Shown here one piece after another: positions 1-64,000 of a stretch of 64,000 nucleotides of DNA. Position 1 is the stretch's first letter. Each line of letters starts with the position of its first letter. The position numbers were made by a program, and so were the translations under genes. The notes under the pieces are model-generated. The model was not told the origin of the DNA. It searched no databases and worked only from the letters and a program-made list of their open reading frames with translations. Source of the stretch: Shimia abyssi (GTDB lineage Bacteria; Pseudomonadota; Alphaproteobacteria; Rhodobacterales; Rhodobacteraceae); contig NZ_PYGJ01000001.1 of assembly GCF_003014475.1 (NCBI RefSeq), positions 434,001-498,000 on the forward strand, written 5' to 3'.

Positions 1-482
1 AGACCTCTGTCGGTATGGCTGGTCCTCACACCGCTCTGGGCGACGCCATCGGCCTTTCTATCCGCACATTTGAAGCGTCCGAGATCGATCAGCGCCTGTT
101 AATCCTGCTCTCAGATGGCAACGACACAGCCTCGGCCATGTCGCCGATCAATGCCGCCGAGATTGCGCGCGACCGTGGTGTTGAAATCTACGCAATTGGC
201 GTTGGCAGCCCTGACGCTTCAGGCGAAAACCGCCTTGACATGGCACTACTCACTGGCCTCGCAACGCGTACCGGCGGGCAGGCGTTCTTTGCAGGGGATA
301 CAAATGACCTGCAAGAAGTTTACGACCGGATCGACTCCCTTGCCCCTCGCGATGTCGAAACCTTATCGCACCGCCCGCGCCAGAACCTTGCACATATTCC
401 GCTGATCCTTGCGGCCCTGATCGGCCTGGTCGCGCTGGCATGGCTCCATCTCTCCCCCGCGTCGCGGAGGGCCACGCCATGA
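1..482 (+). CDS. batA: BatA-like von Willebrand factor A protein (5' end missing)
   Basis: The reading frame is open from base 3 and the N-terminus lies outside the window. The visible 160 residues are the second half of a VWA domain: a Thr-Ala-Leu-Gly MIDAS loop (the metal-binding Thr) followed by the strand ILLSDGND with the conserved Asp. Near the C-terminus one membrane helix (LILAALIGLVALAWL) is followed by a short basic tail, as in BatA proteins of the Bat (aerotolerance) operon. The stop overlaps the next start (ATGA), so it is co-transcribed and probably translationally coupled with the two Bat-like genes that follow. Family role: a periplasm-facing inner-membrane protein thought to form a complex with other Bat proteins; the biochemical function is not established. 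Assignment rests on domain type plus BatD downstream. Confidence 0.8.
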   Translation, partial: TSVGMAGPHTALGDAIGLSIRTFEASEIDQRLLILLSDGNDTASAMSPINAAEIARDRGVEIYAIGVGSPDASGENRLDMALLTGLATRTGGQAFFAGDTNDLQEVYDRIDSLAPRDVETLSHRPRQNLAHIPLILAALIGLVALAWLHLSPASRRATP

Positions 483-2014
483 CCCCGTTTGAGACCGCGC
501 TGTCCGCCTTTCACTTTATCCGCCCTGCGTTCCTCCTGACGCTCATTCCACTCGCCCTGCTGTGGTGGCGCATCCGTCGCCCGGCTGAGGCCGCCGACAC
601 CGTCACGCTCGATATTGCGCCACACCTCAAATCCGCGCTTACCATCGGCGCAAAGCGCGCAACCCGATTTCATCCAATTGATCTTGTTACGCTAGTGCTT
701 ACCCTTCTCACTCTCGCAGCCTCAGGCCCAACATGGTCGCGCGTGCCCGAACCCTTTGCCGCCCAAACCGCACCGATGGTGATCGCACTGCAAGTCACTC
801 CTTCCATGCAGGAAAGCGACCTCGCGCCAAGCCGACTTGAACGCGCCAAGCAAAAGATCCGAGATCTGTTAGAAATGCGCGCCGGGGCCCGCACGGCCCT
901 CATTGCATATTCAGGTACCGCCCATTCCGCCGTGCCCATGACCGACGATTCCGCTCTTATCCAACCTTACCTCGAAGGGCTTTCGCCCGAGATTATGCCA
1001 GTTGAGGGCACAGCTCCACTCGCCGCACTTGCGCTTGCCCAAGACATCTTGCAACGCGACGATAACGCGGGCGGCGTGCTTTTCCTGCTCGACGATATAT
1101 CGACATCCGACGCGACCCAGCTGGCGCAATCCGCCAATGGGACGCCGCTGGCCTTTCTGACCATGCTGCCCAACAGCACCACACCTTCCGCACTCTCCCA
1201 AGTGCAAGCTCAAACCGTCGCCGTCACCCCGGACACCGCCGACCTGCGCGCGCTGGAAAGGGGGTTTCAGGCCGCTTATCAACAGGCCCAGCTGCAAGAC
1301 GCCGCACAGCCATGGCAGGATCGCGGCGCGTGGCTCGCATGGCCCGCGGCATTTCTGCTGCTGTTCTGGTTCCGGCGCGGCGTAACGATGCGATGGGCGC
1401 TGCTCTTTGCGCTGGCTATGTCCATCCCACCCGAACGCGCTCAGGCTCAGGGCGTATCGCAGTCACTGCGCGACTGGTTCTTCACCCCAGATCAACAGGG
1501 ATGGCTGGCCTATCGCAAGAAAGACTATGCAATCGCCGCTGACCGTTTTGCCGATCCTTATGCGCGCGGCGTCGCGCAATACCGCGCTGGCCAATACGAA
1601 GCCGCCGCACAAAGCTTTGCCCAGCTCGACACAGCCGACGCAGCCTTTGCGGCTGGCATGGCCTATGTCAAATCGCGCGGCTATCGCAACGGTGTACGCG
1701 CCTTTGAACGCGCGCTTGAGATTGATCCGACGCATCAGGGCGCGAACAACAACCTGCCCATCGCAAAACAAATCGTCGATTTTGTCGAAACTCAGCGCGA
1801 ACAATCCGACACCGGCGAGGACAGCGGCATTGGGGCCGATGACGTTGTGTTTGATAACGAAGCGCAGCGCGGCGCAGAAACCGAACTCTCGGCCCCTGCC
1901 GAGGACAAGCCGTCGATGCTGACCGCTGACCAATGGATGAACACAGTCGACACCGCAACCAGCGACTTCCTGCTGCAACGCTTTCGTCTCGAAGCGTCTG
2001 AGGCCAGCCAATGA
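479..2014 (+). CDS. BatB/BatC-like VWA and TPR membrane protein
   Basis: A 511-residue protein. The start at 479 is chosen because it makes an ATGA overlap with the preceding stop; an in-frame ATG at 440 would lie deep inside the upstream gene. Two membrane helices lie in residues 11-32 and 68-84, a VWA domain in about 100-280, further hydrophobic segments near 290-330, and TPR-like repeats (YRAGQYEAAAQSFAQL, RAFERALEIDP) near 370-430. This resembles BatB fused to the TPR part of BatC. Odd point: the MIDAS motif DxSxS reads Q105-V-T-P-S109, so the metal-coordinating Asp is missing. The gene overlaps BatD by 4 bases. It probably acts in a Bat complex at the inner membrane; the partner specificity is inferred from context only. 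Confidence 0.8.
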   Translation: MTPFETALSAFHFIRPAFLLTLIPLALLWWRIRRPAEAADTVTLDIAPHLKSALTIGAKRATRFHPIDLVTLVLTLLTLAASGPTWSRVPEPFAAQTAPMVIALQVTPSMQESDLAPSRLERAKQKIRDLLEMRAGARTALIAYSGTAHSAVPMTDDSALIQPYLEGLSPEIMPVEGTAPLAALALAQDILQRDDNAGGVLFLLDDISTSDATQLAQSANGTPLAFLTMLPNSTTPSALSQVQAQTVAVTPDTADLRALERGFQAAYQQAQLQDAAQPWQDRGAWLAWPAAFLLLFWFRRGVTMRWALLFALAMSIPPERAQAQGVSQSLRDWFFTPDQQGWLAYRKKDYAIAADRFADPYARGVAQYRAGQYEAAAQSFAQLDTADAAFAAGMAYVKSRGYRNGVRAFERALEIDPTHQGANNNLPIAKQIVDFVETQREQSDTGEDSGIGADDVVFDNEAQRGAETELSAPAEDKPSMLTADQWMNTVDTATSDFLLQRFRLEASEASQ

Positions 2015-3291
2015 TCCGTCTCGCCCTGACCCTCTTTTTGGCGATCACTTCGTTGGCCACTGCACAAACCGTCGATCCGCGCGTTGAAATTGAATTTAGC
2101 GAGACCGAGGCCATCCCCGGCCAGCCGCTCTCGCTACGCATCACCGTACTGGTACCAACATGGATGCCCGATCCGCCCGAATGGCCCAGCTTTGAAGCGC
2201 CCAACATCCTTGTCACTGCGCCCGAACGCGCCAGCTCGCCCACCAGCAAAACCATTGATGGCGAAACATGGTCTGGCGTTTCGCGCCGCTATCGCATCAC
2301 TCCCATGGTGCCCGGCACCGTTATCCTACCTGCTCAAACCATGCGCGTAACCTATGCCGCGCCCCCTGCCACCGATCCCATCAGCGCCGAAGTGCCCATC
2401 GATGCCCTTACTCTGACCGGCACACTCCCACCCGGTGCAGAAGGGCTCGATCCCTTTATTGCGGCCAGCGCGCTCACTCTGACTCACGAGGTCGAAGGGG
2501 AGACCACCGGGCTCAAGGCGGGTGACAGTTTCTCAGTCACCGTAACGGCCAAGCTTAGTGACCTGCCACCCATGTTCCTGCCGCAACTCGTGACAGGCGA
2601 GGTGCCAGAGGGCCTACGCGCCTATCCCGAAAGCCCAATCCTGAACCAAAGCGAAGATCGCGGCAAGGTTTCGGGCGCGCGCTCTGAAAAGGTAGTCTAT
2701 GTTGCGGAGGGTGGTGTTGAGGGCGCCCTGCCGGCGATGTCGCTGGAGTGGTATAATCTCGAAACGCAAAAGATCGAAACCGCAACCCTTGCGGAAATCT
2801 CGGTGCAGGCTGATGCGCCACCTGCTTCGGCTCAGACTGCGCAAGATATCAACTGGCCCCGTGTCATTGCAATGGCCGCGATGGCGCTCGTCATTCTGAC
2901 GTTGGGGATTGTCGCTGGCAAAAAGCTCACTCCGCCCGTGCGGGCCGCGCTCGCCCGGCGTCGCGCCAGACAACTGGCCAGCGCCAAGCACGCATGGACA
3001 CAGCTTGAACGTGCCCTTAAGGATCGCGATCTGCCCGCCACCCATGCGGCACTTGCCCTCTGGCAATCACGCGCTTTGCCGTTGACATCAACCCAACAGT
3101 CACAGATCGACGCCGCATTTGTTGCGATTGGGCACGCCCGCTATGGTCCAAATGCCACACGCGATAACGTGAGCGGTTGGCAAACTCTGTCCAGCCTGCT
3201 TCACTCGACAAAACAGGCTCAGCACGCACAGCGCTTTACGCGCTCGGCATTGCCCGCCCTCAATCCGCAGGCCACACCGCGCCATCTATAA
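2011..3291 (+). CDS. batD: BatD-like protein (oxygen tolerance family)
   Basis: A 426-residue protein starting at an ATGA overlap with the upstream VWA/TPR gene. It has an N-terminal signal peptide (MIRLALTLFLAITSLATA), a long extracytoplasmic beta-rich region, one membrane helix near residues 290-307 (VIAMAAMALVILTLGIVAG) and a cytoplasmic basic and alpha-helical tail. This is the domain order of BatD. In known Bat operons BatD is encoded with BatA and BatB and is thought to work with them at the inner membrane, possibly in envelope stress resistance; its molecular activity is unknown. It ends 12 bases before the octaheme cytochrome gene, so the two are likely in one transcript. Confidence 0.82.
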   Translation: MIRLALTLFLAITSLATAQTVDPRVEIEFSETEAIPGQPLSLRITVLVPTWMPDPPEWPSFEAPNILVTAPERASSPTSKTIDGETWSGVSRRYRITPMVPGTVILPAQTMRVTYAAPPATDPISAEVPIDALTLTGTLPPGAEGLDPFIAASALTLTHEVEGETTGLKAGDSFSVTVTAKLSDLPPMFLPQLVTGEVPEGLRAYPESPILNQSEDRGKVSGARSEKVVYVAEGGVEGALPAMSLEWYNLETQKIETATLAEISVQADAPPASAQTAQDINWPRVIAMAAMALVILTLGIVAGKKLTPPVRAALARRRARQLASAKHAWTQLERALKDRDLPATHAALALWQSRALPLTSTQQSQIDAAFVAIGHARYGPNATRDNVSGWQTLSSLLHSTKQAQHAQRFTRSALPALNPQATPRHL

Positions 3292-3303
3292 AGAAAGCCG
3301 CCG

Positions 3304-5226
3304 ATGCCCCACGCCTTTTCCCGCGCCCTTTTCATCGGCGCAATGCTTTTTGGCCTCTCAACCTTAGCTGCCACCGCCCAGCAACGCGGCTATGTCGGCT
3401 CTGACGCCTGCGTCGATTGCCACACCGCCGAAACCGAAGCATGGGAGCAATCGCACCATGCTAAGGCTTGGCGCTGGCCAGACGCGGACATGCTGCTCGG
3501 GGCCTTTCAGGGCGAGGTGTTTGAACATGACGGTATGCGTGCCGAATTCTGGATGGACGGTGACACCCGAATGGTGCGTGTCACCGAAAAAGACGGCGTC
3601 ACCACGGAATACCCCGTGCATTCCGTGGGCGGTGTTGCCCCGCTGGAACAGCTCATTCTGGAAACCAAGCCCGGCAATCTCCAGAGCTTTGACGTCACAT
3701 GGGACGTAGAAAACCAGCGCTGGTATCACCTTTACCCGGATCAGGATCTGCCGCCAAACGACGGATTGCACTGGACCGGCCCCTACAAAAACTGGAATGC
3801 GCGCTGCGCTGAATGTCACGCCACCGGCTATAACAAAAACTTTGATGCGCCCGCCGCGTCCTACAAGTCCACTCAAGTCGAAATTGGCGTCGGTTGCGAG
3901 GCCTGCCACGGCCCCGGCGCGCGCCATATCGAACTTGTGTCAGCGGACACGCGCCCAGAATCCATGCCACCGCTCTACGGTTTCAATGTCGATTTTGACG
4001 ACACAGAAGCGGCAATGCAGCAATGCGCCGGATGCCACTCGCGCCGCGAAGCCTTTGGCAACGGCTCGCCGCGCCCAGGCACCGGTTTTCATGATGCCTA
4101 TAACCTCGCCCTCCTGCGTCCTGGCACTTATCACGCCGACGGTCAGATCTTGGACGAGGTCTATGTCTACGGTTCTTTCTTACAGTCCAAGATGTTTGCA
4201 AAAGGTGTTGGTTGCGCCAATTGCCATGACGGGCACACCGGCGAACGGCTGGCCGAAGACAACACGCTCTGCACCCAGTGCCATTCACCCGCCGGGAATG
4301 ATGACTTCCCGACTTTGGCGCTGAAAGACTATGACAGCACTGCGCACCACAACCATGCCGCTGACAGCCAGGGCGCTGAATGCAAGAATTGTCACATGAT
4401 TGAACGCACCTATATGGGTGTCGACGGGCGCCGTGATCACTCGTTCCGCATCCCACGTCCCGATCTGGCGGCGCAAACCGGCGCACCAAACGCCTGCACC
4501 GATTGCCACGTTGACGAGACCGCAAACTGGGCGGCCGCCGCCATCGCCGAATGGTACCCAAACGGCAACTGGACCGAACCACATTTTGGCCAAACACTGG
4601 CCAATGGTCGCGCCGACCCGGTTGGCGCAGCCAATGATCTTCTCATCCTTGCGCGCGATGATGACCAGAACACATTGGCCCGCGCCACAGCGCTTTGGCT
4701 GCTCTCAAACGCGGGTGACACGGTCTCACTCAGCGATCTGACACCCTACCTAAACGATCCTGATCCGTTGCTGCGCGCAAATGCGCTCTCCGCTTTGCGC
4801 GCTGTTCCAACAACGCTGTCGGCCCCCTACTTCGCCACCGCACTCGAGGATCCATCGCAGAACGTCCGCCTGTCTGCGGCGCGCGCCATCCTTTCGATCC
4901 CTTCGGCACAGGCAACGGACGCGCTGCGCGCCAGCTATCGCGCCGCCTATTCGACGCTTGCCACTTTCCTCAGAAACCAATTCGACTTCCCCGAGGCGCA
5001 CATGCAAATCGCCGGCATTGCTCTGACACAAAGTGACCTCACCTCGGCTGAGCGGGCCTTCCGCATGGCGGTGTCACTGGATCCGCAACAGGGCGATGCC
5101 TGGACATTGCTTGTGCGCATTGCCGCCGCGCAACGTGGTCGCGAAGCCGCGCGTCAGGTGCTGAACGAAGCCTTGCGCAACGCACCAAACCATCCGGGAT
5201 TGCTCGAACTCGCCTCCCAACTCTGA
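3304..5226 (+). CDS. Octaheme c-type cytochrome with HEAT and TPR repeats
   Basis: A 640-residue secreted protein with a Sec signal peptide (cleavage near ATAQ). Eight CxxCH heme sites are visible in order: CVDCH, CAECH, CEACH, CAGCH, CANCH, CTQCH, CKNCH and CTDCH, all in the first 400 residues. The C-terminal third has no heme motif; it shows HEAT-like helical repeats (about 430-530) and a TPR-like pair (AERAFRMAVSLDP, NEALRNAPNHPG) near the end. The fold should be periplasmic, with electron-transfer or multiheme reductase activity, but I cannot name a substrate. The spacing and absence of a CxxCK site do not match NrfA. It follows the Bat genes by 12 bases, which suggests co-transcription. 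Heme content is certain; function is not. Confidence 0.85.
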   Translation: MPHAFSRALFIGAMLFGLSTLAATAQQRGYVGSDACVDCHTAETEAWEQSHHAKAWRWPDADMLLGAFQGEVFEHDGMRAEFWMDGDTRMVRVTEKDGVTTEYPVHSVGGVAPLEQLILETKPGNLQSFDVTWDVENQRWYHLYPDQDLPPNDGLHWTGPYKNWNARCAECHATGYNKNFDAPAASYKSTQVEIGVGCEACHGPGARHIELVSADTRPESMPPLYGFNVDFDDTEAAMQQCAGCHSRREAFGNGSPRPGTGFHDAYNLALLRPGTYHADGQILDEVYVYGSFLQSKMFAKGVGCANCHDGHTGERLAEDNTLCTQCHSPAGNDDFPTLALKDYDSTAHHNHAADSQGAECKNCHMIERTYMGVDGRRDHSFRIPRPDLAAQTGAPNACTDCHVDETANWAAAAIAEWYPNGNWTEPHFGQTLANGRADPVGAANDLLILARDDDQNTLARATALWLLSNAGDTVSLSDLTPYLNDPDPLLRANALSALRAVPTTLSAPYFATALEDPSQNVRLSAARAILSIPSAQATDALRASYRAAYSTLATFLRNQFDFPEAHMQIAGIALTQSDLTSAERAFRMAVSLDPQQGDAWTLLVRIAAAQRGREAARQVLNEALRNAPNHPGLLELASQL

Positions 5227-5341
5227 CTCGCAATGCTTCGAGCTAACGTCGACACACAGCCAAACACGTTACTGATTTTTCGAATTTAGTCAATTTCGGT
5301 AACTTAATGATTGCGCCGAATCGCCGCGCAAGATATCACCA

Positions 5342-5355
5342 ACCAATCGGTCGAT
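5342..5355. promoter_or_regulatory. Probable PaaR operator upstream of the thiolase-paaABCDE operon
   Basis: ACCAATCGGTCGAT is a near-palindrome centred in the 177-base gap before the thiolase start. It closely resembles ACCGAACGGTTGGT at 14047 in the other control region of this cluster, and both fit ACCRAHCGGTYGRT. A TetR-type PaaR repressor is encoded nearby, so both are likely its binding sites. The assignment is inferred from position and similarity, without binding data. Confidence 0.5.
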
Positions 5356-5403
5356 TATTGAGGCTGATCAAACCGCCCCCATCCGACCGGCAGGAGGAAA
5401 CAC

Positions 5404-6621
5404 GTGACAGAAGCCTTCATCTGCGACGCAACCCGCACCCCAATCGGTCGCTACGGCGGCGCGCTTTCTTCGATCCGCACAGATGACTTAGCCGCGTTGC
5501 CCATCGCCGCACTAATCAAGCGTAACCCCCAAGTTGATTGGACGCGTATAGACGACGTTATCGTGGGCGACGCAAATCAGGCCGGAGAAAGCAATCGAAA
5601 CGTGGCGCGCATGGCCGCCTTGCTGGCCGGTTTGCCCACTGATGTGCCCGGCACAACGATCAACCGGCTTTGTGCCTCGGGCATGGATGCGGTCGGCATG
5701 GCGTCACGCGGATTGCGCGCGGGCGATTATGACATGGCCATTGCAGGCGGTGTCGAAAGCATGTCTCGGGCACCCTTCGTCATGCCCAAAGCGACCAGCG
5801 CCTTTTCGCGCAACAATACAGTTTTTGACACGACGATTGGCTGGCGATTTGTCAATCCTCAGATGGAACACAATTACGGCATTGACACTATGCCGCAGAC
5901 AGCCGACAACGTCGCCGAAGTTTATGGCGTCAGTCGACAAGATCAGGACGCTTTCGCCGCTCGCAGCCAAGCTCGCTGGGCGGCGGCACAAGAGGCCGGG
6001 GTGTTTTTGGAGGAGATCACCCCGGTCTCTGTGCCGAACATTGGGCGCAACCGTACGGACGCGCCCACCGTCGTCACCGCAGACGAACACCCTCGCCCCG
6101 GTACCACCGCAGAAAAGCTCGCCAAACTGCGCGGTATCAACGGCCCCGACCTGACCGTGACCGCTGGCAATGCATCCGGTGTCAACGACGGTGCTGCAGC
6201 AATCCTGATGGCTACAGGTGCCGCTGCCGCCCAGAATGGCCTCAAACCCATCGCGCGCATCGTCGGCATGGCCGCCGCTGGTGTAAAACCGCGTATAATG
6301 GGCATCGGCCCTGTGCCCGCCACCCGCAAACTTCTGGCGCGTACGGGCCTCACCATTGAACAAATGGATGTGTTAGAATTGAACGAGGCCTTCGCCGCAC
6401 AGGGCCTCGCGACCTTGCGTGAACTGGGTGTCCCGGATGACGCGCCGCACGTGAACCCAAACGGCGGCGCCATCGCCATCGGGCACCCACTTGGAATGTC
6501 CGGCGCGCGCCTTGTGCTGACCGCGGCCTATCAATTGCAACGTACTGGCGGGCGCTATGCGCTCTGCACCATGTGCGTTGGCGTAGGACAGGGCACCGCC
6601 TTGATCCTTGAAAGAGTTTAA
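5404..6621 (+). CDS. paaJ: 3-oxoadipyl-CoA thiolase (PaaJ/PcaF type)
   Basis: A 405-residue thiolase beginning at GTG 5404, preceded by a strong AGGAGG at 5391-5397. It has the thiolase active-site Cys90 in NRLCASG, the His of [16 protein letters not shown], and the C-terminal acid/base Cys in [10 protein letters not shown]. This family cleaves 3-oxoadipyl-CoA to succinyl-CoA and acetyl-CoA, the last step of the phenylacetyl-CoA (and beta-ketoadipate) route. Only 16 bases separate it from paaA, so it heads the paa epoxidase operon and the PaaJ role is favoured over a plain acetoacetyl-CoA thiolase. A probable PaaR operator lies about 50 bases upstream. Confidence 0.87.
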
Positions 6622-6637
6622 AGGGAGGAAACACGCG

Positions 6638-7630
6638 ATGTACGCACAGATGATCAAGACCGCCAACTCCGGCGTCAAACCGCGTGAAGAAATGAGCGAT
6701 CAGGAACGCGCCTTTCAGGACAAAATCGATGCGGACATCAAGATCGAGCCGCGTGATTGGATGCCAGACGATTACCGCCGGACCCTTATCCGCCAGATCG
6801 GTCAGCACGCTCATTCTGAGGTGGTTGGCCAACTGCCCGAAGGCAACTGGATCACTCGCGCGCCCACCCTTGAACGCAAAATGATCCTTCTGGCCAAGGT
6901 TCAGGACGAAGCGGGACATGGTCTTTACCTCTATTCCGCGGCCGAAACTCTCGGCGAAAGCCGGGATGAACTTGTACGTCTCCTGCACGAAGGGCGGATG
7001 AAATACTCCTCGATCTTCAACTACCCGACACTGAATTGGGCCGATATCGGTGCAGTTGGCTGGCTGGTCGATGGGGCGGCCATCGTCAACCAAGTTGCGC
7101 TTCAGCGCACCTCCTACGGGCCCTATTCGCGCGCCATGGTCCGCATCTGCAAGGAAGAGAGCTTCCATGCCCGCCAAGGTTATCACGCCATGATGAAAAT
7201 GGCTTTCGGCAGCCCCGCGCAAAAGAAAATGGCCCAGGACGCGCTCAACCGCCTCTGGTTCCCTTCGATCATGATGTTTGGTCCAAGCGACAGCGAAAGC
7301 ACACATTCCGAGCAATCGATGGCCTGGAAGATCAAGGTTAAATCCAATGACGAACTGCGCCAGCAGTATATCGACCAGACCGTGCCACAGATCGAATATC
7401 TCGGCCTCGACCTGCCCGATCCCGGGCTCAAATGGAATGCGGAACGCGGCCACTATGATTTTTCCGAACCCGACTGGTCCGAGTTGTTTGACGTGATCAA
7501 AGGCAACGGCCCCTGCAACACCGACCGTATGAACGCCCGTGTCAAAGCTTGGGATGACGGTCAATGGGTCCGTGATGGCCTGATGGCCCACGCCCGCAAG
7601 AAAGCCGCGCGCCAACACGCCGCCGAATAG
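6638..7630 (+). CDS. paaA: Phenylacetyl-CoA 1,2-epoxidase catalytic subunit PaaA
   Basis: A 330-residue ferritin-like di-iron oxygenase subunit. The start at 6638 follows AAGGGAGG with proper spacing; the frame is open 30 bases further but without an RBS. The iron-binding helices are clear: [11 protein letters not shown] (first ExxH) and [13 protein letters not shown] (second ExxH). PaaA converts phenylacetyl-CoA to the 1,2-epoxide using O2 and electrons from PaaE, in complex with PaaB and PaaC. It is the second gene of the thiolase-paaABCDE operon, and length and motifs match the family fully. Confidence 0.97.
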
Positions 7631-7661
7631 CTCATCCGCTCCTAACATACGGAGAACATAA

Positions 7662-7946
7662 ATGAAAAACGAATGGCCCCTCTGGGAAATTTTCATTCGC
7701 GGCCAACACGGCCTCGCGCACCGCCACGTCGGCTCCCTGCACGCGCCTGACGCTGAAATGGCCATCAAAAACGCCCGCGACGTCTATACGCGCCGCAATG
7801 AAGGCGTCTCTATCTGGGTGGTGGAGGCCCGCCACATCGCCGCCACGGCACCCGGTGACAAAGGCCCGCTGTTTGAGCCGTCCGAGTCCAAAGTCTACCG
7901 CCACCCAACCTTCTTCGACATTCCAGACGACGTGGGGCATATGTGA
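7662..7946 (+). CDS. paaB: Phenylacetyl-CoA epoxidase subunit PaaB
   Basis: A 94-residue protein of typical PaaB length, with the conserved N-terminal WPLWEIFIRGQHGLAHRHVG stretch and the ARDVYTRRNEGVSIWVV region. In the known epoxidase PaaB bridges PaaAC units and is needed for activity in vivo, but carries no cofactor. It follows paaA by 31 bases with a GGAG ribosome site and overlaps the paaC start (TGATG). Confidence 0.96.
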   Translation: MKNEWPLWEIFIRGQHGLAHRHVGSLHAPDAEMAIKNARDVYTRRNEGVSIWVVEARHIAATAPGDKGPLFEPSESKVYRHPTFFDIPDDVGHM

Positions 7947-8707
7947 TGACTGATCAGAACCACCTCCTGCAATTCCTGCTGCGTCAGGGCGACAATGCCC
8001 TGATCCTCAGCCATCGGGTCTCTGAATGGTGCGGCCACTCTCCCATACTGGAAGAGGACATCGCGCTTGCCAACACGGCGCTTGACCTTATCGGGCAGAC
8101 ACAAATGTGGCTCGGCTATGCCGCCGAAGTACAGGCTGAGGGCAAATCTGCCGACGATCTCGCGTTCTTGCGCGACGCTTGGGATTTCCGCAATATCCTC
8201 TTGGTCGAACTGCCCAACGGCGATTTTGGCCGCACTTTGCTGCGCCAGTTCCTGTTTGATGCCCATCAATCCGTGCTGATGGGCCGTCTGATCAAATCCT
8301 CCGACGACACTGTCGCCGCCATTGCCGCAAAGGCCAGCAAAGAAGTTGCCTATCACGTCGAACGCTCTGCCGACACAGTTGTCGGGCTTGGCGATGGCAC
8401 AGCTGAAAGCCATGAACGCATGCAGGCGGCACTTGACTATCTCTGGCCGTATGTGGGCGAAATGTTCACCTCAGACGACACCGACACCGCCATGGCTATC
8501 GCAGGCATTGCCCCCGAACCATCAACCCTGCGCGACGAATTTCATGCCCTTGTAACCCGTGTCCTCACCGACGCAACGCTGACCATCCCCGGCGGCCGCT
8601 TCAGCCACAAAGGCGGGCGTACCGGGGAAATGCATACCGAACATCTCGGCCACCTTCTGGCCACCATGCAATGGCTGCAACGCGCCTATCCTGGGTGCGA
8701 GTGGTAA
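7946..8707 (+). CDS. paaC: Phenylacetyl-CoA epoxidase structural subunit PaaC
   Basis: A 253-residue ferritin-like protein that pairs with PaaA in the epoxidase. Conserved pieces include LGQTQMW-like (LIGQTQMWLGYA) and KEVAYHVERSADTVV, typical of PaaC. In the family this subunit keeps the four-helix fold and supports the PaaA di-iron site while not being catalytic itself. The ATG at 7946 overlaps the paaB stop (TGATG); a GTG one codon earlier is also possible. It is co-transcribed with paaB and paaD. Confidence 0.96.
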   Translation: MTDQNHLLQFLLRQGDNALILSHRVSEWCGHSPILEEDIALANTALDLIGQTQMWLGYAAEVQAEGKSADDLAFLRDAWDFRNILLVELPNGDFGRTLLRQFLFDAHQSVLMGRLIKSSDDTVAAIAAKASKEVAYHVERSADTVVGLGDGTAESHERMQAALDYLWPYVGEMFTSDDTDTAMAIAGIAPEPSTLRDEFHALVTRVLTDATLTIPGGRFSHKGGRTGEMHTEHLGHLLATMQWLQRAYPGCEW

Positions 8708-8711
8708 CGAC

Positions 8712-9173
8712 ATGCTAAGGCCAAGCGTAGAACAGGTCTGGGATTGGCTCGCGACGATCCCAGACCCTGAAATCCCGGTGATTACGTTGGTCGATCTCGG
8801 CGTGATCCGCGATGTCGTCTTTCGCGGTGAAACCTGCGTTGTCTCGGTCACGCCCACCTATTCCGGTTGCCCGGCCATGTCGGTGATCAACATGGATATC
8901 GAAACCCGCCTGCGCGACGAAGGGCTCAGCAAAATAGAGCTGAAACAACAGCTTGCCCCAGCATGGACAACTGACTGGATGTCACCACGTGCCCGCATGG
9001 CCCTTGAAAAATACGGCATCGCACCACCGCAACCGGCAGGTGGCCCTGCGCGCTGTCCACGCTGCGCCGGTAATGACCTCGAAAAACTAAGCCAGTTCGG
9101 CTCGACCCCCTGCAAAGCGCAATGGCGCTGTCGATCCTGTCTGGAACCGTTTGAATATTTTAAGTGCATCTAA
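8712..9173 (+). CDS. paaD: Phenylacetate degradation protein PaaD
   Basis: A 153-residue protein with an N-terminal MIP18/DUF59 domain (IPDPEIPVITLVDLGVIRDV) and a C-terminal Cys-rich zinc-ribbon-like part (CPRCAG, then CRSC). PaaD is required for epoxidase activity in other bacteria and is thought to help assemble the iron sites or the PaaE Fe-S cluster. It starts 4 bases after paaC. Confidence 0.95.
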   Translation: MLRPSVEQVWDWLATIPDPEIPVITLVDLGVIRDVVFRGETCVVSVTPTYSGCPAMSVINMDIETRLRDEGLSKIELKQQLAPAWTTDWMSPRARMALEKYGIAPPQPAGGPARCPRCAGNDLEKLSQFGSTPCKAQWRCRSCLEPFEYFKCI

Positions 9174-9255
9174 CCGTTTGGGTCGACACCTTGGGTGTCA
9201 ACCGCCCCAAGCCCGCCATGCACCCGGCCCGTCAAGACCCGAGGGAGGTACATCA

Positions 9256-10332
9256 ATGGCCCGTTTTTACGACCTTACGGTCACAGATATCCGAAAGACA
9301 ATCCGCGACGCGGTGGTTGTGACGCTGGCTCCCACCAACGGCACCCAGGCTGACTTTGACTTTACCCAAGGCCAATATCTCACCTTTCGCCGCGACTTTG
9401 ATGGCGAGGAACTGCGACGTTCCTACTCAATTTGCGCAGGCAAAGGCGACGGAGTTTTGCAAGTTGGTATCAAACGTATCGACGGTGGCGCCTTTTCCAC
9501 ATGGGCGAATGAGGTGCTCAAAACTGGCGACACGGTTCAGGCCATGCCGCCAATGGGTACGTTTCATACGGCTCTCGACGCTGATCGGCAGAAATCCTAC
9601 CTCGGATTTGCTGGTGGCTCTGGCATTACCCCGGTCTTGTCGATCCTCAAAACCACGCTGGCCGCAGAACCCCGTTCCACCTTCACTCTGATTTACGCCA
9701 ATAAGGGCGTGAATACGATCATGTTCCGAGAGGAGCTTGAGGATCTCAAGAACACCTACATGGGTCGCTTCAATGTGATCCATGTGTTGGAAACCGACAC
9801 ACAGGAAATCGATCTCTTCACTGGCCTCGTAACCGAAGGGAAATGCGCGCAACTGTTTGACACCGGATGGATTGACATTGCCTCTGTCGACACCGCCTTT
9901 ATCTGCGGGCCGGAACCGATGATGCTGGGCATCGCGCGCGCGCTGCGCAACGCGGGCCTCACCGATGCACAGATCAAATTCGAGCTTTTTGCGTCTTCTC
10001 AACCCGGTCGGGCTAAGCGTCCGGCCGCTGCCTCCAACGCCTCGACCGAAGGACATAAAACCACCGCTGCGATTACCCTTGATGGCGCCACACAAACCAT
10101 CGATCTTTCCCGCGATGTCTCAATCCTCGATGCCGCACTTCAGGCCAGTCTTGACGCTCCATTCGCCTGCAAGGCCGGGGTATGCTCCACCTGCCGCTGC
10201 AAAGTCACCTCTGGCGAAGTAGAGATGATCGCAAACCACGCGCTCGAGGATTACGAGGTCGAAAAGGGCTACGTTCTCTCATGCCAATCATATGCCCTGA
10301 CCGACACTGTCACCGTCGATTACGACCAATAA
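9256..10332 (+). CDS. paaE: Phenylacetyl-CoA epoxidase reductase PaaE
   Basis: A 358-residue oxidoreductase. The start at 9256 follows GGGAGG at 9242; an in-frame ATG at 9151 overlaps paaD and gives an unrelated N-terminus. It has an FAD-binding ferredoxin-reductase domain (RRSYSICAG) near 55, an NAD(P)-binding domain with GGSGITP and CGPEPMM, and a C-terminal plant-type [2Fe-2S] domain (CKAGVCSTCRCK). PaaE passes electrons from NADPH to PaaA. It sits in the operon at the usual position. Confidence 0.96.
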   Translation: MARFYDLTVTDIRKTIRDAVVVTLAPTNGTQADFDFTQGQYLTFRRDFDGEELRRSYSICAGKGDGVLQVGIKRIDGGAFSTWANEVLKTGDTVQAMPPMGTFHTALDADRQKSYLGFAGGSGITPVLSILKTTLAAEPRSTFTLIYANKGVNTIMFREELEDLKNTYMGRFNVIHVLETDTQEIDLFTGLVTEGKCAQLFDTGWIDIASVDTAFICGPEPMMLGIARALRNAGLTDAQIKFELFASSQPGRAKRPAAASNASTEGHKTTAAITLDGATQTIDLSRDVSILDAALQASLDAPFACKAGVCSTCRCKVTSGEVEMIANHALEDYEVEKGYVLSCQSYALTDTVTVDYDQ

Positions 10333-10344
10333 GGAATTCCCCCG

Positions 10345-11109
10345 ATGACCCAAGAAGAGCTCAGCATCGACAGCTATCTCGCACAGGGCGGGGTGCTGAC
10401 TAATCCCACAAACGTACCCCCGCGTTACCGCGCCGAATTGATGAAGATCATGGCCACTTTTGTCGACAGTTCGCTGGCAGGTGCTGCTGGCTTTGCCGAC
10501 ATTATCAACTCGGGTCCAGGCATCAAACAACGCATCGCTGCCGCCAAGATCGTGCTTGAGAAAACCGACAATGCGCAACGCGTATTGAACATCATGGGTG
10601 AGTTTGGCGCCAATACAGATCGCTACGCCACCAACCACCCGTGGACGGCGCGCCTGCCTCGCGAAGCCGACATTGGCACTGCCCGTTCACAACATGACAT
10701 GCGCCTTTCTGTCCTGAACTATCCCCTGAATGGATGGGCCGATGCGGTGATCATGAACCTTTTGATGGGCTACGCGGTATCTGTTCAACTCACCGAACTA
10801 TCGGCCGTGTCCTATCAACCCCTTGCCGAAGCCTTTCGCATCATCACCCCTATCGAAACCCGCCACGCCGAACTGGCTGAAGAAGGCGTCAGCCACCTCT
10901 TGCAAACCGACGCGCGCAACGAATTGCAAGACTCCGTTGCCTATTGGTGGCCTCGGGTGATGACCAGCTTTGGCGACATGCAGTCCCAAAAATTTGAAAC
11001 CCTGCGCACCATGGGTCTACGCAATACCGATAACGCTGAACTCGCCACGCAATGGCAAATCGCCGCTCAGACTGCACTGGAAGCCCACGGATTGCGCCCA
11101 CCAGACTGA
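10345..11109 (+). CDS. PaaA/PaaC-family ferritin-like protein, extra paralogue
   Basis: A 254-residue protein in the same operon, 12 bases after paaE. The all-helical sequence and the motif I-E171-T-R-H174 with E151 some 20 residues before it recall the second half of PaaA-type di-iron proteins. The first iron motif is not intact: the matching place reads E72-K-T-D75, lacking the His. It could be a structural or regulatory partner of the epoxidase, or a di-iron enzyme with altered ligands. I do not recognise a named function. Similar annotations call it a phenylacetic acid catabolic protein. Confidence 0.7.
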   Translation: MTQEELSIDSYLAQGGVLTNPTNVPPRYRAELMKIMATFVDSSLAGAAGFADIINSGPGIKQRIAAAKIVLEKTDNAQRVLNIMGEFGANTDRYATNHPWTARLPREADIGTARSQHDMRLSVLNYPLNGWADAVIMNLLMGYAVSVQLTELSAVSYQPLAEAFRIITPIETRHAELAEEGVSHLLQTDARNELQDSVAYWWPRVMTSFGDMQSQKFETLRTMGLRNTDNAELATQWQIAAQTALEAHGLRPPD

Positions 11110-11132
11110 CGTCTCACCCCCCCTACTCGGGA

Positions 11133-11519
11133 TCAAAGGGGTCCACTGGGATCCGTTGCTCCTGGTGTGGGTCCGCCGCTGGAAGGCACATTTTGCACAT
11201 TAAGCGCCGCGCCCGCCCCGATCCCGAAATCCAACTCCTGCGTTGTCAGGTCAAGCCCAACGCTGAAATCCGCGTAAAAATCCTCGTCAAGATAAGCCGC
11301 TCCGACATTGGGGCGCCAGGATTTTGCGAGAAACTTGTAATCTAGCCCCAGCGCCAAGGCGCCCTGTTCGGGTCGGTCATCTGAAAACACTCGAACGCCA
11401 AACGCTACATCACCGCCAAAGATATAGGTGAGCCCCACACCAAATGCCGGGTCTGCCTTGGCCCCCGATGACAATCCCAAAGCAAAACATGTCGCATACA
11501 CTAAATTCTGTTTCATCAT
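11133..11519 (-). CDS. Small secreted beta-rich protein, unknown
   Basis: A 128-residue protein with a signal peptide (MKQNLVYATCFALGLSSGAKA). The mature part alternates short beta-type stretches with Gly (FGVGLTYIFGG, FGVRVFSDD, LALGLDYKFLA, ADFSVGLDL), like half of a small outer-membrane barrel, then ends in a Gly/Pro/Ser-rich tail. It lies between the paa operon and paaR, convergent with the former. I do not recognise a family. It may be a periplasmic or outer-membrane component. Confidence 0.55.
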   Translation of the reverse strand: MMKQNLVYATCFALGLSSGAKADPAFGVGLTYIFGGDVAFGVRVFSDDRPEQGALALGLDYKFLAKSWRPNVGAAYLDEDFYADFSVGLDLTTQELDFGIGAGAALNVQNVPSSGGPTPGATDPSGPL

Positions 11520-11625
11520 GAGACCACCTCAAACCACAAACCAAAAACCATGTCAGAAAAAATCACATCTTCGACTAGGGTGCTACATTCAGGCACCCTC
11601 TCAGAAAACAATACTTTTCTGCGGC

Positions 11626-12222
11626 TCACAACCCGCGCAACCCTTTCAGCGACAGATCAGCCACCAACTTGGCATAATCCTCTCGCGCCTGCGTACCCGC
11701 GCCTGACTGCCACATGTAATACCAGTTAAGCATCCCGAAAACCGACATCACCGCCGCGCGCAACTTGGCCTTGTCTGCCTCAAACACTTCAGGTGCCGCA
11801 CCGTTCAGAACGTCGCCCAGAAACACAACCATATCGCGCTGATAACCACGCAGCACGGTTTGCTGGTCTATAGGCAGCATCGCGACCCCGTTAATCTGCA
11901 CCCGGTGTTCATCATCCGCTCCCTGATAGGCCATGAGGATTTCGCGGATCACACAATGCACGCGCGCCTCGGCGTCCAACCCGGTCAGGTCAATGCCGCA
12001 AACCCGGTCCCGCAGCGCACTCAGATAGGTCTCAAGGATGTCATACAGAATAGCATCCTTGCTGTCGTAATAGTGGTAGATATTAGCCTTCGAAATCCCA
12101 CATTCCCGCGCCAGCATCGACATCGACGCGCGGTCAAACCCTTCATGGGCAAAAACCCGCGCCGCCGCCGTCAGAATGCGGTCACGTTTCTGATCGTGGT
12201 CTTTCGCTATGGTTCGGGCCAC
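11626..12222 (-). CDS. paaR: TetR-family regulator, probable PaaR repressor
   Basis: A 198-residue TetR-type protein: an N-terminal helix-turn-helix (MSMLARECGISKANIYHYY) at about 34-55 and a variable ligand-binding C-terminal part. It starts 4 bases after the paaK stop in a paaI-paaK-paaR operon. In many proteobacteria a TetR regulator of this type (PaaR) represses the paa genes and is released by phenylacetyl-CoA. The two similar near-palindromes at 5342 and 14047 are its likely targets. The name is inferred from context. Confidence 0.85.
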   Translation of the reverse strand: MARTIAKDHDQKRDRILTAAARVFAHEGFDRASMSMLARECGISKANIYHYYDSKDAILYDILETYLSALRDRVCGIDLTGLDAEARVHCVIREILMAYQGADDEHRVQINGVAMLPIDQQTVLRGYQRDMVVFLGDVLNGAAPEVFEADKAKLRAAVMSVFGMLNWYYMWQSGAGTQAREDYAKLVADLSLKGLRGL

Positions 12223-12225
12223 ATC

Positions 12226-13536
12226 TCACTCCTTGCCGCGATTATCGACAACGCGCCGGGCCTTGCCTTGACTGCGCTCAACCTCGCCGGGTTCTCCTAC
12301 AATGATCTCTGTCGAAACACCAACCATGTCCTTGATCCGCTTGGTAAGCATCCGCGCTGCCGCTGTCTTGGACAGATTGTCAGCAGCGTCCGGCATGGCC
12401 TCTACATGCACCCGCATCGCATCCATCCGACCAGATTTGAAAAGCTCGATCTGGTAATACGGGGCCAGCCCGCCTGTCGCCAGAACCTGTTCTTCGATCT
12501 GACTCGGGAATACGTTCACACCGCGCAGAATAATCATGTCATCACTGCGCCCGGTGATCTTCTCCATACGTCGCATCGACCGCGCGGTACCCGGCATCAG
12601 CCGCGTCAGATCTCGGGTGCGGTAGCGGATCATCGGCAACCCTTCCTTGGTCAGTGTCGTGAAAACCAGCTCACCCATCTCACCATCGGGCAACACGTCG
12701 CCCGTGACCGGATCAATGATTTCAGGCAGGAAATGGTCCTCCCAGATGACCGGCCCGTCCTTGGTCTCCACACATTCATTGGCCACACCGGGCCCCATGA
12801 TCTCGCTCAGCCCGTAGATATCGACCGCATGCATGTCAAAAGCGTCTTCAACTTCCTTACGCATCGCATCGGTCCAGGGCTCGGCTCCAAATACGCCCAC
12901 CTTTATTGAACTCTCTCTCGGATCAAGCCCAACCTTATGATACTGTTCCAGAATATTGAGCATGTAAGACGGTGTGACCATAATCCCATCGGGTTTGAAA
13001 TCAGTGATCAGCCCAACCTGTTTCTCGGTCTGGCCTCCACTCATCGGGATCACCGTCGCACCCAGCCGCTCAACTCCGTAATGGGCGCCCAAGCCACCGG
13101 TAAACAGCCCATAACCATAGGCAACATGCACCATGTCCCCTTTGCGCAACCCACTGGCCCGCAAAGACCGCGCCACCAGATCCGCCCAGTTTTCTATGTC
13201 ACGCGCCGTGTAGCCTACCACCGTCGCCTTGCCCGTGGTGCCAGACGAGGCATGTATCCGCATAATCTCTTCACGCGGCACCGCAAACAGGCCAAATGGG
13301 TAATTGTCGCGCAAGTCGTTTTTGTAAGTGAATGGGAATTTCGCCAGATCGCTCAGGCTTTGCAAATCATCCGGATGCACCCCAGCCGCATCAAACCGCG
13401 CCCGGTACATCGCCACATTGTCATAGGCGTGACGTACCGACCACTTCAGCCGCTCCAACTGAAGCGCGCGGATCTCGTCGATCGAGGCAATCTCGATCGG
13501 GTCCAGCTCTGCACGGTTCGGGCTCAATTCCTCCAT
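12226..13536 (-). CDS. paaK: Phenylacetate-CoA ligase PaaK
   Basis: A 436-residue AMP-forming ligase of typical PaaK length. It shows the P-loop-like HASSGTTGKATVVGY, the adenylate motif IYGLSEIMGPG, and the C-terminal ITGRSDDMIILRGVNVFPSQ hinge. PaaK makes phenylacetyl-CoA from phenylacetate, CoA and ATP and thus feeds the PaaABCDE epoxidase. It lies between paaI (30 bases upstream) and paaR (4 bases downstream) on the minus strand. Confidence 0.96.
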   Translation of the reverse strand: MEELSPNRAELDPIEIASIDEIRALQLERLKWSVRHAYDNVAMYRARFDAAGVHPDDLQSLSDLAKFPFTYKNDLRDNYPFGLFAVPREEIMRIHASSGTTGKATVVGYTARDIENWADLVARSLRASGLRKGDMVHVAYGYGLFTGGLGAHYGVERLGATVIPMSGGQTEKQVGLITDFKPDGIMVTPSYMLNILEQYHKVGLDPRESSIKVGVFGAEPWTDAMRKEVEDAFDMHAVDIYGLSEIMGPGVANECVETKDGPVIWEDHFLPEIIDPVTGDVLPDGEMGELVFTTLTKEGLPMIRYRTRDLTRLMPGTARSMRRMEKITGRSDDMIILRGVNVFPSQIEEQVLATGGLAPYYQIELFKSGRMDAMRVHVEAMPDAADNLSKTAAARMLTKRIKDMVGVSTEIIVGEPGEVERSQGKARRVVDNRGKE

Positions 13537-13566
13537 GGGGTCCTCCTGTTGGTCGCCAGGTGCAAC

Positions 13567-14004
13567 CTATTCTTCAAACAAATGTCCCGTTATGGCGCGC
13601 GAGGCACCGCGAAATTCCGCGACAATGGCACCGTCCTGATTGCTGACCCGTACGTCATAAATACCGCTGCGCCCGGTCAGGCTGATCTCTTGCGCAACCG
13701 CTGTCAGCACATCACCTTCGCGCGCTGGCGCGACATAGCTGATTGAGTTGTGCTGGGCGACCGTCGCCTGGTTGCGACTGTTACATGCAAAGGCAAAGGC
13801 GCTGTCAGCCAAGGAAAACGTCAAACCACCATGGCCGATGCCGTGCCCATTGCAGAACTCGGGGCGCACCACCATTTGCAGCACCGCGCGACCCTCGGCC
13901 ATCTCAATGATTTCCATACCCAGAAACCGGCTCGCCCGGTCTTCGGCCCACATGGCTGCCGCCGCTTTTTTGGCACGCTCTTCTGGCGTCAAAGCTTCGC
14001 TCAT
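13567..14004 (-). CDS. paaI: Hydroxyphenylacetyl-CoA thioesterase PaaI
   Basis: A 145-residue hotdog-fold thioesterase with the PaaI motif region NGHGIGHGGLTFSLADSAFAF. PaaI hydrolyses hydroxylated phenylacetyl-CoA and related dead-end CoA thioesters to prevent CoA depletion. It is the first gene of the minus-strand paaI-paaK-paaR operon and diverges from the P450 gene; the 97-base gap between them holds a probable PaaR operator. Confidence 0.93.
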   Translation of the reverse strand: MSEALTPEERAKKAAAAMWAEDRASRFLGMEIIEMAEGRAVLQMVVRPEFCNGHGIGHGGLTFSLADSAFAFACNSRNQATVAQHNSISYVAPAREGDVLTAVAQEISLTGRSGIYDVRVSNQDGAIVAEFRGASRAITGHLFEE

Positions 14005-14046
14005 GGGCCCTCCCCGCGCATGATCCCTGACTCAGTTCTTGCATAA

Positions 14047-14060
14047 ACCGAACGGTTGGT
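14047..14060. promoter_or_regulatory. Probable PaaR operator in the paaI / P450-paaZ divergent region
   Basis: ACCGAACGGTTGGT is a near-palindrome (half-sites ACCGAAC and, reversed, ACCAACC). It lies 43 bases upstream of the paaI start and 42 bases upstream of the P450 start, so one bound repressor could control both operons. It resembles the site at 5342 in front of the thiolase gene. Inferred only from sequence and position. Confidence 0.55.
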
Positions 14061-14101
14061 CAATAAATAGCACAACGCAAGTGACGTCTTTGGGAGGAGA
14101 C

Positions 14102-15328
14102 ATGCCAGACCAAGCAAAATCGCCCACCAAAGGGTCGGATATCCTCACGCTCACTTCTCCGCCACCGAGCTTTCATGATAATCCATATCCGACCTACGCG
14201 CGTCTGCTTTCTGAGGCGCCGTTGTGCCAACAGCCGGACGGCTCAATGATCGTGTCACGCTATGCAGATCTGGACGCGATCTACCGCGACACCACAACGT
14301 TCATCTCGGACAAAAAGGCTGTATTCGCACCAAAATTCGGCGCAAATTCAGCGCTTTACGAACACCACACCAACTCTCTTGTGTTCAATGATCCGCCCCT
14401 GCATTCCCGCGTGCGATCGGTTATGGTGGGCGCCATGAATCCACGTGCGCTGGCACAGCTGGAACCCGGCCTGATAGCCCTTGTCGACACGCTTCTCGAC
14501 AGCCTTTCCGACCAACAGAACCCTGATCTGATCGAGGCATTTGCCGGTGCAATACCAATCGAAATTATCGGCAACCTGCTGGGCATTCCGCACGCAGATC
14601 GCGCCCCTTTGCGCGACTGGTCACTCGCTATTCTTGGTGCGCTGGAACCAGCTCTCTCGACTCAGCAACTGGCTCGCGGCAATGCCGCTGTGACCGAGTT
14701 CGAAGCCCTCTTGCGCGTCATCATCGCCCACCGTACAGCACACCCCGGCGACCCGGAAACAGATGTGCTCACCCGGTTGATACAATCCGAAGGAGAAGCG
14801 CTTTCAGAAATCGAGTTGATCCAAAACTGTATCTTTATTCTGAACGCTGGTCACGAGACTACCACCAACCTCATAGGAAACGCTCTCGCGCTGCTCGACA
14901 ACGACCGCCACGCACGCGCCCAGTTGATCGCCAACCCTGACCTTATCACCACCGCGGTCGACGAATTCCTGCGACTGGAAAGCCCAAATCAATTTGGCAA
15001 TCGCCTGACCACGCGCGACATTACCCTGCACGATCATAACATTCCCGCTGGTACCGACCTGCATTTATGCATCGGTGCCGCCAACCGCGACCCGCGCCAG
15101 TTCGATGCGCCCGACACCATCAAACTGGACCGACGCCCAAACAAGCACCTCGCCTTTGCCGGTGGTCAACATACCTGCGTTGGCCTGACACTGGCCCGAA
15201 TGGAAGGGCGCATCGCAATTGATCGTTTCTTGAAACGTTACCCGCATTACATCCTCACACCGGGCGCGACGCGTGGCGGCCGCATCCGTTTTCGCGGCTA
15301 TGCAAGCCTGCCCGCCAGCCTGATCTAA
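14102..15328 (+). CDS. Cytochrome P450 within the paa cluster
   Basis: A 408-residue soluble bacterial P450. The start at 14102 follows GGGAGGAG. It shows the oxygen-activation helix AGHETTTN, the ExxR helix (EFLRLESP) and the heme loop FAGGQHTCVG with its Cys ligand. It is followed after 10 bases by paaZ, so both should be co-transcribed. No ferredoxin or reductase gene is adjacent. Family role: O2-dependent hydroxylation or related oxidation; the substrate is unknown. Context suggests an aromatic or arylacetate substrate feeding the phenylacetate route, or removal of a toxic intermediate. P450 is not part of the core paa pathway. Confidence 0.92.
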   Translation: MPDQAKSPTKGSDILTLTSPPPSFHDNPYPTYARLLSEAPLCQQPDGSMIVSRYADLDAIYRDTTTFISDKKAVFAPKFGANSALYEHHTNSLVFNDPPLHSRVRSVMVGAMNPRALAQLEPGLIALVDTLLDSLSDQQNPDLIEAFAGAIPIEIIGNLLGIPHADRAPLRDWSLAILGALEPALSTQQLARGNAAVTEFEALLRVIIAHRTAHPGDPETDVLTRLIQSEGEALSEIELIQNCIFILNAGHETTTNLIGNALALLDNDRHARAQLIANPDLITTAVDEFLRLESPNQFGNRLTTRDITLHDHNIPAGTDLHLCIGAANRDPRQFDAPDTIKLDRRPNKHLAFAGGQHTCVGLTLARMEGRIAIDRFLKRYPHYILTPGATRGGRIRFRGYASLPASLI

Positions 15329-15338
15329 AGGACACGCC

Positions 15339-17348
15339 ATGACCATTGCTGACATCTCTTCCTTTGCCGCCGGACAGTGGATCACGCCCGGTACTGGCGC
15401 GCGCGCCATTGCATCCGCCATCACCGGAGCGCCCATCGCGCGTGCAGGTAACGACGCACTCGACGTTCAGGCCATGCTCGATCATGCCAGAACCACTGGT
15501 GGCCCAGCCTTGCGCAAAATGACATTCCACGATCGCGCACGCCTGCTCAAAGCGCTCGCCTTGCATCTGCGAGAGCACCGTCAGGCGCTCTATGACCTGT
15601 CATTTGACACCGGCGCAACCCAGTCCGATCACCTGATCGACATCGACGGCGGTATTGGCACTATGCTGGTGTTCGCCTCCAAGGGGCGTAAGGAAATGCC
15701 CGACGCACAAGTCTTTCTGGACGGAGATATCGAACAGCTGTCGCGCAACGGCACCTTCCTCGGAGCGCATATCTGCACACCGCTGCAAGGCGTCGCCGTC
15801 CACATCAACGCCTTCAATTTCCCGGTCTGGGGTATGCTGGAAAAACTGGCCCCGACGCTGCTCGCCGGCGTCCCGGCCATTGTGAAGCCTGCCACTGCAA
15901 CATGCTACGTGACCGAAGCCTGCGTGCGCCTAATGCTCGAATCCGGCCTCTTGCCGCCTGGTGCTCTACAACTGGTATCCGGCGGCTTGGGCGACATGCT
16001 AGACCACCTCACATGCCAGGACGCGGTCGCTTTCACGGGCTCAGCTGACACCGGCCTCAAACTGCGCTCAAATCCGCAGATCCTTGCCAATTCTGTGCGT
16101 TTCACCTCCGAGGCCGACAGCCTCAATGCATCCATCCTCGGCCACGACGCCACTCCCGGCACAGCTGAGTTTGACCTCTTCGTCAAAGAAGCAGCACGGG
16201 AAATGACAACCAAGGCAGGCCAGAAATGCACCGCCATCCGCCGCATTATCGCACCCGAAACCGCGATTGATGCACTGATCAGCGCCCTCTCCTCACGCCT
16301 TGCCAAAACCGTGATCGGAGATCCGCGCGACACAGCCACCCGCATGGGCGCGCTCGTCTCCGAAGCGCAAAAACACGATGTCCTCGCCAAAGCCGCGCTA
16401 ATCGCCACCGAGGCCGAGCGCGTCACCCCCGACGCCGTGCTGCCTGACACCGGCGCCTTTGTCTCGCCCATGCTGTTCCATTGCACCACTCCTGACACCG
16501 CCCAGCACGTCCACACCACCGAGGCTTTCGGCCCTGTCTCCACCATCCTCCCATATCGCGACACGGATCACGCCATCGAATTGGCCAATCGCGGTGGCGG
16601 CTCGTTGGTTGCCTCTGTCATCACCCGCGACCCTGAGACCGCCCGCGCCATCGCACTTGGCGCCGGTGCGTTCCACGGGCGGCTATATTTCAACAACCGC
16701 GTTTCAATGGCGGAAAGCACCGGCCACGGTTCCCCATTGCCACACCTCACCCATGGTGGTCCGGGCCGCGCTGGCGGAGGCGAAGAAATGGGCGGCATTC
16801 GCGGCGTCAAACATTATATGCAACGCACATCCATCCAAGGTAGCCCGGACATCCTGACCGCAATTGGCGAAAAATGGGTGCCGGGTGCGCGCGAAATCAC
16901 CTCCGCGGATCACCCGTTCACACGCCGCTTTGGCGACCTCGTAATAGGGGAAACCCTGCACACGGCGCCGCGCGAAATCACTCTCGCGGACATTGAACAT
17001 TTTGCTCATTTCACCGGGGACACGTTTTACGCCCACATGGATGAGGCCGCCGCCAAACGAAACCCATTCTTCCCCGGTCAGGTCGCCCATGGCTACTTGC
17101 TCCTCTCATTCGCCGCCGGTCTTTTTGTTGAGCCAAACGAGGGGCCGGTCCTCGCCAATACGGGCCTTGATAGCTTGCGCTTTATGAAACCGGTCGAGGC
17201 AGGTGACAGCATCGAAGTGCGCCTGACAGTCAAGAAAAAGACCAAGCGCAATGACGAATATGGTGAAGTGCGCTGGCACGTGACCCTGAGCAACCAATCG
17301 AGCGAACTTGTCGCCGAATACGAGCTTCTGACGATGAATGCCTATTAA
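15339..17348 (+). CDS. paaZ: Bifunctional PaaZ: oxepin-CoA hydrolase and semialdehyde dehydrogenase
   Basis: A 669-residue fusion. Residues 1-520 are an aldehyde dehydrogenase with the catalytic Cys in TKAGQKCTAIRR; residues 530-669 are a MaoC-type hydratase domain (GDTFYAHMDEAAAKRNPFFPG). The known enzyme opens oxepin-CoA by its hydratase domain and oxidises the resulting semialdehyde to 3-oxo-5,6-dehydrosuberyl-CoA. It starts 10 bases after the P450 gene. The downstream pathway enzymes PaaF, PaaG and PaaH are not in the window; the thiolase is at 5404. Confidence 0.95.
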   Translation: MTIADISSFAAGQWITPGTGARAIASAITGAPIARAGNDALDVQAMLDHARTTGGPALRKMTFHDRARLLKALALHLREHRQALYDLSFDTGATQSDHLIDIDGGIGTMLVFASKGRKEMPDAQVFLDGDIEQLSRNGTFLGAHICTPLQGVAVHINAFNFPVWGMLEKLAPTLLAGVPAIVKPATATCYVTEACVRLMLESGLLPPGALQLVSGGLGDMLDHLTCQDAVAFTGSADTGLKLRSNPQILANSVRFTSEADSLNASILGHDATPGTAEFDLFVKEAAREMTTKAGQKCTAIRRIIAPETAIDALISALSSRLAKTVIGDPRDTATRMGALVSEAQKHDVLAKAALIATEAERVTPDAVLPDTGAFVSPMLFHCTTPDTAQHVHTTEAFGPVSTILPYRDTDHAIELANRGGGSLVASVITRDPETARAIALGAGAFHGRLYFNNRVSMAESTGHGSPLPHLTHGGPGRAGGGEEMGGIRGVKHYMQRTSIQGSPDILTAIGEKWVPGAREITSADHPFTRRFGDLVIGETLHTAPREITLADIEHFAHFTGDTFYAHMDEAAAKRNPFFPGQVAHGYLLLSFAAGLFVEPNEGPVLANTGLDSLRFMKPVEAGDSIEVRLTVKKKTKRNDEYGEVRWHVTLSNQSSELVAEYELLTMNAY

Positions 17349-17372
17349 TCAGGCAGAGCAGAAAACAAGAAA

Positions 17373-17399
17373 AAATCGCCGCATGGACGGCGGCGATTT
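17373..17399. terminator. Hairpin after paaZ
   Basis: A 10-bp perfect stem AAATCGCCGC / GCGGCGATTT with a 7-base loop starts 25 bases after the paaZ stop. The A-rich flank on its left gives a T-run only when read on the minus strand, while the plus-strand side has just TTT. It probably ends the paaZ transcript and could act in both directions. The rest of 17349-17623 holds nothing else recognised. Confidence 0.55.
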
Positions 17400-17623
17400 G
17401 CCAAGCCAACCACAACATCTTGACGAAACCCGCCTCTCTCCCTCAAAATAGTCCGCGACAGAGTTATCCACAGGCGGTCCACAAAAACATACAAGTTGCC
17501 TCTTCCGGATAGCCTGTACTAAGACGACCCACACGGGGACATCATGCATCGGAATCGGCTTTCGCAGGGGCGCGAAAACCGCCTAATACCATGCACCCCG
17601 GCACAGGCGAGCAAGGGGCAGAC

Positions 17624-19126
17624 ATGAACGAGATTTCCAGCATTAATCAATCCGGCCTTCCCGCTGAAACCGAAGCTGCACAATCTGACCCCATGCCCCA
17701 CTCGATCGAAGCCGAGCAGCAGCTGCTTGGCGCGATCCTGACCAATAACGACATTTTTGACCGCGTCGCCTCAATTATCACGGCTGAACATTTCTATGAT
17801 CCGGTGCACGCCCGCATCTATGAAATTGCCGCCGCCCGCATCGCCAAAAACAACCTTGCCTCACCCGTAACGCTCAAGGCGTTTCTTGAGGATGATGACG
17901 GGCTCAAGGAACTCGGCGGCCCTGCCTATCTTGCGCGTCTTGCCGGTGCCGCGATTTCGGCCTTTGCTGCGCGGGACTATGCGCAGATGATCTATGACAT
18001 GGCGATACGCCGCGAACTGATTGGCCTTGGCAACAATATCTCGACCAAGGCGCAAAAGGCCGACGTCGAACTGGAACCCAAGGAACAGATCGTCGAGGCC
18101 GAACAGGCGCTCTACAAACTGTCCGAACAGGGCCAGACTGAACGCGGTTTTGTCTCGTTTCTTAAGGCCGTGACTGGTGCCGTAAACACCGCCAACGCCG
18201 CTTATCAGCGCGAAGGTGGGCTTGCGGGCATCTCTACCGGCCTGATTGACATGGACAAGAAACTTGGCGGTCTGCACCCATCCGACCTTTTGATCCTCGC
18301 CGGTCGCCCATCGATGGGCAAAACCTCGCTGGCGACCAACATCGCCTTTAACGTCGCCAAGGCCTACAAGCGCGGCACCCGCCCAGACGGCACCGAAGGC
18401 GCTATCGAAGGCGGTGTTGTCGGCTTCTACTCGCTGGAGATGAGCGCCGAACAGCTTGCCGCGCGTATTCTGTCCGAGGCCGCCGAGGTGCCCTCCGAAC
18501 AGATTCGCCGTGGTGACATGACCGAGACCGAGTTCCGCCGCTTTGTTGATGCCGCCAAGGCGCTCGAAGCCTGCCCACTCTATATCGACGACACGCCCGC
18601 CCTGCCCATCGCCCAGCTGGCCGCCCGTGCGCGCCGCCTCAAGCGGACCCACGGGCTTGACCTGTTGATCATCGACTATCTCCAGCTTTGCCGCGGCACC
18701 GCCGAAAACCGGGTACAGGAGATTGGCGAGATTTCCATGGGCATGAAGGCTATTGCCAAGGAGCTCAACATCCCAGTTGTCGCTCTGTCTCAGCTGTCGC
18801 GAACTGTCGAAAGTCGCGATGACAAACGCCCCCAGCTTTCGGACCTTCGTGAATCCGGGTCGATCGAACAGGATGCTGACGTGGTGATGTTTGTGTTCCG
18901 TGAAGAATACTATGTCGAACGTGAAAAACCTTCTGACGAGCGCCTCGAAGAAATCGCGGCGTGGCAGGAACGCATGGAGCGCCTGCACGGCAAAGCCGAA
19001 GTCATCGTCGGCAAACAGCGCCACGGCCCTATCGGCACAGTTGAACTTTCCTTTGAAGGCCAGTTCACCCGCTTTGGCAACCTTGTGAAACCCTGGCAAC
19101 AAGACGGCGACGGCGGCGAATTCTAA
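17624..19126 (+). CDS. dnaB: Replicative DNA helicase DnaB
   Basis: A 500-residue hexameric helicase. The N-terminal DnaB domain (PHSIEAEQQLLGAIL) covers residues 20-130, and the RecA-like motor domain carries the Walker A GRPSMGKTSL and the Walker B IIDYLQL. It unwinds DNA at the replication fork and works with the primase DnaG. The start at 17624 has AAGGGG upstream; an ATG 33 bases earlier is also in frame. It is a single-gene unit with 200-base or longer gaps on each side. Length and motifs match the family with no oddity. Confidence 0.96.
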   Translation: MNEISSINQSGLPAETEAAQSDPMPHSIEAEQQLLGAILTNNDIFDRVASIITAEHFYDPVHARIYEIAAARIAKNNLASPVTLKAFLEDDDGLKELGGPAYLARLAGAAISAFAARDYAQMIYDMAIRRELIGLGNNISTKAQKADVELEPKEQIVEAEQALYKLSEQGQTERGFVSFLKAVTGAVNTANAAYQREGGLAGISTGLIDMDKKLGGLHPSDLLILAGRPSMGKTSLATNIAFNVAKAYKRGTRPDGTEGAIEGGVVGFYSLEMSAEQLAARILSEAAEVPSEQIRRGDMTETEFRRFVDAAKALEACPLYIDDTPALPIAQLAARARRLKRTHGLDLLIIDYLQLCRGTAENRVQEIGEISMGMKAIAKELNIPVVALSQLSRTVESRDDKRPQLSDLRESGSIEQDADVVMFVFREEYYVEREKPSDERLEEIAAWQERMERLHGKAEVIVGKQRHGPIGTVELSFEGQFTRFGNLVKPWQQDGDGGEF

Positions 19127-19332
19127 GCTGCCTTATTCGCCGCAAAAGCCTGCGGCTTCGATCCCAAGGCGAACAAGCTGGCGGCCAATATTTCCATTTT
19201 CGAACGATTTGTGTTACACCGCTGGCCATACAAAAAGACTGACATTTTTCTGATTACGATTACAGCACCGCCGAGGTGCGCCGTTAACCTGTACCCCTAT
19301 CGAGCGGTTTTCAAACCCAAAGGGGAACTAAA

Positions 19333-19968
19333 ATGATTGATTGGGAAGTTAAGGCCGAAGAACTGGCCAATTGTAACTGCAACTATGGCTGCCCGTGCCA
19401 ATTTGGCGTTCTGCCAACCGATGGCACCTGCGAGGCTGCTGTGATCTACGATATTGAAAGTGGCCACTATGGCGACACACGGCTCGACGGGCTACGTGTC
19501 GGTGCGCTTTATAAGTGGCCAGGGGCCATCCACGAGGGCAACGGCGAAATGGTCCTCATTGTGGACGACAGCGCATCTGATGCGCAGGTCGCCGCCATTG
19601 AGGCGATCATGACCGGGCAGGATACTGTCGAAATGGGCACAATGTGGTTTGTCTTCTCGGCCATGTCGCCGACCAAACACGCCACATTGCGCGCACCCAT
19701 CACCGCATCGCTGGACAGGGATGCGCGTCAGGGGTCCGCCACCGTTGGCGATTTCTTTGAAATATCGGCCAAACCGATCCCCAATATTGTCACCGGCGAT
19801 CCGCACCGTATTGGTATCAACTTGCCGCACGGGTTCGAATTCCGTCATGCCGAAATGGCCAGCGGGCGCACCAAAACCGGCAACGGTGCACTGTCTCTGA
19901 CCAAGAACAGCGACACGCACGCGCATTTTGCAGCGTTGCACCTGACCGGCCAGGGCGTCGCTGCCTGA
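19333..19968 (+). CDS. DUF1326 domain protein
   Basis: A 211-residue protein with the DUF1326 hallmark near its N-terminus: the Cys cluster NCNCNYGCPCQF, which looks like a metal or thiol site. The function is unknown. AGGGGA precedes the start. It ends 2 bases before a DUF2182 membrane protein; this pairing is common in proteobacteria and suggests that both work together, for instance in metal handling, but that is inference. Alternative annotations are not evident. Confidence 0.9.
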   Translation: MIDWEVKAEELANCNCNYGCPCQFGVLPTDGTCEAAVIYDIESGHYGDTRLDGLRVGALYKWPGAIHEGNGEMVLIVDDSASDAQVAAIEAIMTGQDTVEMGTMWFVFSAMSPTKHATLRAPITASLDRDARQGSATVGDFFEISAKPIPNIVTGDPHRIGINLPHGFEFRHAEMASGRTKTGNGALSLTKNSDTHAHFAALHLTGQGVAA

Positions 19969-19970
19969 CA

Positions 19971-20783
19971 ATGGCTGACGTAGAACGCCCCGGCGCAGCG
20001 GAACGTCTGCTGCGCCGACAAGGCTGGGTGGTGACCGCCGCCCTCATTGCGATAACCTCGCTTGCCGCACTTTACACGGTGTTGGGCATTGGCATGTCTA
20101 TGACCTCGATCGAGATGACAGCCATGGCCCGCCCAGTTGGCCAGCCCATGCTGATGGGTGCCGGGCCTGTCTGGACGCCCACCTATGCGCTGCTTGTGTT
20201 TCTCATGTGGGCGGTGATGATGGTCGCCATGATGACCCCCAGCGCTGCCCCAGCTGTCCTGCTCTTTGGCGCCCTCAAACGCCAAGGCCCCGCGCGCGAC
20301 CAAGCCAACACCGCCACACTCTGCTTCCTCTCTGGCTATCTCGCGATCTGGGGCGTGTTTTCAATCGTTGCAACCATCCTGCAATGGGGACTCAGCCACT
20401 ACGGCCTCATGGCCAACGCGATGATGACACTCGCCTCACCACAGCTCGCCGCCGCGCTTATCGCGGCCGCCGGCCTCTATCAACTCACACCGGCCAAGAC
20501 GGCCTGCTTACGCCACTGCCAATCACCAGCCAAGTTTCTGACAACGCACCAAAAGCCCGGCTTGTGGGGCGCATTCAGAATGGGTGTTCTGCACGGCGCC
20601 TACTGCACGGGGTGTTGCTGGGCGCTGATGGCGCTTTTGTTCGTAGGCGGCATCATGAACCTTTACTGGATTGTTGGCTTGGCGGTTTACGTAGCGGTAG
20701 AAAAGCTCGCGCCCCGCCACTGGCCAGTTTCACAAGTGACTGGCTTGGGTCTCATCGTATTAGCGCTCTGGCTGATCAATTGA
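19971..20783 (+). CDS. DUF2182 integral membrane protein
   Basis: A 270-residue protein with about six membrane helices and the family's Met-rich segment MWAVMMVAMMTPSAAP in residues 80-95, plus a Cys-rich stretch GAYCTGCCWALM near 210. DUF2182 proteins are described as predicted metal-binding membrane proteins. The Met and Cys richness fits a soft metal such as copper, but nothing here proves it. It is coupled to the DUF1326 gene with a 2-base gap, so the two probably form one functional unit. Confidence 0.88.
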   Translation: MADVERPGAAERLLRRQGWVVTAALIAITSLAALYTVLGIGMSMTSIEMTAMARPVGQPMLMGAGPVWTPTYALLVFLMWAVMMVAMMTPSAAPAVLLFGALKRQGPARDQANTATLCFLSGYLAIWGVFSIVATILQWGLSHYGLMANAMMTLASPQLAAALIAAAGLYQLTPAKTACLRHCQSPAKFLTTHQKPGLWGAFRMGVLHGAYCTGCCWALMALLFVGGIMNLYWIVGLAVYVAVEKLAPRHWPVSQVTGLGLIVLALWLIN

Positions 20784-20842
20784 CCCTGCACCGCCGCGCG
20801 GCATAAACTCTTTAAACCAATTGGTTTCAGGAAATTTGCCGA

Positions 20843-21718
20843 ATGTCCCCCGAAGAACGCCTCATCGACGTCGAGACACGTCTCGTGGCACAAGAGCATC
20901 GCCTTTTCACCATCTTGCAGAACTTCTTTGTGGAACGCCCGAAATGGCCAACCGGTGATCCGCGTCGCGACGCCGCTGCCAAGGCCCTCATCTGGAGCTT
21001 GTTCTTTTCTCCCGGAACTGTCGCGGTCGCCGGAAGTTTGATCGGCTTGGCAACACTCGCTGTTTTGGTGTGGCAAAACACGCTGATCGTTGAGCAAAAC
21101 ACTTATTTCCGCGAGCAAATTTCTCAACAGCAACGCCAGATTCAGGATCAAAACCGCGTATCTTTACAAAACGATCGATCCCGCGCCATCGAAGTTATCT
21201 ATGGCCCAAACTTTACAAAAAATCCCCGCGTCAAAGCCGAAGCCGTGCGCACTCTTGTTGTCATTGAACGAAGCTTGATTGCCAACGAAGAAAACGTGTT
21301 TGAAAGCAATTATGTCAATCTGCACGACGCGAACCTCGCGGAAATTCACATCGAAAACTTCGATCTGCGCAATGTCAGCTTCCGTAACGCCAATCTACGG
21401 CAAGCCGTGCTTGCCGGGATCGATATGACCGGCTCAGCCTTCCGTTTTGCCAAACTGGAACAGGCCAATTTCTACAATTCCGACCTTTCAAATACTTTCT
21501 GGGACAGCGCCAATCTCACGACGGCTGATTTTCAGAACGCGGACCTGAACGGCGCCAACATGGTGCGCGCCGACTTGCGGTTTGCCAATTTCGATGGCGT
21601 CCAGAACTGGCGAACCATTGCGATCACAGATGCCAAAATCTACGGGATGCAAAATGCGCCCGACGGATTTCAGGAGTGGGCAGAGCAAAACGGCGCCGAT
21701 CCGCGATCCGGACAATAG
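20843..21718 (+). CDS. Membrane-anchored pentapeptide-repeat protein
   Basis: A 291-residue protein. Residues 48-74 form one membrane helix ([20 protein letters not shown]), then a coiled-coil-like Gln-rich linker (residues 88-105), then about twenty pentapeptide repeats of A(N/D)Lxx type in residues 160-265 ([19 protein letters not shown]). Such repeats fold into a right-handed beta helix. Its role is unknown. It lies between the DUF2182 gene and alr in the same direction, with a 59-base gap. The pattern gives a shape, not a function. Confidence 0.85.
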
Positions 21719-21762
21719 CCTTTCCCCTTGACCTCTGCCCCCCATCCGACAACAAACACCGC

Positions 21763-22800
21763 ATGGCTACTGCGACCCTGACAATTGACCTCGATGCGCT
21801 GATCTCTAACTGGCGCACTCTGAATGACCACTCTGCGAGCGAGACCGCCGCCGTGGTCAAGGCCGACGGCTATGGCCTTGGCGCCGACCGTGTGGCACGC
21901 GCCTTGATGCGCGCTGGCGTGCGACGTTTCTTTGTGGCTGTGGCCGAGGAGGGCGCAGCGCTGCGAAATGCCATTGGTGAGGACGCTGAGATCAACGTCT
22001 TTTCCGGCCACATGGCGGGCGATACCGACATGATCGGCGATCTTGGCCTCACACCGATGCTCAACTCGATGGACCAGATCGTACGCCATGTCGAAGCATT
22101 GCCGGGCCATCCTTTTGGGGTTCAGCTTGATACCGGCATGAACCGCCTCGGGCTTGAGGCCACCGAATGGGAGGCCGTGCGCGATCTTCTTCTGTCGCAA
22201 AACCCGACACTGGTCATGTCGCACCTTGCTTGCGCCGACGATCCGAGCCACCCGATGAACGGCCAACAGCTCACCGCCTTTCGCGCGATGACCGACGGCA
22301 TCGCAGCGCCTCGCTCGCTTGCGGCCACGGGGGGCATTCTGTTGGGGCCAGACTACCATTTTGACCTCACCCGCCCCGGCGTTGGCCTTTACGGTGGCTT
22401 CCCGTTTACGGATGCTGCCCCTGTCGCGAACCTGTCGATCCCCGTGATTCAGATACGCGACGTCGCTGAGGGCGAAACCGTTGGTTATTCCAACACATGG
22501 ACCGCCGCCCGCCACAGCCGGATCGCCACTATCTCAGCGGGCTATGCCGACGGGCTTATTCGCGCCATGGGTCACGACGTATCGGCCTTTTCCGGAACCG
22601 AAAGCGCGCCGGTAATTGGTCGAATTTCGATGGACCTTATTGGCATCGACATCACCGACCTTTCCGAAGAACCAAACTCTGTCGAGCTTCTCAACGCCAC
22701 CCAAACCGTCGACACGCTTGCAGACGCGGCTGGCACGATCGGCTATGAAATCCTCACCTCTCTGGGGCACCGCTATGCGCGGCGCTATAAGGGCGCCTGA
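21763..22800 (+). CDS. alr: Alanine racemase
   Basis: A 345-residue fold-type III PLP enzyme. The PLP Lys is in [11 protein letters not shown], the second catalytic residue Tyr is in [14 protein letters not shown], and the D-x-D-A-L-I-x-N-W start is typical ([11 protein letters not shown]). It converts L-alanine to D-alanine for peptidoglycan. The start at 21763 fits the family N-terminus; the open frame further upstream overlaps the previous gene. Its TGA stop overlaps the mlaE start by one base, so the three genes alr-mlaE-mlaF are probably coupled. Confidence 0.94.
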
Positions 22801-23582
22801 TGGTTATCACACGCGGCCTTGCCGCCGTCGGTCGCAGCTCGCTTGCCACGCTGTCCAGCATTGGTGAAGTGGCGTTATTTCTGTTCTCGACCTTGTCCCA
22901 TATGGTCCGCCCACCGTTTTATGGGCGTGAATTTGCCATGGCGCTGTTCAACATCGGCTGGCTCTCACTGCCCGTCGTAGGCATGACCGCGATATTCACC
23001 GGCGGCGCACTGGCGCTTCAAATCTATGACGGCTCCTCGCGGTTTTCTGCCGAAGCCGTAGTGCCCCAGATCGTTGCTATCGGCATGGTGCGTGAACTTG
23101 GCCCCGTGCTTGTCGGACTGATGGTCGCCGCCCGCGTGACCTCTTCCATCGCCGCCGAAATCGCCACGATGAAAGTGACCGAGCAGATCGACGCGCTAGT
23201 CACCCTTTCGACCAACCCGATGAAATACCTCACCGCACCCCGCGTGCTGGCCGCCATAATAGTGGTGCCGGTTCTGGTGGGGATCGGGGATATCATCGGA
23301 ATCTATGGCGGCTTTCTGGTGGCCACGGGTCAGCTCGGCTTTAACCCGGCCACTTACGTGCGCAACACCGCCGATTTCCTTCAGGCCGCCGACATCATCT
23401 CGTCCCTGATCAAAGGTTCCGTCTTTGGCGGCATCGCGGCTCTCATGGGCTGTTACTTTGGTATGAACTCGGGCCGCGGCGCCCAAGGGGTGGGCCGCGC
23501 CACCAAAGGCTCGGTCCAGGCCGCCGCCGTACTGATCCTCGCGGCAAATTTCCTGCTCACATCGCTGTTTTTTGGCTCATGA
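22800..23582 (+). CDS. mlaE: MlaE-type ABC transporter permease
   Basis: A 260-residue membrane protein of the MlaE/TrgI family. The conserved EXP..LGP..VGLM region is visible as VRELGPVLVGLMVAAR, with the TSSIAAEIATMKVTEQIDAL motif after it. In Gram-negatives MlaE-MlaF with MlaD and MlaB moves phospholipids between inner and outer membranes. It overlaps mlaF by 4 bases. No mlaD (MCE) or mlaB gene is next to it; these must be elsewhere if the full complex exists. Confidence 0.9.
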   Translation: MVITRGLAAVGRSSLATLSSIGEVALFLFSTLSHMVRPPFYGREFAMALFNIGWLSLPVVGMTAIFTGGALALQIYDGSSRFSAEAVVPQIVAIGMVRELGPVLVGLMVAARVTSSIAAEIATMKVTEQIDALVTLSTNPMKYLTAPRVLAAIIVVPVLVGIGDIIGIYGGFLVATGQLGFNPATYVRNTADFLQAADIISSLIKGSVFGGIAALMGCYFGMNSGRGAQGVGRATKGSVQAAAVLILAANFLLTSLFFGS

Positions 23583-24325
23583 TCACATTTGACAACGTCC
23601 ATAAATCCTTTGGCCCGAAACGGGTGCTGCGCGGCGTCAACCTCGAGATCGCCAAAGGCACCTCTATGGTAATCATCGGCGGCTCGGGCACCGGAAAATC
23701 GGTGACACTCAAATCGGTGCTGGGCCTGATCACACCGGACAACGGCACCATCCTTGTCGATGGCAAAGACGCCACCAAAGGCGATCGCGACGCGTTCCTT
23801 GCCCGCTTTGGCATGTTGTTTCAGGGTGGTGCACTGTTTGACAGCCTCACGGTCTGGCAAAACGTGGCCTTTCGCCTGCTACGCGGTGCGCTCAAACGCC
23901 CAAAGGCCGAAGCCCGCGAGATCGCCATCGAAAAATTGCGCCGCGTCGGCCTCACCCCCGATGTGGCCGACCTGTTCCCCTCCGAACTCTCCGGCGGGAT
24001 GCAAAAACGCGTCAGCCTCGCCCGCGCCATCGCCGCCGAGCCAGAGATCATCTTCTTTGACGAACCCACCACGGGCCTTGATCCGATCATGTCCGGTGTC
24101 ATCAACGACCTGATCCGCGAAATCGTCGTCGAAATGGGCGCCACCGCCATGACCATCACCCACGACATGACCTCCGTGCGCGCCATCGCCGACAATGTAG
24201 CGATGCTGCATGACGGCGTCATCCAATGGACCGGCCCAGTGGGCCAAATGGACAGCTCTGGCGACCCCTATCTGGCACAGTTCATCTCCGGCAGCGCCGA
24301 AGGACCGATCGAGGCGGTTCGCTAG
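23579..24325 (+). CDS. mlaF: MlaF-type ABC transporter ATPase
   Basis: A 248-residue ABC ATPase with Walker A GGSGTGKS, signature LSGGMQKR, Walker B IIFFDEPTTGLDP and the switch His in MTITHDM. It is coupled to the MlaE-type permease (ATGA). It should drive lipid transport across the inner membrane as part of a Mla-like system. Full length, no defect seen. Confidence 0.92.
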   Translation: MITFDNVHKSFGPKRVLRGVNLEIAKGTSMVIIGGSGTGKSVTLKSVLGLITPDNGTILVDGKDATKGDRDAFLARFGMLFQGGALFDSLTVWQNVAFRLLRGALKRPKAEAREIAIEKLRRVGLTPDVADLFPSELSGGMQKRVSLARAIAAEPEIIFFDEPTTGLDPIMSGVINDLIREIVVEMGATAMTITHDMTSVRAIADNVAMLHDGVIQWTGPVGQMDSSGDPYLAQFISGSAEGPIEAVR

Positions 24326-24443
24326 CCAACCGTTCCCGCCCAGAACAAAGGCGTGCAAAGCACGCCGTCGGGCATCGCCCCCTCGCTGGCCTTTCCGCCC
24401 CCCACCCGCTACTCAGGGGCGACCCAATCACGGACGCCGCCCC

Positions 24444-25478
24444 ATGCCGATCGAGCTCACCTCTCTCTCCGACCTCGCTGCCCTGCCATATGACGATATC
24501 ATCGACGTCCGCTCGCCCGCCGAATACGCCACCGACCACATCCCGACCGCCCTTTCCCTGCCCGCGCTCTTTAACGAGGAACGCGCGCGGGTGGGCACGA
24601 TCTACGTTCAGGACGATCCATTCGCGGCCCGCAAAATCGGTGCGGCGCTAGTCTCTCGCAATGTCGCCGCACATCTCGAAGGCCCACTCGCAGACAAACC
24701 CGGCGGCTGGCGGCCACTGGTCTATTGCTGGCGCGGTGGCCAGCGGTCAGGCTCCGTCGCCATTATCCTCAAACAGATCGGCTGGCGCGCCGACACCATC
24801 ACTGGCGGCTACCAGTCCTACCGCCGCCTCGTCGCCCGCGCGCTTTATGACGATCCCATGCCCTGCCCCGTGATCCTAATCGACGGCGGTACAGGCACTG
24901 CCAAAACCCGCTTGCTCGATCACCTCGCATCCCAAGGCGCACAGACCCTCGACCTCGAAGCCATGGCCGAACATCGCGGCTCGCTCTTTGGTCCCATGTC
25001 GTTGAACCAGCCCGCTCAAAAGGCGTTTGAATCCCGCCTCGCCATGTCCATGGCCACGCTGAACCCGGCAAAACCCGTTTATGTCGAGGCCGAAAGCTCC
25101 AAGATCGGACGGATCATCATTCCACCTACGCTTTGGCAAGCCATGCGCACCGCGCCCACACACCGCCTGAACGCACCGCTTTCAGCGCGGGCAGAGCACC
25201 TGCTCACCGCCTATCCCGACATGATCGAAAATCGCGACAAGCTGGACGCCACCCTGTCCCAGCTCACCCGTTATCACGGTCATGAACAAATCAACGCATG
25301 GCGCGACCTGTCGGCAACTGGTGCCTTTTCCACGCTGGCACAGCAGCTTATCCAAACCCATTACGACCCGCGTTATGCCCGCATTTCGCGCGCATCCGTC
25401 CTGCACAACCACGACCTGCCCGACCTCAGCGACAGAACCCTCTCCGCCGCCGCCGCCCAGATTATCAACTCAAAATAA
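24444..25478 (+). CDS. mnmH: tRNA 2-selenouridine synthase (SelU/MnmH)
   Basis: A 344-residue protein. It has an N-terminal rhodanese domain with the active Cys95 in VYCWRGGQRSG and a C-terminal P-loop domain (GGTGTAKT near residue 145). SelU replaces sulfur by selenium at position 34 of certain tRNAs, by way of a geranylated intermediate, using selenophosphate. The start at 24444 gives the normal N-terminus; the frame is open upstream into mlaF without reason. It overlaps the convergent selD gene by 14 bases. SelD supplies its donor, so the two genes form a selenium pair. Confidence 0.93.
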   Translation: MPIELTSLSDLAALPYDDIIDVRSPAEYATDHIPTALSLPALFNEERARVGTIYVQDDPFAARKIGAALVSRNVAAHLEGPLADKPGGWRPLVYCWRGGQRSGSVAIILKQIGWRADTITGGYQSYRRLVARALYDDPMPCPVILIDGGTGTAKTRLLDHLASQGAQTLDLEAMAEHRGSLFGPMSLNQPAQKAFESRLAMSMATLNPAKPVYVEAESSKIGRIIIPPTLWQAMRTAPTHRLNAPLSARAEHLLTAYPDMIENRDKLDATLSQLTRYHGHEQINAWRDLSATGAFSTLAQQLIQTHYDPRYARISRASVLHNHDLPDLSDRTLSAAAAQIINSK

Positions 25479-27639
25479 CCGCCGGCGCGCCTTCGACCAG
25501 ATGCCCAATCACAGCCGCGTCATGCCCCTGCGCGCGCAGCGCAGCAACCAGCGTCTCCGCCTCTTTCGCCGCCACCGCCGCCAGCAAGCCACCCGCGGTC
25601 TGCGGATCATGCAACAACGCGCCCCGCGCCCCACTGTCGCCAAACACCGGAGCCGCGTCCAGATTGTCCTGCCACACGGTCGAGCGTACACCCGCCGCAG
25701 CCAATTCCAGCGCACCTGCGTAAACCGGCACCGCCTCCAGATCCAGCTCCGCAACTACACCCGAAGCCCTGCATATCGCCCAAAGGTGCCCCGCCAGACC
25801 AAAACCGGTCACATCGGTCATCGCATGGGCATTTTGCAAAATATCCGCAACATCGCCCTGTGGACGCGCCATCTCTTGCAGCAATGCCCGCACATCAGCG
25901 CCGCGTGCCTTGCCCTGCATCTCTGCGGCCAGCACCGTGCCAGCCCCAATCGGGCGGCTCAGCACCAGCGCGTCCCCGGCCCGCGCGCCCGCATTGGTGA
26001 TCGCTTCCCCCTCGACAAGCCCCGTCACCGTCAGCCCAAGCACCAGCTCGCTGCCCATTGTGGTATGTCCGCCGACAATCTCGGCCCCAACGCCGCTTAA
26101 AACCGCACCGGCCTCATGCATGATTTCGGCCAAGGTGCGCGCCTGCAAGGTCGCCGACATGCGCGGCAACGTCACAGACATCAACGCCGCCTGTGGCTTG
26201 GCTCCCATCGACCACACATCCCCCAGCGCATGCACGGTCGCAATGCGCGCCATCAGGCCAAAATCTTCGGTAAAACCGCGTAAATGGTCGGTGGTAATGA
26301 CTTGCCGCGCTGTACCCACCTGCAACACCGCAGCGTCATCCCCCGGCCCGGTCAGCACATCCGCTCGCCCGATCCACGGCGCGGCCTTCAATGCATTGCT
26401 CAACGCGCCTGGCCCTACCTTGGACCCGCACCCGCCACACAAAACCTGCGCCGTTTCGGCACCCAGCGCCATATCCCTTGGTGCAGGCGGCGGCGCCATG
26501 GCTGGCAAGTCGCGGAACTGGTTCATGAATTTCTGATCAATCTGATCTTTCCAGCGCCAAAGCAGCGGTCCCGCCAGCGACTTGCCCCATTTTTCGGCCA
26601 AGGCCACTTTGCCGCCCAGTGAAATCAGCTTGAGATAATCCTGTTGCGGTCGGAACGGACGCACCGGCGCGCCCATCAACACCGCGCGCAGGTTCTCGGC
26701 CAAAACAGGGGCCGAACGCACTGCAAACACCCCCGCCTTGGGACGCGGTGTCTCGCCCATATGCGCGCAATCCCCGCTCGCAAACAGGTCTTCATGCCCC
26801 AGCACCTGAAGGCATTCGTTCACGCGCACAAAACCATCCTCGGTCATCGGCAAATCACATTCTGCTAACCATCCATGGGCAAACGCCCCCGCCGCACCAA
26901 CGGTAAAATGGCTCTCGACAGATTGGCCATCGCCCAAGTGCACCGCCTCAGCCGAGATCCGTTTCACCCGCGTGTTGGTCAGCGCCGTCACACCCCAGCG
27001 TTTCATCGCACTGCGTAAATGCCGTTCCGCGGCCTTGGTGCGCGCCGTAATCTCTGGACCGGCTTCAATCACAGTGACCCGCGGCTCCACACCGCGCTTC
27101 TTGAGCGCAAAAGCCATGGCCAAAGCCAGCTCGCTCCCCGCGACCCCGCCACCGATCACCGCCACCTTGGGAGCCGCCGCCCCACTTGCCGCCTGCTCAA
27201 GGAATGTTGCCCAGCGCGACGCGTAGATATCAAGCGGCTTGGCACCGATGGCATGTGCCGAAAACCCGTCGATACCGGGCATTTCGGCGTGGATACCAAT
27301 GTCAATCGCCGCAACGTCATACCCGATCTCGCCCCGCCCCTTTACCGTGATGGTTTTGGCTTTGGGATCAATCGCCTGCGCCGGTGCCATGATCAATCGC
27401 GCCCCGGCAAAACGCGCCAGTTTGACAAGATCAATATCCAGTTCGTCGCGCGTATAGTGCCCTGCAATATGCCCCGGCAACATACCGGAATAGGGTGCAG
27501 TGGGGCCGGGATTGATCAGCGTCAGGCGCACGCCGGGCAGCGGGTTCATGCCCCATTTGCGCAGCACCAGCGCATGGCTATGCCCGCCCCCGATCATCAC
27601 CAGATCTCGGGTCAGTTGCACGGGCGGGGGTGTCATCAT
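25465..27639 (-). CDS. selD: NDH-2-like flavoprotein fused to selenide, water dikinase SelD
   Basis: A 724-residue fusion. Residues 1-380 are a pyridine-nucleotide-disulfide-type oxidoreductase: FAD motif MIGGGHSHALVL, a second dinucleotide fold AVIGGGVAGSELALAM, and ASGDCAHM. Residues 395-724 are SelD: CGGCGSKVG near 400 (Cys and Lys of the active site), GPGDDAAVL, and GGHTTMGSEL. SelD makes selenophosphate from selenide and ATP. The flavoprotein part may reduce a selenium compound to selenide; this is inferred from the fusion. The same fusion is found in other alphaproteobacteria. It is tail-to-tail with selU. No selenocysteine genes (selA, selB, selC) are visible here. Confidence 0.92.
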   Translation of the reverse strand: MMTPPPVQLTRDLVMIGGGHSHALVLRKWGMNPLPGVRLTLINPGPTAPYSGMLPGHIAGHYTRDELDIDLVKLARFAGARLIMAPAQAIDPKAKTITVKGRGEIGYDVAAIDIGIHAEMPGIDGFSAHAIGAKPLDIYASRWATFLEQAASGAAAPKVAVIGGGVAGSELALAMAFALKKRGVEPRVTVIEAGPEITARTKAAERHLRSAMKRWGVTALTNTRVKRISAEAVHLGDGQSVESHFTVGAAGAFAHGWLAECDLPMTEDGFVRVNECLQVLGHEDLFASGDCAHMGETPRPKAGVFAVRSAPVLAENLRAVLMGAPVRPFRPQQDYLKLISLGGKVALAEKWGKSLAGPLLWRWKDQIDQKFMNQFRDLPAMAPPPAPRDMALGAETAQVLCGGCGSKVGPGALSNALKAAPWIGRADVLTGPGDDAAVLQVGTARQVITTDHLRGFTEDFGLMARIATVHALGDVWSMGAKPQAALMSVTLPRMSATLQARTLAEIMHEAGAVLSGVGAEIVGGHTTMGSELVLGLTVTGLVEGEAITNAGARAGDALVLSRPIGAGTVLAAEMQGKARGADVRALLQEMARPQGDVADILQNAHAMTDVTGFGLAGHLWAICRASGVVAELDLEAVPVYAGALELAAAGVRSTVWQDNLDAAPVFGDSGARGALLHDPQTAGGLLAAVAAKEAETLVAALRAQGHDAAVIGHLVEGAPAVILS

Positions 27640-27810
27640 TGCTCGGGGCCTTTTTGTTACGCCCCCACAGCGTTAGCCGATTTGCCCGCCCCTGACCACG
27701 CGGCGGGTCCGCTCAGACACAAAGTTTTGAATGTGTTCGTCTCACAGCGGCGTCGGGTTAAGGTCAGGACCTGCGCAATGGGTATTTTTGAACATTGAGA
27801 AAGGCAAGGG

Positions 27811-28200
27811 TCAGAGCAACTCCCGCTCGCTCAGCACTTTGCGGGCTACGCGGAAACATTCCAAAGACTGGGGTACGCCGCAATAGATGCCGACCACATG
27901 CACAATGGCGCGGATTTCTTCCTTGGTGACACCATTATTGATCGCGCCGTTACAGTGGATTTCCCACTCATGCATCTTACCCAGAGCGCCGAGCATCGCG
28001 AGGTTCATCATCGAGCGCGTCTTAGGCTCAATGACATCATCGCCCCAGCCAAACCCCCAGCACCACGCTGTCATTGCTTCTTGGAAGGGGCGCGTAAAGT
28101 CGTCAGCAGCGGCGAGGTTTTTCTCGACATAGTCTGCCCCCAGCGTCCCCTTTCGCTGCTCCAAGCCTTTCAGAAACAGATCTTCGTCAAACAGGCTCAT
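27811..28200 (-). CDS. Carboxymuconolactone decarboxylase-family protein
   Basis: A 129-residue protein of the CMD family, with the conserved core SMMNLAMLGALGKMHEWEIH and GVTKEEIRAIVHVVGIYCGVP. This core also occurs in enzymes and in proteins without known activity; it lacks the CxxC pair of AhpD. It is the last gene of the minus-strand run that begins with the RpiR regulator at 33622, 24 bases after the aldehyde dehydrogenase, and so probably belongs to that catabolic unit. Its substrate is unknown. Confidence 0.85.
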   Translation of the reverse strand: MSLFDEDLFLKGLEQRKGTLGADYVEKNLAAADDFTRPFQEAMTAWCWGFGWGDDVIEPKTRSMMNLAMLGALGKMHEWEIHCNGAINNGVTKEEIRAIVHVVGIYCGVPQSLECFRVARKVLSERELL

Positions 28201-28224
28201 GCGCCCTATCCTTTCGCTTTAAAT

Positions 28225-29670
28225 TCACCCTTTCAGGCGGATCGCCACATTTTTGGTCTGCACATAGTTCCAGAGTGCCTCGCGCCCCTTTTCGCGACCG
28301 TATCCCGATTTGCCATAGCCGCCAAACGGCGTTTCGACGCCGCCTGCGTACCATTCGTTGACAAACACCTGCCCGGCGCGCAACTGACGTGCAGCCTGTG
28401 TGGCGCGGTCCAGATCGGATGTGAACACGCCCCCCACAAGGCCGTATTCGGTGGAATTGGCAATCTCGATCGCCTCTGCGTCATCGCGAAAGGGCAACAC
28501 CGACAGCACAGGGCCAAAAACCTCGTTCCGCGCGATTGCCATATCCGGCGTTATGCCATCCAGCACCGTGGGCTCCAGAAAAGCGCCGGGCCTGTTCAGC
28601 GGGCGCCCGCCGGTGACAATCCGCGCGCCTTTGGCTTCTGCGGCCTGGACCATGCCGGAGGCACGGTCGCGCTGTCCCTGGCTCACCATGGCCCCCATGT
28701 TCGCGCCAAACTCGGGGCGATCCGCACCTGGACCAACCGACAGCGACTTGGCCACCTTGGCCGCACGCTCAACCAATTCGTCATGGCGGCTTTCGTGCAC
28801 GATCACGCGGCTCATGGCTGAACACACCTGACCAGCATTGAAATAGATCCCCCAGCGGATGTCATTCTCAAACGCCTCAAGATCGGCGTCGTCGTGTACA
28901 ATCGCCGCAGATTTACCACCCAGCTCCAGCACACATGGCACCACATTTTGCGCTGCCGCCGTGGCAATGGCCACGCCCGTGGGCACAGACCCGGTAAAGA
29001 CGATCTGGTTCACACCGGCGTGCCCGGCCAGCGCCGCCCCAGCCTCGTGGCCCATCCCGCAGAGCACATTGACCGTCCCCTTGGGCAGGCCCACATGCTC
29101 AGCAGCCAGCGCAAACCAGCGGTTGGTGATAGGGGTCATCTCTGGGCTTTTGATCACCACCGTATTGCCCGTTGTCAAAGCTGCCGATAGCGACCGCGCC
29201 GTCATCTCCAGCGGGTAATTCCACGGAATGATCTGAGCTGACACACCAAAAGGTTCGTGCTCGGTAAAATCGAAATACCCCGCACCCAGCGGGACAGACC
29301 GCCCTTCAACGGTGCTCGCCTGATTGCCGTAATACTCAAAATAGAGCGCCGCGCCCTCGACCTCGATTTCCGCTTCCCAGAGTGGTTTGCCCTGCTCACG
29401 GGTCAATTCAGCGGCAATCTCATCCTTATGGGCCAACAAGAACCGGCCCATGTCCTGTACGAGCCGCCCGCGCGCGATGGGGCGCATGTCGCGCAATGCG
29501 CCCGACAAATGCACCCGCCGCGCCGCCGTAACTGCCGCGTCCACATCCGCAGCGCTTGCCAACGCATGGGCGCAAAACACCTCACCGGTTGCCGGATCGC
29601 TCACGTCGATCCGCCCCGCGCCGCCATCGACCCACGCACCGTCGATATAATTTTGCCAAATGTCCTGCAT
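28225..29670 (-). CDS. NAD(P)-dependent aldehyde dehydrogenase
   Basis: A 481-residue aldehyde dehydrogenase with the catalytic Glu in LELGGKSAAIV and the catalytic Cys in FNAGQVCSAMSR. The start at 29670 is preferred because GAGGA lies 8 bases upstream; an ATG at 29682 overlaps the previous stop but lacks a ribosome site. Its place in the RpiR/Rieske operon suggests that it oxidises an aldehyde released in that pathway, such as a betaine-aldehyde-like or semialdehyde product. No more precise substrate can be read. Confidence 0.93.
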   Translation of the reverse strand: MQDIWQNYIDGAWVDGGAGRIDVSDPATGEVFCAHALASAADVDAAVTAARRVHLSGALRDMRPIARGRLVQDMGRFLLAHKDEIAAELTREQGKPLWEAEIEVEGAALYFEYYGNQASTVEGRSVPLGAGYFDFTEHEPFGVSAQIIPWNYPLEMTARSLSAALTTGNTVVIKSPEMTPITNRWFALAAEHVGLPKGTVNVLCGMGHEAGAALAGHAGVNQIVFTGSVPTGVAIATAAAQNVVPCVLELGGKSAAIVHDDADLEAFENDIRWGIYFNAGQVCSAMSRVIVHESRHDELVERAAKVAKSLSVGPGADRPEFGANMGAMVSQGQRDRASGMVQAAEAKGARIVTGGRPLNRPGAFLEPTVLDGITPDMAIARNEVFGPVLSVLPFRDDAEAIEIANSTEYGLVGGVFTSDLDRATQAARQLRAGQVFVNEWYAGGVETPFGGYGKSGYGREKGREALWNYVQTKNVAIRLKG

Positions 29671-29678
29671 TGCTGTCC

Positions 29679-30419
29679 TCATGGTGTCAGGCGATGGGCG
29701 TATAGCTGATCGTAATGGGGTTTCATCCGTCGATGCACCTGTTTGACCCGGTCTGGCAAATCCACCAGCGACACGTATTTGCGCACCTGCGGCCTCAACC
29801 CGGTTGAACGCGCAAGATTGGCGTGAAAAGACCCGCCATCCCACCAGCTATGCTCGGACGGGTCACCCCCAGGCTCCCACGTAAGTGCCTCTTTGATAAA
29901 CGAAATGCCAACCGCACGGCAAAACGCCCGCGTCATAGCTTCCGGGTCCTCTAACAAATCATCGCTGTCGATTACCGGCGGCGGTGTGCCATTCAGCGCC
30001 CAGAGCAAATCAAACAATGCGCGCTGTTCGGGAAAGCCCACCTCACCCTCGTGAAAATCCGGCCATTTGTCATTCATGGACGTGATCGTCTTGGCTGGGT
30101 CGCGGATCAGAAAAGCATGGGTGAAATGCGACAGAAAGTCTGCGTCCCATATATGATTGATATAATGCGGGAAATCCTTAATAAACACCGGCCCGGCCTG
30201 CGCTCTCGTCTGAATATCTGTCCAGACGGTTTCAAGCGTCAGTCCGGGTGTGGTCACTTCTCCGGGGCGATAGCGGTGCCACAGCGGTACTTCGCCCTGA
30301 TACCATGCTTCACCAAATGGTTCGTGCAAACAATCCAGATCACCGCGCTGGCGCATCATCCATTCAAACGCGGTCGAGGTAGAGCGGGGCACGGCCCACA
30401 ATGCGATTATCTTATGCAT
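29679..30419 (-). CDS. Sulfotransferase-family protein
   Basis: A 246-residue protein. The start at 30419 gives an N-terminal strand followed by the PAPS-type 5'-phosphosulfate loop (WAVPRSTSTAFEWMM), and an RDPAK-type 3'-phosphate motif (FLIRDPAKTITSM) follows near 112. Known sulfotransferases move sulfate from PAPS to hydroxyl or amine groups, but this subgroup is poorly known. It overlaps the upstream gene by 8 bases and is part of the minus-strand operon. An acceptor cannot be named. Confidence 0.75.
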   Translation of the reverse strand: MHKIIALWAVPRSTSTAFEWMMRQRGDLDCLHEPFGEAWYQGEVPLWHRYRPGEVTTPGLTLETVWTDIQTRAQAGPVFIKDFPHYINHIWDADFLSHFTHAFLIRDPAKTITSMNDKWPDFHEGEVGFPEQRALFDLLWALNGTPPPVIDSDDLLEDPEAMTRAFCRAVGISFIKEALTWEPGGDPSEHSWWDGGSFHANLARSTGLRPQVRKYVSLVDLPDRVKQVHRRMKPHYDQLYAHRLTP

Positions 30420-31236
30420 ATAAACTCTCCAACAGCCGCCCACGGTCAACCGTTGGTGACAACCCCAAACTTTTGAAAATCCGCCAATGTAGCGCCGTGT
30501 CATGCCCGACAACCGGCTTGCCTAATAGCGCCTCCAACTGCTTGGTCAGATGCAACGGCCGCTGGGGTTGTCCGCCCGGACCGGTACAAAAATTGCACAT
30601 CCCGTTGATCAGATAGGCATCGGCGTCCGGGGCCTGTTCCCCGACATATTCAAAGGATCTTAACGCGAGTTCCCCCTCAAATACCCAGCGGCGTTCATTT
30701 ACCGCTTCCTGACTGTCAAACCATCCCTGATCGTGAAAATTCCCCGCCCAAATCACATCGAATCCGGCCTCCTTCAGGAACCCAACCGTACCCTGCCACC
30801 AGTCGGGCCAGTGATAGGCCGCGTTCAATGCGACCTTTTCCACATTCAACGCCCGCAGCGCCTCGACCATCGCATAACCCGCCATGTGAAAGGCCACGCC
30901 ATACCTGTCCGAAAGCGCCGCGCAATGATCGCGAATACCGGTCACACCCAGACCGCTGGCATGGACCCAGTTCGATCCAACCTGCGCTGCCACATCCACA
31001 CCATTGCGCGCGCTGACCTGACAGAATTCTTCCATCATTCCGAAATTCGCTTTGCGCTGATCCAGCCCGTGTTTGTAATCCGGCGCATGAAGCATCCAAC
31101 CGTGCACACCAACGCTCTCCGGTGCCATGCGAAGGAAATCACTGGGGGCGGCGTCATAGTCAAATGGTGGACACGTAAACGCCACCTGATGCGGAAACAG
31201 CTTGTGCTCGGGGCGCCATTCTTCTGGCATCAGCAT
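30412..31236 (-). CDS. Maleate isomerase / arylmalonate decarboxylase-like protein
   Basis: A 274-residue protein resembling the Asp/Glu racemase superfamily subgroup of maleate cis-trans isomerases and arylmalonate decarboxylases. The clues are the C-terminal PVVGHDTALHWRIFKSLGL, like the family's end segment, and a Cys-containing loop INGMCNFCTG near 207-216 where the second catalytic Cys is expected. I am unsure of the first catalytic Cys. In the operon it lies between the GFA and sulfotransferase genes (overlaps of 7 and 8 bases). A role on a pathway dicarboxylate or keto acid is only a guess. Confidence 0.65.
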   Translation of the reverse strand: MLMPEEWRPEHKLFPHQVAFTCPPFDYDAAPSDFLRMAPESVGVHGWMLHAPDYKHGLDQRKANFGMMEEFCQVSARNGVDVAAQVGSNWVHASGLGVTGIRDHCAALSDRYGVAFHMAGYAMVEALRALNVEKVALNAAYHWPDWWQGTVGFLKEAGFDVIWAGNFHDQGWFDSQEAVNERRWVFEGELALRSFEYVGEQAPDADAYLINGMCNFCTGPGGQPQRPLHLTKQLEALLGKPVVGHDTALHWRIFKSLGLSPTVDRGRLLESLYA

Positions 31237-31643
31237 AGCACTGGCTCCGCCCCATCCGCTGACCCCGCGTATTTCGGCAAGTCATCGGCAATCTTCACCC
31301 AAGGAAGCTTTTCGCCCCAGTGGAAATGCGCCCTTGGTTCAAACGATCCGGGGTCATCCAGCGTCGCGGCGTAAAGATGGGTTTCCTCGGGCCACCTCGC
31401 CGCCTGATAGGTCATCTGCGTCCCGCACTGCCCGCAAAACTGGCGGCGTACCTTGCCGTCCGAGGTTAGCGCTTCATCCAAAACGCCCGTCCATGTGACA
31501 CCATCTCTTGGCACCCCAAAGAACGACGTGAACGGCGCCGAACAGGCGCGGCGACAGCTGTCACAATGACAATGCCCCGCCCACAAAACCGGCCCCGCGC
31601 TGCGCCGGCGCACCCGCCCACAGAAACACCGCCCCGTCAACAT
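31230..31643 (-). CDS. GFA/CENP-V-family zinc protein
   Basis: A 137-residue protein with the zinc-binding Cys pattern of the glutathione-dependent formaldehyde-activating family: CFCG near the start, HCHCDSCRR at about 25-33, and FCGQCGT near 78. Family members add formaldehyde to glutathione or have other or unknown roles. Next to a Rieske oxygenase (3 bases downstream of its gene) and divergent from a demethylating dehydrogenase, a role in formaldehyde handling would make sense. That is inferred. Confidence 0.85.
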   Translation of the reverse strand: MLTGRCFCGRVRRRSAGPVLWAGHCHCDSCRRACSAPFTSFFGVPRDGVTWTGVLDEALTSDGKVRRQFCGQCGTQMTYQAARWPEETHLYAATLDDPGSFEPRAHFHWGEKLPWVKIADDLPKYAGSADGAEPVLC

Positions 31644-31646
31644 CGA

Positions 31647-32738
31647 TCACCCATCCACCGCCTCCCGCATCCATTGCTGAAGCGCCCGGATCGAATGTTC
31701 CGAACTCACTCCACAGCCGGGATCAAGAACCAAAGGACCGGGTCGATACCCCTTTGATTTCAAACCCTTCTGCACACTCTCCACAAGGCGGATATCTTCC
31801 TCAACAGTGGTCTCGCGATCCTGCACCGCCAGATCGCGAATGACATCGCTCTCATGGCCACCGGGTGTATACCAGCCGCGCCAGACACGACAGGCGTCCA
31901 CCCCTTCGGCCCGCCAATGATAGGTGTTCAGCACATTGCCCGGATAACACTGGAACGAGAACATCGGCCACAGGAACCAGCTTTGATAATCCCCGGCATG
32001 GGGCACAGACAAATCAATCGGATAGGTCATCTTCTCGATGCTCTGACACTCGGTCACATGGCGCAGCACATAGCCCCCGCTGGCATCTGGCTGAATGTCA
32101 TAGGTCTCGGGTTTGACGACACCCTCGGCAAAGGTCGCGTGGTTGATCGGACAGTGATAACACTCCGAATAATTCTCCACCGACACTTTCCAATTGCACC
32201 GCTCGGGCACCTCGACCCACTCCAACGGCGCCAGATCCGCTATATGCGGCACAAAAGCTGCGATCTCTTCACGCACCCCCGGATACCATTCATCCATCGG
32301 CGCGGCACCGTCATCAAGGTTCACGAACAGAAAGCCGTGGAAATCCTCTGTGCGCACTTCGGTCAGACAGATCTCGGATTTGTCAAATCCCGGCACCGAT
32401 TTGATATTTGGACCGGCGCGCAAGCCTCCCGTCAATTCATAAGTCCACGCATGATAGGGGCACACCACTACCCTCGTGTTGCCCGTCCCCGATACCATCT
32501 CATGCGCACGATGCTGACACACGTTGTAAAACGTGCGCACCATCTCATCGCGCCCGCGAATGGCAAACAGGCTCTGCCCTGCGACCTCAAAGGCAAAGTA
32601 ATCCCCAACGTTCGGGATCTCTGCCGCGTGGCCAGCAAACTGCCAGGTACGCGCCAACAGCCCGTCCTGTTCCTGCGCATAAATCGCCGCGTCGGTGTAA
32701 TACCGCGCTTCAAGCGACCGGATCAGCGGTGCGTTCAT
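31647..32738 (-). CDS. Rieske oxygenase alpha subunit, quaternary-amine type
   Basis: A 363-residue ring-hydroxylating-type oxygenase. The Rieske cluster ligands are C74-x-H76 and C93-x2-H96. The mononuclear iron site begins at N189-Y-S-E-C-Y-H-C-P-I-N-H, giving H195 and H200, with Glu192 where the classical family has the bridging Asp. A Glu there is typical of carnitine (CntA), glycine betaine and stachydrine demethylases. It should hydroxylate an N-methyl group, releasing formaldehyde. A reductase partner is not in the window. It overlaps the RpiR gene by 4 bases. Confidence 0.87.
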   Translation of the reverse strand: MNAPLIRSLEARYYTDAAIYAQEQDGLLARTWQFAGHAAEIPNVGDYFAFEVAGQSLFAIRGRDEMVRTFYNVCQHRAHEMVSGTGNTRVVVCPYHAWTYELTGGLRAGPNIKSVPGFDKSEICLTEVRTEDFHGFLFVNLDDGAAPMDEWYPGVREEIAAFVPHIADLAPLEWVEVPERCNWKVSVENYSECYHCPINHATFAEGVVKPETYDIQPDASGGYVLRHVTECQSIEKMTYPIDLSVPHAGDYQSWFLWPMFSFQCYPGNVLNTYHWRAEGVDACRVWRGWYTPGGHESDVIRDLAVQDRETTVEEDIRLVESVQKGLKSKGYRPGPLVLDPGCGVSSEHSIRALQQWMREAVDG

Positions 32739-33622
32739 ATGGCCTCCTCCTGATATATCCCCAACTCATGACGGCGCTTGTGAAACGTCTCCACACGCTC
32801 CACGATTTCCGGGCTGGCGCTGGCAATCACAAAGCTCAGCAATGTCTCCAGAAACGCGATGGTCGACACCGAGCTTGGGAAAAACTGCGGCGTATCGGCG
32901 GCCACGACAAAGCCAAAATCTGCCCCCCGAACAATCGGCGAAGCGGGCGAATCCGAAATCCCGACAACCTTGATCCCCTGCTCACGCGCCAGCGCCACCG
33001 CTTCGATCACTTCACGCCGGTACGGACGACATGTCATGGCGATCAGCACATCACGCCCATCAGCAAAGGCGATATCGTCAATTGGCGTCGACCCGGGGCG
33101 CGGAATGGCGTGAAATTGCACCATGCCCGTGCTCGCCAGATAGGTGAAATTGCGCGCGTTGGAATTGTTCACCCCCACGCCCAACGTATAAACATTGCGC
33201 GACGCCCAGATCGCTTCGGCCGAGGCGCGCAATTGCTCTTCGCTGATCCCGGCAAACGTCTCTTCCAGATTGCGCAGCGCCGCCGTCACCATATCGGCAT
33301 ATAACCCGCCCAGCTCTCCCTGCCGCCGGATATCTTGCAACCACCTTGCACGATCAGGAAAACTGGCGTCCCCTCGTCGAATCGCGTCTCGGAACGGCTC
33401 GCGGAAATCCTCGTAACCTTCGAACCCCACCTGTCGCGCCATACGAACTACGGTGTTGGGCTTCACCTGCGCCGCTTCGGCAATTTCTCGCACCGTCGAA
33501 ACCCCCACATCACGAGGGTTTTCAAGCACATAACGGGCCACTTTCTGCGCCTCGGGCGTCAGGTCATCCCATTCATCGGAGAGGCGGCTCAGCACCGTAT
33601 TTGATACATTTGTGTCATTCAT
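32735..33622 (-). CDS. RpiR/MurR-family transcriptional regulator
   Basis: A 295-residue regulator. The N-terminal HTH_6 domain (VSTVREIAEAAQVKPNTVVRMA) is at about 35-65, and a SIS sugar-isomerase-type domain with VYTLGVGVNNSNARNF is at about 140-260. RpiR proteins sense phosphosugars or other small ligands through SIS. It begins at 33622, choosing the ATG that fits the family's short N-terminus over an ATG 129 bases upstream. It diverges from the flavoprotein gene at 33693 across 70 bases, so it probably controls both operons. Confidence 0.9.
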   Translation of the reverse strand: MNDTNVSNTVLSRLSDEWDDLTPEAQKVARYVLENPRDVGVSTVREIAEAAQVKPNTVVRMARQVGFEGYEDFREPFRDAIRRGDASFPDRARWLQDIRRQGELGGLYADMVTAALRNLEETFAGISEEQLRASAEAIWASRNVYTLGVGVNNSNARNFTYLASTGMVQFHAIPRPGSTPIDDIAFADGRDVLIAMTCRPYRREVIEAVALAREQGIKVVGISDSPASPIVRGADFGFVVAADTPQFFPSSVSTIAFLETLLSFVIASASPEIVERVETFHKRRHELGIYQEEAI

Positions 33623-33642
33623 GATTGACGATGGTACAAATG
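33607..33642. promoter_or_regulatory. Inverted repeat over the RpiR start (possible operator)
   Basis: CATTTGT (33607-33613) and ACAAATG (33636-33642) form a 7-bp inverted repeat spaced by 22 bases, spanning the RpiR start codon and the divergent promoter. It may be an autoregulatory site. A single 7-bp repeat with a long spacer is weak evidence. Confidence 0.25.
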
Positions 33643-33692
33643 AACGCTTAGCCTGTCCAGCGAAAACAACTGTCCCAAAACGAGTCGCGCTC

Positions 33693-36149
33693 ATGGCCAC
33701 CTCATCTCTTCCTACCCACGCCCGCGTTGTCATTGTCGGAGGCGGCGTCATGGGCGTGGGCCTTGCCTACCACCTCGCTCACGAAGGTTGGGGCGCCGAC
33801 ACAGTGCTGCTTGAAAAAGGCGAACTCACCAGCGGCTCCACATGGCACGCCGCAGGGCAAATCACCCATTCCACCAGCTCTTTCAGTTTGGGCAAATGCG
33901 TCGACTACAACATCGGCCTCTATTCCGGCGGGCTTGAGGCCGAAACCGGTCAGGCCGTCACATGGCATGGCTGCGGGTCTTTTCGGCTTGCATATGACAA
34001 TGACGAAATGGACTGGTTGCGCCATACGCTTTCTGTCGGGCGCACGCTCGGCTTCAATATTGACCTCGTCACACCAGACCAGATTGCCAAACTACACCCG
34101 TACTACAACCTCGACGGTGTGATTGGCGCTTTGCACACACCTGACGACGGCCATGTCGATCCGACAAATGTTACCATGGCCATGGCCGCAGGCGCCCGTG
34201 AATTGGGGGCCAAGATTATCCGCCGCTGCCGCGCCACCAATATCTTCAAACGCGGCCACGAATGGGTCGTGGAAACCGATCAGGGCACGATCACCTGCGA
34301 GCACGTAGTCAATGCGGGCGGCACCTATGCCCGTCAAATGGGCGACTGGTCCGGCCTGCAACTGCCCATGACCTCGATGACACACCACTATTTTGTCACC
34401 GACGAAGTGCCCGAGTTCCGAGGTCTCGACACCGAATTGCCCGTTATCCGCGATGATAAAAAAGTCTCTGGCTACATCCGAATGGAGCAAAAAAAGGGTC
34501 TTATCGGCATCTATGAAAAAACTAACCCCAACGCGGTCTGGCTTGATGAATGCCCTTGGGATTACGAAAACTGGCTGTTTGATCCGGATTATGACCGGGT
34601 CATGCCGTGGCTTGAAAATGCACTCGACCGTATGCCGATTTTTGCTGACCTTGGCATCACTCGCGATGTGCATGGCGCCATCTCGCACCCGCCCGACGGC
34701 AATCCGCTGATCGGTCCCGCGCCGGGTGTCGAAAACTATTGGTGCTGCTGTGGCACCCAAATCGGCATCGGCTGGGGCCCCGGCCTCACCCGCGAACTGG
34801 CCCGGTGGATGGTGCATGGGTCCGCCGACATTTCCATGCGCGATTACGATCCGCGCCGCTTCGGGGAATACGCCACCCCGGAATGGCAAGTGATCAAAGC
34901 CAAGGAAGACTACTGCCTGCGCCATGAAATCCCCTTCCCGCATTTCAACCGCCTCGCCGGTCGTCCGGTGAAACCCTCCCCCCTGCATGACCGCCTCAAG
35001 GAAAAAGGCGCGGTGCACGAAGAGGTCTTCGGCCACGAACGCCCCCGCTGGTTCGCACCACAAGGCGTTGAACAGCGCGATCACTATTCCTTCCGCCGCA
35101 ATATCGTACACGATATCGTCGCCGCCGAATGCGCAGCGGTGCGCGAACGTGTCGGCATTCAGGACATCTCCGCTTTCACCAAGATCGAAGTTTACGGCCC
35201 CGATGCCGCCGCCCTGCTCGACCGCCTTACTGCCAACCGCCTGCCACAAAAAATCGGCGGCATCGCCCTCACCCATATGCTCAACCGCCGCGGCCGGATC
35301 GAGCTTGAAACCACTGTCGTGAAACTGGCCGAAAACCGATACTATCTCGTCTGCGCTGCCTTCTTCGAAAACCGTCTGCTCGACCATCTCAACGCCCAGC
35401 GCGCCGAAGAAGACATCACCATCACCTTACGCTCTGATGACTGGGCCGCCCTTTCCCTCAACGGCCCTCGTGCACGCGACGTGCTCGCCCAGTGCACCGA
35501 CGCCGCGCTCGACAACGCGTCCTTCAAGTGGCTCACGGCCCAACAGATCAACGTCGCAGGCCACCCCGTCTGGGCCTTCCGCATGTCCTACGCGGGCGAA
35601 CTCGGTTGGGAACTCCATATCCCGCGCGACCACACCCTCGCCGTCTACGACGCCCTGTGGAATGCAGGTCGTCCTCACGGCATGGCAGATTACGGCTCTT
35701 TCGCCATGAATGCCCTGCGCATGGAAAAGGGGTTCAAGGGCGCTTCAGAGCTCACAAACGAGGTCACAATGGCCGAGGCAAACGTCCTGCGCTTTGCCCG
35801 CACTGACAAGGACTACCTCGGCAAATCCCACACCCTCAACACCGACACCCGCCCTTGGGTCTGCGCCTATCTCTCCATTGATCCCGACGGCGTTGAGGAC
35901 GGCCATGGCGGCGAAGCCGTCCTGCTCAACGACGACGTTGTCGGCTCCACTGCCTCCGTCGCCTACGGTCACAGCGTGGGCAAAATCCTCGCTTTCGCCT
36001 ACCTCAAACCCCACGCCGCCCTCCCCGGCACAAACCTCTCCGTCCTCATCGCAGGTGAACCCCGCCTCGCCCGCGTCCTCACGGAGCCCGCTTACGATCC
36101 CCAATCTCTGCTCCCTCGCACGGATAGCACCCAACAGGCCGCCGAATGA
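33693..36149 (+). CDS. Dimethylglycine/sarcosine dehydrogenase-like flavoprotein
   Basis: An 818-residue protein. The start at 33693 puts the FAD motif VVIVGGGVMGVGLAYHL at residues 12-28; His52 in GSTWHAAGQ matches the His that holds FAD covalently in dimethylglycine dehydrogenase. The DAO domain covers about 10-370, followed by a linker domain, then GcvT-like folate domains in about 430-810 (tail SVGKILAFAYL). Enzymes of this type take N-methyl groups off dimethylglycine, sarcosine or related amines and pass the carbon to tetrahydrofolate. It is the first gene of the plus-strand operon and faces the Rieske-RpiR operon. Confidence 0.92.
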   Translation: MATSSLPTHARVVIVGGGVMGVGLAYHLAHEGWGADTVLLEKGELTSGSTWHAAGQITHSTSSFSLGKCVDYNIGLYSGGLEAETGQAVTWHGCGSFRLAYDNDEMDWLRHTLSVGRTLGFNIDLVTPDQIAKLHPYYNLDGVIGALHTPDDGHVDPTNVTMAMAAGARELGAKIIRRCRATNIFKRGHEWVVETDQGTITCEHVVNAGGTYARQMGDWSGLQLPMTSMTHHYFVTDEVPEFRGLDTELPVIRDDKKVSGYIRMEQKKGLIGIYEKTNPNAVWLDECPWDYENWLFDPDYDRVMPWLENALDRMPIFADLGITRDVHGAISHPPDGNPLIGPAPGVENYWCCCGTQIGIGWGPGLTRELARWMVHGSADISMRDYDPRRFGEYATPEWQVIKAKEDYCLRHEIPFPHFNRLAGRPVKPSPLHDRLKEKGAVHEEVFGHERPRWFAPQGVEQRDHYSFRRNIVHDIVAAECAAVRERVGIQDISAFTKIEVYGPDAAALLDRLTANRLPQKIGGIALTHMLNRRGRIELETTVVKLAENRYYLVCAAFFENRLLDHLNAQRAEEDITITLRSDDWAALSLNGPRARDVLAQCTDAALDNASFKWLTAQQINVAGHPVWAFRMSYAGELGWELHIPRDHTLAVYDALWNAGRPHGMADYGSFAMNALRMEKGFKGASELTNEVTMAEANVLRFARTDKDYLGKSHTLNTDTRPWVCAYLSIDPDGVEDGHGGEAVLLNDDVVGSTASVAYGHSVGKILAFAYLKPHAALPGTNLSVLIAGEPRLARVLTEPAYDPQSLLPRTDSTQQAAE

Positions 36150-36158
36150 TCTATATTT

Positions 36159-36222
36159 CCTTTCGCCCCAAAAATCCTGGGGGAGTCGCGCCCGCGCGAC
36201 GGGGGCAACGCCCCCCGCCACC
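36159..36222. repeat. Interspersed intergenic palindromic repeat, copy 1
   Basis: A GC-rich element with TTTCGCCCCAAAAATCCTGG, a palindrome GTCGCGCCCGCGCGAC, and the hairpin GGGGGCAACGCCCCCC. It shares its layout with the elements at 39349 and 40554. It lies between the flavoprotein and MDR genes of one operon and may act as a transcript attenuator or stabiliser. Confidence 0.6.
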
Positions 36223-36244
36223 CCAATCCAAGGAGCACCCATAA

Positions 36245-37327
36245 ATGACCCTTCCCACCACCATGAACGCAATGGTCCTTACCGGACATGGCGACCTCGA
36301 CATGTACCACTGGCACACCAACTGGCCCGTGCCCGCGCCAGCCCCTGGCGACGTCCTGATCCGCGTGCGCGCATGTGGTCTCAACAACACCGACGTCAAC
36401 ACCCGCTCGGGTTGGTATTCCAAAACCGTGGACGACGCTACCACCGGCGGTGCGTTTGACGAAGTCGACGAAACCGACCCCACATGGGGCGGCCGGCCCC
36501 TCACATTTCCCCGCATCCAGGGCGCTGATATCTGCGGCGAAATCGTCGCCGTTGGATCAGACATCGACCCGGCCCGTATTGGCGAACGCATTATCTCGGA
36601 TAACTGGCTGCGCGACCCGGCCGACCCTGACAACAAAGACAAAACCGGCTACTACGGCTCCGAGCGTGATGGCGGCTACGCCCAATACACCACCATCCCC
36701 GCAACCAACGCCCTCGCCGTCAACAGCCCCCTTTCTGACGCCGAACTTGCCACGTTTTCCTGCTCTTACTCAACCGCCGAAGGGATGCTTACCCGCGCCA
36801 ATGTCACCGCCACCGATACGGTGCTTGTCCCCGGTGCTTCGGGCGGCGTCGGTGGTGCGCTGGTCCAGCTTGCCAAGCGCCGCGGCGCCCGCGTCATCGC
36901 CCTTGCCTCCGAGGCCAAACACGCCGAGGTCGCCACACTCGGCCCCGACATCATCCTGCCCCGCGCGCCCGAATACCTGCGCGCAGCCCTTGGCGACGAA
37001 AAGATCACCGTGGTCGCTGACGTCGTTGGCGGCGCACAATGGGCATCCCTGATTGACGTGCTCGAACGCGGAGGGCGCTACACCTGCTCAGGCGCTATCG
37101 CTGGCCCCATGGTCACGCTTGATCTGCGTACCTTCTACCTGCGCGACCTCACTTTCACCGGCTCCACCGTGATCGACCCACAAGTCACCCGAAACTTGAT
37201 AAAATATATCGAAGCTGGCGAAATCAAACCGGCGCTGGCCGCCACTTACCCTCTCTCAGAGTTGCGCGACGCCCAATCTGCCTTCATCGCCAAACACCAC
37301 ACCGGCAACATCGTGGTCATCCCATGA
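36245..37327 (+). CDS. MDR-superfamily zinc-independent oxidoreductase
   Basis: A 360-residue medium-chain dehydrogenase/reductase. It has the GroES-like N-terminus (GDVLIRVRACGLNNTDVNT) and the NADPH-binding PGASGGVGGALVQLAK in residues 198-213. I do not see the catalytic Cys and Glu of the zinc alcohol dehydrogenases, so it is more like a quinone oxidoreductase or enoyl reductase. AAGGAG is at 36229-36234. Its stop overlaps the DddQ-like gene (ATGA). Its substrate in the pathway is not known. Confidence 0.88.
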   Translation: MTLPTTMNAMVLTGHGDLDMYHWHTNWPVPAPAPGDVLIRVRACGLNNTDVNTRSGWYSKTVDDATTGGAFDEVDETDPTWGGRPLTFPRIQGADICGEIVAVGSDIDPARIGERIISDNWLRDPADPDNKDKTGYYGSERDGGYAQYTTIPATNALAVNSPLSDAELATFSCSYSTAEGMLTRANVTATDTVLVPGASGGVGGALVQLAKRRGARVIALASEAKHAEVATLGPDIILPRAPEYLRAALGDEKITVVADVVGGAQWASLIDVLERGGRYTCSGAIAGPMVTLDLRTFYLRDLTFTGSTVIDPQVTRNLIKYIEAGEIKPALAATYPLSELRDAQSAFIAKHHTGNIVVIP

Positions 37328-37914
37328 ACGCCCTGACTTCCGTCCTGAATGCCGCGCGGGCGCTGCACGCATCCCATTCCAAGCTGCACGCCTTTGCGCC
37401 ATGGCCCGACGATCTGACCCCCGCGAACCTTCCGTCCCGCCCCCTCCCGGCCAGCGATCTGGTTGCCAACACGCACCTCACCGGCGTCGACATGACCCAA
37501 CCACTGATTGACGCTGTGCGCGCGACCGCCGGTTTCGCCAATTGGAAACACACATATCGTGAAGACGAAGTTGGAGCCGACTTCCTTGCACGTTATGGGT
37601 ATTACGAGCTTTTTGGCCCAACTGGTCATTTCAGAACCACCAAATTGCGCGGCTACATCGCTTATTGGGGATCCGGGCTGCATTATGACTGGCACAGCCA
37701 CGAGGCCGAAGAGATCTACCTCTGTCTGTCAGGCAACGCGCGCTTCCTGTGCCGCAACAACGGTACAGAACACATGGCTGACCTGTCCCCCGGCGACACG
37801 CGCGCGCACACCAGTTGGCAAACGCACGCAATGACAACCGCACACCAGCCCATTCTCACATTCGTTCTCTGGCGCGGCACGGGCCTCGCTGGTCTTCCAT
37901 TGATGGCAACCTGA
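37324..37914 (+). CDS. dddQ: DddQ-like cupin, DMSP lyase family
   Basis: A 196-residue cupin. The metal site reads W-H124-S-H126-E-A-E-E130-I-Y132, which has the spacing His-x3-Glu-x-Tyr described for DddQ (where the Tyr is catalytic), and the fourth ligand would be H162 or H168 in AHTSWQTHAMTT. DddQ cleaves dimethylsulfoniopropionate (DMSP) to acrylate and dimethyl sulfide. The whole protein fits the family in length and motifs, but members of this fold next to other pathways may use other substrates. It is overlapped by the MDR gene upstream and lies 4 bases before an enolase-family gene. Confidence 0.8.
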   Translation: MNALTSVLNAARALHASHSKLHAFAPWPDDLTPANLPSRPLPASDLVANTHLTGVDMTQPLIDAVRATAGFANWKHTYREDEVGADFLARYGYYELFGPTGHFRTTKLRGYIAYWGSGLHYDWHSHEAEEIYLCLSGNARFLCRNNGTEHMADLSPGDTRAHTSWQTHAMTTAHQPILTFVLWRGTGLAGLPLMAT

Positions 37915-37918
37915 CGCC

Positions 37919-39031
37919 ATGAAGATCACCCGCATCCGCATATACAAAACACCCCTGCCTTATGTCGGCGGCACCTATGTCTGGGGCGCAGGCAACGCCA
38001 TCAAGACCGCCATTGCCTCGGTTGTTGTACTGGACACCGATGCGGGCCTTCAGGGTTGCGGAGAGTTCACACCTTGCGGCGAAAACTACATGGTCGCCCA
38101 TTCTGAAGGTGTCCAAGCCCTCGCCCGCCTCCTCGCGCCCCATCTCCTCGGACAAGACCCGTGCCAAGTCGCCAAAATCGAACAAATCATGGATCACACC
38201 GTTCAGGGTCACGGCTATGCCAAAGCTCCCTTTGACGCCGCCTGCTGGGACATCCTCGCCCAATCCTGCAACCAGCCGCTCTGGATGCTACTTGGTGGCA
38301 AGCTCACTGACGGCGCCCCCATGTACCGCGTCGCCCCACAAAAAGAGACCTCCGAGACGATCGCCGAACTCGATCGATACCGTGCTCTGGGCTACCGTCA
38401 GTTCCAGATCAAGGTTGGCGCCGACTGGTCCCATGATATCGATCGCATCCGCGCCACCGTGCCCTTGCTTCAATCCGGCGAAACCGCCATGGCTGACGCC
38501 AATCAGGGCTGGCGTGTCGACCACGCCATTCGCGTCGCCCGCGCCACAGGAGATCTCGACTTCATCCTGGAACAGCCATGCCGCACCTACGAAGAATGCC
38601 AGCAGGTCCGTCGCGTCGCCCAACACCCGATGAAGCTCGACGAATGCGTCACGGGCATCCATGCCGCACAGCGCATTGTCGCTGACCGTGGCGCAGATCT
38701 CTGTTGCCTCAAAATCTCCAACCTCGGCGGCATCTCCAAGGCCCGCCGCGTCCGCGACTACCTGATCGAAAACCGCATTCCCGTGGTTGCCGAAGACACA
38801 TGGGGCGGGGAAATCGCCACCGCCACCTTGTCACATTTCGCAGCGTCCACACCGCCACAATACCTGCAAAACACAACCGACCTGATGAATTACAACACTC
38901 GCTCCACCGGGCTCGGCGGTGCGACTGCCAACGACGGCCAGCTTTACGCCCCCGACACGCCCGGCCTGGGCGTTACCCCTGATTTCAACAGTCTCGGCCC
39001 GCCTGTCGCCACCTACGGAGACCCAACATGA
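37919..39031 (+). CDS. Enolase-superfamily racemase/epimerase, copy 1
   Basis: A 370-residue mandelate racemase/muconate lactonising enzyme-type protein. The catalytic bases are K165 (QIKVG) and K265 (LKISNLGG); the magnesium ligands are D193, E218 (LEQP) and D241 (KLDE). Two opposed Lys bases fit 1,1-proton transfer (racemisation or epimerisation). The order and residues resemble HpbD, the hydroxyproline-betaine 2-epimerase of Pelagibaca, and I place it close to that family. It follows dddQ by 4 bases and overlaps the small cupin by 4. Confidence 0.88.
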   Translation: MKITRIRIYKTPLPYVGGTYVWGAGNAIKTAIASVVVLDTDAGLQGCGEFTPCGENYMVAHSEGVQALARLLAPHLLGQDPCQVAKIEQIMDHTVQGHGYAKAPFDAACWDILAQSCNQPLWMLLGGKLTDGAPMYRVAPQKETSETIAELDRYRALGYRQFQIKVGADWSHDIDRIRATVPLLQSGETAMADANQGWRVDHAIRVARATGDLDFILEQPCRTYEECQQVRRVAQHPMKLDECVTGIHAAQRIVADRGADLCCLKISNLGGISKARRVRDYLIENRIPVVAEDTWGGEIATATLSHFAASTPPQYLQNTTDLMNYNTRSTGLGGATANDGQLYAPDTPGLGVTPDFNSLGPPVATYGDPT

Positions 39032-39315
39032 ACGACATGACCTGCACCGCAACCCAGCTGATTGATGACCCCCGCACCCGCGTGACCCGCTTTGACTTTG
39101 AACCAGGTCAGCAAACCGGCTGGCACACCCATGCCATGGACTATGTGATCACCGCCGTCACCGATTGCCACATGCGCCTCGAACACCCCGACGGCACCAC
39201 CACCGAAACCCATGTTCCCGCTGGCATGGCCTATCGCCGCGACAAAGGCGTGCAACACAATGTCATCAACGCAGGCGCCGCGCAGATGTCCTTTGTCGAA
39301 GTCGAGCTCAAATGA
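39028..39315 (+). CDS. Small cupin-domain protein
   Basis: A 95-residue single cupin. The metal motif is GWHTHAMDYVI near residues 31-41, with a possible fourth ligand at GVQHNVIN. Small cupins of this sort bind a metal and may be isomerases, dioxygenases or ligand sensors. It overlaps enolase copy 1 by 4 bases, so it is in the same operon. It is unlike the DddQ-like cupin at 37324. Function unknown. Confidence 0.82.
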   Translation: MNDMTCTATQLIDDPRTRVTRFDFEPGQQTGWHTHAMDYVITAVTDCHMRLEHPDGTTTETHVPAGMAYRRDKGVQHNVINAGAAQMSFVEVELK

Positions 39316-39348
39316 CTGACGCTTCGAAACCCCCGGTAACCCTCATTC

Positions 39349-39413
39349 CATTCGCCCCAGATACTCTGGGCGCGCGGGGGCAGCGCCCCCGCCCGCTGGC
39401 AACGCCAAAGGCT
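39349..39413. repeat. Interspersed intergenic palindromic repeat, copy 2
   Basis: It begins ATTCGCCCCAGATACTCTGG, then has the hairpin GGGGGCAGCGCCCCC, then CAACGCCAAAGGC. It lies between the small cupin and enolase copy 2. It shares its modules with copies 1 and 3. Confidence 0.6.
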
Positions 39414-39436
39414 CCAATCCTAATAAGGGTCCTGCT

Positions 39437-40549
39437 ATGAAAATCACCCGCATCTCCGTTTTTCAGGTCAACCTGCCGCTCGAGCACCCCTACTGGCTCT
39501 CAGGGGGGCGTCTGAAGTTCGAAACCCTCGACGCCACCTTCGTCAAACTCGACACCGACACCGGGCTCACCGGATGGGGCGAAGGGACACCATGGGGACA
39601 TACCTATGTGCCCGCCCACGGCCCCGGCATCCGTGCGGGTATCGAAACCATGGCGCCCTTCATCCTCGGCCTCGACCCGCGCCGCATTCTCGATGTCGAG
39701 CGCGCCATGGATCTTTCTCTTCCAGGTCATCTCTACGCCAAGTCTCCCGTCGACATGGCCTGCTGGGACATCGCCGGTCAGGCCGCGGGCCTGCCCATTG
39801 CGGACCTCATGGGCGGAGGTTCGCGCACCCCGCGCCCCATTGCCTCGTCCGTTGGTGCGAAAACCATCGACGACACCCGCGCCGTCATCGATCGCTATCG
39901 CCAGCGCGGCTACGTCGCACACTCCGTCAAAATCGGCGGCGACGTCGAACGCGACATTGCCCGTATCCGCGACGTCGAAAGCCTGCGCAAGCCCGGCGAA
40001 ATCGTGCTCTATGACGTCAATCGCGGCTGGACCCGCCAACAGGCCCTGCGAGTGATGTCAGCGACCCAAGGCTTGCAGGTGATGTTCGAACAGCCCTGCG
40101 AAAGCCTTGACGACATCGCCGCCATCCGCCCGCTACATTCCGCCCCGGTCAGCGTCGACGAATCCCTCGTCACTCTGCAAGACGCAGCACGCATCGCCCG
40201 CGACGGGTTGGCCGAGGTCTTTGGCATCAAACTCAATCGGGTCGGCGGCCTGACCAAGGCCGCACGTATGCGCGACATCGCCCTCGCCCACGGCATCGAC
40301 ATGTTTGTCATGGCCACCGGCGGCAGCGTGCTTGCAGATACCGAGGCCCTGCACCTTGCCGCCACCATCCCAGACGACAATTGTCACGCGGTCTGGGCAT
40401 GTCAGGATATGATCACCACCGACATCGCCTCTGGACGCGGCCCACGTAATACCGACGGCCACCTGCATCTGCCTGACACACCCGGCCTTGGCGTGCATCC
40501 CGACGAAGACTGCCTTGGCTCGCCGGTTGCAATCTATGAGCCCAGCTAA
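39437..40549 (+). CDS. Enolase-superfamily racemase/epimerase, copy 2
   Basis: A 370-residue paralogue of copies 1 and 3. Catalytic residues fall at the same numbers as in copy 1: K165 (SVKIGG), D193 (YDVN), E218 (FEQP), D241 (VDES) and K265 (GIKLNRVGG). The end CLGSPVAIY is like that of copy 1. It is separated from the cupin and from copy 3 by repeat elements. Each paralogue may handle one stereoisomer or one related substrate; the loop regions that set specificity differ. Confidence 0.88.
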   Translation: MKITRISVFQVNLPLEHPYWLSGGRLKFETLDATFVKLDTDTGLTGWGEGTPWGHTYVPAHGPGIRAGIETMAPFILGLDPRRILDVERAMDLSLPGHLYAKSPVDMACWDIAGQAAGLPIADLMGGGSRTPRPIASSVGAKTIDDTRAVIDRYRQRGYVAHSVKIGGDVERDIARIRDVESLRKPGEIVLYDVNRGWTRQQALRVMSATQGLQVMFEQPCESLDDIAAIRPLHSAPVSVDESLVTLQDAARIARDGLAEVFGIKLNRVGGLTKAARMRDIALAHGIDMFVMATGGSVLADTEALHLAATIPDDNCHAVWACQDMITTDIASGRGPRNTDGHLHLPDTPGLGVHPDEDCLGSPVAIYEPS

Positions 40550-40553
40550 TGCT

Positions 40554-40652
40554 TCCTTTCGCCAAAAATATCCCGGGGGTGAATTGGCCAGCGGCCAAGA
40601 GGGGGCAGCGCCGCCCATTTGCTTGCGGCGACGCCAAAGGCGTCGCAAGTCC
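40554..40652. repeat. Interspersed intergenic palindromic repeat, copy 3
   Basis: A longer copy: CTTTCGCCAAAAATATCCCG, then GAATTGGCCAGCGGCCAAGA, GGGGGCAGCGCCGCCC, and a strong hairpin GCGACGCCAAAGGCGTCGC. It lies between enolase copies 2 and 3. Confidence 0.65.
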
Positions 40653-40670
40653 TAACGCGAGCGTAACACC

Positions 40671-41774
40671 ATGAAACTCAAACGCATTTCCATCTGGCAT
40701 GTCGACCTCACAAGCCATGAAACCTACCACATGGCCAGCGGCAAAACCTGCGCCACCGTCGAAACCGTGGTGATTGCGCTCGACACCGACACCGGCCTCA
40801 CCGGCTGGGGCGAGGTCTGTCCGATCCCGCATTACCTGCCTGCCTTTGCCCGTGGCGTCGCCCCCGCCCTCACCGACCTCGCCCCCACCCTGCTCGGCGC
40901 AAACCCCATCGGCCCCGAGGCGCTCATGGCCCGCGCCGAGGCGCATCTGATAGATCACCGCTACGCCAAATCTGCCCTCGACATCGCGCTCTGGGATCTG
41001 ACCGGACGGGCCGCCAACCTGCCGCTCCACGCGCTCCTAGGCGGTCAACAAGCCGATACAATGCCGCTCTATCACTCGATCACCTCAATCGCCCCCGACG
41101 ACATGGCCGCAATAGCCCGCGACGCGCAAACCACGGGCATCACCCAATTTCAGGTCAAACTGGGTGCGTCAGGCGATTGGCAAACCGATGTCGAACGCCT
41201 GACAAATGTTCGCGAAACGGTCGGCCCCGGCCCGCTGGTCTATGGTGACTGGAATTGCGGCACCACCTCGCTCGAAGCCACCCGCGTCGGGCGCGCTGTG
41301 GCCCATCTCGACATTATGCTCGAACAGCCCTGCGCCACAATTGCCGAGTGCGCCCGTGTCAAAAACGCCACCGGCCTTCCAATGAAACTGGACGAGGCCG
41401 CCCATGACACCGCCACTCTGCTCGACGCCCATAACAAAGAATGTATGGACGCCGTCGCCCTGAAACTTTCGAAATTCGGTGGCCTCTCCGCCACCCGCGC
41501 CGCGCGCGACCTATGCCTGCATCTGGGCGCCAAAATGTGCGTCGAAGACACCTGGGGCTCCGACATCACCACCGCCGCGCTCTTGCACCTCGCCGCCAGC
41601 ACCCCACCCGCGCGCCTGCTCAATACGTGCGATCTTTCAGGATATGTCGCTCCTAGGATAGCGCCCGATGGACCCACTCGCCAATCTGGCCGAATCTCCC
41701 CGCCGAACGGCCCCGGCCTCGGCATCACACCGGACCGCGATCTCCTCGGCCCACCTGACCTGATACTGGACTAA
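40671..41774 (+). CDS. Enolase-superfamily racemase/epimerase, copy 3
   Basis: A 367-residue paralogue. Residues: K163 (FQVKLG), D193 (GDWN), E218 (LEQP), D241 (KLDE) and K265 (LKLSKFGG). It ends in GPPDLILD. The N-terminal lid differs most from the other two. It is 4 bases before the aminotransferase. Probably an epimerase or racemase of an amino- or betaine-type acid, by comparison with HpbD; direct evidence is lacking. Confidence 0.88.
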   Translation: MKLKRISIWHVDLTSHETYHMASGKTCATVETVVIALDTDTGLTGWGEVCPIPHYLPAFARGVAPALTDLAPTLLGANPIGPEALMARAEAHLIDHRYAKSALDIALWDLTGRAANLPLHALLGGQQADTMPLYHSITSIAPDDMAAIARDAQTTGITQFQVKLGASGDWQTDVERLTNVRETVGPGPLVYGDWNCGTTSLEATRVGRAVAHLDIMLEQPCATIAECARVKNATGLPMKLDEAAHDTATLLDAHNKECMDAVALKLSKFGGLSATRAARDLCLHLGAKMCVEDTWGSDITTAALLHLAASTPPARLLNTCDLSGYVAPRIAPDGPTRQSGRISPPNGPGLGITPDRDLLGPPDLILD

Positions 41775-41778
41775 CCAA

Positions 41779-43053
41779 ATGCAAAAACTCTCCTCCAATG
41801 CCGATTGGGCAACCCGTGCACGTGCCGTCCTGCCCGGTGGCGGCTTTGGCAACTTCGACCCCTCCGTCTTCATCAAATCTGGCTCTGGCGCGCGCGTCAT
41901 AGACGAGGACGGGCGTGAATACGTCGACTACCTGATCGGCTCCGGCCCGATGCTCTTGGGCCATGACAATGCCGAAGTGCTCGAGGCCATCTACGAAACC
42001 CTGCCGCGCGGCCTGACCTTCTTTGCCAACAACGCGACCGCCATTGAGCTGGCCGAAGAAATCTGCCGCGCCGTCCCCGGCGGCGAGCAGCTGCGTTATG
42101 TCTCCTCTGGTGGCGAGGCCGACATGTATGCCATGCGCCTTGCCCGCGCCTATACAGGTCGAGACAAGATCGTGAAGTTCGAAGGCGGCTATCACGGCAT
42201 GTCCGCCGAGGCGCAGATGAGCCTCGCACCCGAAAAACGCGCCAACTTCCCCCAAGCCATCCCCGACAGCGCCGGTATCCCGCCTTCTGTGGCTGCCGAA
42301 ATGCTGATCGCCCCGTTTAACGATTTCGACTATATCCGCTCGCTTATGGCCGAATGGGGCCCAAAGGTCGCTGCGATCATCGTCGAACCCCTGCAACGCA
42401 TCATCCCGCCCCTACCCGGCTACCTTCAACTTCTGCGCGAAGAAGCCGACAAGTACGGTTGTCTGCTGGTCTTTGACGAGGTCGTGACCGGCTTCCGCCT
42501 GTCCTATGGCGGTGCTCAGGAACTCTATTGCGTGACACCCGACATCACCACGTTGGGCAAAGCCATCGGCGGTGGCTTCCCGCTGGCCGCGCTGGTCGCC
42601 AGTGCCGAGATCATGGCCCACTTCGACAAAACACAGGTCGGCGCCGAAGGCTGGCTGATGCAGCTGGGCACCCTGTCGGGCAACCCTGTCGCCGCCGCTG
42701 CTGGTCTCAAGACCCTCGAAATTCTCCGTCGTGACGGCCAATATGACACGCTGCGCGCCAATGGCCAGCGCGTCATGAACATGACGCGCACCGCGCTGGA
42801 CGCGACCGGCTTTGGCTACGAGATTGTCGGTGATCCCACCCTGTTCGAAGTGGTCTTTACAGATGCCCCCGTGCGCGACTATCGCGATGTGCAATCCTCC
42901 AACACGGCGCGCGCAACCGCCTATAACGAGACATTGCGCCAAGAGGGCATTTTCAAAGCAGCGGGCAAAACCTACCCCAGTCTGCCCCTCACCGAAGGCG
43001 ACTTCGCCATCACCGAGGCAGCCATTCAAAAAGCCGCTGCCGATTTGACGTAA
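41779..43053 (+). CDS. Class III PLP aminotransferase (GSA aminomutase-like)
   Basis: A 424-residue fold-type I PLP enzyme of the class III group. The PLP Lys is in TTLGKAIGGGFPLAA, the Asp of the pyridine in VFDEVVTGFRL, and the GSA-like GSGPMLLGHDNAEVLEAI is near the N-terminus. Similar to glutamate-1-semialdehyde aminomutase but in a catabolic operon and lacking heme-pathway context, so more likely an aminotransferase on a pathway amino acid or semialdehyde. It ends the operon, with a hairpin terminator 9 bases later. Confidence 0.9.
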   Translation: MQKLSSNADWATRARAVLPGGGFGNFDPSVFIKSGSGARVIDEDGREYVDYLIGSGPMLLGHDNAEVLEAIYETLPRGLTFFANNATAIELAEEICRAVPGGEQLRYVSSGGEADMYAMRLARAYTGRDKIVKFEGGYHGMSAEAQMSLAPEKRANFPQAIPDSAGIPPSVAAEMLIAPFNDFDYIRSLMAEWGPKVAAIIVEPLQRIIPPLPGYLQLLREEADKYGCLLVFDEVVTGFRLSYGGAQELYCVTPDITTLGKAIGGGFPLAALVASAEIMAHFDKTQVGAEGWLMQLGTLSGNPVAAAAGLKTLEILRRDGQYDTLRANGQRVMNMTRTALDATGFGYEIVGDPTLFEVVFTDAPVRDYRDVQSSNTARATAYNETLRQEGIFKAAGKTYPSLPLTEGDFAITEAAIQKAAADLT

Positions 43054-43061
43054 ACAAAACC

Positions 43062-43087
43062 ACGCCCCGGTCACCGCGCCGGGGCGT
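43062..43087. terminator. Bidirectional terminator hairpin
   Basis: A 9-bp stem ACGCCCCGG / CCGGGGCGT with an 8-base loop lies between the aminotransferase stop and the ridA stop (convergent genes). The minus-strand side is followed by GGTTTTGTTT and the plus-strand side by a short T-containing tail. Confidence 0.75.
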
Positions 43088-43115
43088 TGCCTTTGGATCC
43101 TGCGTCGAATGATGG

Positions 43116-43511
43116 CTACTGCATCGCCGTGGCCTCAATCTCAAACATCAAGCCCGGCACAGCCAACCGTGTCACCCCGAGTAAGGTCATCGGCGGTCTA
43201 TTGTCTACCGCGCCAAACCGCCGCCCCAACAGATCAAAGTGCTGCAACGCCGCGTCCACATCTGTCGCAAAAATTCCCAGCCGCACAATATCGCCCAGCC
43301 CCATGCCTGCCCCGGCCAGCACTGCCTCCAGATTGTCCAGCGCCAAACCAATCTGCCCGCGCATGTCGCCCATGTGCTGCGGCGCACCGGTGCCGTCCAC
43401 CGCCGTTTGCCCTGCACACATCACCTGGCAACGCGCGCCTTCAATCACTTCGGCCTGATGATACCCAAGCTTCACCGACCAATCCCACGGGTTCACTGCT
43501 AAGCGTTCCAT
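43116..43511 (-). CDS. RidA-family protein
   Basis: A 131-residue RidA/YjgF-family protein. The start at 43511 has AGGAG at a good distance; a GTG two codons upstream is too close to it. Members hydrolyse reactive enamine/imine intermediates. A putative Arg in the active-site region is visible in MGLGDIVRLGIFATD. It diverges from the WYL regulator and may be under its control. It is convergent with the aminotransferase operon across the hairpin. Confidence 0.88.
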   Translation of the reverse strand: MERLAVNPWDWSVKLGYHQAEVIEGARCQVMCAGQTAVDGTGAPQHMGDMRGQIGLALDNLEAVLAGAGMGLGDIVRLGIFATDVDAALQHFDLLGRRFGAVDNRPPMTLLGVTRLAVPGLMFEIEATAMQ

Positions 43512-43559
43512 TGTCACTTTCTCCTGTTTGCAATCACTGTCCCCTGACTAAAGTGAAAA

Positions 43560-43578
43560 GGTGCCAAAAACTGGCACC
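43560..43578. promoter_or_regulatory. Perfect inverted repeat between ridA and the WYL regulator (likely operator)
   Basis: GGTGCCA-AAAAC-TGGCACC is a perfect 7-bp inverted repeat. It sits 20 bases before the WYL regulator start and 48 bases from the ridA start. TATGCT at 43582 could be a -10 element. It is probably the operator of the WYL regulator and controls both genes. Confidence 0.6.
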
Positions 43579-43598
43579 ATATATGCTAGACTGACAAA

Positions 43599-44312
43599 AT
43601 GACTGTTCAACGCCGCCAAGATACCCTGATCCGTAGCCTGCGCCGCAGCGGCACTTCCACCGTCGACACCCTCGCCCAAGAGGTTGGCGCATCCCGGCGC
43701 ACGATTCTGCGCGACATCGGCGCGCTGCGGGATCAGGGGTTTGTTATCCACTCCGAACCGGGGCGCGGCGGCGGAATCCAACTGGACCCGTCCTCGATCC
43801 AAACCACCGCACGACTTTCGGTGCCCGAGGTCTTTGCCCTGCTGATCAGCGTCGCCGCCATGCGCGCCACTCGTAGCTTACCATTTTCAAACCTCGCCGA
43901 TGCAGGTCTTGCCAAGATCGAAAAGGCACTGCCCACCGACAAGGTGCGCGATCTGCGCCGCCTTCTCAATTGCCTGCATGTCGGCCAGCTCTCACCGCAA
44001 CAGGATCTTTCGGACATGGGCACCATGGACGCCGCCCTGCTGCCCGCATTCGAGGCGGCGTTTCTCCAAAACCTGCACTTGCGTTTTAGTTACCGCGACG
44101 CAAAAGGCCAGCACACGAACCGCACAGTTGAGCCTCAGGCCATGCTAATCCTGCCGCCGCTCTGGTATCTCGTTGCATGGGATCCAACGCGCCACGATTT
44201 TCGCCATTTCCGAATGGACCGGATCAACGCGCCCGAATGCATCACTGGCACGTCGTTCCCGCGTCGCCATGTCCCGTTCGAAGATGACGTCTGTCCTTAC
44301 AACGACCTCTGA
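43599..44312 (+). CDS. WYL-domain transcriptional regulator (YafY/DeoR-like HTH)
   Basis: A 237-residue regulator. The N-terminal HTH_11 (STVDTLAQEVGASRRTILRDIGAL) covers residues 18-41, and a WYL domain follows: residues 160-225 include LILPPLWYLVAWDPTRHDFRHF, with the W-Y-L motif. WYL domains bind small ligands or nucleic acid. It diverges from ridA and has a strong palindrome directly upstream, suggesting self-control. The 206-base gap after it holds no feature I recognise. Confidence 0.88.
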   Translation: MTVQRRQDTLIRSLRRSGTSTVDTLAQEVGASRRTILRDIGALRDQGFVIHSEPGRGGGIQLDPSSIQTTARLSVPEVFALLISVAAMRATRSLPFSNLADAGLAKIEKALPTDKVRDLRRLLNCLHVGQLSPQQDLSDMGTMDAALLPAFEAAFLQNLHLRFSYRDAKGQHTNRTVEPQAMLILPPLWYLVAWDPTRHDFRHFRMDRINAPECITGTSFPRRHVPFEDDVCPYNDL

Positions 44313-44518
44313 CGCGTGCTTGCTTCACATCCAGTACGCCCCGCAACGATTTGTTAAAATAATACTATCCGCTGATCAGGCAACGCGCGCCACATTAGCA
44401 ATTTCGGGCAATTCGCTAGCCCCAAGTTTCCACACCGACGCTATACCGACAGAATACCGACGTTTTACCGACGTCGCATTTTCAGCCGATTTCGCCCCTT
44501 TAACCATGCGGTACGATG

Positions 44519-44923
44519 CTATCGCTGGATGCTCTCCAAATAGGCCAAAAGCGCCGCCAACGGGCGTGGCGTGGGTGTAAACACACCGTCATCCGTCTGC
44601 ACAGGCACCAGATCCCCCTCCAGCAAAGCACCAAACTCTGGCATTTCCACACCGTCCACAGGATCACGGCTATACCCGTCGATCTGGCTCAGCACCACGG
44701 TCACTGGAAACGCCCCTCCGGCCCGCCGAGAGATCGTCGTCAGATCACTTGGCGCCGGGTCCAACCCCGCTGAAATCGCCCCGTTCCCGCGCCCGTCCGC
44801 GCCATGACACAACGCGCAATTTTCATCAAAAATTGCTTTTCCTTCAGGGGCTTCCGGCATTTCAGGCTCTGAACAAGCTACGATCACAGCGACCGCACCC
44901 AGACCCAACAAAAGGTTTCTCAC
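44519..44923 (-). CDS. Small c-type cytochrome, lipoprotein form
   Basis: A 134-residue protein with an N-terminal signal ending in a lipobox-like VIVACS, so it is probably a lipid-anchored periplasmic cytochrome. One heme site is CALCHG, with a Met ligand candidate in VEMPEFG. The body PSDLTTISRRAGGAFP recurs in the two genes upstream. It overlaps the second cytochrome by 4 bases and is last of the three. Electron partner unknown. Confidence 0.85.
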   Translation of the reverse strand: MRNLLLGLGAVAVIVACSEPEMPEAPEGKAIFDENCALCHGADGRGNGAISAGLDPAPSDLTTISRRAGGAFPVTVVLSQIDGYSRDPVDGVEMPEFGALLEGDLVPVQTDDGVFTPTPRPLAALLAYLESIQR

Positions 44924-45315
44924 TTCTGCGACTCCTTGAGGTATTCTACGAGGTCCGCCACCGGTTGTGATGTCATAATCGGCTGACCACTCGGGGCCTT
45001 AAGCGCAACATCGATCCCCTCGAAAAAGTCGCCATAAACCGGCATCGGACTGCCGTGACTCACCAAGGGATCGCGCCCATCGATACGTTTGATCACCCGA
45101 ACCAACGGAAATTCCCCATTGTTTTCATCACTTAGCACCGTCAAATCTACCGGTTTGACCACCATAACGCCCGCCATTGGCCCTTGTCCAGTCAGCTCAA
45201 CCCCATGGCACGCTGCACAATGGTTCCGATAAATCGCCGCCCCCTCTATGGCATCCGCCGCGTACAAAGCCCCAGGTAAAACCATGATTACAAAAGATAA
45301 AGCCAAACCCTTCAT
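44920..45315 (-). CDS. Small c-type cytochrome, middle of three
   Basis: A 131-residue secreted cytochrome. The start at 45315 has GGAGGAG 8 bases upstream and gives a clean signal peptide (MKGLALSFVIMVLPGALYA); an ATG at 45333 overlapping the previous stop would add six residues. Heme site CAACHG; Met candidate in GSPMPVYG. It shares the motif VDLTVLSDENNGEFP and IDGRDPL with its neighbours. Confidence 0.85.
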   Translation of the reverse strand: MKGLALSFVIMVLPGALYAADAIEGAAIYRNHCAACHGVELTGQGPMAGVMVVKPVDLTVLSDENNGEFPLVRVIKRIDGRDPLVSHGSPMPVYGDFFEGIDVALKAPSGQPIMTSQPVADLVEYLKESQK

Positions 45316-45332
45316 CACATCATCTCCTCCCA

Positions 45333-45695
45333 TCAACGCTGCAAACTTTCAACATAATCCACCAACGGCCCGAGCCTCAGCTCCTCGCCCCCCAAAGTCT
45401 GTGCAAACTCAGGCATCGCCGCACTGAACGCATCCGATCGCGCGTGCCCGTCCACCACATCCGTCACGTACTGCGCCGGAAAAGCTCCGCCATTGTTCCT
45501 TGCCAGCACTGTCAAATCTGAAGGCGGCCCAAACAAATTTTCGGCAAACGGACCATCCCCCATCCCAGTAACTCCATGGCATTGTTGACAGTTTTCTTCA
45601 TATGTGCTCTTGCCGTCCGCCAATGTCAGCCCGCAGCTGACCAGTACACCGGCCACACAAACCCACGGTAAAACCACTCTCGTTGCGCCTCGCAT
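45333..45695 (-). CDS. Small c-type cytochrome, first of three
   Basis: A 120-residue cytochrome. GGAGGCGGAG lies just before the start at 45695. Heme site CQQCHG; Met candidate in AAMPEFA; shared PSDLTVLARNNGGAFP motif. The signal sequence ends near VLVSCGLTLADG and could be a lipobox. It heads the three-gene cytochrome operon; the three proteins are clearly related to each other. Confidence 0.85.
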   Translation of the reverse strand: MRGATRVVLPWVCVAGVLVSCGLTLADGKSTYEENCQQCHGVTGMGDGPFAENLFGPPSDLTVLARNNGGAFPAQYVTDVVDGHARSDAFSAAMPEFAQTLGGEELRLGPLVDYVESLQR

Positions 45696-45844
45696 AACTC
45701 CGCCTCCTTCACGTCCTCGCCGCCCAACTGTGCCATGACCAGCCCTTCGCGACTTTGACCCTGATCATATCGCGTGACATATCCCAAAACCCTCGCCATG
45801 CTCTGCTCAGAAACCATGCCAGAGCCAAACGTGACCACTTTCAT
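45626..45844 (-). CDS. Possible small protein overlapping the first cytochrome gene
   Basis: An open frame of 72 residues from ATG 45844 overlaps the cytochrome start by 70 bases in another frame. It has balanced amino-acid use and ends in a Trp/Tyr-rich tail (WFYRGFVWPVYW). No family is recognised. The weak ribosome site and the long overlap speak against it; codon use and its place just upstream of the operon speak for it. Confidence 0.3.
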   Translation of the reverse strand: MKVVTFGSGMVSEQSMARVLGYVTRYDQGQSREGLVMAQLGGEDVKEAELCEAQREWFYRGFVWPVYWSAAG

Positions 45845-45914
45845 GCCACCACCAGACAAGCCGCAGACGTTTCCCACACGATAGACTTAGTCTCAGGATA
45901 ACAGGATCTTACAG

Positions 45915-46361
45915 ATGCACTCTACAGCTGCTTACGCGCTCACAATGTTGGTTGCCGGGATCGGAATCCCTATGCTCGCAGCTCTAAACGCGGCCCTCGG
46001 CCAGCGCATAGGTGCTCCCTTCGCGGCAAGCGTTATTCTCTTCACAGTCGCCTTTTTCTGCGCAGTTGTAGTTGCCTCTCTGACCGGCCAGCTACCACGC
46101 GTCACCGCCGCCGCATCCGCGCCCAAACACCTGTTTCTGGCGGGCGCGTTGGTGGCGTTTTATGTGCTGTCGATAACGTGGGTCGCTCCCCGCTTTGGTG
46201 TTGGAAACGCTGTATTTTTCGTGCTTCTTGGCCAACTTATCTCGGCGGCGGCCATCGATCATTTCGGCCTCTTTGGCGCACAAATGTCGCCGCTGTCCCT
46301 GTCTCGTGCCGGTGGCATCGCCATGATGGCCGCAGGGGTTTGGCTCACACAGGCAGGTTAG
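45915..46361 (+). CDS. DMT-family small transporter (DUF606/YdcZ-like)
   Basis: A 148-residue membrane protein with about five helices. The repeats [21 protein letters not shown] and [20 protein letters not shown] match the DUF606/YdcZ group of the drug/metabolite transporter superfamily. Proteins of this half-size often work as pairs, but here only one gene is seen. It overlaps lolD tail-to-tail by 4 bases. Substrate unknown. Confidence 0.85.
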
Positions 46362-47041
46362 TCCGGCACAAGCAAGCCATTTTCAAGCCGCAAAACACGA
46401 TCCATACGCGCCGCAAGTTCCATGTTGTGCGTCGCGATCAACGCAGAGAGGCCAGTACCGCGCACCAAATCCACCAGCGCTGCAAACACCTGGTCCGACG
46501 TCCCCGGATCAAGGTTGCCGGTCGGTTCATCTGCCAACAAAATCCGAGGCTTATTCGCCAAAGCTCGACAAAAAGCGACCCGCTGCTGCTCGCCACCAGA
46601 CAAGGCCGCTGGTCTGTGCCCAGCGCGCTCCGCCACTCCGACCTGGCCCAGCAATGCCATGGCCCGCGCGTCCGCTTCTTCCCGCCCGACTCCGTTGGCC
46701 AACTGAGGCAGAACAACGTTTTCCTGTGCGTTAAACTCGGGCAGCAAGTGATGGAACTGATAGACAAATCCGACATCGCGCCGCCGGGCTGCGGTGCGCC
46801 GTCTGTCAGAGCGGCCACTCAACACTTCGCCACCGATCTCGACATCGCCGCCATCCGGCTTGTCCAGCAACCCCGCAATATGAAGTAGCGTTGACTTTCC
46901 AGCCCCCGACGGCGCAACAAGCGCAACCATTTCGCCAGCATTCAATGACAAATCCACGCCGCGCAACACATCCACTTCGCCGGGTAAACCTTTGTTATAC
47001 TTTTTTGTAATAGCCTTTAGCTCAAGCACAACATCACTCAT
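46358..47041 (-). CDS. lolD: Lipoprotein-releasing ABC ATPase LolD
   Basis: A 227-residue ABC ATPase with Walker [10 protein letters not shown], signature [15 protein letters not shown], Walker [14 protein letters not shown] and His in [11 protein letters not shown]. It powers extraction of outer-membrane lipoproteins from the inner membrane by LolC/LolE. It overlaps the permease gene by 8 bases, and the pair sits next to proS as in many alphaproteobacteria. Confidence 0.93.
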
Positions 47042-48311
47042 AGCGCAACGCCTCGACCGGGTTCATGCGCGCCGCGCGGCGTGCAGGAAAGATGGTGACG
47101 ACAAATGACAAGCCAAGTGACAGGCCGACGGCGCTCAAGACGTCCATCAGTTCAAGTCTGGCTGGCAAATGATAAATTCCCCGAATGGCTGGATCCCACG
47201 TTCCGCCGCCCATGATCATATTTACAAATCCGAACACTGGATCAATATAGATCGCACAAAGACATCCGAGCGTCACGCCGAGAATGGTTCCAATGAGGCC
47301 GGTAAAGGCTCCGCATATAAAGAAAATTCGCAGGACAGATCCCTCGGTCAACCCCATCGTCCGCAAGATGCCAATGTCTCGCCCCTTGTTCTTAACCAAC
47401 ATTATCAGACCGGACACAATATTCATGGCGGCAATCAATACGAGGATCGACAGGATGATGAACATCACATTATCCTCGACCTCCAAAGCGCGCAAAAACC
47501 CGCCTGAAGCATCCTCCCATGTCCAGACCAGCACACGATCCCCTCCTGCCTGCATCAACGGAACGGCCATTGAGTTGACCTGCTCAGCTTGATCAACCAT
47601 CACTTCAATTTCGTCCGCTACCCCGTCGCGATTAAAGAAGGATTGCGCCTCAGCAAATGGCAGATAGACCCGTGTTCGATCAATATCATACCGCCCAGCC
47701 GAGAAAATATAGACGACCTCATATGCATTTACACGCGGAGACGTCCCAAACGCGGTTCTAACGCCGTTTGGAGAAATGATCTTGATCCTATCTCCCACCG
47801 ATGCACCCAATTCGCGGGCGACTCCGGATCCAATGGCGATACCCTCGTTAAACCGGTTGATATCACCTTCGCCCGTTTCAGGATCCGCAATGCGCGGCAG
47901 TTGCAAAAGGTTTTCATGCCGGATTCCAAAGACTTCTACACCAGCGTTACGGCTGCGCATATTCGCCATAACCTGCCCTTTGACCAAAGGTGCTGCGCGG
48001 GTCACACCGGGTACGTTGCGCAGCCTTTCCGCCATTGCTTCATAGTCATGAATGGTCCGGTCGAGCTTGCCATTCTCGGCCACAACGCCGGTTTGATAGA
48101 TCGTGACATGAGCGTTCGCCCCTAGAATAGTGTCTACGAACTCAGCCCGAAAACCAGAGCGCACCGCAAGGGTCGCGATCAGCGCAAAAACCGCCAGCGT
48201 AATGCCAACGAGGCTGATCCAGGTCATCACGCTGACGCCACCTTCGGCTTTGCGCGCACGTAAATAGCGCCAGGCAATCATCCACTCGAATGCGGCAAAA
48301 GGGGGGGTCAT
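47034..48311 (-). CDS. Lipoprotein-releasing ABC permease LolC/LolE
   Basis: A 425-residue permease with four membrane helices: the first at about 28-50 ([20 protein letters not shown]) and three in the C-terminal 150 residues, with a large periplasmic domain between. The end motif [18 protein letters not shown] is typical of the FtsX-like family. Alphaproteobacteria usually have one LolC/E-type permease that forms a homodimer, so the letter is left open. Confidence 0.92.
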
Positions 48312-48533
48312 GTTTGCTCCGGTTATTATTGGCGGCGACCGTAGGCGTGCACCACTATCGGGTCAAGGGCAACTCAAACAGCGCAAACTCCCGATACTGC
48401 CGTTCTGTTGAGACCCGAGGCCAGCTCATGTTGCCACCTTCACCGTCGAGGTGAGAAATGCCAAAAATCAACGTGAAAACTAACATCCACGATATCAGTC
48501 AAGTCTTGTCAGTCGTTTCACCGCATCAAACCG

Positions 48534-48552
48534 CCGGCCCCACAGGGGCCGG
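48534..48552 (-). terminator. Hairpin after proS
   Basis: A perfect 8-bp stem CCGGCCCC-ACA-GGGGCCGG starts 28 bases after the proS stop. The minus-strand side is followed by CGGTTTGATG, so the T-run is short. The rest of 48312-48580 shows no gene. Confidence 0.6.
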
Positions 48553-48580
48553 GACAAACTGCGCGCCAAAGGCGCACCTT

Positions 48581-49918
48581 TTACAAACCGGCGTAGATCT
48601 TCGCGATTTTTTCGACGGCCTGCTCTGGCGGCAACTCTTCGCTTTCACCAGTACGACGGCATGTCAGCTCGACAACGCCGTTTTTTAACCCCCGTGGCCC
48701 GACGGTGATCCGCCAAGGCAGCCCGATCAGATCCATTGTCGCGAATTTTCCACCTGCACGCTCTTTGCGGTCATCGTAAAGAGGTTCAAGTCCCAGTGCG
48801 ACCAGAGATTTGTAAAGCGCGTCACACGCCCCATCCGCCGCTTCGTCGCCCTGTTTCAGGTTCACAATACCGCAATGGAACGGTGTCACGCCCTCCGGCC
48901 AAATAATACCCTTTTCGTCATGGCTTGCTTCGATGATCGCACCAAGCAGGCGTGACACACCAATACCGTGGCTTCCCATGTGCACAGGAACAGAACCGCC
49001 CTCAGGTGTCTGCACTGTTGCCCCCAATGCGTCAGAATACTGTGTGCCGAAATAGAAAATCTGTCCAACTTCGATCCCGCGTGCCACGCGGCGGCGATCT
49101 TCGGGCACCTGGTCAAACAGGGCTTTATCATGGGTTTCATCCGTGCGTGCGTAGCGGCTGGTGAACTCATCCATAACCGCCTGACATTGCGCGACGTTAT
49201 CGAAATCAATCTCGCGATCACCAAATTTCAGTTCGGTAATTTCGCTGTCATAGAACACTTCGGACTCGCCGGTCTCTGCCAGCACAAGGAATTCATGCGT
49301 GTAATCCCCGCCGATTGGGCCAGAATCCGCGCGCATTGGGATGGCTTGAAGACCCATGCGCTCATAGGTGCGGAGATAGCTGACAAGATGACGGTTATAA
49401 GCGTGCAACGCATCCTCTTTTGTCAGATCAAAGTTATATCCGTCCTTCATGTAAAACTCACGCCCACGCATCACACCGAAACGGGGACGAATTTCATCGC
49501 GAAATTTCCACTGAATTTGATACAGAGTTAGCGGCAAGTCCTTATAGCTCTTGACATGGCTGCGGAAAACGTCAGTGAACATTTCTTCGGCGGTTGGCGA
49601 AAACAACATGTCCCGTCCGTGACGGTCCTGCACACGCAGCATCTCTTCGCCATACCCATCATAGCGACCGCTTTCGCGCCAAAGGTCTGCTGATTGCATC
49701 GTGGGCATCAGCATTGGAATATGCCCGGCACGCATCTGTTCTTCGTGGACGATATTTTCCAACTTGCGGAGCACCTTGAAGCCCATCGGCAGCCAAGAGT
49801 AAATTCCGGCGCTCGCTTGCTTGATCATGCCTGCACGCAGCATGTAACGGTGGCTGACGATTTGAGCCTCAGAAGGCGTTTCCTTGAGAACGGGCAGGAA
49901 ATAACGGGACAAGCGCAT
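48581..49918 (-). CDS. proS: Prolyl-tRNA synthetase
   Basis: A 445-residue class II synthetase of the short bacterial (ProS type 2) form. Motif 2 is in [23 protein letters not shown], and motif 3 in [13 protein letters not shown]; an anticodon-binding domain ends the protein. It lacks the editing (INS) domain, as usual in alphaproteobacteria. The start at 49918 gives the family N-terminus [15 protein letters not shown]; the open frame goes 200 bases further upstream, without similarity. Confidence 0.95.
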
Positions 49919-50834
49919 GATGGCTCCTTGCGACAAATTGGCGGCGTTGCAAAAGTCGTTTATGGCTTTGTTCTGTGGCACACAAGGGCGTCTCGCTGGT
50001 CGCATCTGATTTGATTGTTGTTTTATACGCCGCCGCCTCACACTTGGGGCAGTCAACGACAGCGCAAATGAGGTAGAGTTCAGACGGTTCAATTGGCTGC
50101 ACCGCACCAAAGTCAAAGTCAAAGTTACTCCTGCGATCTTGGCTCACGGAACATTTCTTCGAAGCAAGTAATCAATCTGCACGAAAACCGCGGATTTTCG
50201 CGCCCCCAGAATGGACGCTCTATCGCCTATTCTCTGGACTGAACGAGCCAATGATTGAGAACCTTTAGCGACGCGATCGCACGCGCTCTACTTTCGACTT
50301 CAAGCAGTTTACGAGACGTTTTACGTGCTTGTCCAAGTCACCGCATCGCAACCCCCAAAGAACGCAAATGTTCGAAACCGGCATTCCTTCTGCCGTCCGC
50401 TCGAGGGTTTCGCGTTGGCGCCCTGTGGGCCGCAGTCGCCCGAAAGGCAAAGCCAACTGGCTGATGTGAAACTGCTTGATGGTACCCTTAGGCCGCAATT
50501 CCAAGCCTGAAGCAGAACCACGTTTGCGCAAAAATTGGCGCACTCAAATGCCATCCAAGCCTATGCAATAACGCCCTTAGCCCAGCCGGCTTAAGCCGAG
50601 GACGTTTGAGAAACCGATTTGTTGTCGCGCCGCGAAAGGTTGGGCGCCACCACGTCGAGGTCGCTCCGGAAAACTCCCGGTTTTGGTAACCCAAGCAAAT
50701 GGCCTTCGCAAAGCTGGCATATCGTCGAGTGTTTGCAAGCTCGCGCCGCTTCCAGTGGCCTCCTTTAACCCGCCTGCCCTTGCAACCCGCTTCGGATTAG
50801 TCAATCTCTTGGACAGTGATTCAGGAGACGCACT
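49919..50834. other. Gene-free stretch of about 900 bases upstream of proS
   Basis: No open frame here has convincing codon use, ribosome site or family motif; the short frames on both strands look like chance. I see no tRNA or rRNA and no strong repeat. The base composition is less GC-rich than the neighbouring genes. The left part should hold the proS promoter, the right part the promoter of the AI-2E gene. It could hide a decayed gene or a small RNA, but nothing shows it. Confidence 0.5.
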
Positions 50835-51902
50835 ATGGCACTGCCCGTTCGCGACCAGCTCAGGTACTGGGGTTTGGCAGCTATCATAATTTTTGCCGCC
50901 CTTTGGTTTCTGGGCAATATCTTACTACCTTTCATTCTGGGTGGCGCAATTGCGTATTTTCTCGATCCGGTGGCTGACCGGTTAGAAGGTATGGGCTTTA
51001 AGCGCGTTACCGCGACGGTCATCATTACGCTGGTCGGGGTGTTGACTTTTGTCATCGGCGCGCTTGCGGTTGTTCCCACTTTGATCCATCAGGCGGCAGC
51101 ACTGTTTGATACGATGCCACAGCTTTTTCGCGATCTTCAGGCCTTTATCTCCACAAATTTCCCATCACTCTCGCGTCCGGATTCCGTGATGCATCAATCC
51201 CTTGTCTCCCTTGGCGAGGCGATCAAGGAACGTGGTGGCGAATTGTTTCAGACGGTTCTTACCTCTGCGCTTTCGGTGATCAACATTGTCATGCTGTTGG
51301 TCATTGTGCCGGTGGTGGCCTTTTATTTGCTACTCGACTGGGATCGCATGGTGGCCGAAGTAGACAAGCTTTTGCCACGTGATCACCTGCCAGTTATTCG
51401 TAGACTGGCGGCAGAGGTGGACAATACTCTGGCATCATTTGTACGTGGCATGGGTACTGTATGCCTGATACTTGGAACCTACTACGCCATCGCGCTCATG
51501 CTTGTCGGGCTGCAGTTCGGTCTGGTTGTTGGTGCCATTGCTGGCATGGTGACATTTATTCCTTATCTTGGTGCGCTTATTGGTGGTGCATTGGCCATTG
51601 GATTGGCGCTATTTCAATTTTGGGGCGACTGGGTGTCAATTGGGCTGGTCGCAGGTGTGTTTGCTATTGGCCAAGTGGTTGAAGGCAACTTTTTAACGCC
51701 CAAGCTTGTCGGAAGCTCTGTCGGCCTGCACCCTGTTTGGCTGTTGATTGCATTGTCCGTTTTTGGAGCGCTGTTCGGCTTTGTGGGGATGCTGGTTGCT
51801 GTTCCGGTTGCCGCCGCGATTGGTGTTTTGGCGCGTTTCGGAACCGGGCAATATATGTCATCGCGGCTCTATTTGGGCCTGAGCATGGACGAAGACGACT
51901 GA
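50835..51902 (+). CDS. AI-2E-family transporter (PerM-like)
   Basis: A 355-residue membrane protein of the AI-2E/PerM family with about eight helices. Typical pieces are FILGGAIAYFLDPVADRLE near 33-52 and VIVPVVAFYLLLDWDRM near 155-172, plus GNFLTPKLVGSSVGLHPV near 280. Family members are exporters of unknown or varied substrates; the name does not prove autoinducer transport. It lies 3 bases before the Hda-like gene, as often seen in alphaproteobacteria. Confidence 0.9.
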   Translation: MALPVRDQLRYWGLAAIIIFAALWFLGNILLPFILGGAIAYFLDPVADRLEGMGFKRVTATVIITLVGVLTFVIGALAVVPTLIHQAAALFDTMPQLFRDLQAFISTNFPSLSRPDSVMHQSLVSLGEAIKERGGELFQTVLTSALSVINIVMLLVIVPVVAFYLLLDWDRMVAEVDKLLPRDHLPVIRRLAAEVDNTLASFVRGMGTVCLILGTYYAIALMLVGLQFGLVVGAIAGMVTFIPYLGALIGGALAIGLALFQFWGDWVSIGLVAGVFAIGQVVEGNFLTPKLVGSSVGLHPVWLLIALSVFGALFGFVGMLVAVPVAAAIGVLARFGTGQYMSSRLYLGLSMDEDD

Positions 51903-51905
51903 GCC

Positions 51906-52571
51906 ATGGCTGAGCAACTTCCTTTTGATTTGCCAGTACGTGCAGCACTGGCGCGGGATGACTTTTTTGTTAGCCCGGCCAATGCTTTGGCGTTGGGTTT
52001 GGTGGAAAGCTGGCCAAACTGGCCCAGCGGCAAACTGATCCTCTCGGGCCCCTCAGGCGCTGGAAAGACTCACCTAACACATGTGTGGGCAGCGTTGTCA
52101 GGGGCGCATATCTTGTCGGCTCAGGATCTGCATTCGGCTGACATACCAACTCTCGCGCGCAAGCCCGTGGCGGTTGAGGATATCCCAGCGATCGCCAAGG
52201 ATGCCGAAGCCCAAACCGCGCTGTTCCACTTGCACAATCTCACTTTGGCAGAGGGCCAAAGCCTTTTGTTAACGGGTTCAGGAGAGCCCAAGCACTGGGG
52301 ATTAACTCTGCCGGACCTTATGAGCCGAATGCAAGGCACCACCGTGGTCGCTCTGGAACAGCCTGACGACATGTTGCTTATGGCGGTCATGGCTAAGCAG
52401 TTTTCCGACCGCCAGCTCGCACCCAGCCCGGATACAATTTCTTATCTGATCAAGCACATGGACCGTTCTTTTGCCGATGCGACGCGGATTGTGATGGCGC
52501 TTGACCAACTTTCATTGAGCGAGAAACGCCCAATCACGCGCGCATTGGCGAAACGTGTCCTAGTGTCCTAA
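51906..52571 (+). CDS. Hda/DnaA-like regulatory ATPase
   Basis: A 221-residue AAA+ protein related to DnaA domain III without the DNA-binding domain. Walker A is GPSGAGKTHLTHVW; the sensor 2-like end ITRALAKRVL is visible. Hda-type proteins work with the beta clamp to switch DnaA to its ADP form and prevent re-initiation. The N-terminal clamp-binding motif is expected as EQLPFDLPVR (QLPFDL). It is co-transcribed with the AI-2E gene. Confidence 0.88.
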   Translation: MAEQLPFDLPVRAALARDDFFVSPANALALGLVESWPNWPSGKLILSGPSGAGKTHLTHVWAALSGAHILSAQDLHSADIPTLARKPVAVEDIPAIAKDAEAQTALFHLHNLTLAEGQSLLLTGSGEPKHWGLTLPDLMSRMQGTTVVALEQPDDMLLMAVMAKQFSDRQLAPSPDTISYLIKHMDRSFADATRIVMALDQLSLSEKRPITRALAKRVLVS

Positions 52572-52741
52572 ATCAAGGCTCGGCATTCTCGTCCAACACA
52601 TTCATTCCGCACTGATAATGCGATCAATCAAGTGATCGACCTTTAGGCAAACTGGGCCACGTGCCACCGACCTGCTGGACGGCCTGCCCGTTCCCGCCTA
52701 GTGTTATGTTTCCGTTACCCAATTCCTATATTGGCCATTTC

Positions 52742-54916
52742 ATGACACAATCTGACTTTCTCAAATCTGATTTCCCCGCCCCCGTCGAATTGCCCGATGT
52801 GGACCTGTCTGGTCCAGGTCGGTTTTATAACCGTGAACTGAGTTGGCTAAGTTTTAACTGGCGGGTTTTGGAAGAAACCAAAAACCCGCGCGTGCCATTG
52901 CTTGAACGCCTGCGATTCCTGTCGATTTCAGCCACAAATCTGGATGAGTTTTACACCGTCCGCGTGGCAGGTTTACGCGAACTGGTGCGCGAGAATAACA
53001 GCACGCCTGCTCAGGATGGACTTACGGCAGCGGAGCAGTTGGTTTTGATCAACGAAGACGCGCGCACTTTGCTTCAGGAACAACAGCGTATGTTCATTGG
53101 GCTGCGTGCCAAGATGGAAGCGGAAAACATTCTCATTCTGGATCACAAGTCGTTGACAGACGAAGACAAGTCACACTTGGCCGGGGTGTTTTTGAACAAG
53201 GTTTTCCCGGTGTTGTCGCCGCTGGCGATTGATCCTGCGCACCCTTTTCCTTTCATTCCGAACACGGGTTATACATTGGCGTTGGCACTGGAGCGCAACA
53301 GAGACAAACGCGCTCTTAATGCACTCTTGCCGATCCCTCATCAGATCGATCGTTTCATCTTTTTGCCCTCTGATGAGGGAAGTACGCGCGTATTGCCGCT
53401 AGAAGAGCTGCTGCTATTGCATCTCGACAGCTTGTTCCCCGGATACAAAGCCAAAGGGCATTGCGCATTCCGCGTACTGCGTGACAGCGACCTAGAAGTC
53501 GAGGACGAAGCCGAAGACCTGGTGCGCGAATTTGAAGTGGCTCTCAAGCGCCGTCGTCGCGGTGAAGTTGTGCGCATGAAAATTTCTACCGATGCGCCTA
53601 AAGGCTTGAAAACGCTGATCATGAACGAATTGCATGTGCGTGGCGATGAGGTCGTGGAGATAGACGGCATGATCGGCCTCGCAGACCTTAAAGAGCTTGT
53701 CCTTGAGGAACGCCCAGACCAGTTATGGCCGGCCTTTACACCGCGTGTTCCCGAACGTGTTCAAGATCATGACGGCGACATGTTCGCGGCCATCCGCCAA
53801 AAAGACATGCTTTTGCATCACCCCTACGAAACCTTCGACATGGTCATGCGGTTTCTACACCAGGCGGCGCGCGATCCAAACGTGGTTGCGATCAAACAGA
53901 CGCTTTATCGCACATCCAAAAATTCGCCCATTGTCGAGGCGCTGTGCGAAGCGGCTGAAGACGGAAAATCTGTCACCGCACTTGTTGAACTTAAAGCACG
54001 CTTTGACGAGGCTGCGAATATTCGCCAATCGCGTCGCCTTGAACGAGCAGGCGCGCACGTAGTGTATGGCTTTCTGGACCTCAAAACCCACGCCAAAATA
54101 TCAACGGTTGTGCGCCGCGAAGGCGATCAACTCGTTACCTACACGCATTACGGGACTGGCAATTATCACCCCATTACGGCCAAAATTTACACCGATCTCA
54201 GCTTCTTCACTTGCGACGTCAACTTGGGGCGCGACGCAACTAAAGTGTTCAATTATCTCTCAGGTTATGTTGAACCTGAAAAACTGGACAATCTGGCGAT
54301 CTCTCCAATCTCCTTGAAAGCACGTCTGATAGAGATGATCGCCAAAGAGGCTGAGCACGCGAAAGCCGGGAAGCCTGCGGCGATCTGGGCGAAAATGAAC
54401 TCGCTGATCGAACCCGAGGTGATCGACGCCCTCTATCGGGCAAGTCAAGCAGGCGTGAAGATCAGCCTTGTGATTCGCGGGATATGCGGACTGCGCCCCG
54501 GAATAAAAGGGCTGAGCGAAAATATCCGAGTGAAATCAATTGTCGGGCGGTTTCTGGAACACTCACGCATTGTGTGTTTTGGCAATGGCGCGGGATTGCC
54601 CTCCAAGAAAGCGAAAGTCTACATTTCGTCGGCGGACTGGATGGGGCGCAACCTTAACCGCCGTGTGGAAACGCTGATAGAGATCCGCAATGCGACCGTC
54701 AAAGCCCAGATTGTAAGCCAGGTAATGGCTGCCAACATGGCCGACGTCGCACAAAGCTGGGTCATGAATGCGGACGGCTCTTTTGATCGTGCGTCAGTGC
54801 CCGAGGGCGAATTTGCGTTCAATTGCCACAGGTTCTTTATGGAGAACCCTTCCCTATCTGGACGAGGTTCTGCAGGTGCATCGGATGTCCCCAAATTGAC
54901 CCACACCGAAGATTGA
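52742..54916 (+). CDS. ppk1: Polyphosphate kinase 1
   Basis: A 724-residue enzyme. The N-terminal domain begins FYNRELSWLSFNWRVLEE, and the phosphorylated His is in LKTHAKISTVVRR near 445. It makes polyphosphate from ATP reversibly. The start at 52742 fits the family; the open frame 81 bases upstream lacks support. The gene for exopolyphosphatase follows after 52 bases, so synthesis and breakdown enzymes are paired. Confidence 0.95.
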   Translation: MTQSDFLKSDFPAPVELPDVDLSGPGRFYNRELSWLSFNWRVLEETKNPRVPLLERLRFLSISATNLDEFYTVRVAGLRELVRENNSTPAQDGLTAAEQLVLINEDARTLLQEQQRMFIGLRAKMEAENILILDHKSLTDEDKSHLAGVFLNKVFPVLSPLAIDPAHPFPFIPNTGYTLALALERNRDKRALNALLPIPHQIDRFIFLPSDEGSTRVLPLEELLLLHLDSLFPGYKAKGHCAFRVLRDSDLEVEDEAEDLVREFEVALKRRRRGEVVRMKISTDAPKGLKTLIMNELHVRGDEVVEIDGMIGLADLKELVLEERPDQLWPAFTPRVPERVQDHDGDMFAAIRQKDMLLHHPYETFDMVMRFLHQAARDPNVVAIKQTLYRTSKNSPIVEALCEAAEDGKSVTALVELKARFDEAANIRQSRRLERAGAHVVYGFLDLKTHAKISTVVRREGDQLVTYTHYGTGNYHPITAKIYTDLSFFTCDVNLGRDATKVFNYLSGYVEPEKLDNLAISPISLKARLIEMIAKEAEHAKAGKPAAIWAKMNSLIEPEVIDALYRASQAGVKISLVIRGICGLRPGIKGLSENIRVKSIVGRFLEHSRIVCFGNGAGLPSKKAKVYISSADWMGRNLNRRVETLIEIRNATVKAQIVSQVMAANMADVAQSWVMNADGSFDRASVPEGEFAFNCHRFFMENPSLSGRGSAGASDVPKLTHTED

Positions 54917-54968
54917 CGCAACCGACAGCTTGCGACACATTGGGTTGCACACGAACTTGGGGCAAGAC

Positions 54969-56513
54969 ATGGACGGCACTTCTGAACCGGCAACTGACTG
55001 GGGTCCGTTTGGACGTCCGTTGTTCAATGACCCTGCCGCGCGCGCGCTGTCGCGTGTCGGTGTCGTTGACGTTGGATCGAATTCGGTCCGGCTTGTCGTC
55101 TTTGATGGCGCTGCGCGCAGCCCTGCCTATTTCTACAACGAAAAGATCATGTGTGCCCTTGGCGCTGGACTTTCCGAAACCGGGCACCTGAATCCACAAG
55201 GGCGAAAGCGCGCACTGGCGGCTATCCATCGTTTCCAATTGCTGGCCGAAGGAATGGGGCTGGACGGATTGACGGCGGTTGCCACTGCCGCTGTGAGAGA
55301 GGCTTCGGACGGACCAGCATTCTGCGCCGACGTTTTGAAAAAAACCGGGGTCGACATTCACGTGATCGACGGGGCCGAAGAAGCACGGCTCTCGGCTCAG
55401 GGTGTTCTGCTTGGATGGCCAGGATCTTACGGTCTCATTTGCGACATAGGTGGTTCCTCAATGGAACTGGCCGAAATCAACGATGGCGAGGTGGGGCGTC
55501 GCGTTACGTCGTCACTTGGACCGCTAAAGCTGCGCGATATACGAGGCGGCAAAAAGGGGCGAAAAGCCTTTATTGATGAAACACTTGATGCGCTTTACTC
55601 CGAAATGGGCAAGCAGCGCGACCGCCTGTTCCTTGTCGGCGGTTCGTGGCGCGCGATTGCGCGGATCGACATGGAGCGCCGTGGGTACCCGCTGCATGTT
55701 TTGCACGAGTACCGAATGAGCGGCGTGTCTGTGCGCGCAACGGCCAAATTCATCGCGGATAATGATTTAGAAGACCTGCGCCAGCGTTGTGGCATCTCTT
55801 CCAGCCGGATGGACCTTGTCCCACTCGCTATCGAAGTGCTGAAAGGTGTCGTTCGCCGTTTCAAGCCATATGATATCGCTGTTTCGAGCTATGGTATCAG
55901 AGAGGGTATGCTCTATGAGCAGATGCCCAAACGGCTGCGCGATCGAGATCCACTTATCGAGGCGTGCCGCTTTGCCGAAGTCAAAGATGCTCGTATGCCG
56001 GGGTTTGGTAAGCTCCTCTTTAACTTTATCCAACCATTGTTTCGATCGGCCCATCCAGACCGGCGCCGCCTGATCAAAGCAGCGTGCTTATTGCATGACG
56101 TAAGCTGGCGCGCGCACCCGGACTATCGTGCACAAACATGTTTTGACTATGCCACGCGCGCGAATTTGGGCGGATTAAAACACGCGGAACGCATCTTCCT
56201 TGGTCTTGCGCTTTTGCATCGCTATCGGAACAAACGCGAAGGCACGGGATTTGAAGGCCTCTACGAACTTTTGGATGAGAAGCAGCTTCATCAAGCGGAA
56301 GTCTTAGGCAAGGCAATGCGCTTTGGCGCGATGCTCTGGATGCAGAACACATCTGAAATTGGCACGCTAAAGTGGCACCCCAAGAAACGAGAGTTGCATC
56401 TAAAACTAGCTGCAAGTGCTGAGCCGCTCTTAGGTGAAGTCGCACAAGCGAGGCTTCAATCGTTGGCGCGTTCGCTTGACGCCACCACACACATAAAAAT
56501 TGCGCGCAAATGA
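54969..56513 (+). CDS. ppx: Exopolyphosphatase (Ppx/GppA family)
   Basis: A 514-residue ASKHA-fold phosphatase with VDVGSNSVRLVVFDG near 35-50 and GLICDIGGSSMELAEI near 155. A C-terminal helical domain (residues 320-510) follows, as in long Ppx. It removes phosphate from polyphosphate ends; pppGpp hydrolysis is also possible in this family. The start at 54969 is preferred over one 39 bases upstream, which nears the ppk1 stop. Confidence 0.93.
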   Translation: MDGTSEPATDWGPFGRPLFNDPAARALSRVGVVDVGSNSVRLVVFDGAARSPAYFYNEKIMCALGAGLSETGHLNPQGRKRALAAIHRFQLLAEGMGLDGLTAVATAAVREASDGPAFCADVLKKTGVDIHVIDGAEEARLSAQGVLLGWPGSYGLICDIGGSSMELAEINDGEVGRRVTSSLGPLKLRDIRGGKKGRKAFIDETLDALYSEMGKQRDRLFLVGGSWRAIARIDMERRGYPLHVLHEYRMSGVSVRATAKFIADNDLEDLRQRCGISSSRMDLVPLAIEVLKGVVRRFKPYDIAVSSYGIREGMLYEQMPKRLRDRDPLIEACRFAEVKDARMPGFGKLLFNFIQPLFRSAHPDRRRLIKAACLLHDVSWRAHPDYRAQTCFDYATRANLGGLKHAERIFLGLALLHRYRNKREGTGFEGLYELLDEKQLHQAEVLGKAMRFGAMLWMQNTSEIGTLKWHPKKRELHLKLAASAEPLLGEVAQARLQSLARSLDATTHIKIARK

Positions 56514-56581
56514 TACGCCGAACGAATGTGCAATATTAAATCCAACGCCACGTTCACAGTGACCCATTACACGAGATGGAT

Positions 56582-56935
56582 CTACAAATCAGTTTCGCCT
56601 TCTATCGGCGGATCGTGTTCCTCGGATAATTTTCGACGAAAGATGATGTCACCATTTGGCAGCATTTCCGGAGGATGATAGGCGTTCCAATCCTCTACTT
56701 CGTCCATCAGTTCACTTAAGGCTGGCCCCATTTCACTCAGGAACGTTTGCATTTGCGGCCCTACCTTACCGGCGAACTCTTGCAACCCTTCCAGCGCAGG
56801 CGCCATTTGCTGCTGCAAGCCCTCAAGGAATAGCCGCGCGCCCTCTTCCATCAGGTCAACGCCGTCTGCGTCTTCGGCTTGTCCAGAAGGAGGCAGCATA
56901 AGTGCGGCGCATGTCGCAAAAAATGTCACTCGCAT
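56582..56935 (-). CDS. Small secreted acidic protein, unknown
   Basis: A 117-residue protein with a signal peptide (MRVTFFATCAALMLPPSGQA) and an acidic, helical mature part (FLEGLQQQMAPALEGLQEF) ending in YHPPEMLPNGDIIFRRK. Homologues in roseobacters exist as far as I recall, under uninformative names. It lies 12 bases after the EEP gene, in the same direction. No function can be assigned. Confidence 0.7.
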   Translation of the reverse strand: MRVTFFATCAALMLPPSGQAEDADGVDLMEEGARLFLEGLQQQMAPALEGLQEFAGKVGPQMQTFLSEMGPALSELMDEVEDWNAYHPPEMLPNGDIIFRRKLSEEHDPPIEGETDL

Positions 56936-56947
56936 TCGAAAAACCCC

Positions 56948-57970
56948 TCAGATATCAATATCAAGCACCACCGGAAAGTGATCAGAAGCCGTCAACAGTG
57001 CCTCGCGCAGTTCAGGTATCTTCCAACACTCGTGATCATCAAATGGGTGCCAGATACGCCATTCAACCGCATTCGCCCGTAAATCCTGTGAGATCATCAC
57101 ATAGTCCAATAGCGCCTGCAAATAGCGCCTCTTTCTGGACTGATAGAACCGAGCAGACGTGGGCACAGCGCCAAGCCTGCGCGTCAAAGCCATCCGTGCA
57201 TGTGGATCGAACAGAGCACCCTCGCCTTCGCCAAGAATAATCTCAACAGAGCTGCGCCCGAATAGATCCTCATACTCGTCAAGTCCGGGCCCGTCATTCA
57301 GGTCGCCCAAAACCATGATCGGCTCACCTGCTCGTGCGTGCCCGTCAATCCGAGCTCGCAGCCAGATGGCCTGAGCCAACTGTTTTCGGCGATTGGCAAT
57401 GCTAAGCCGCATGACCTGATCCCGGTTTCGGGCCCCATGCGGCGCTTTGGACTTCAGATGTGCACCAATCATGCGCAACTTGGTTCCTCTGGCCGTCGTG
57501 ACCTTCAATTCTAACGGCGGCTTAGAGAAGCGCACCAAATCCTCGGTTGCGTCGATATCCAGGTCAATGCGGAACACGCCATCAAAGCGCGGTGCAGAGC
57601 GCGCGCCCTTTTTGCCAGTTTCATCCCCTTTTGGATCGTGCTCGACAGACAACTGCAAGGGATCGAACAGACACACGATTTCTTGCTGGGTATCATTGGC
57701 GAACCCCATGACAGCCTTGTTCGCCCTGAATTGAAATGCCTTCGCAAATCCCTCGAGTGCGGCAACAGCATCACGCCGTCCGCTGTGATCCGGGGCTTCG
57801 ATCACCATGATTGCATCAGCGTCCAAGGCTGTAAAAACGACACCGAGTGCTTCGATCTGTTGCGCACGCGTTACGTCGTGGCGCCCGGACCAGCCGTCGT
57901 CGACCTGCAATTGGCCTTGATCATCAAACAGCGAATTGAACCATTCCACGTTATACGTGGCGATCCGCAT
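56948..57970 (-). CDS. Endonuclease/exonuclease/phosphatase (EEP) family protein
   Basis: A 340-residue EEP-fold hydrolase. It has RIATYNVEWFNS at the N-terminus, GDLNDGP in the middle (catalytic Asp/Asn) and ASDHFPVVLDI at the C-terminus (catalytic Asp-His). The start at 57970 overlaps the previous stop (ATGA). The open frame runs further upstream into the neighbour and is ignored. Substrate (nucleic acid or phosphodiester) unknown; no signal peptide, so cytoplasmic. Confidence 0.88.
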   Translation of the reverse strand: MRIATYNVEWFNSLFDDQGQLQVDDGWSGRHDVTRAQQIEALGVVFTALDADAIMVIEAPDHSGRRDAVAALEGFAKAFQFRANKAVMGFANDTQQEIVCLFDPLQLSVEHDPKGDETGKKGARSAPRFDGVFRIDLDIDATEDLVRFSKPPLELKVTTARGTKLRMIGAHLKSKAPHGARNRDQVMRLSIANRRKQLAQAIWLRARIDGHARAGEPIMVLGDLNDGPGLDEYEDLFGRSSVEIILGEGEGALFDPHARMALTRRLGAVPTSARFYQSRKRRYLQALLDYVMISQDLRANAVEWRIWHPFDDHECWKIPELREALLTASDHFPVVLDIDI

Positions 57971-58647
57971 CACGCCGCCTCGTTGATCTGGTCCCAAGCC
58001 CGGTTGATATCGATCATACGCTTTTCCGCGATTTTGATCGCCTCTTCGGGAACACCGCGGGCGATCATGCTGTCGGGGTGAGTTTCGCGGACAAGTTTGC
58101 GCCACTCTTTACGTATTTCGGCCACAGACATCGTCGGATCCACACCAAGTACGCTGTATGGATCCGGCTCGGCGTTCGGTACATATCGCGCCCGCATCGC
58201 CATAAAGTCCGCCTCAGGCATTTCCAGTATTTCTGCAACCCGTTCGAGATATGCGTCCTCGTTGGGATGATATTCGCCATCTGCCACCGCAATATGGAAA
58301 AGCCCCTCCATGAGGTCACAGAACCCTTTGTTGCTTGGCCCGAACAGCCCCTTGATTCTGTGCGCGTATTCCTCAAAGCCTGCCACATCCTGCCGCGCCA
58401 GATTGAACACTCTCGCGGCCTGGGCCTCATCTTCGCGGGCAATTTGGAACACTTCGCGAAAGGCCGTCACCTCGTCGCGTGTCACCAGCCCGTCTGCTTT
58501 GGCCATCTTGGCCCCTAAGCCAATCACGGCGATTGTAAAGGCCACCGACCTCTCAGGCGGGGCGCTCAGGCGTTCAAAAACTGCAGATAAGCTTTCGCCA
58601 TTGGCAAGCGCTGATAGCGCATCAGATATGCGGGTCCAGATCGACAT
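57970..58647 (-). CDS. TerB/J-domain protein (DjlA-like)
   Basis: A 225-residue protein with a TerB-like helical domain in residues 30-140 and a C-terminal J domain (YSVLGVDPTMSVAEIRKEWR) with the HPD motif in ETHPDS. It should be a DnaK co-chaperone. Unlike E. coli DjlA it has no clear N-terminal membrane helix. It is coupled to the EEP gene (ATGA). Confidence 0.9.
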   Translation of the reverse strand: MSIWTRISDALSALANGESLSAVFERLSAPPERSVAFTIAVIGLGAKMAKADGLVTRDEVTAFREVFQIAREDEAQAARVFNLARQDVAGFEEYAHRIKGLFGPSNKGFCDLMEGLFHIAVADGEYHPNEDAYLERVAEILEMPEADFMAMRARYVPNAEPDPYSVLGVDPTMSVAEIRKEWRKLVRETHPDSMIARGVPEEAIKIAEKRMIDINRAWDQINEAA

Positions 58648-58689
58648 GCCTATAACTTAGCCTTTGCAACTGCAGAAGTCATCGCCGCA

Positions 58690-59163
58690 TCACAGCATTT
58701 TTTGCATCAAGACAAGATCCAGCCAACGTCCGAATTTATACCCAACTTCCGGCATTTCCGCGACCTTGGTGTATCCAAGCCGAGAGTGAAATTGCACAGC
58801 ACCTGCATTCTCTCCCGATATGGCGGCCACCAAAACACGCGTCCCTTTGCGCTTGGCCTTCTTTTCAAGTGCTTTCAGCAGGGCACCACCCCAACCACGA
58901 CCTTGCGACGATGCATCAAGATATATCGAATGTTCCATCGTGTGGCGATAGCCGGGCCCGGTGCGAAAGGAGCTCAACGCACCAAAACCAACCACGTGGG
59001 TGCCATGCTCAACGACAACGACATTGTCTCTTTCGATTGCGTCACCTACAGCCTCAATAGACTTTTCGGCGGTTGTAAACGTGCTAACTCCGTTGCGGAT
59101 TTCCGCATTCCAAATTTGGGTGATTGCCTGTCTATCTTTGATGGTGGCGTTTCTGACTTTCAT
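58690..59163 (-). CDS. GNAT-family N-acetyltransferase
   Basis: A 157-residue acetyltransferase with acetyl-CoA motif A in SQGRGWGGALLKAL (residues 87-100). The whole sequence resembles the phosphinothricin acetyltransferase group (QIWNAEIRNGVSTF). Typical substrates of the group are amino acids or their analogues, such as methionine sulfoximine. It overlaps the VOC-like gene by 4 bases. Confidence 0.9.
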   Translation of the reverse strand: MKVRNATIKDRQAITQIWNAEIRNGVSTFTTAEKSIEAVGDAIERDNVVVVEHGTHVVGFGALSSFRTGPGYRHTMEHSIYLDASSQGRGWGGALLKALEKKAKRKGTRVLVAAISGENAGAVQFHSRLGYTKVAEMPEVGYKFGRWLDLVLMQKML

Positions 59164-59765
59164 CGCAACACACGTACGCCGTGTGGGGTGTCAAAGGTTG
59201 CCACGATCTCGGCTTGCCCCAAGGCGAATGCAACTTTCGCATCCTCCAAGCGCAGCGCTGCGTGCAACACGTCTGCTTCGGGATGGAATATTTCCAGCCG
59301 CTGCAAGGAACATCCCGATTGCGGCAGCAACTCGGCCGGTGTCACCTTTACATTCCATTCGATCAATGCCGGAAACAGGTTATGAAATGGCAAAACTCCA
59401 TCCTGCGGAACAGCCATGCGCCAGCGCAATTCTCCGCGTGAGAGCGAAACCGGGATCCCGGCGTCGAGCTTTAAACCCTCCAATGTTTCGTCCAGATCTT
59501 CCACGTTGCAAATCCAGTTGCAAAGTCGCGCTGAGCCTGAGAACCGATCCAAATCAAACCAGCGCGCATAATCCGGCGCAGTCGCAACCGGGTCAATCGC
59601 GATAGCTTCCAGATACAATCCATCCGCCAGTCCAAGCAATTGGTTATGTGTCCCAAAGTGTTCGTGTCGCCCACCGGGAAGCATTTTAACACCCAATGCT
59701 TCCTCTACATAGTCGACAGCTTCGGGCAAAGTTTCCCCTGCGACAGCCAGATGATCTAGTTTCAC
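59160..59765 (-). CDS. VOC-superfamily protein (glyoxalase-like domain)
   Basis: A 201-residue protein. The GTG at 59765 is the likely start: GGGGA lies upstream and the protein then begins VKLDHLAVAG, the usual VOC start. It has the N-terminal metal-ligand His (DHLAV) and a Glu in GLYLEAIAIDP. Function unknown. It is the first gene of a two-gene unit with the acetyltransferase, divergent from nhaA. Confidence 0.85.
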   Translation of the reverse strand: MKLDHLAVAGETLPEAVDYVEEALGVKMLPGGRHEHFGTHNQLLGLADGLYLEAIAIDPVATAPDYARWFDLDRFSGSARLCNWICNVEDLDETLEGLKLDAGIPVSLSRGELRWRMAVPQDGVLPFHNLFPALIEWNVKVTPAELLPQSGCSLQRLEIFHPEADVLHAALRLEDAKVAFALGQAEIVATFDTPHGVRVLR

Positions 59766-59860
59766 ACAACATCCCCATTTTCTGGTATTGAAACAACAGC
59801 GTCCCACCCCATCTCGTCATGAACGGGGACCTTAAACAATACAAAATACAGGGATAGGAA

Positions 59861-61045
59861 ATGTTGAACGCACTTGAAAAGCTTTTTAAGCACGAGGCCG
59901 CAGGAGGGGTTGCCCTTATGGTGTCGGCAGCGCTCGCTCTGATTGTTGCCAATTCCGGCCTTTCGGGTGCCTACAATGCTGTGTTGGACAGCGTACTTTC
60001 GATCACGATAAATGGCGATGGGCTGACCAAACCACTGATCCTCTGGATCAACGATGGCCTGATGGCGATCTTCTTTTTTCTGATCGGATTGGAGCTAAAA
60101 TACGAGATGGTCGAGGGACGTTTGCGCAACCCGCGCGACGTTATCCTGCCCGGTGCTGCCGCGATTGGCGGCATGGCGGTACCGGCCATCGTTTACGCGG
60201 CAATAAACTGGGGTAATCCAGAAACCATTGGCGGGTGGGCCATCCCTGCTGCCACTGATATCGCGTTTGCTCTGGGCATTCTTGCGCTTGTCGGTAGCCG
60301 GGCCCCAACCGCGCTAAAAGTGTTCCTGCTCACCCTTGCCATCTTGGATGACCTCGGTGCGATCCTCGTCATTGCGCTGTTCTATACCGCCGACCTCAAG
60401 GTCAATTATCTGATCATGGCACTTATTCCGTTGGCAGCACTGCTTTGGCTGAACGCGCGCCAATCTAACCGAGTCGCGCCCGCACTCATGATCGGTGTCG
60501 TGATGTGGGTTCTGGTTCTAAAGTCAGGGGTACACGCCACGCTTGCAGGGGTTGTGCTGGCCTTCTTGATCCCAATTCACGACAAAAAAGGCGGCTCTCC
60601 ACTGCACGCGCTTGAGCATGGGCTTGCACCTTATGTGGCATTTGTGATCGTGCCGATCTTTGCGTTTGCCAATGCCGGGGTGGTGCTTGAGGGTATGTCT
60701 CCAGCGGATTTGTTAGCACCCGTCCCAATGGGCATCGCGCTTGGACTGATCGTCGGCAAGCAAGTCGGTGTATTCGGTACGACTTGGGCCGTCGTCAAAC
60801 TTGGCGCGGCTCGCCTTCCCAGTGGCGTAACTTGGACGCAAATCTACGGCGTTTCGTGTTTGGCCGGGATCGGGTTCACCATGTCGCTCTTTATTGGCGG
60901 GCTTAGCTTCGCATCGCCCGAGCTCATGAACGACGTTCGGGTCGGTGTACTTGCTGGTTCAATAGTTTCAGCCGTTGTCGGCTACGTCGTATTATCGCGT
61001 GCGCCATCGCGCGTTGAAGATGCAGAACAGCAAGAAGCTGCGTAA
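59861..61045 (+). CDS. nhaA: Na+/H+ antiporter NhaA
   Basis: A 394-residue NhaA-type antiporter with about twelve helices. The two catalytic Asp are in LAILDDLGAILVIALFY, and the VAGIGFTMSLF-like motif is at LAGIGFTMSLFI near 338. It exchanges internal Na+ for protons, helping pH and salt balance, as fits a marine bacterium. A strong hairpin follows. Confidence 0.95.
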   Translation: MLNALEKLFKHEAAGGVALMVSAALALIVANSGLSGAYNAVLDSVLSITINGDGLTKPLILWINDGLMAIFFFLIGLELKYEMVEGRLRNPRDVILPGAAAIGGMAVPAIVYAAINWGNPETIGGWAIPAATDIAFALGILALVGSRAPTALKVFLLTLAILDDLGAILVIALFYTADLKVNYLIMALIPLAALLWLNARQSNRVAPALMIGVVMWVLVLKSGVHATLAGVVLAFLIPIHDKKGGSPLHALEHGLAPYVAFVIVPIFAFANAGVVLEGMSPADLLAPVPMGIALGLIVGKQVGVFGTTWAVVKLGAARLPSGVTWTQIYGVSCLAGIGFTMSLFIGGLSFASPELMNDVRVGVLAGSIVSAVVGYVVLSRAPSRVEDAEQQEAA

Positions 61046-61053
61046 AAGCAAAG

Positions 61054-61088
61054 AATGGGGCGCGAAATTGGGACTAACGCGCCCCATT
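61054..61088 (+). terminator. Terminator hairpin after nhaA
   Basis: An 11-bp perfect stem AATGGGGCGCG / CGCGCCCCATT with a 13-base loop begins 8 bases after the nhaA stop. Only ATTATTGC follows instead of a full T-run. Confidence 0.65.
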
Positions 61089-61180
61089 ATTGCATCCAAA
61101 ACCGATGCATTGCGCGGTTCGTCATATTCAAGCAACGAGCGATTGAACGCGCCATTTTTTCGGATCTAGGGTCACACAAA

Positions 61181-61927
61181 TTAGACAAACGTATCCTGAA
61201 TGCTGGCGGAGGTTTCGAGCAAGGCTGCTTCAATGAGCTCTTTTTGTCGTTGAAAACGCGACGACGGCACGGGAATAGAAATCGCGTGCAAATCACCGCC
61301 CCAATCTTTGAACGTAAACCCGATGGCAGAAACACCGGAAGAATGTTCGTCAATGTCATAAGCCAGACCAGTTGTTCGAATTGCGGTTAGCTCGCTTTTG
61401 AACGCAGCGGGGTCTGCGCTGACGCCACAGCGCTCCCACTCATTTGCCGCTAGCTTCATCGCTTCTTGATCTGGAAGAGCCGCGAGACAAGCCTTACCGT
61501 TCGCAGTGGTCGTTAGCGGAAAAACCTCGCCAACATGTGAAACCGTGGTCAACCGATGCGTTCCCGGCACCTGATCCAAGAAAACCATGCCGATGCCACG
61601 CATTACCGCCAAGTCTGTCGTTTCGCCGGTTTTCTGCGTCAATTCCGTCAACAACAATCTACAATGCTCGACTATATTGTATTGAGTTGCGCCAGCCAGA
61701 GCGCTGAGTTTTGGACCCAAGCGCAACCCCCCACCTTTTGCATCGGTCACCACAAAGCCTTCTTCAGCCAATGCGCTGGTGATTCTCTGTACTGTAGAGC
61801 GGGGCAGATCTACACGATCAGCAATCTGCCCGAGGCTCATTCCGGATTGCGTCCCCTTCAAGCTCCGCAGAATCGCGGCAGCGCGTGTAATGACTTGGAC
61901 ACCGCTTCTCTCATTTTTATCAGCCAC
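61181..61927 (-). CDS. IclR-family transcriptional regulator
   Basis: A 248-residue regulator with an N-terminal winged HTH (MSLGQIADRVDLPRSTVQRIT) and a C-terminal ligand-binding IclR domain (TTANGKACLAALPD). It diverges from the cyclase-cupin-SDR operon across about 210 bases and so probably controls it. Confidence 0.92.
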   Translation of the reverse strand: MADKNERSGVQVITRAAAILRSLKGTQSGMSLGQIADRVDLPRSTVQRITSALAEEGFVVTDAKGGGLRLGPKLSALAGATQYNIVEHCRLLLTELTQKTGETTDLAVMRGIGMVFLDQVPGTHRLTTVSHVGEVFPLTTTANGKACLAALPDQEAMKLAANEWERCGVSADPAAFKSELTAIRTTGLAYDIDEHSSGVSAIGFTFKDWGGDLHAISIPVPSSRFQRQKELIEAALLETSASIQDTFV

Positions 61928-62140
61928 TTAATCGACCCCTTTTTAAATTTGAGCTCGCAGCAAGGCGGCAACGGAAATTCTTTTTGTACCGCATTGCGGT
62001 TCTAGTCAACCGTATTGCGAGTTAATTGTTGACCGAGATACGGTGCACGTGCATCACTATGTGAGACAGGTGGGAGGAACCACCCTGACAGTTGAAACTA
62101 AAAAGACGTCGAAATCCGGCGAACAGAGGAGATGTGCCTG

Positions 62141-62977
62141 ATGGTAGAAATTCGTGGCATCGAGTTCCAAGCGAACACAGACAATGACATGGGAATCGAG
62201 TTTTATAACCTAAGCCATCGGTTCGGTTTCCAATGCCCCAACTGGCCATATTTCAAGGACGTCCAGATCGATCGAAAACACTATATGGCCAAGTCCGGCG
62301 TACTAAGCCAGACGATCACCACGACCATGCACGTTACCACTCATATTGACGCCCCGGCACACGTAGTTCAAGGCACGCCCTTTATTGACGAAGTTCCATT
62401 GCCGCATTTCTTTGGCTCTGGACTTGTGGTGAGTATCCCAAAGAAAAAATGGGAACCGATCACGGCGGAAGATCTAGAAAAGGCCTGCGGTCATGCCATC
62501 CGCCCCGGCGATGTTCTAATCATCAACACAGGCTGGCACAAGGAGTACGAAGACGGCGACTATTTTGCCTACTGCCCTGGGTTAGTCAAATCCGCGGGTG
62601 AATGGATGGTTGAAAGAGGCATAAAAGTTGTGGGCCACGACACTCAGGCCAATGACCATCCCCTCGCAACGGCAATCGGGCCACAGCGCAATGGTCCCAT
62701 TATGCCCCATCTAGAGCAAGAATATTATGAGTGGTCCGGAGGACGCGATTGGAAGGACGACTTTCCTGAGTGGGAACCGGTGCACAATGTTCTGTTTAAC
62801 AATGGCATTTTAGGAATTGAGAATGTCGGCGGCGATCTGGATGCCGTAACCGGCAAACGCTGTACCTTTGCTTTCTTCCCATGGAATTGGGATCGCGGCG
62901 ACGGCTGCATCATTCGCCTCGTCGCGATGATCGACAAAGGCCAGAAATACCGCATCGAAGCGGGCGAAGCGTTCTAA
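62141..62977 (+). CDS. Cyclase-family metal hydrolase
   Basis: A 278-residue protein of the cyclase/kynurenine formamidase-like family. The metal-binding motif HVTTHIDAPAHV (HxTHxDxPxH type) is near residue 66. The start at 62141 is chosen since AGAGGAG is 9 bases upstream; an ATG at 62132 lies directly on it. Members hydrolyse amides, lactones or cyclic compounds. It begins an operon with a cupin and an SDR under a divergent IclR regulator. Substrate unknown. Confidence 0.88.
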   Translation: MVEIRGIEFQANTDNDMGIEFYNLSHRFGFQCPNWPYFKDVQIDRKHYMAKSGVLSQTITTTMHVTTHIDAPAHVVQGTPFIDEVPLPHFFGSGLVVSIPKKKWEPITAEDLEKACGHAIRPGDVLIINTGWHKEYEDGDYFAYCPGLVKSAGEWMVERGIKVVGHDTQANDHPLATAIGPQRNGPIMPHLEQEYYEWSGGRDWKDDFPEWEPVHNVLFNNGILGIENVGGDLDAVTGKRCTFAFFPWNWDRGDGCIIRLVAMIDKGQKYRIEAGEAF

Positions 62978-63033
62978 TCGTCAACTGACTGGTCACCGTC
63001 GTGACGGTGGCCGCATCTAATGGAGCAAGCGCC

Positions 63034-63384
63034 ATGCACATAAAGCGGTTTCAGGATGCCATATCCTACGAAGCGCCCAATCACTTTGGGTGCCACGGAC
63101 TTAGGCTTCAGGGGTTCGAAGAAAACGGCCCCAAAAACCAATGGATTGGCTTCAGCCAATTTCTACCAGGCGGCGGGGCGGGTCCTGACAGCACTCCCTT
63201 TGAAAAAGTCTACGTTATCCTCGAAGGCGAAATGACTGTGATCATCGACGAAAAAGAAACGGTGCTTGGCCAATTCGACAGTTGCACGATCCCTCCGAAC
63301 GAAGTGCGTACGATCCAGAATCGCCGCAACGATGTGTGCAAAATACTTGTGGTGATCCCCTATCCGCCGGAGACCCAGAAATGA
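63034..63384 (+). CDS. Cupin-domain protein
   Basis: A 116-residue single cupin with a Gly-rich first motif (PGGGAGPDSTPFEKVYVILEGEM) and a second motif (SCTIPPNEVRTIQNRRND). The first motif lacks the usual HxH pair and the second lacks His, so metal binding may be lost or changed. The start at 63034 has GGAG upstream. It overlaps the SDR gene by 4 bases. Confidence 0.82.
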   Translation: MHIKRFQDAISYEAPNHFGCHGLRLQGFEENGPKNQWIGFSQFLPGGGAGPDSTPFEKVYVILEGEMTVIIDEKETVLGQFDSCTIPPNEVRTIQNRRNDVCKILVVIPYPPETQK

Positions 63385-64000
63385 ACGAAATGACAAATCC
63401 ACTTTCAATGTTCGACGTCACTGCAAAGGTTGCATTAATCACTGGAGCATCTGGGGCATTTGGTATGGTCGCCGCGCGTATTCTCGCCGGAGCGGGATGC
63501 AACTTGGTTCTGGCGGCGGGCAATCAGTCAGCTTTAGACGACATCACTGCCGAGTGCCGAGAATTGGGCGCAGCAGTGACTGCGATAAATTCTCGCCCCT
63601 CAGACGAAGGTGTTTGCAACGCGCTGGTTCAAGAAACTGTGGAGGCGTTCGGCCAACTAGATATTCTTGTTGTGGCCTCGGGCATGAACAAAGTCGAATT
63701 AATCAATGACATGGAACCAGAGACCTTTTCCAACGTCATGGACGCCAATGTCACGCAAAGCTGGCTGTTAGCCCGGGCCGCTGCTGGCCAGATGAAACGC
63801 CAAGGGCACGGCGGGAAGATCGTGTTGGTTTCGTCCGCTCGTGGTCTCTTGGGTCATCCCGCTGGTTATACAGCCTATTGTGCGTCCAAGGCCGCGGTGG
63901 ACGGCATCACCAAGGCGCTTGGGTGCGAACTTGGCCCGACTGGAATTACGGTCAACGCAATCGCGCCAACAGTGTTTCGGAGCCCGCTAACCGCGTGGAT
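63381..64000 (+). CDS. Short-chain dehydrogenase/reductase (3' end beyond window)
   Basis: An open frame from ATG 63381 to the window end, 206 residues visible. It shows the SDR cofactor motif ITGASGAFGM near 24-33, the VASGMNK-like motif, and the catalytic Ser and Tyr-x3-Lys (VSSARG, then YCASK near 169-173). It starts at an ATGA overlap with the cupin gene. Probably a gluconate- or keto-reductase-type SDR in the IclR-linked operon; cofactor and substrate not determined. Confidence 0.88.
   Translation, partial: MNEMTNPLSMFDVTAKVALITGASGAFGMVAARILAGAGCNLVLAAGNQSALDDITAECRELGAAVTAINSRPSDEGVCNALVQETVEAFGQLDILVVASGMNKVELINDMEPETFSNVMDANVTQSWLLARAAAGQMKRQGHGGKIVLVSSARGLLGHPAGYTAYCASKAAVDGITKALGCELGPTGITVNAIAPTVFRSPLTAW

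Follow-up and report, generated by a model that had tools for sequence, protein, structure and literature searches.

The three enolase-superfamily genes described here belong to an operon of Shimia abyssi whose products probably demethylate N-methylated amino acids and degrade them. In the reading that we favour, and to which we give about an even chance, the operon serves the catabolism of N-methylated amino acids (betaines), its core is fixed while its cassette can be exchanged, and the three enolase copies are specialists.

Gene order at the locus

The DNA analysed (the window) is a stretch of 64,000 nt from S. abyssi (GCF_003014475.1, contig NZ_PYGJ01000001.1, positions 434,001-498,000), and all coordinates below are those of the window. 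In the ORF list, three intact genes of the muconate-lactonizing type occupy 37919-41774, all on the plus strand. A first-pass annotation had described them as three tandem paralogues of 370, 370 and 367 residues; the ORFs indeed encode 370, 370 and 367 aa and share one strand and one operon, but they are not strictly adjacent, since copies 1 and 2 are separated by a 95-aa cupin ORF. The genes of the locus are as follows.

27811..28200, minus: carboxymuconolactone-decarboxylase family protein (CMD), 5' arm; Pfam CMD 68 bits, PcaC model below its cut-off
28225..29844, minus: aldehyde dehydrogenase (ALDH), BADH/aminobutyraldehyde-like; Pfam Aldedh 517 bits, best NCBIfam models below cut-off
29679..30512, minus: sulfotransferase-domain protein; Pfam Sulfotransfer_5 72 bits, recurrent in a few loci
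30412..31236, minus: arylmalonate-decarboxylase-like protein; Pfam Amdase 25.9 bits, barely at cut-off, recurrent in part of the loci
31230..31643, minus: GFA-family (glutathione-dependent formaldehyde-activating) protein; Pfam GFA 79 bits
31647..32738, minus: Rieske oxygenase; CntA (6y8j) 204 bits
32735..33751, minus: RpiR-family regulator, start probably near 33622; Pfam HTH_6 and SIS
33612..36149, plus: DMGDH-like FAD and GcvT N-demethylating dehydrogenase; human DMGDH (5l46) 509 bits, Pfam DAO, FAO_M and GCV_T
36245..37327, plus: MDR-family oxidoreductase; Pfam ADH_N and ADH_zinc_N
37324..37914, plus: DddQ-type cupin (DMSP_lyase family); PF16867 59 bits (cut-off 27), DddQ (5jso/4la2) 218 bits, overlaps MDR by 4 bp
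37919..39031, plus: enolase copy 1 (ENO1), dehydratase-like pocket; 78% identical to 2RDX, 18-row clade, support 100
39028..39315, plus: small single-domain cupin, 95 aa; Pfam Cupin_2 36 bits, overlaps copy 1 by 4 bp
39437..40549, plus: enolase copy 2 (ENO2), aromatic pocket without the strand-7/8 acids; 88% identical to 3EEZ, 28-row clade, support 98
40550..40670, plus: 121-bp spacer before copy 3; first half a dispersed repeat, second half a motif common to the copy 2 spacer
40671..41774, plus: enolase copy 3 (ENO3), core copy; 40-row clade, support 99, no solved member, AlphaFold pLDDT 93.5
41779..43053, plus: class III aminotransferase, HemL-like; GSAM (5i92) 291 bits, HemL models below cut-offs, 4 bp past copy 3

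Two cupins, one DddQ-type and one small, were added to the first-pass annotation by our analysis, as were the modular build of the operon and the likeness of the copy 1 pocket to that of a dehydratase. The CMD gene recurs in many related loci at 79-93% identity and the aldehyde dehydrogenase gene in part of them, and the RpiR gene is divergent from DMGDH in most. The closest solved relative of the Rieske oxygenase, a core gene in relatives, is the carnitine monooxygenase CntA; its identification as the glycine betaine monooxygenase GbcA was rejected (153 bits versus a curated 670). Judging by context, the MDR gene is the counterpart of SPO1593/ISM_14095, and it was rejected as AcuI (NF051456, 41.5 bits of 440).

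Spacers of 121 bp precede both copy 2 and copy 3. The copy 3 spacer has 23 further matches in the genome, all of them within its positions 1-70, and its first half is thus a dispersed repeat; the motif common to both spacers lies in its second half and has no further exact copy elsewhere in the genome. Searches of 28000-45000 for RNA elements gave no Rfam match, and the predicted folds of the spacers before copies 2 and 3 were unexceptional (z of -0.99 and -1.73).

Catalytic residues and clades

All three copies score far over the Pfam cut-offs for MR_MLE_N and MR_MLE_C. An alignment of 235 relatives bore out the catalytic residues named in the first-pass annotation, namely K165, D193, E218, D241 and K265 in copies 1 and 2, and K163 with the same four others in copy 3; they are kept in 33/33 copy-1, 56/56 copy-2 and 99-100/100 copy-3 relatives. 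In the AlphaFold model of copy 3, K163, D193, E218 and K265 end barrel strands and D241 stands just after one, so that, as in the muconate-lactonizing subgroup, lysines close strands 2 and 6 and the ligands are D/E/D.

The same annotation had taken the two lysines and three metal ligands to argue for the racemase/epimerase type, a step that does not hold. We take 4MGG to be the cis-3-hydroxyproline dehydratase of Labrenzia aggregata, for which species and strain agree, and 4H2H (Pelagibaca bermudensis) and 4E8G/4IZG (Paracoccus denitrificans) to be HpbD / proline betaine racemase. The five residues are invariant in 13/13 rows of the 4MGG group and in 17/17 rows of the HpbD group, and therefore cannot separate an epimerase from a dehydratase. 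Moreover, the L. aggregata enzyme catalyses both epimerisation and dehydration, according to the relevant passage of PMC5144071.

The copies are 33-38% identical to each other. The first-pass annotation had proposed a tree with the HpbD group, in which a single clade with near-identical active-site loops and identical activity would point to redundancy; our quick tree instead gave each copy a clade of its own (18, 28 and 40 rows for copies 1, 2 and 3; support 100, 98 and 99). The solved structural-genomics members 2RDX (Roseovarius nubinhibens) and 3EEZ (Silicibacter pomeroyi) fall in the clades of copies 1 and 2, and none falls in that of copy 3. All three lie outside both the HpbD clade (4H2H/4E8G; 17 rows, support 100), to whose members they are 30-36% identical, and the 4MGG clade, at 38-42% identity.

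That all three are two-lysine HpbD-like racemases or epimerases, each for another betaine stereoisomer such as that of hydroxyproline betaine, is in our view unlikely. HpbD stands in the same superfamily neighbourhood, with the same fold and five catalytic residues, and an N-demethylating pair accompanies the copies here; however, no copy joins the HpbD clade, five genomes with HpbD-clade genes (G073, G139, G053, G176, G200) carry an operon of the copy 3 type elsewhere as well, and the 16 genes scanned at the locus include no hydroxyproline-pathway enzyme. We consider it equally doubtful that the copies are dehydratases of the cis-3-hydroxyproline (NF043002/4MGG) kind. By family model and by fold, no characterised enzyme is closer: NF043002 is the best NCBIfam model for all three (388, 316 and 335 bits), and the top fold match of the copy 3 model is 4MGG (Z 53.9 versus 52.1 for the runner-up). 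All scores, however, remain under the NF043002 cut-off of 500 bits, and one genome (G043) has a 4MGG-clade gene plus the same operon type. Clade and score led us not to file the copies under either name.

Active-site pockets

The remark that lid and loop regions differ was borne out at residue level: within 20-27, 49-59, 134-139, 292-298 and 320-326 (copy 3 numbering), each clade has its own fixed residue at several positions, and 19 alignment columns are fixed (at least 95%) to three different residues across the three clades. Judged by these residues, the pocket of copy 1 resembles that of the dehydratase and that of copy 3 is of its own type. In copy 1, W22, N26, Y136, R137, Q141, E292, D293, W295, T320, D321 and Y325 are the commonest residues of the 4MGG clade at those places, and its consensus agrees with that clade at 56% over 62 pocket columns and 46% over the rest of the protein. 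Copy 3 has the dehydratase-clade residues in part and copy 2 mostly lacks them. Although the pocket of copy 1 speaks for the dehydratase kind, the R, Q and T of the dehydratase clade are replaced in copy 3 by H135, S139 (98 of 100 relatives have C here) and C320, and the pocket acids are gone in copy 2.

Copy 2 has the aromatic residues W20, F28, W53 and W320 (own numbering), with M292, A293 and A321 in place of acids found in copies 1 and 3. Position 320 is W in 56/56 relatives of copy 2, T in 33/33 of copy 1 and C in 100/100 of copy 3. Trp320 of HpbD, presumably a betaine-pocket residue, is thus retained in copy 2, whereas copies 1 and 3 lack it and have D321 like the dehydratase clade, which again disfavours an HpbD-like role for all three. 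W320 is chiefly what copy 2 shares with the HpbD pocket; Y134, D292, D293, W295 and Y325 (copy 3 numbering) are missing, so that betaine binding by copy 2 is only faintly suggested.

Fixed core and variable cassette

Eighty related loci were collected with copy 3 as query, and copy 3 is present there by construction. Co-occurrence was counted in the 67 complete operons; the other 13 loci were truncated or lacked DMGDH or the aminotransferase. Because of this choice of query, the core status of copy 3 is drawn from comparison with DMGDH: in 248 genomes searched, orthologues of both occur in 39 of the 43 genomes with DMGDH and 39 of the 41 with copy 3. The core consists of copy 3, the Rieske oxygenase, RpiR, the DMGDH-like enzyme and the class III aminotransferase, and the variable cassette of copies 1 and 2, the MDR reductase and the DddQ-type cupins.

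The cassette is entirely absent from 20 of the 67 complete operons. MDR is found in 41, of which 38 also have a copy-2-type enolase; 24 operons have neither gene and 5 only one of the two. Copy 1 is accompanied by MDR in 19/19 cases, and the small 95-aa cupin occurs in 9. After correction for relatedness, MDR and copy 2 changed in the same direction in, on average, about 2.8 of the 4 supported independent pairs and in opposite directions in 0.0, numbers too few for significance, and an association of copy 1 with DddQ was unsupported (0.5 same and 1.1 opposite, of 5 pairs). A search of 40 loci, with a crude choice of ORFs that favours long overlapping ones, revealed no conserved transporter; the sulfotransferase was the only further ORF cluster in at least 4 of them.

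Redundant duplicates retained by chance or dosage are highly improbable: the copies do share one family and one operon, but their low mutual identity, three clades conserved across genera, unlike pockets and unlike presence patterns largely refute redundancy. The earlier suggestion of several stereoisomers or several substrates is, by contrast, supported by separate clades that have their own fixed pockets, and by the coming and going of copies 1 and 2 among copy 3 operons. One related operon (L096) combines relatives of 2RDX, 2QDD and 2PCE with two DddQ-type genes. The R. nubinhibens structures are 2RDX, 2QDD/3FVD and 2PCE/3FV9; the names of these entries, like that of 3EEZ, state the family and no function.

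The DddQ-type cupin

The DddQ-type cupin of the window keeps Y120, H123, H125, E129, Y131 and H163 and scores above the PF16867 cut-off; each residue is present in 56/56 sequences of the operon set, except H125 (55/56). The solved DddQ of Ruegeria lacuscaerulensis (4LA2) is the operon's gene, identical at 187/187 positions to the operon ORF of that species, and its setting is an N-demethylation operon in which an acrylate-use gene was not recognised.

DMSP_lyase genes occur in 118 of the 248 genomes (102 over cut-off); among the matches listed, at least 23 lie inside such operons. As a class, these genes are not bound to the operon. Of 40 other DMSP_lyase places, the 10 that scored highest contained nothing of the operon except the cupin, itself unrecognised in one. 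Sixteen of the remaining 30 had at least one homologue of the Rieske, DMGDH, MDR, ALDH, aminotransferase, enolase, CMD or 5'-arm genes, mostly at identities (22-38%) that such large families readily give; close relatives of operon genes were found at only two of the 30 (L233, L235). Operon sequences, which were oversampled, make up 56 rows of the 65-row clade around 4LA2 in the DddQ tree; 8 rows are others. A paper in Biochemistry (2018) about DMSP-lyase-like cupins reportedly cast doubt on the role of DddQ; our literature search found no paper joining DddQ with enolase or mandelate racemase, and overlap with the 2018 paper is possible.

A cassette serving DMSP and related sulfonium osmolytes, with the N-demethylation core as a neighbour of convenience, appears to us quite unlikely. 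DddQ has measured DMSP lyase activity, dddQ is DMSP-induced and R. pomeroyi dddQ mutants produce 97% less DMS, according to a section of PMC5395565, which favours a true DMSP role; the identity with 4LA2 also speaks for a DMSP cassette. Against this, the same section gives a Km for DMSP of 22 mM, and DddQ, where present in complete operons, sits among the core genes on one strand. The dddQ-neighbourhood section of PMC3338564 describes an MDR gene linked to dddQ in R. pomeroyi and to dddQ1/Q2 in R. nubinhibens, and names no enolase-superfamily, Rieske, DMGDH or aminotransferase genes there. The paper also reports, again to the disadvantage of a DMSP cassette, that the R. nubinhibens MDR gene near dddQ failed to restore acrylate resistance.

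Discussion

From the families, clades, pocket residues and module behaviour observed, we infer the reactions, their order and the substrates of the favoured betaine operon. The Rieske oxygenase and the DMGDH-like enzyme, going by their families, would take off N-methyl groups; copy 3 would abstract the alpha proton of the demethylated (N-H) amino acid, leading to epimerisation or elimination of a beta substituent, and the aminotransferase and aldehyde dehydrogenase would hand the product onward. Copy 2, with its aromatic pocket devoid of the usual acids, and the MDR reductase may act on a quaternary, still methylated relative, and copy 1 could dehydrate or epimerise a beta-hydroxylated amino acid, and an onium carboxylate might undergo metal-dependent beta-elimination by the DddQ-type cupins. 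In this scheme the three copies would funnel different substrate forms into one route.

A wider reading, which we put forward tentatively and hold to be less probable, is that of a modular pathway for undescribed marine N-methylated amino acids, in which the three enolase clades and the DddQ-type cupins can stand in for one another as alpha-proton-abstracting entry enzymes. DddQ would then have evolved as a C-N (onium) lyase of this pathway, with slow DMSP cleavage as a side activity. The substrates could be, for example, proline betaines hydroxylated at position 3, or the N-trimethyl headgroups found in algal betaine lipids.

Close relatives of 2RDX, 3EEZ, 2QDD and 2PCE, structures whose entry names give no function, are here assigned to a single operon type that is conserved in marine bacteria of the Roseobacter group, and each enolase clade gains a testable, pocket-based prediction. 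The gene of a solved DddQ lies within an N-demethylation operon, and the real job of DddQ may be wider than thought. If its main substrate is a nitrogen compound, counts of dddQ in ocean metagenomes would overstate DMSP cleavage.

Organization of the operon

The three enolase-superfamily genes (copies 1, 2 and 3), all of the muconate-lactonizing type, share their operon with two cupin genes that had been overlooked in the first-pass annotation. The genes leading up to and including the copies are the following:

33612-36149, + strand: DMGDH, a DMGDH-like FAD/folate (FAD and GcvT) gene of N-demethylating type (509 bits to human DMGDH)
36245-37327, + strand: MDR, an oxidoreductase gene
37324-37914, directly before copy 1: DddQ-type cupin (218 bits to solved DddQ)
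37919-39031, + strand: copy 1, intact, 370 aa
39028-39315, between copies 1 and 2: small cupin, 95 aa
39437-40549, + strand: copy 2, intact, 370 aa
40671-41774, + strand: copy 3, intact, 367 aa

A class III aminotransferase (nearest GSAM, under the HemL cut-offs) lies downstream of copy 3. From MDR to this gene the successive intergenic gaps are -4, 4, -4, 121, 121 and 4 bp, and thus the MDR-DddQ-copy 1-cupin and copy 3-aminotransferase blocks are tightly coupled. The two 121-bp spacers, before copy 2 (39316-39436) and copy 3 (40550-40670), have a GC-rich motif in common whose exact form occurs at these two genome sites only; in the second spacer, the first half consists of a dispersed repeat that has 23 more matches in the genome.

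The opposite strand carries genes for an RpiR regulator and for a Rieske oxygenase; the closest solved relative of the latter is the carnitine monooxygenase CntA (204 bits). They are followed in order by GFA, arylmalonate-decarboxylase-like, sulfotransferase-domain, aldehyde dehydrogenase and CMD-family genes. Elsewhere in the window, a long ORF (25465-27639, - strand) appears to encode a fusion of two domains, one an NADH-dehydrogenase-like FAD domain and the other SelD-like. Judging from the families of the neighbouring genes, their simplest common denominator would be N-demethylation of an amino-acid-like compound.

The hydroxyproline-betaine pathway combines an epimerase, a Rieske enzyme and a flavin demethylase. 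The operon has a similar layout of enolase-family, Rieske and flavin demethylase-type genes, but the clade of the betaine epimerase HpbD contains none of copies 1-3, and no hydroxyproline-pathway gene was found among 16 scanned window genes. Five genomes that carry the operon type (G073, G139, G053, G176 and G200) also have HpbD-clade genes elsewhere, and another (G043) has a gene of the clade of 4MGG, the cis-3-hydroxyproline-dehydratase group. The operon is best called a variant of the hydroxyproline-betaine pathway kind.

Phylogeny of the three copies

In a quick-method tree of 134 rows, from which five short rows (broken copies among them) were excluded, copy 1 falls in a clade of 18 rows that includes 2RDX (support 100), copy 2 in one of 28 rows with 3EEZ in its inner part and the 2QDD group as sister (support 98), and copy 3 in one of 40 rows that holds no solved structure (support 99). 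The 4MGG clade (11 rows, support 99) is separate from these, as is the HpbD clade (17 rows, support 100), which includes 4E8G and 4H2H; the branching order among clades is less certain (support 86-87, with long-branch warnings). Pairwise identities among the copies are 38, 37 and 33%. Redundancy would have put the copies into a single clade and given them near-identical loops, an outcome that was not observed. The earlier proposal that the copies serve several substrates is well supported.

Two relatives, a copy 3 (L054, G167) and a 2QDD-type copy (L096, G109), are split by stops and appear to be decaying. At another locus (L068, G194; about 5900-13500), six enolase-superfamily genes stand consecutively, with a DddQ-type and a small cupin gene interposed, beside a divergent Rieske/RpiR set.

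Catalytic residues and pockets

All catalytic residues named in the first-pass annotation are present in copies 1-3, and the five are retained in relatives of copy 1 (33/33), copy 2 (56/56) and copy 3 (99-100/100). They are equally retained in the 4MGG (13/13) and HpbD (17/17) groups and so cannot tell epimerase from dehydratase; the assignment to a racemase/epimerase type from two Lys and the metal ligands is therefore unsupported.

Other pocket positions do differ. Directly after strand 8, which ends at 319 in the copy 3 model, positions 320-321 (copy 3 numbering) read T-D in copy 1 (33/33), C-D in copy 3 (100/100) and T-D in the 4MGG group (T 12/13, D 13/13), and W-A or W-S in copy 2 (W in 56/56) and W-L/I/V in HpbD (W in 17/17). 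Strand 7 has E-D-T/S-W in copy 1 (D in 32/33), E-(D or C)-T-W in copy 3 (D in 57 and C in 43 of 100) and M-A-T-G in copy 2 (56/56). Over 62 pocket columns that we chose from strand ends and lid loops, the copy 1 consensus is nearest the 4MGG clade (56% versus 46% in the rest of the protein), followed by copy 3 (51% versus 43%), with copy 2 far from it (33% versus 42%). Copy 3 as modelled by AlphaFold (pLDDT 93.5) has 4MGG as its closest structural match (Z 53.9, 1.8 A over 365), ahead of 2RDX (Z 52.1) and 4IZG (Z 51.9).

Copy 2 has lost the pocket acids and carries W20, F28, W53 and W320 (own numbering), a combination that would suit a quaternary ammonium group. Trp320 of HpbD presumably holds the betaine; the copy 2 pocket is otherwise little like that of HpbD.

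A conserved core and a mobile cassette

Copy 3 has an orthologue at 64% identity or more in 41 of 248 family genomes, after which identities drop to 42%. Among the matches listed, DMGDH has one at 68% or more in 43 of the 248, four of which have it as fragments (G078, G099, G236 and G041), and both genes occur together in 39 genomes. DMGDH stands without copy 3 in four: in G200 and G109 copy-1-type enzymes occupy the operon in place of copy 3, and in G098 and G041 the contigs terminate beside DMGDH or MDR. The two genomes with copy 3 and no DMGDH orthologue are G160, where the contig terminates inside DMGDH, and G194, where DMGDH is 55% identical.

A search of named genomes with copy 3 as query yielded 429 relatives, from which we kept the best 80 loci, in which copy 3 is constant by construction. 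Most bear Roseobacter-group/Rhodobacteraceae names, exceptions including a Kiloniellaceae, a Granulosicoccus and an 'Oceanobacillus' record. DMGDH, copy 3 and the aminotransferase stand in order in 67 of the 80. Accessory genes are wholly absent from 20 of these 67 operons; MDR is found in 41, a copy-2-type enolase (3EEZ or 2QDD kind) in 40, DddQ in 31, copy 1 in 19 (19/19 with MDR, 18/19 with the copy-2 type) and the small cupin in nine. MDR, copy 2, copy 1 and DddQ each require 13-15 changes on the copy-3 tree, indicating that the cassette is mobile.

MDR and the copy-2 type occur together in 38/67 operons (Fisher 8.5e-13, a value overstated because relatives are not independent). A kinship-corrected test on supported branches only yielded 4-5 independent pairs, which places significance out of reach for every gene pair. 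On average, MDR and copy 2 changed the same way in 2.8/4 pairs and oppositely in 0.0/4; the values were 1.1/5 and 0.0/5 for copy 1 and copy 2, and 1.1/5 and 0.1/5 for DddQ and copy 2. Copy 1 and DddQ showed no trend across these pairs (0.5/5 and 1.1/5).

Variants in Boseongicola and Silicimonas (L156, L167, L174 and L192) are without orthologous RpiR and DMGDH; copy 3 and the aminotransferase are separated in them by the gene of a distantly related FAD enzyme (22-24% identity). One such genome, G201, carries a DMGDH orthologue on a separate contig. At L067, L162 and L187 a distant relative (28-29% identity) substitutes for the aminotransferase downstream of copy 3.

DddQ as an operon member

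The solved DddQ 4LA2 is identical (187/187) to an ORF of R. lacuscaerulensis ITI-1157 (L142:8317-8892) placed between MDR and copy 2 of the operon. Y120, H123, E129, Y131 and H163 are kept in 56/56 aligned operon DddQs, and H125 in 55/56; these proteins form several sub-clades, and some operons hold two such genes. DMSP_lyase-family genes also occur at many sites outside the operon. Distant DddQ-family cupins lie outside it at L220, L225 and L227, where their neighbours are one DMGDH-like and two Rieske-type genes (25-33% identity), and satellite loci in G200 (L233) and G141 (L235) have DddQ-type genes beside close relatives of the operon 5' arm or MDR and CMD.

A position of dddQ beside an MDR gene has been reported for both R. 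pomeroyi DSS-3 and R. nubinhibens; the MDR gene of the latter species failed to restore resistance to acrylate (PMC3338564). The Km of DddQ for DMSP is 22 mM, but R. pomeroyi dddQ mutants show a 97% decrease in DMS (PMC5395565). DddK, a related cupin lyase, forms a C-N bond with acrylate (PMC12582016), so that a C-N role for DddQ would be chemically open.

The first-pass observation of three copies is right; the setting that it overlooked, with DddQ and a cassette that is mobile, holds the greater interest.
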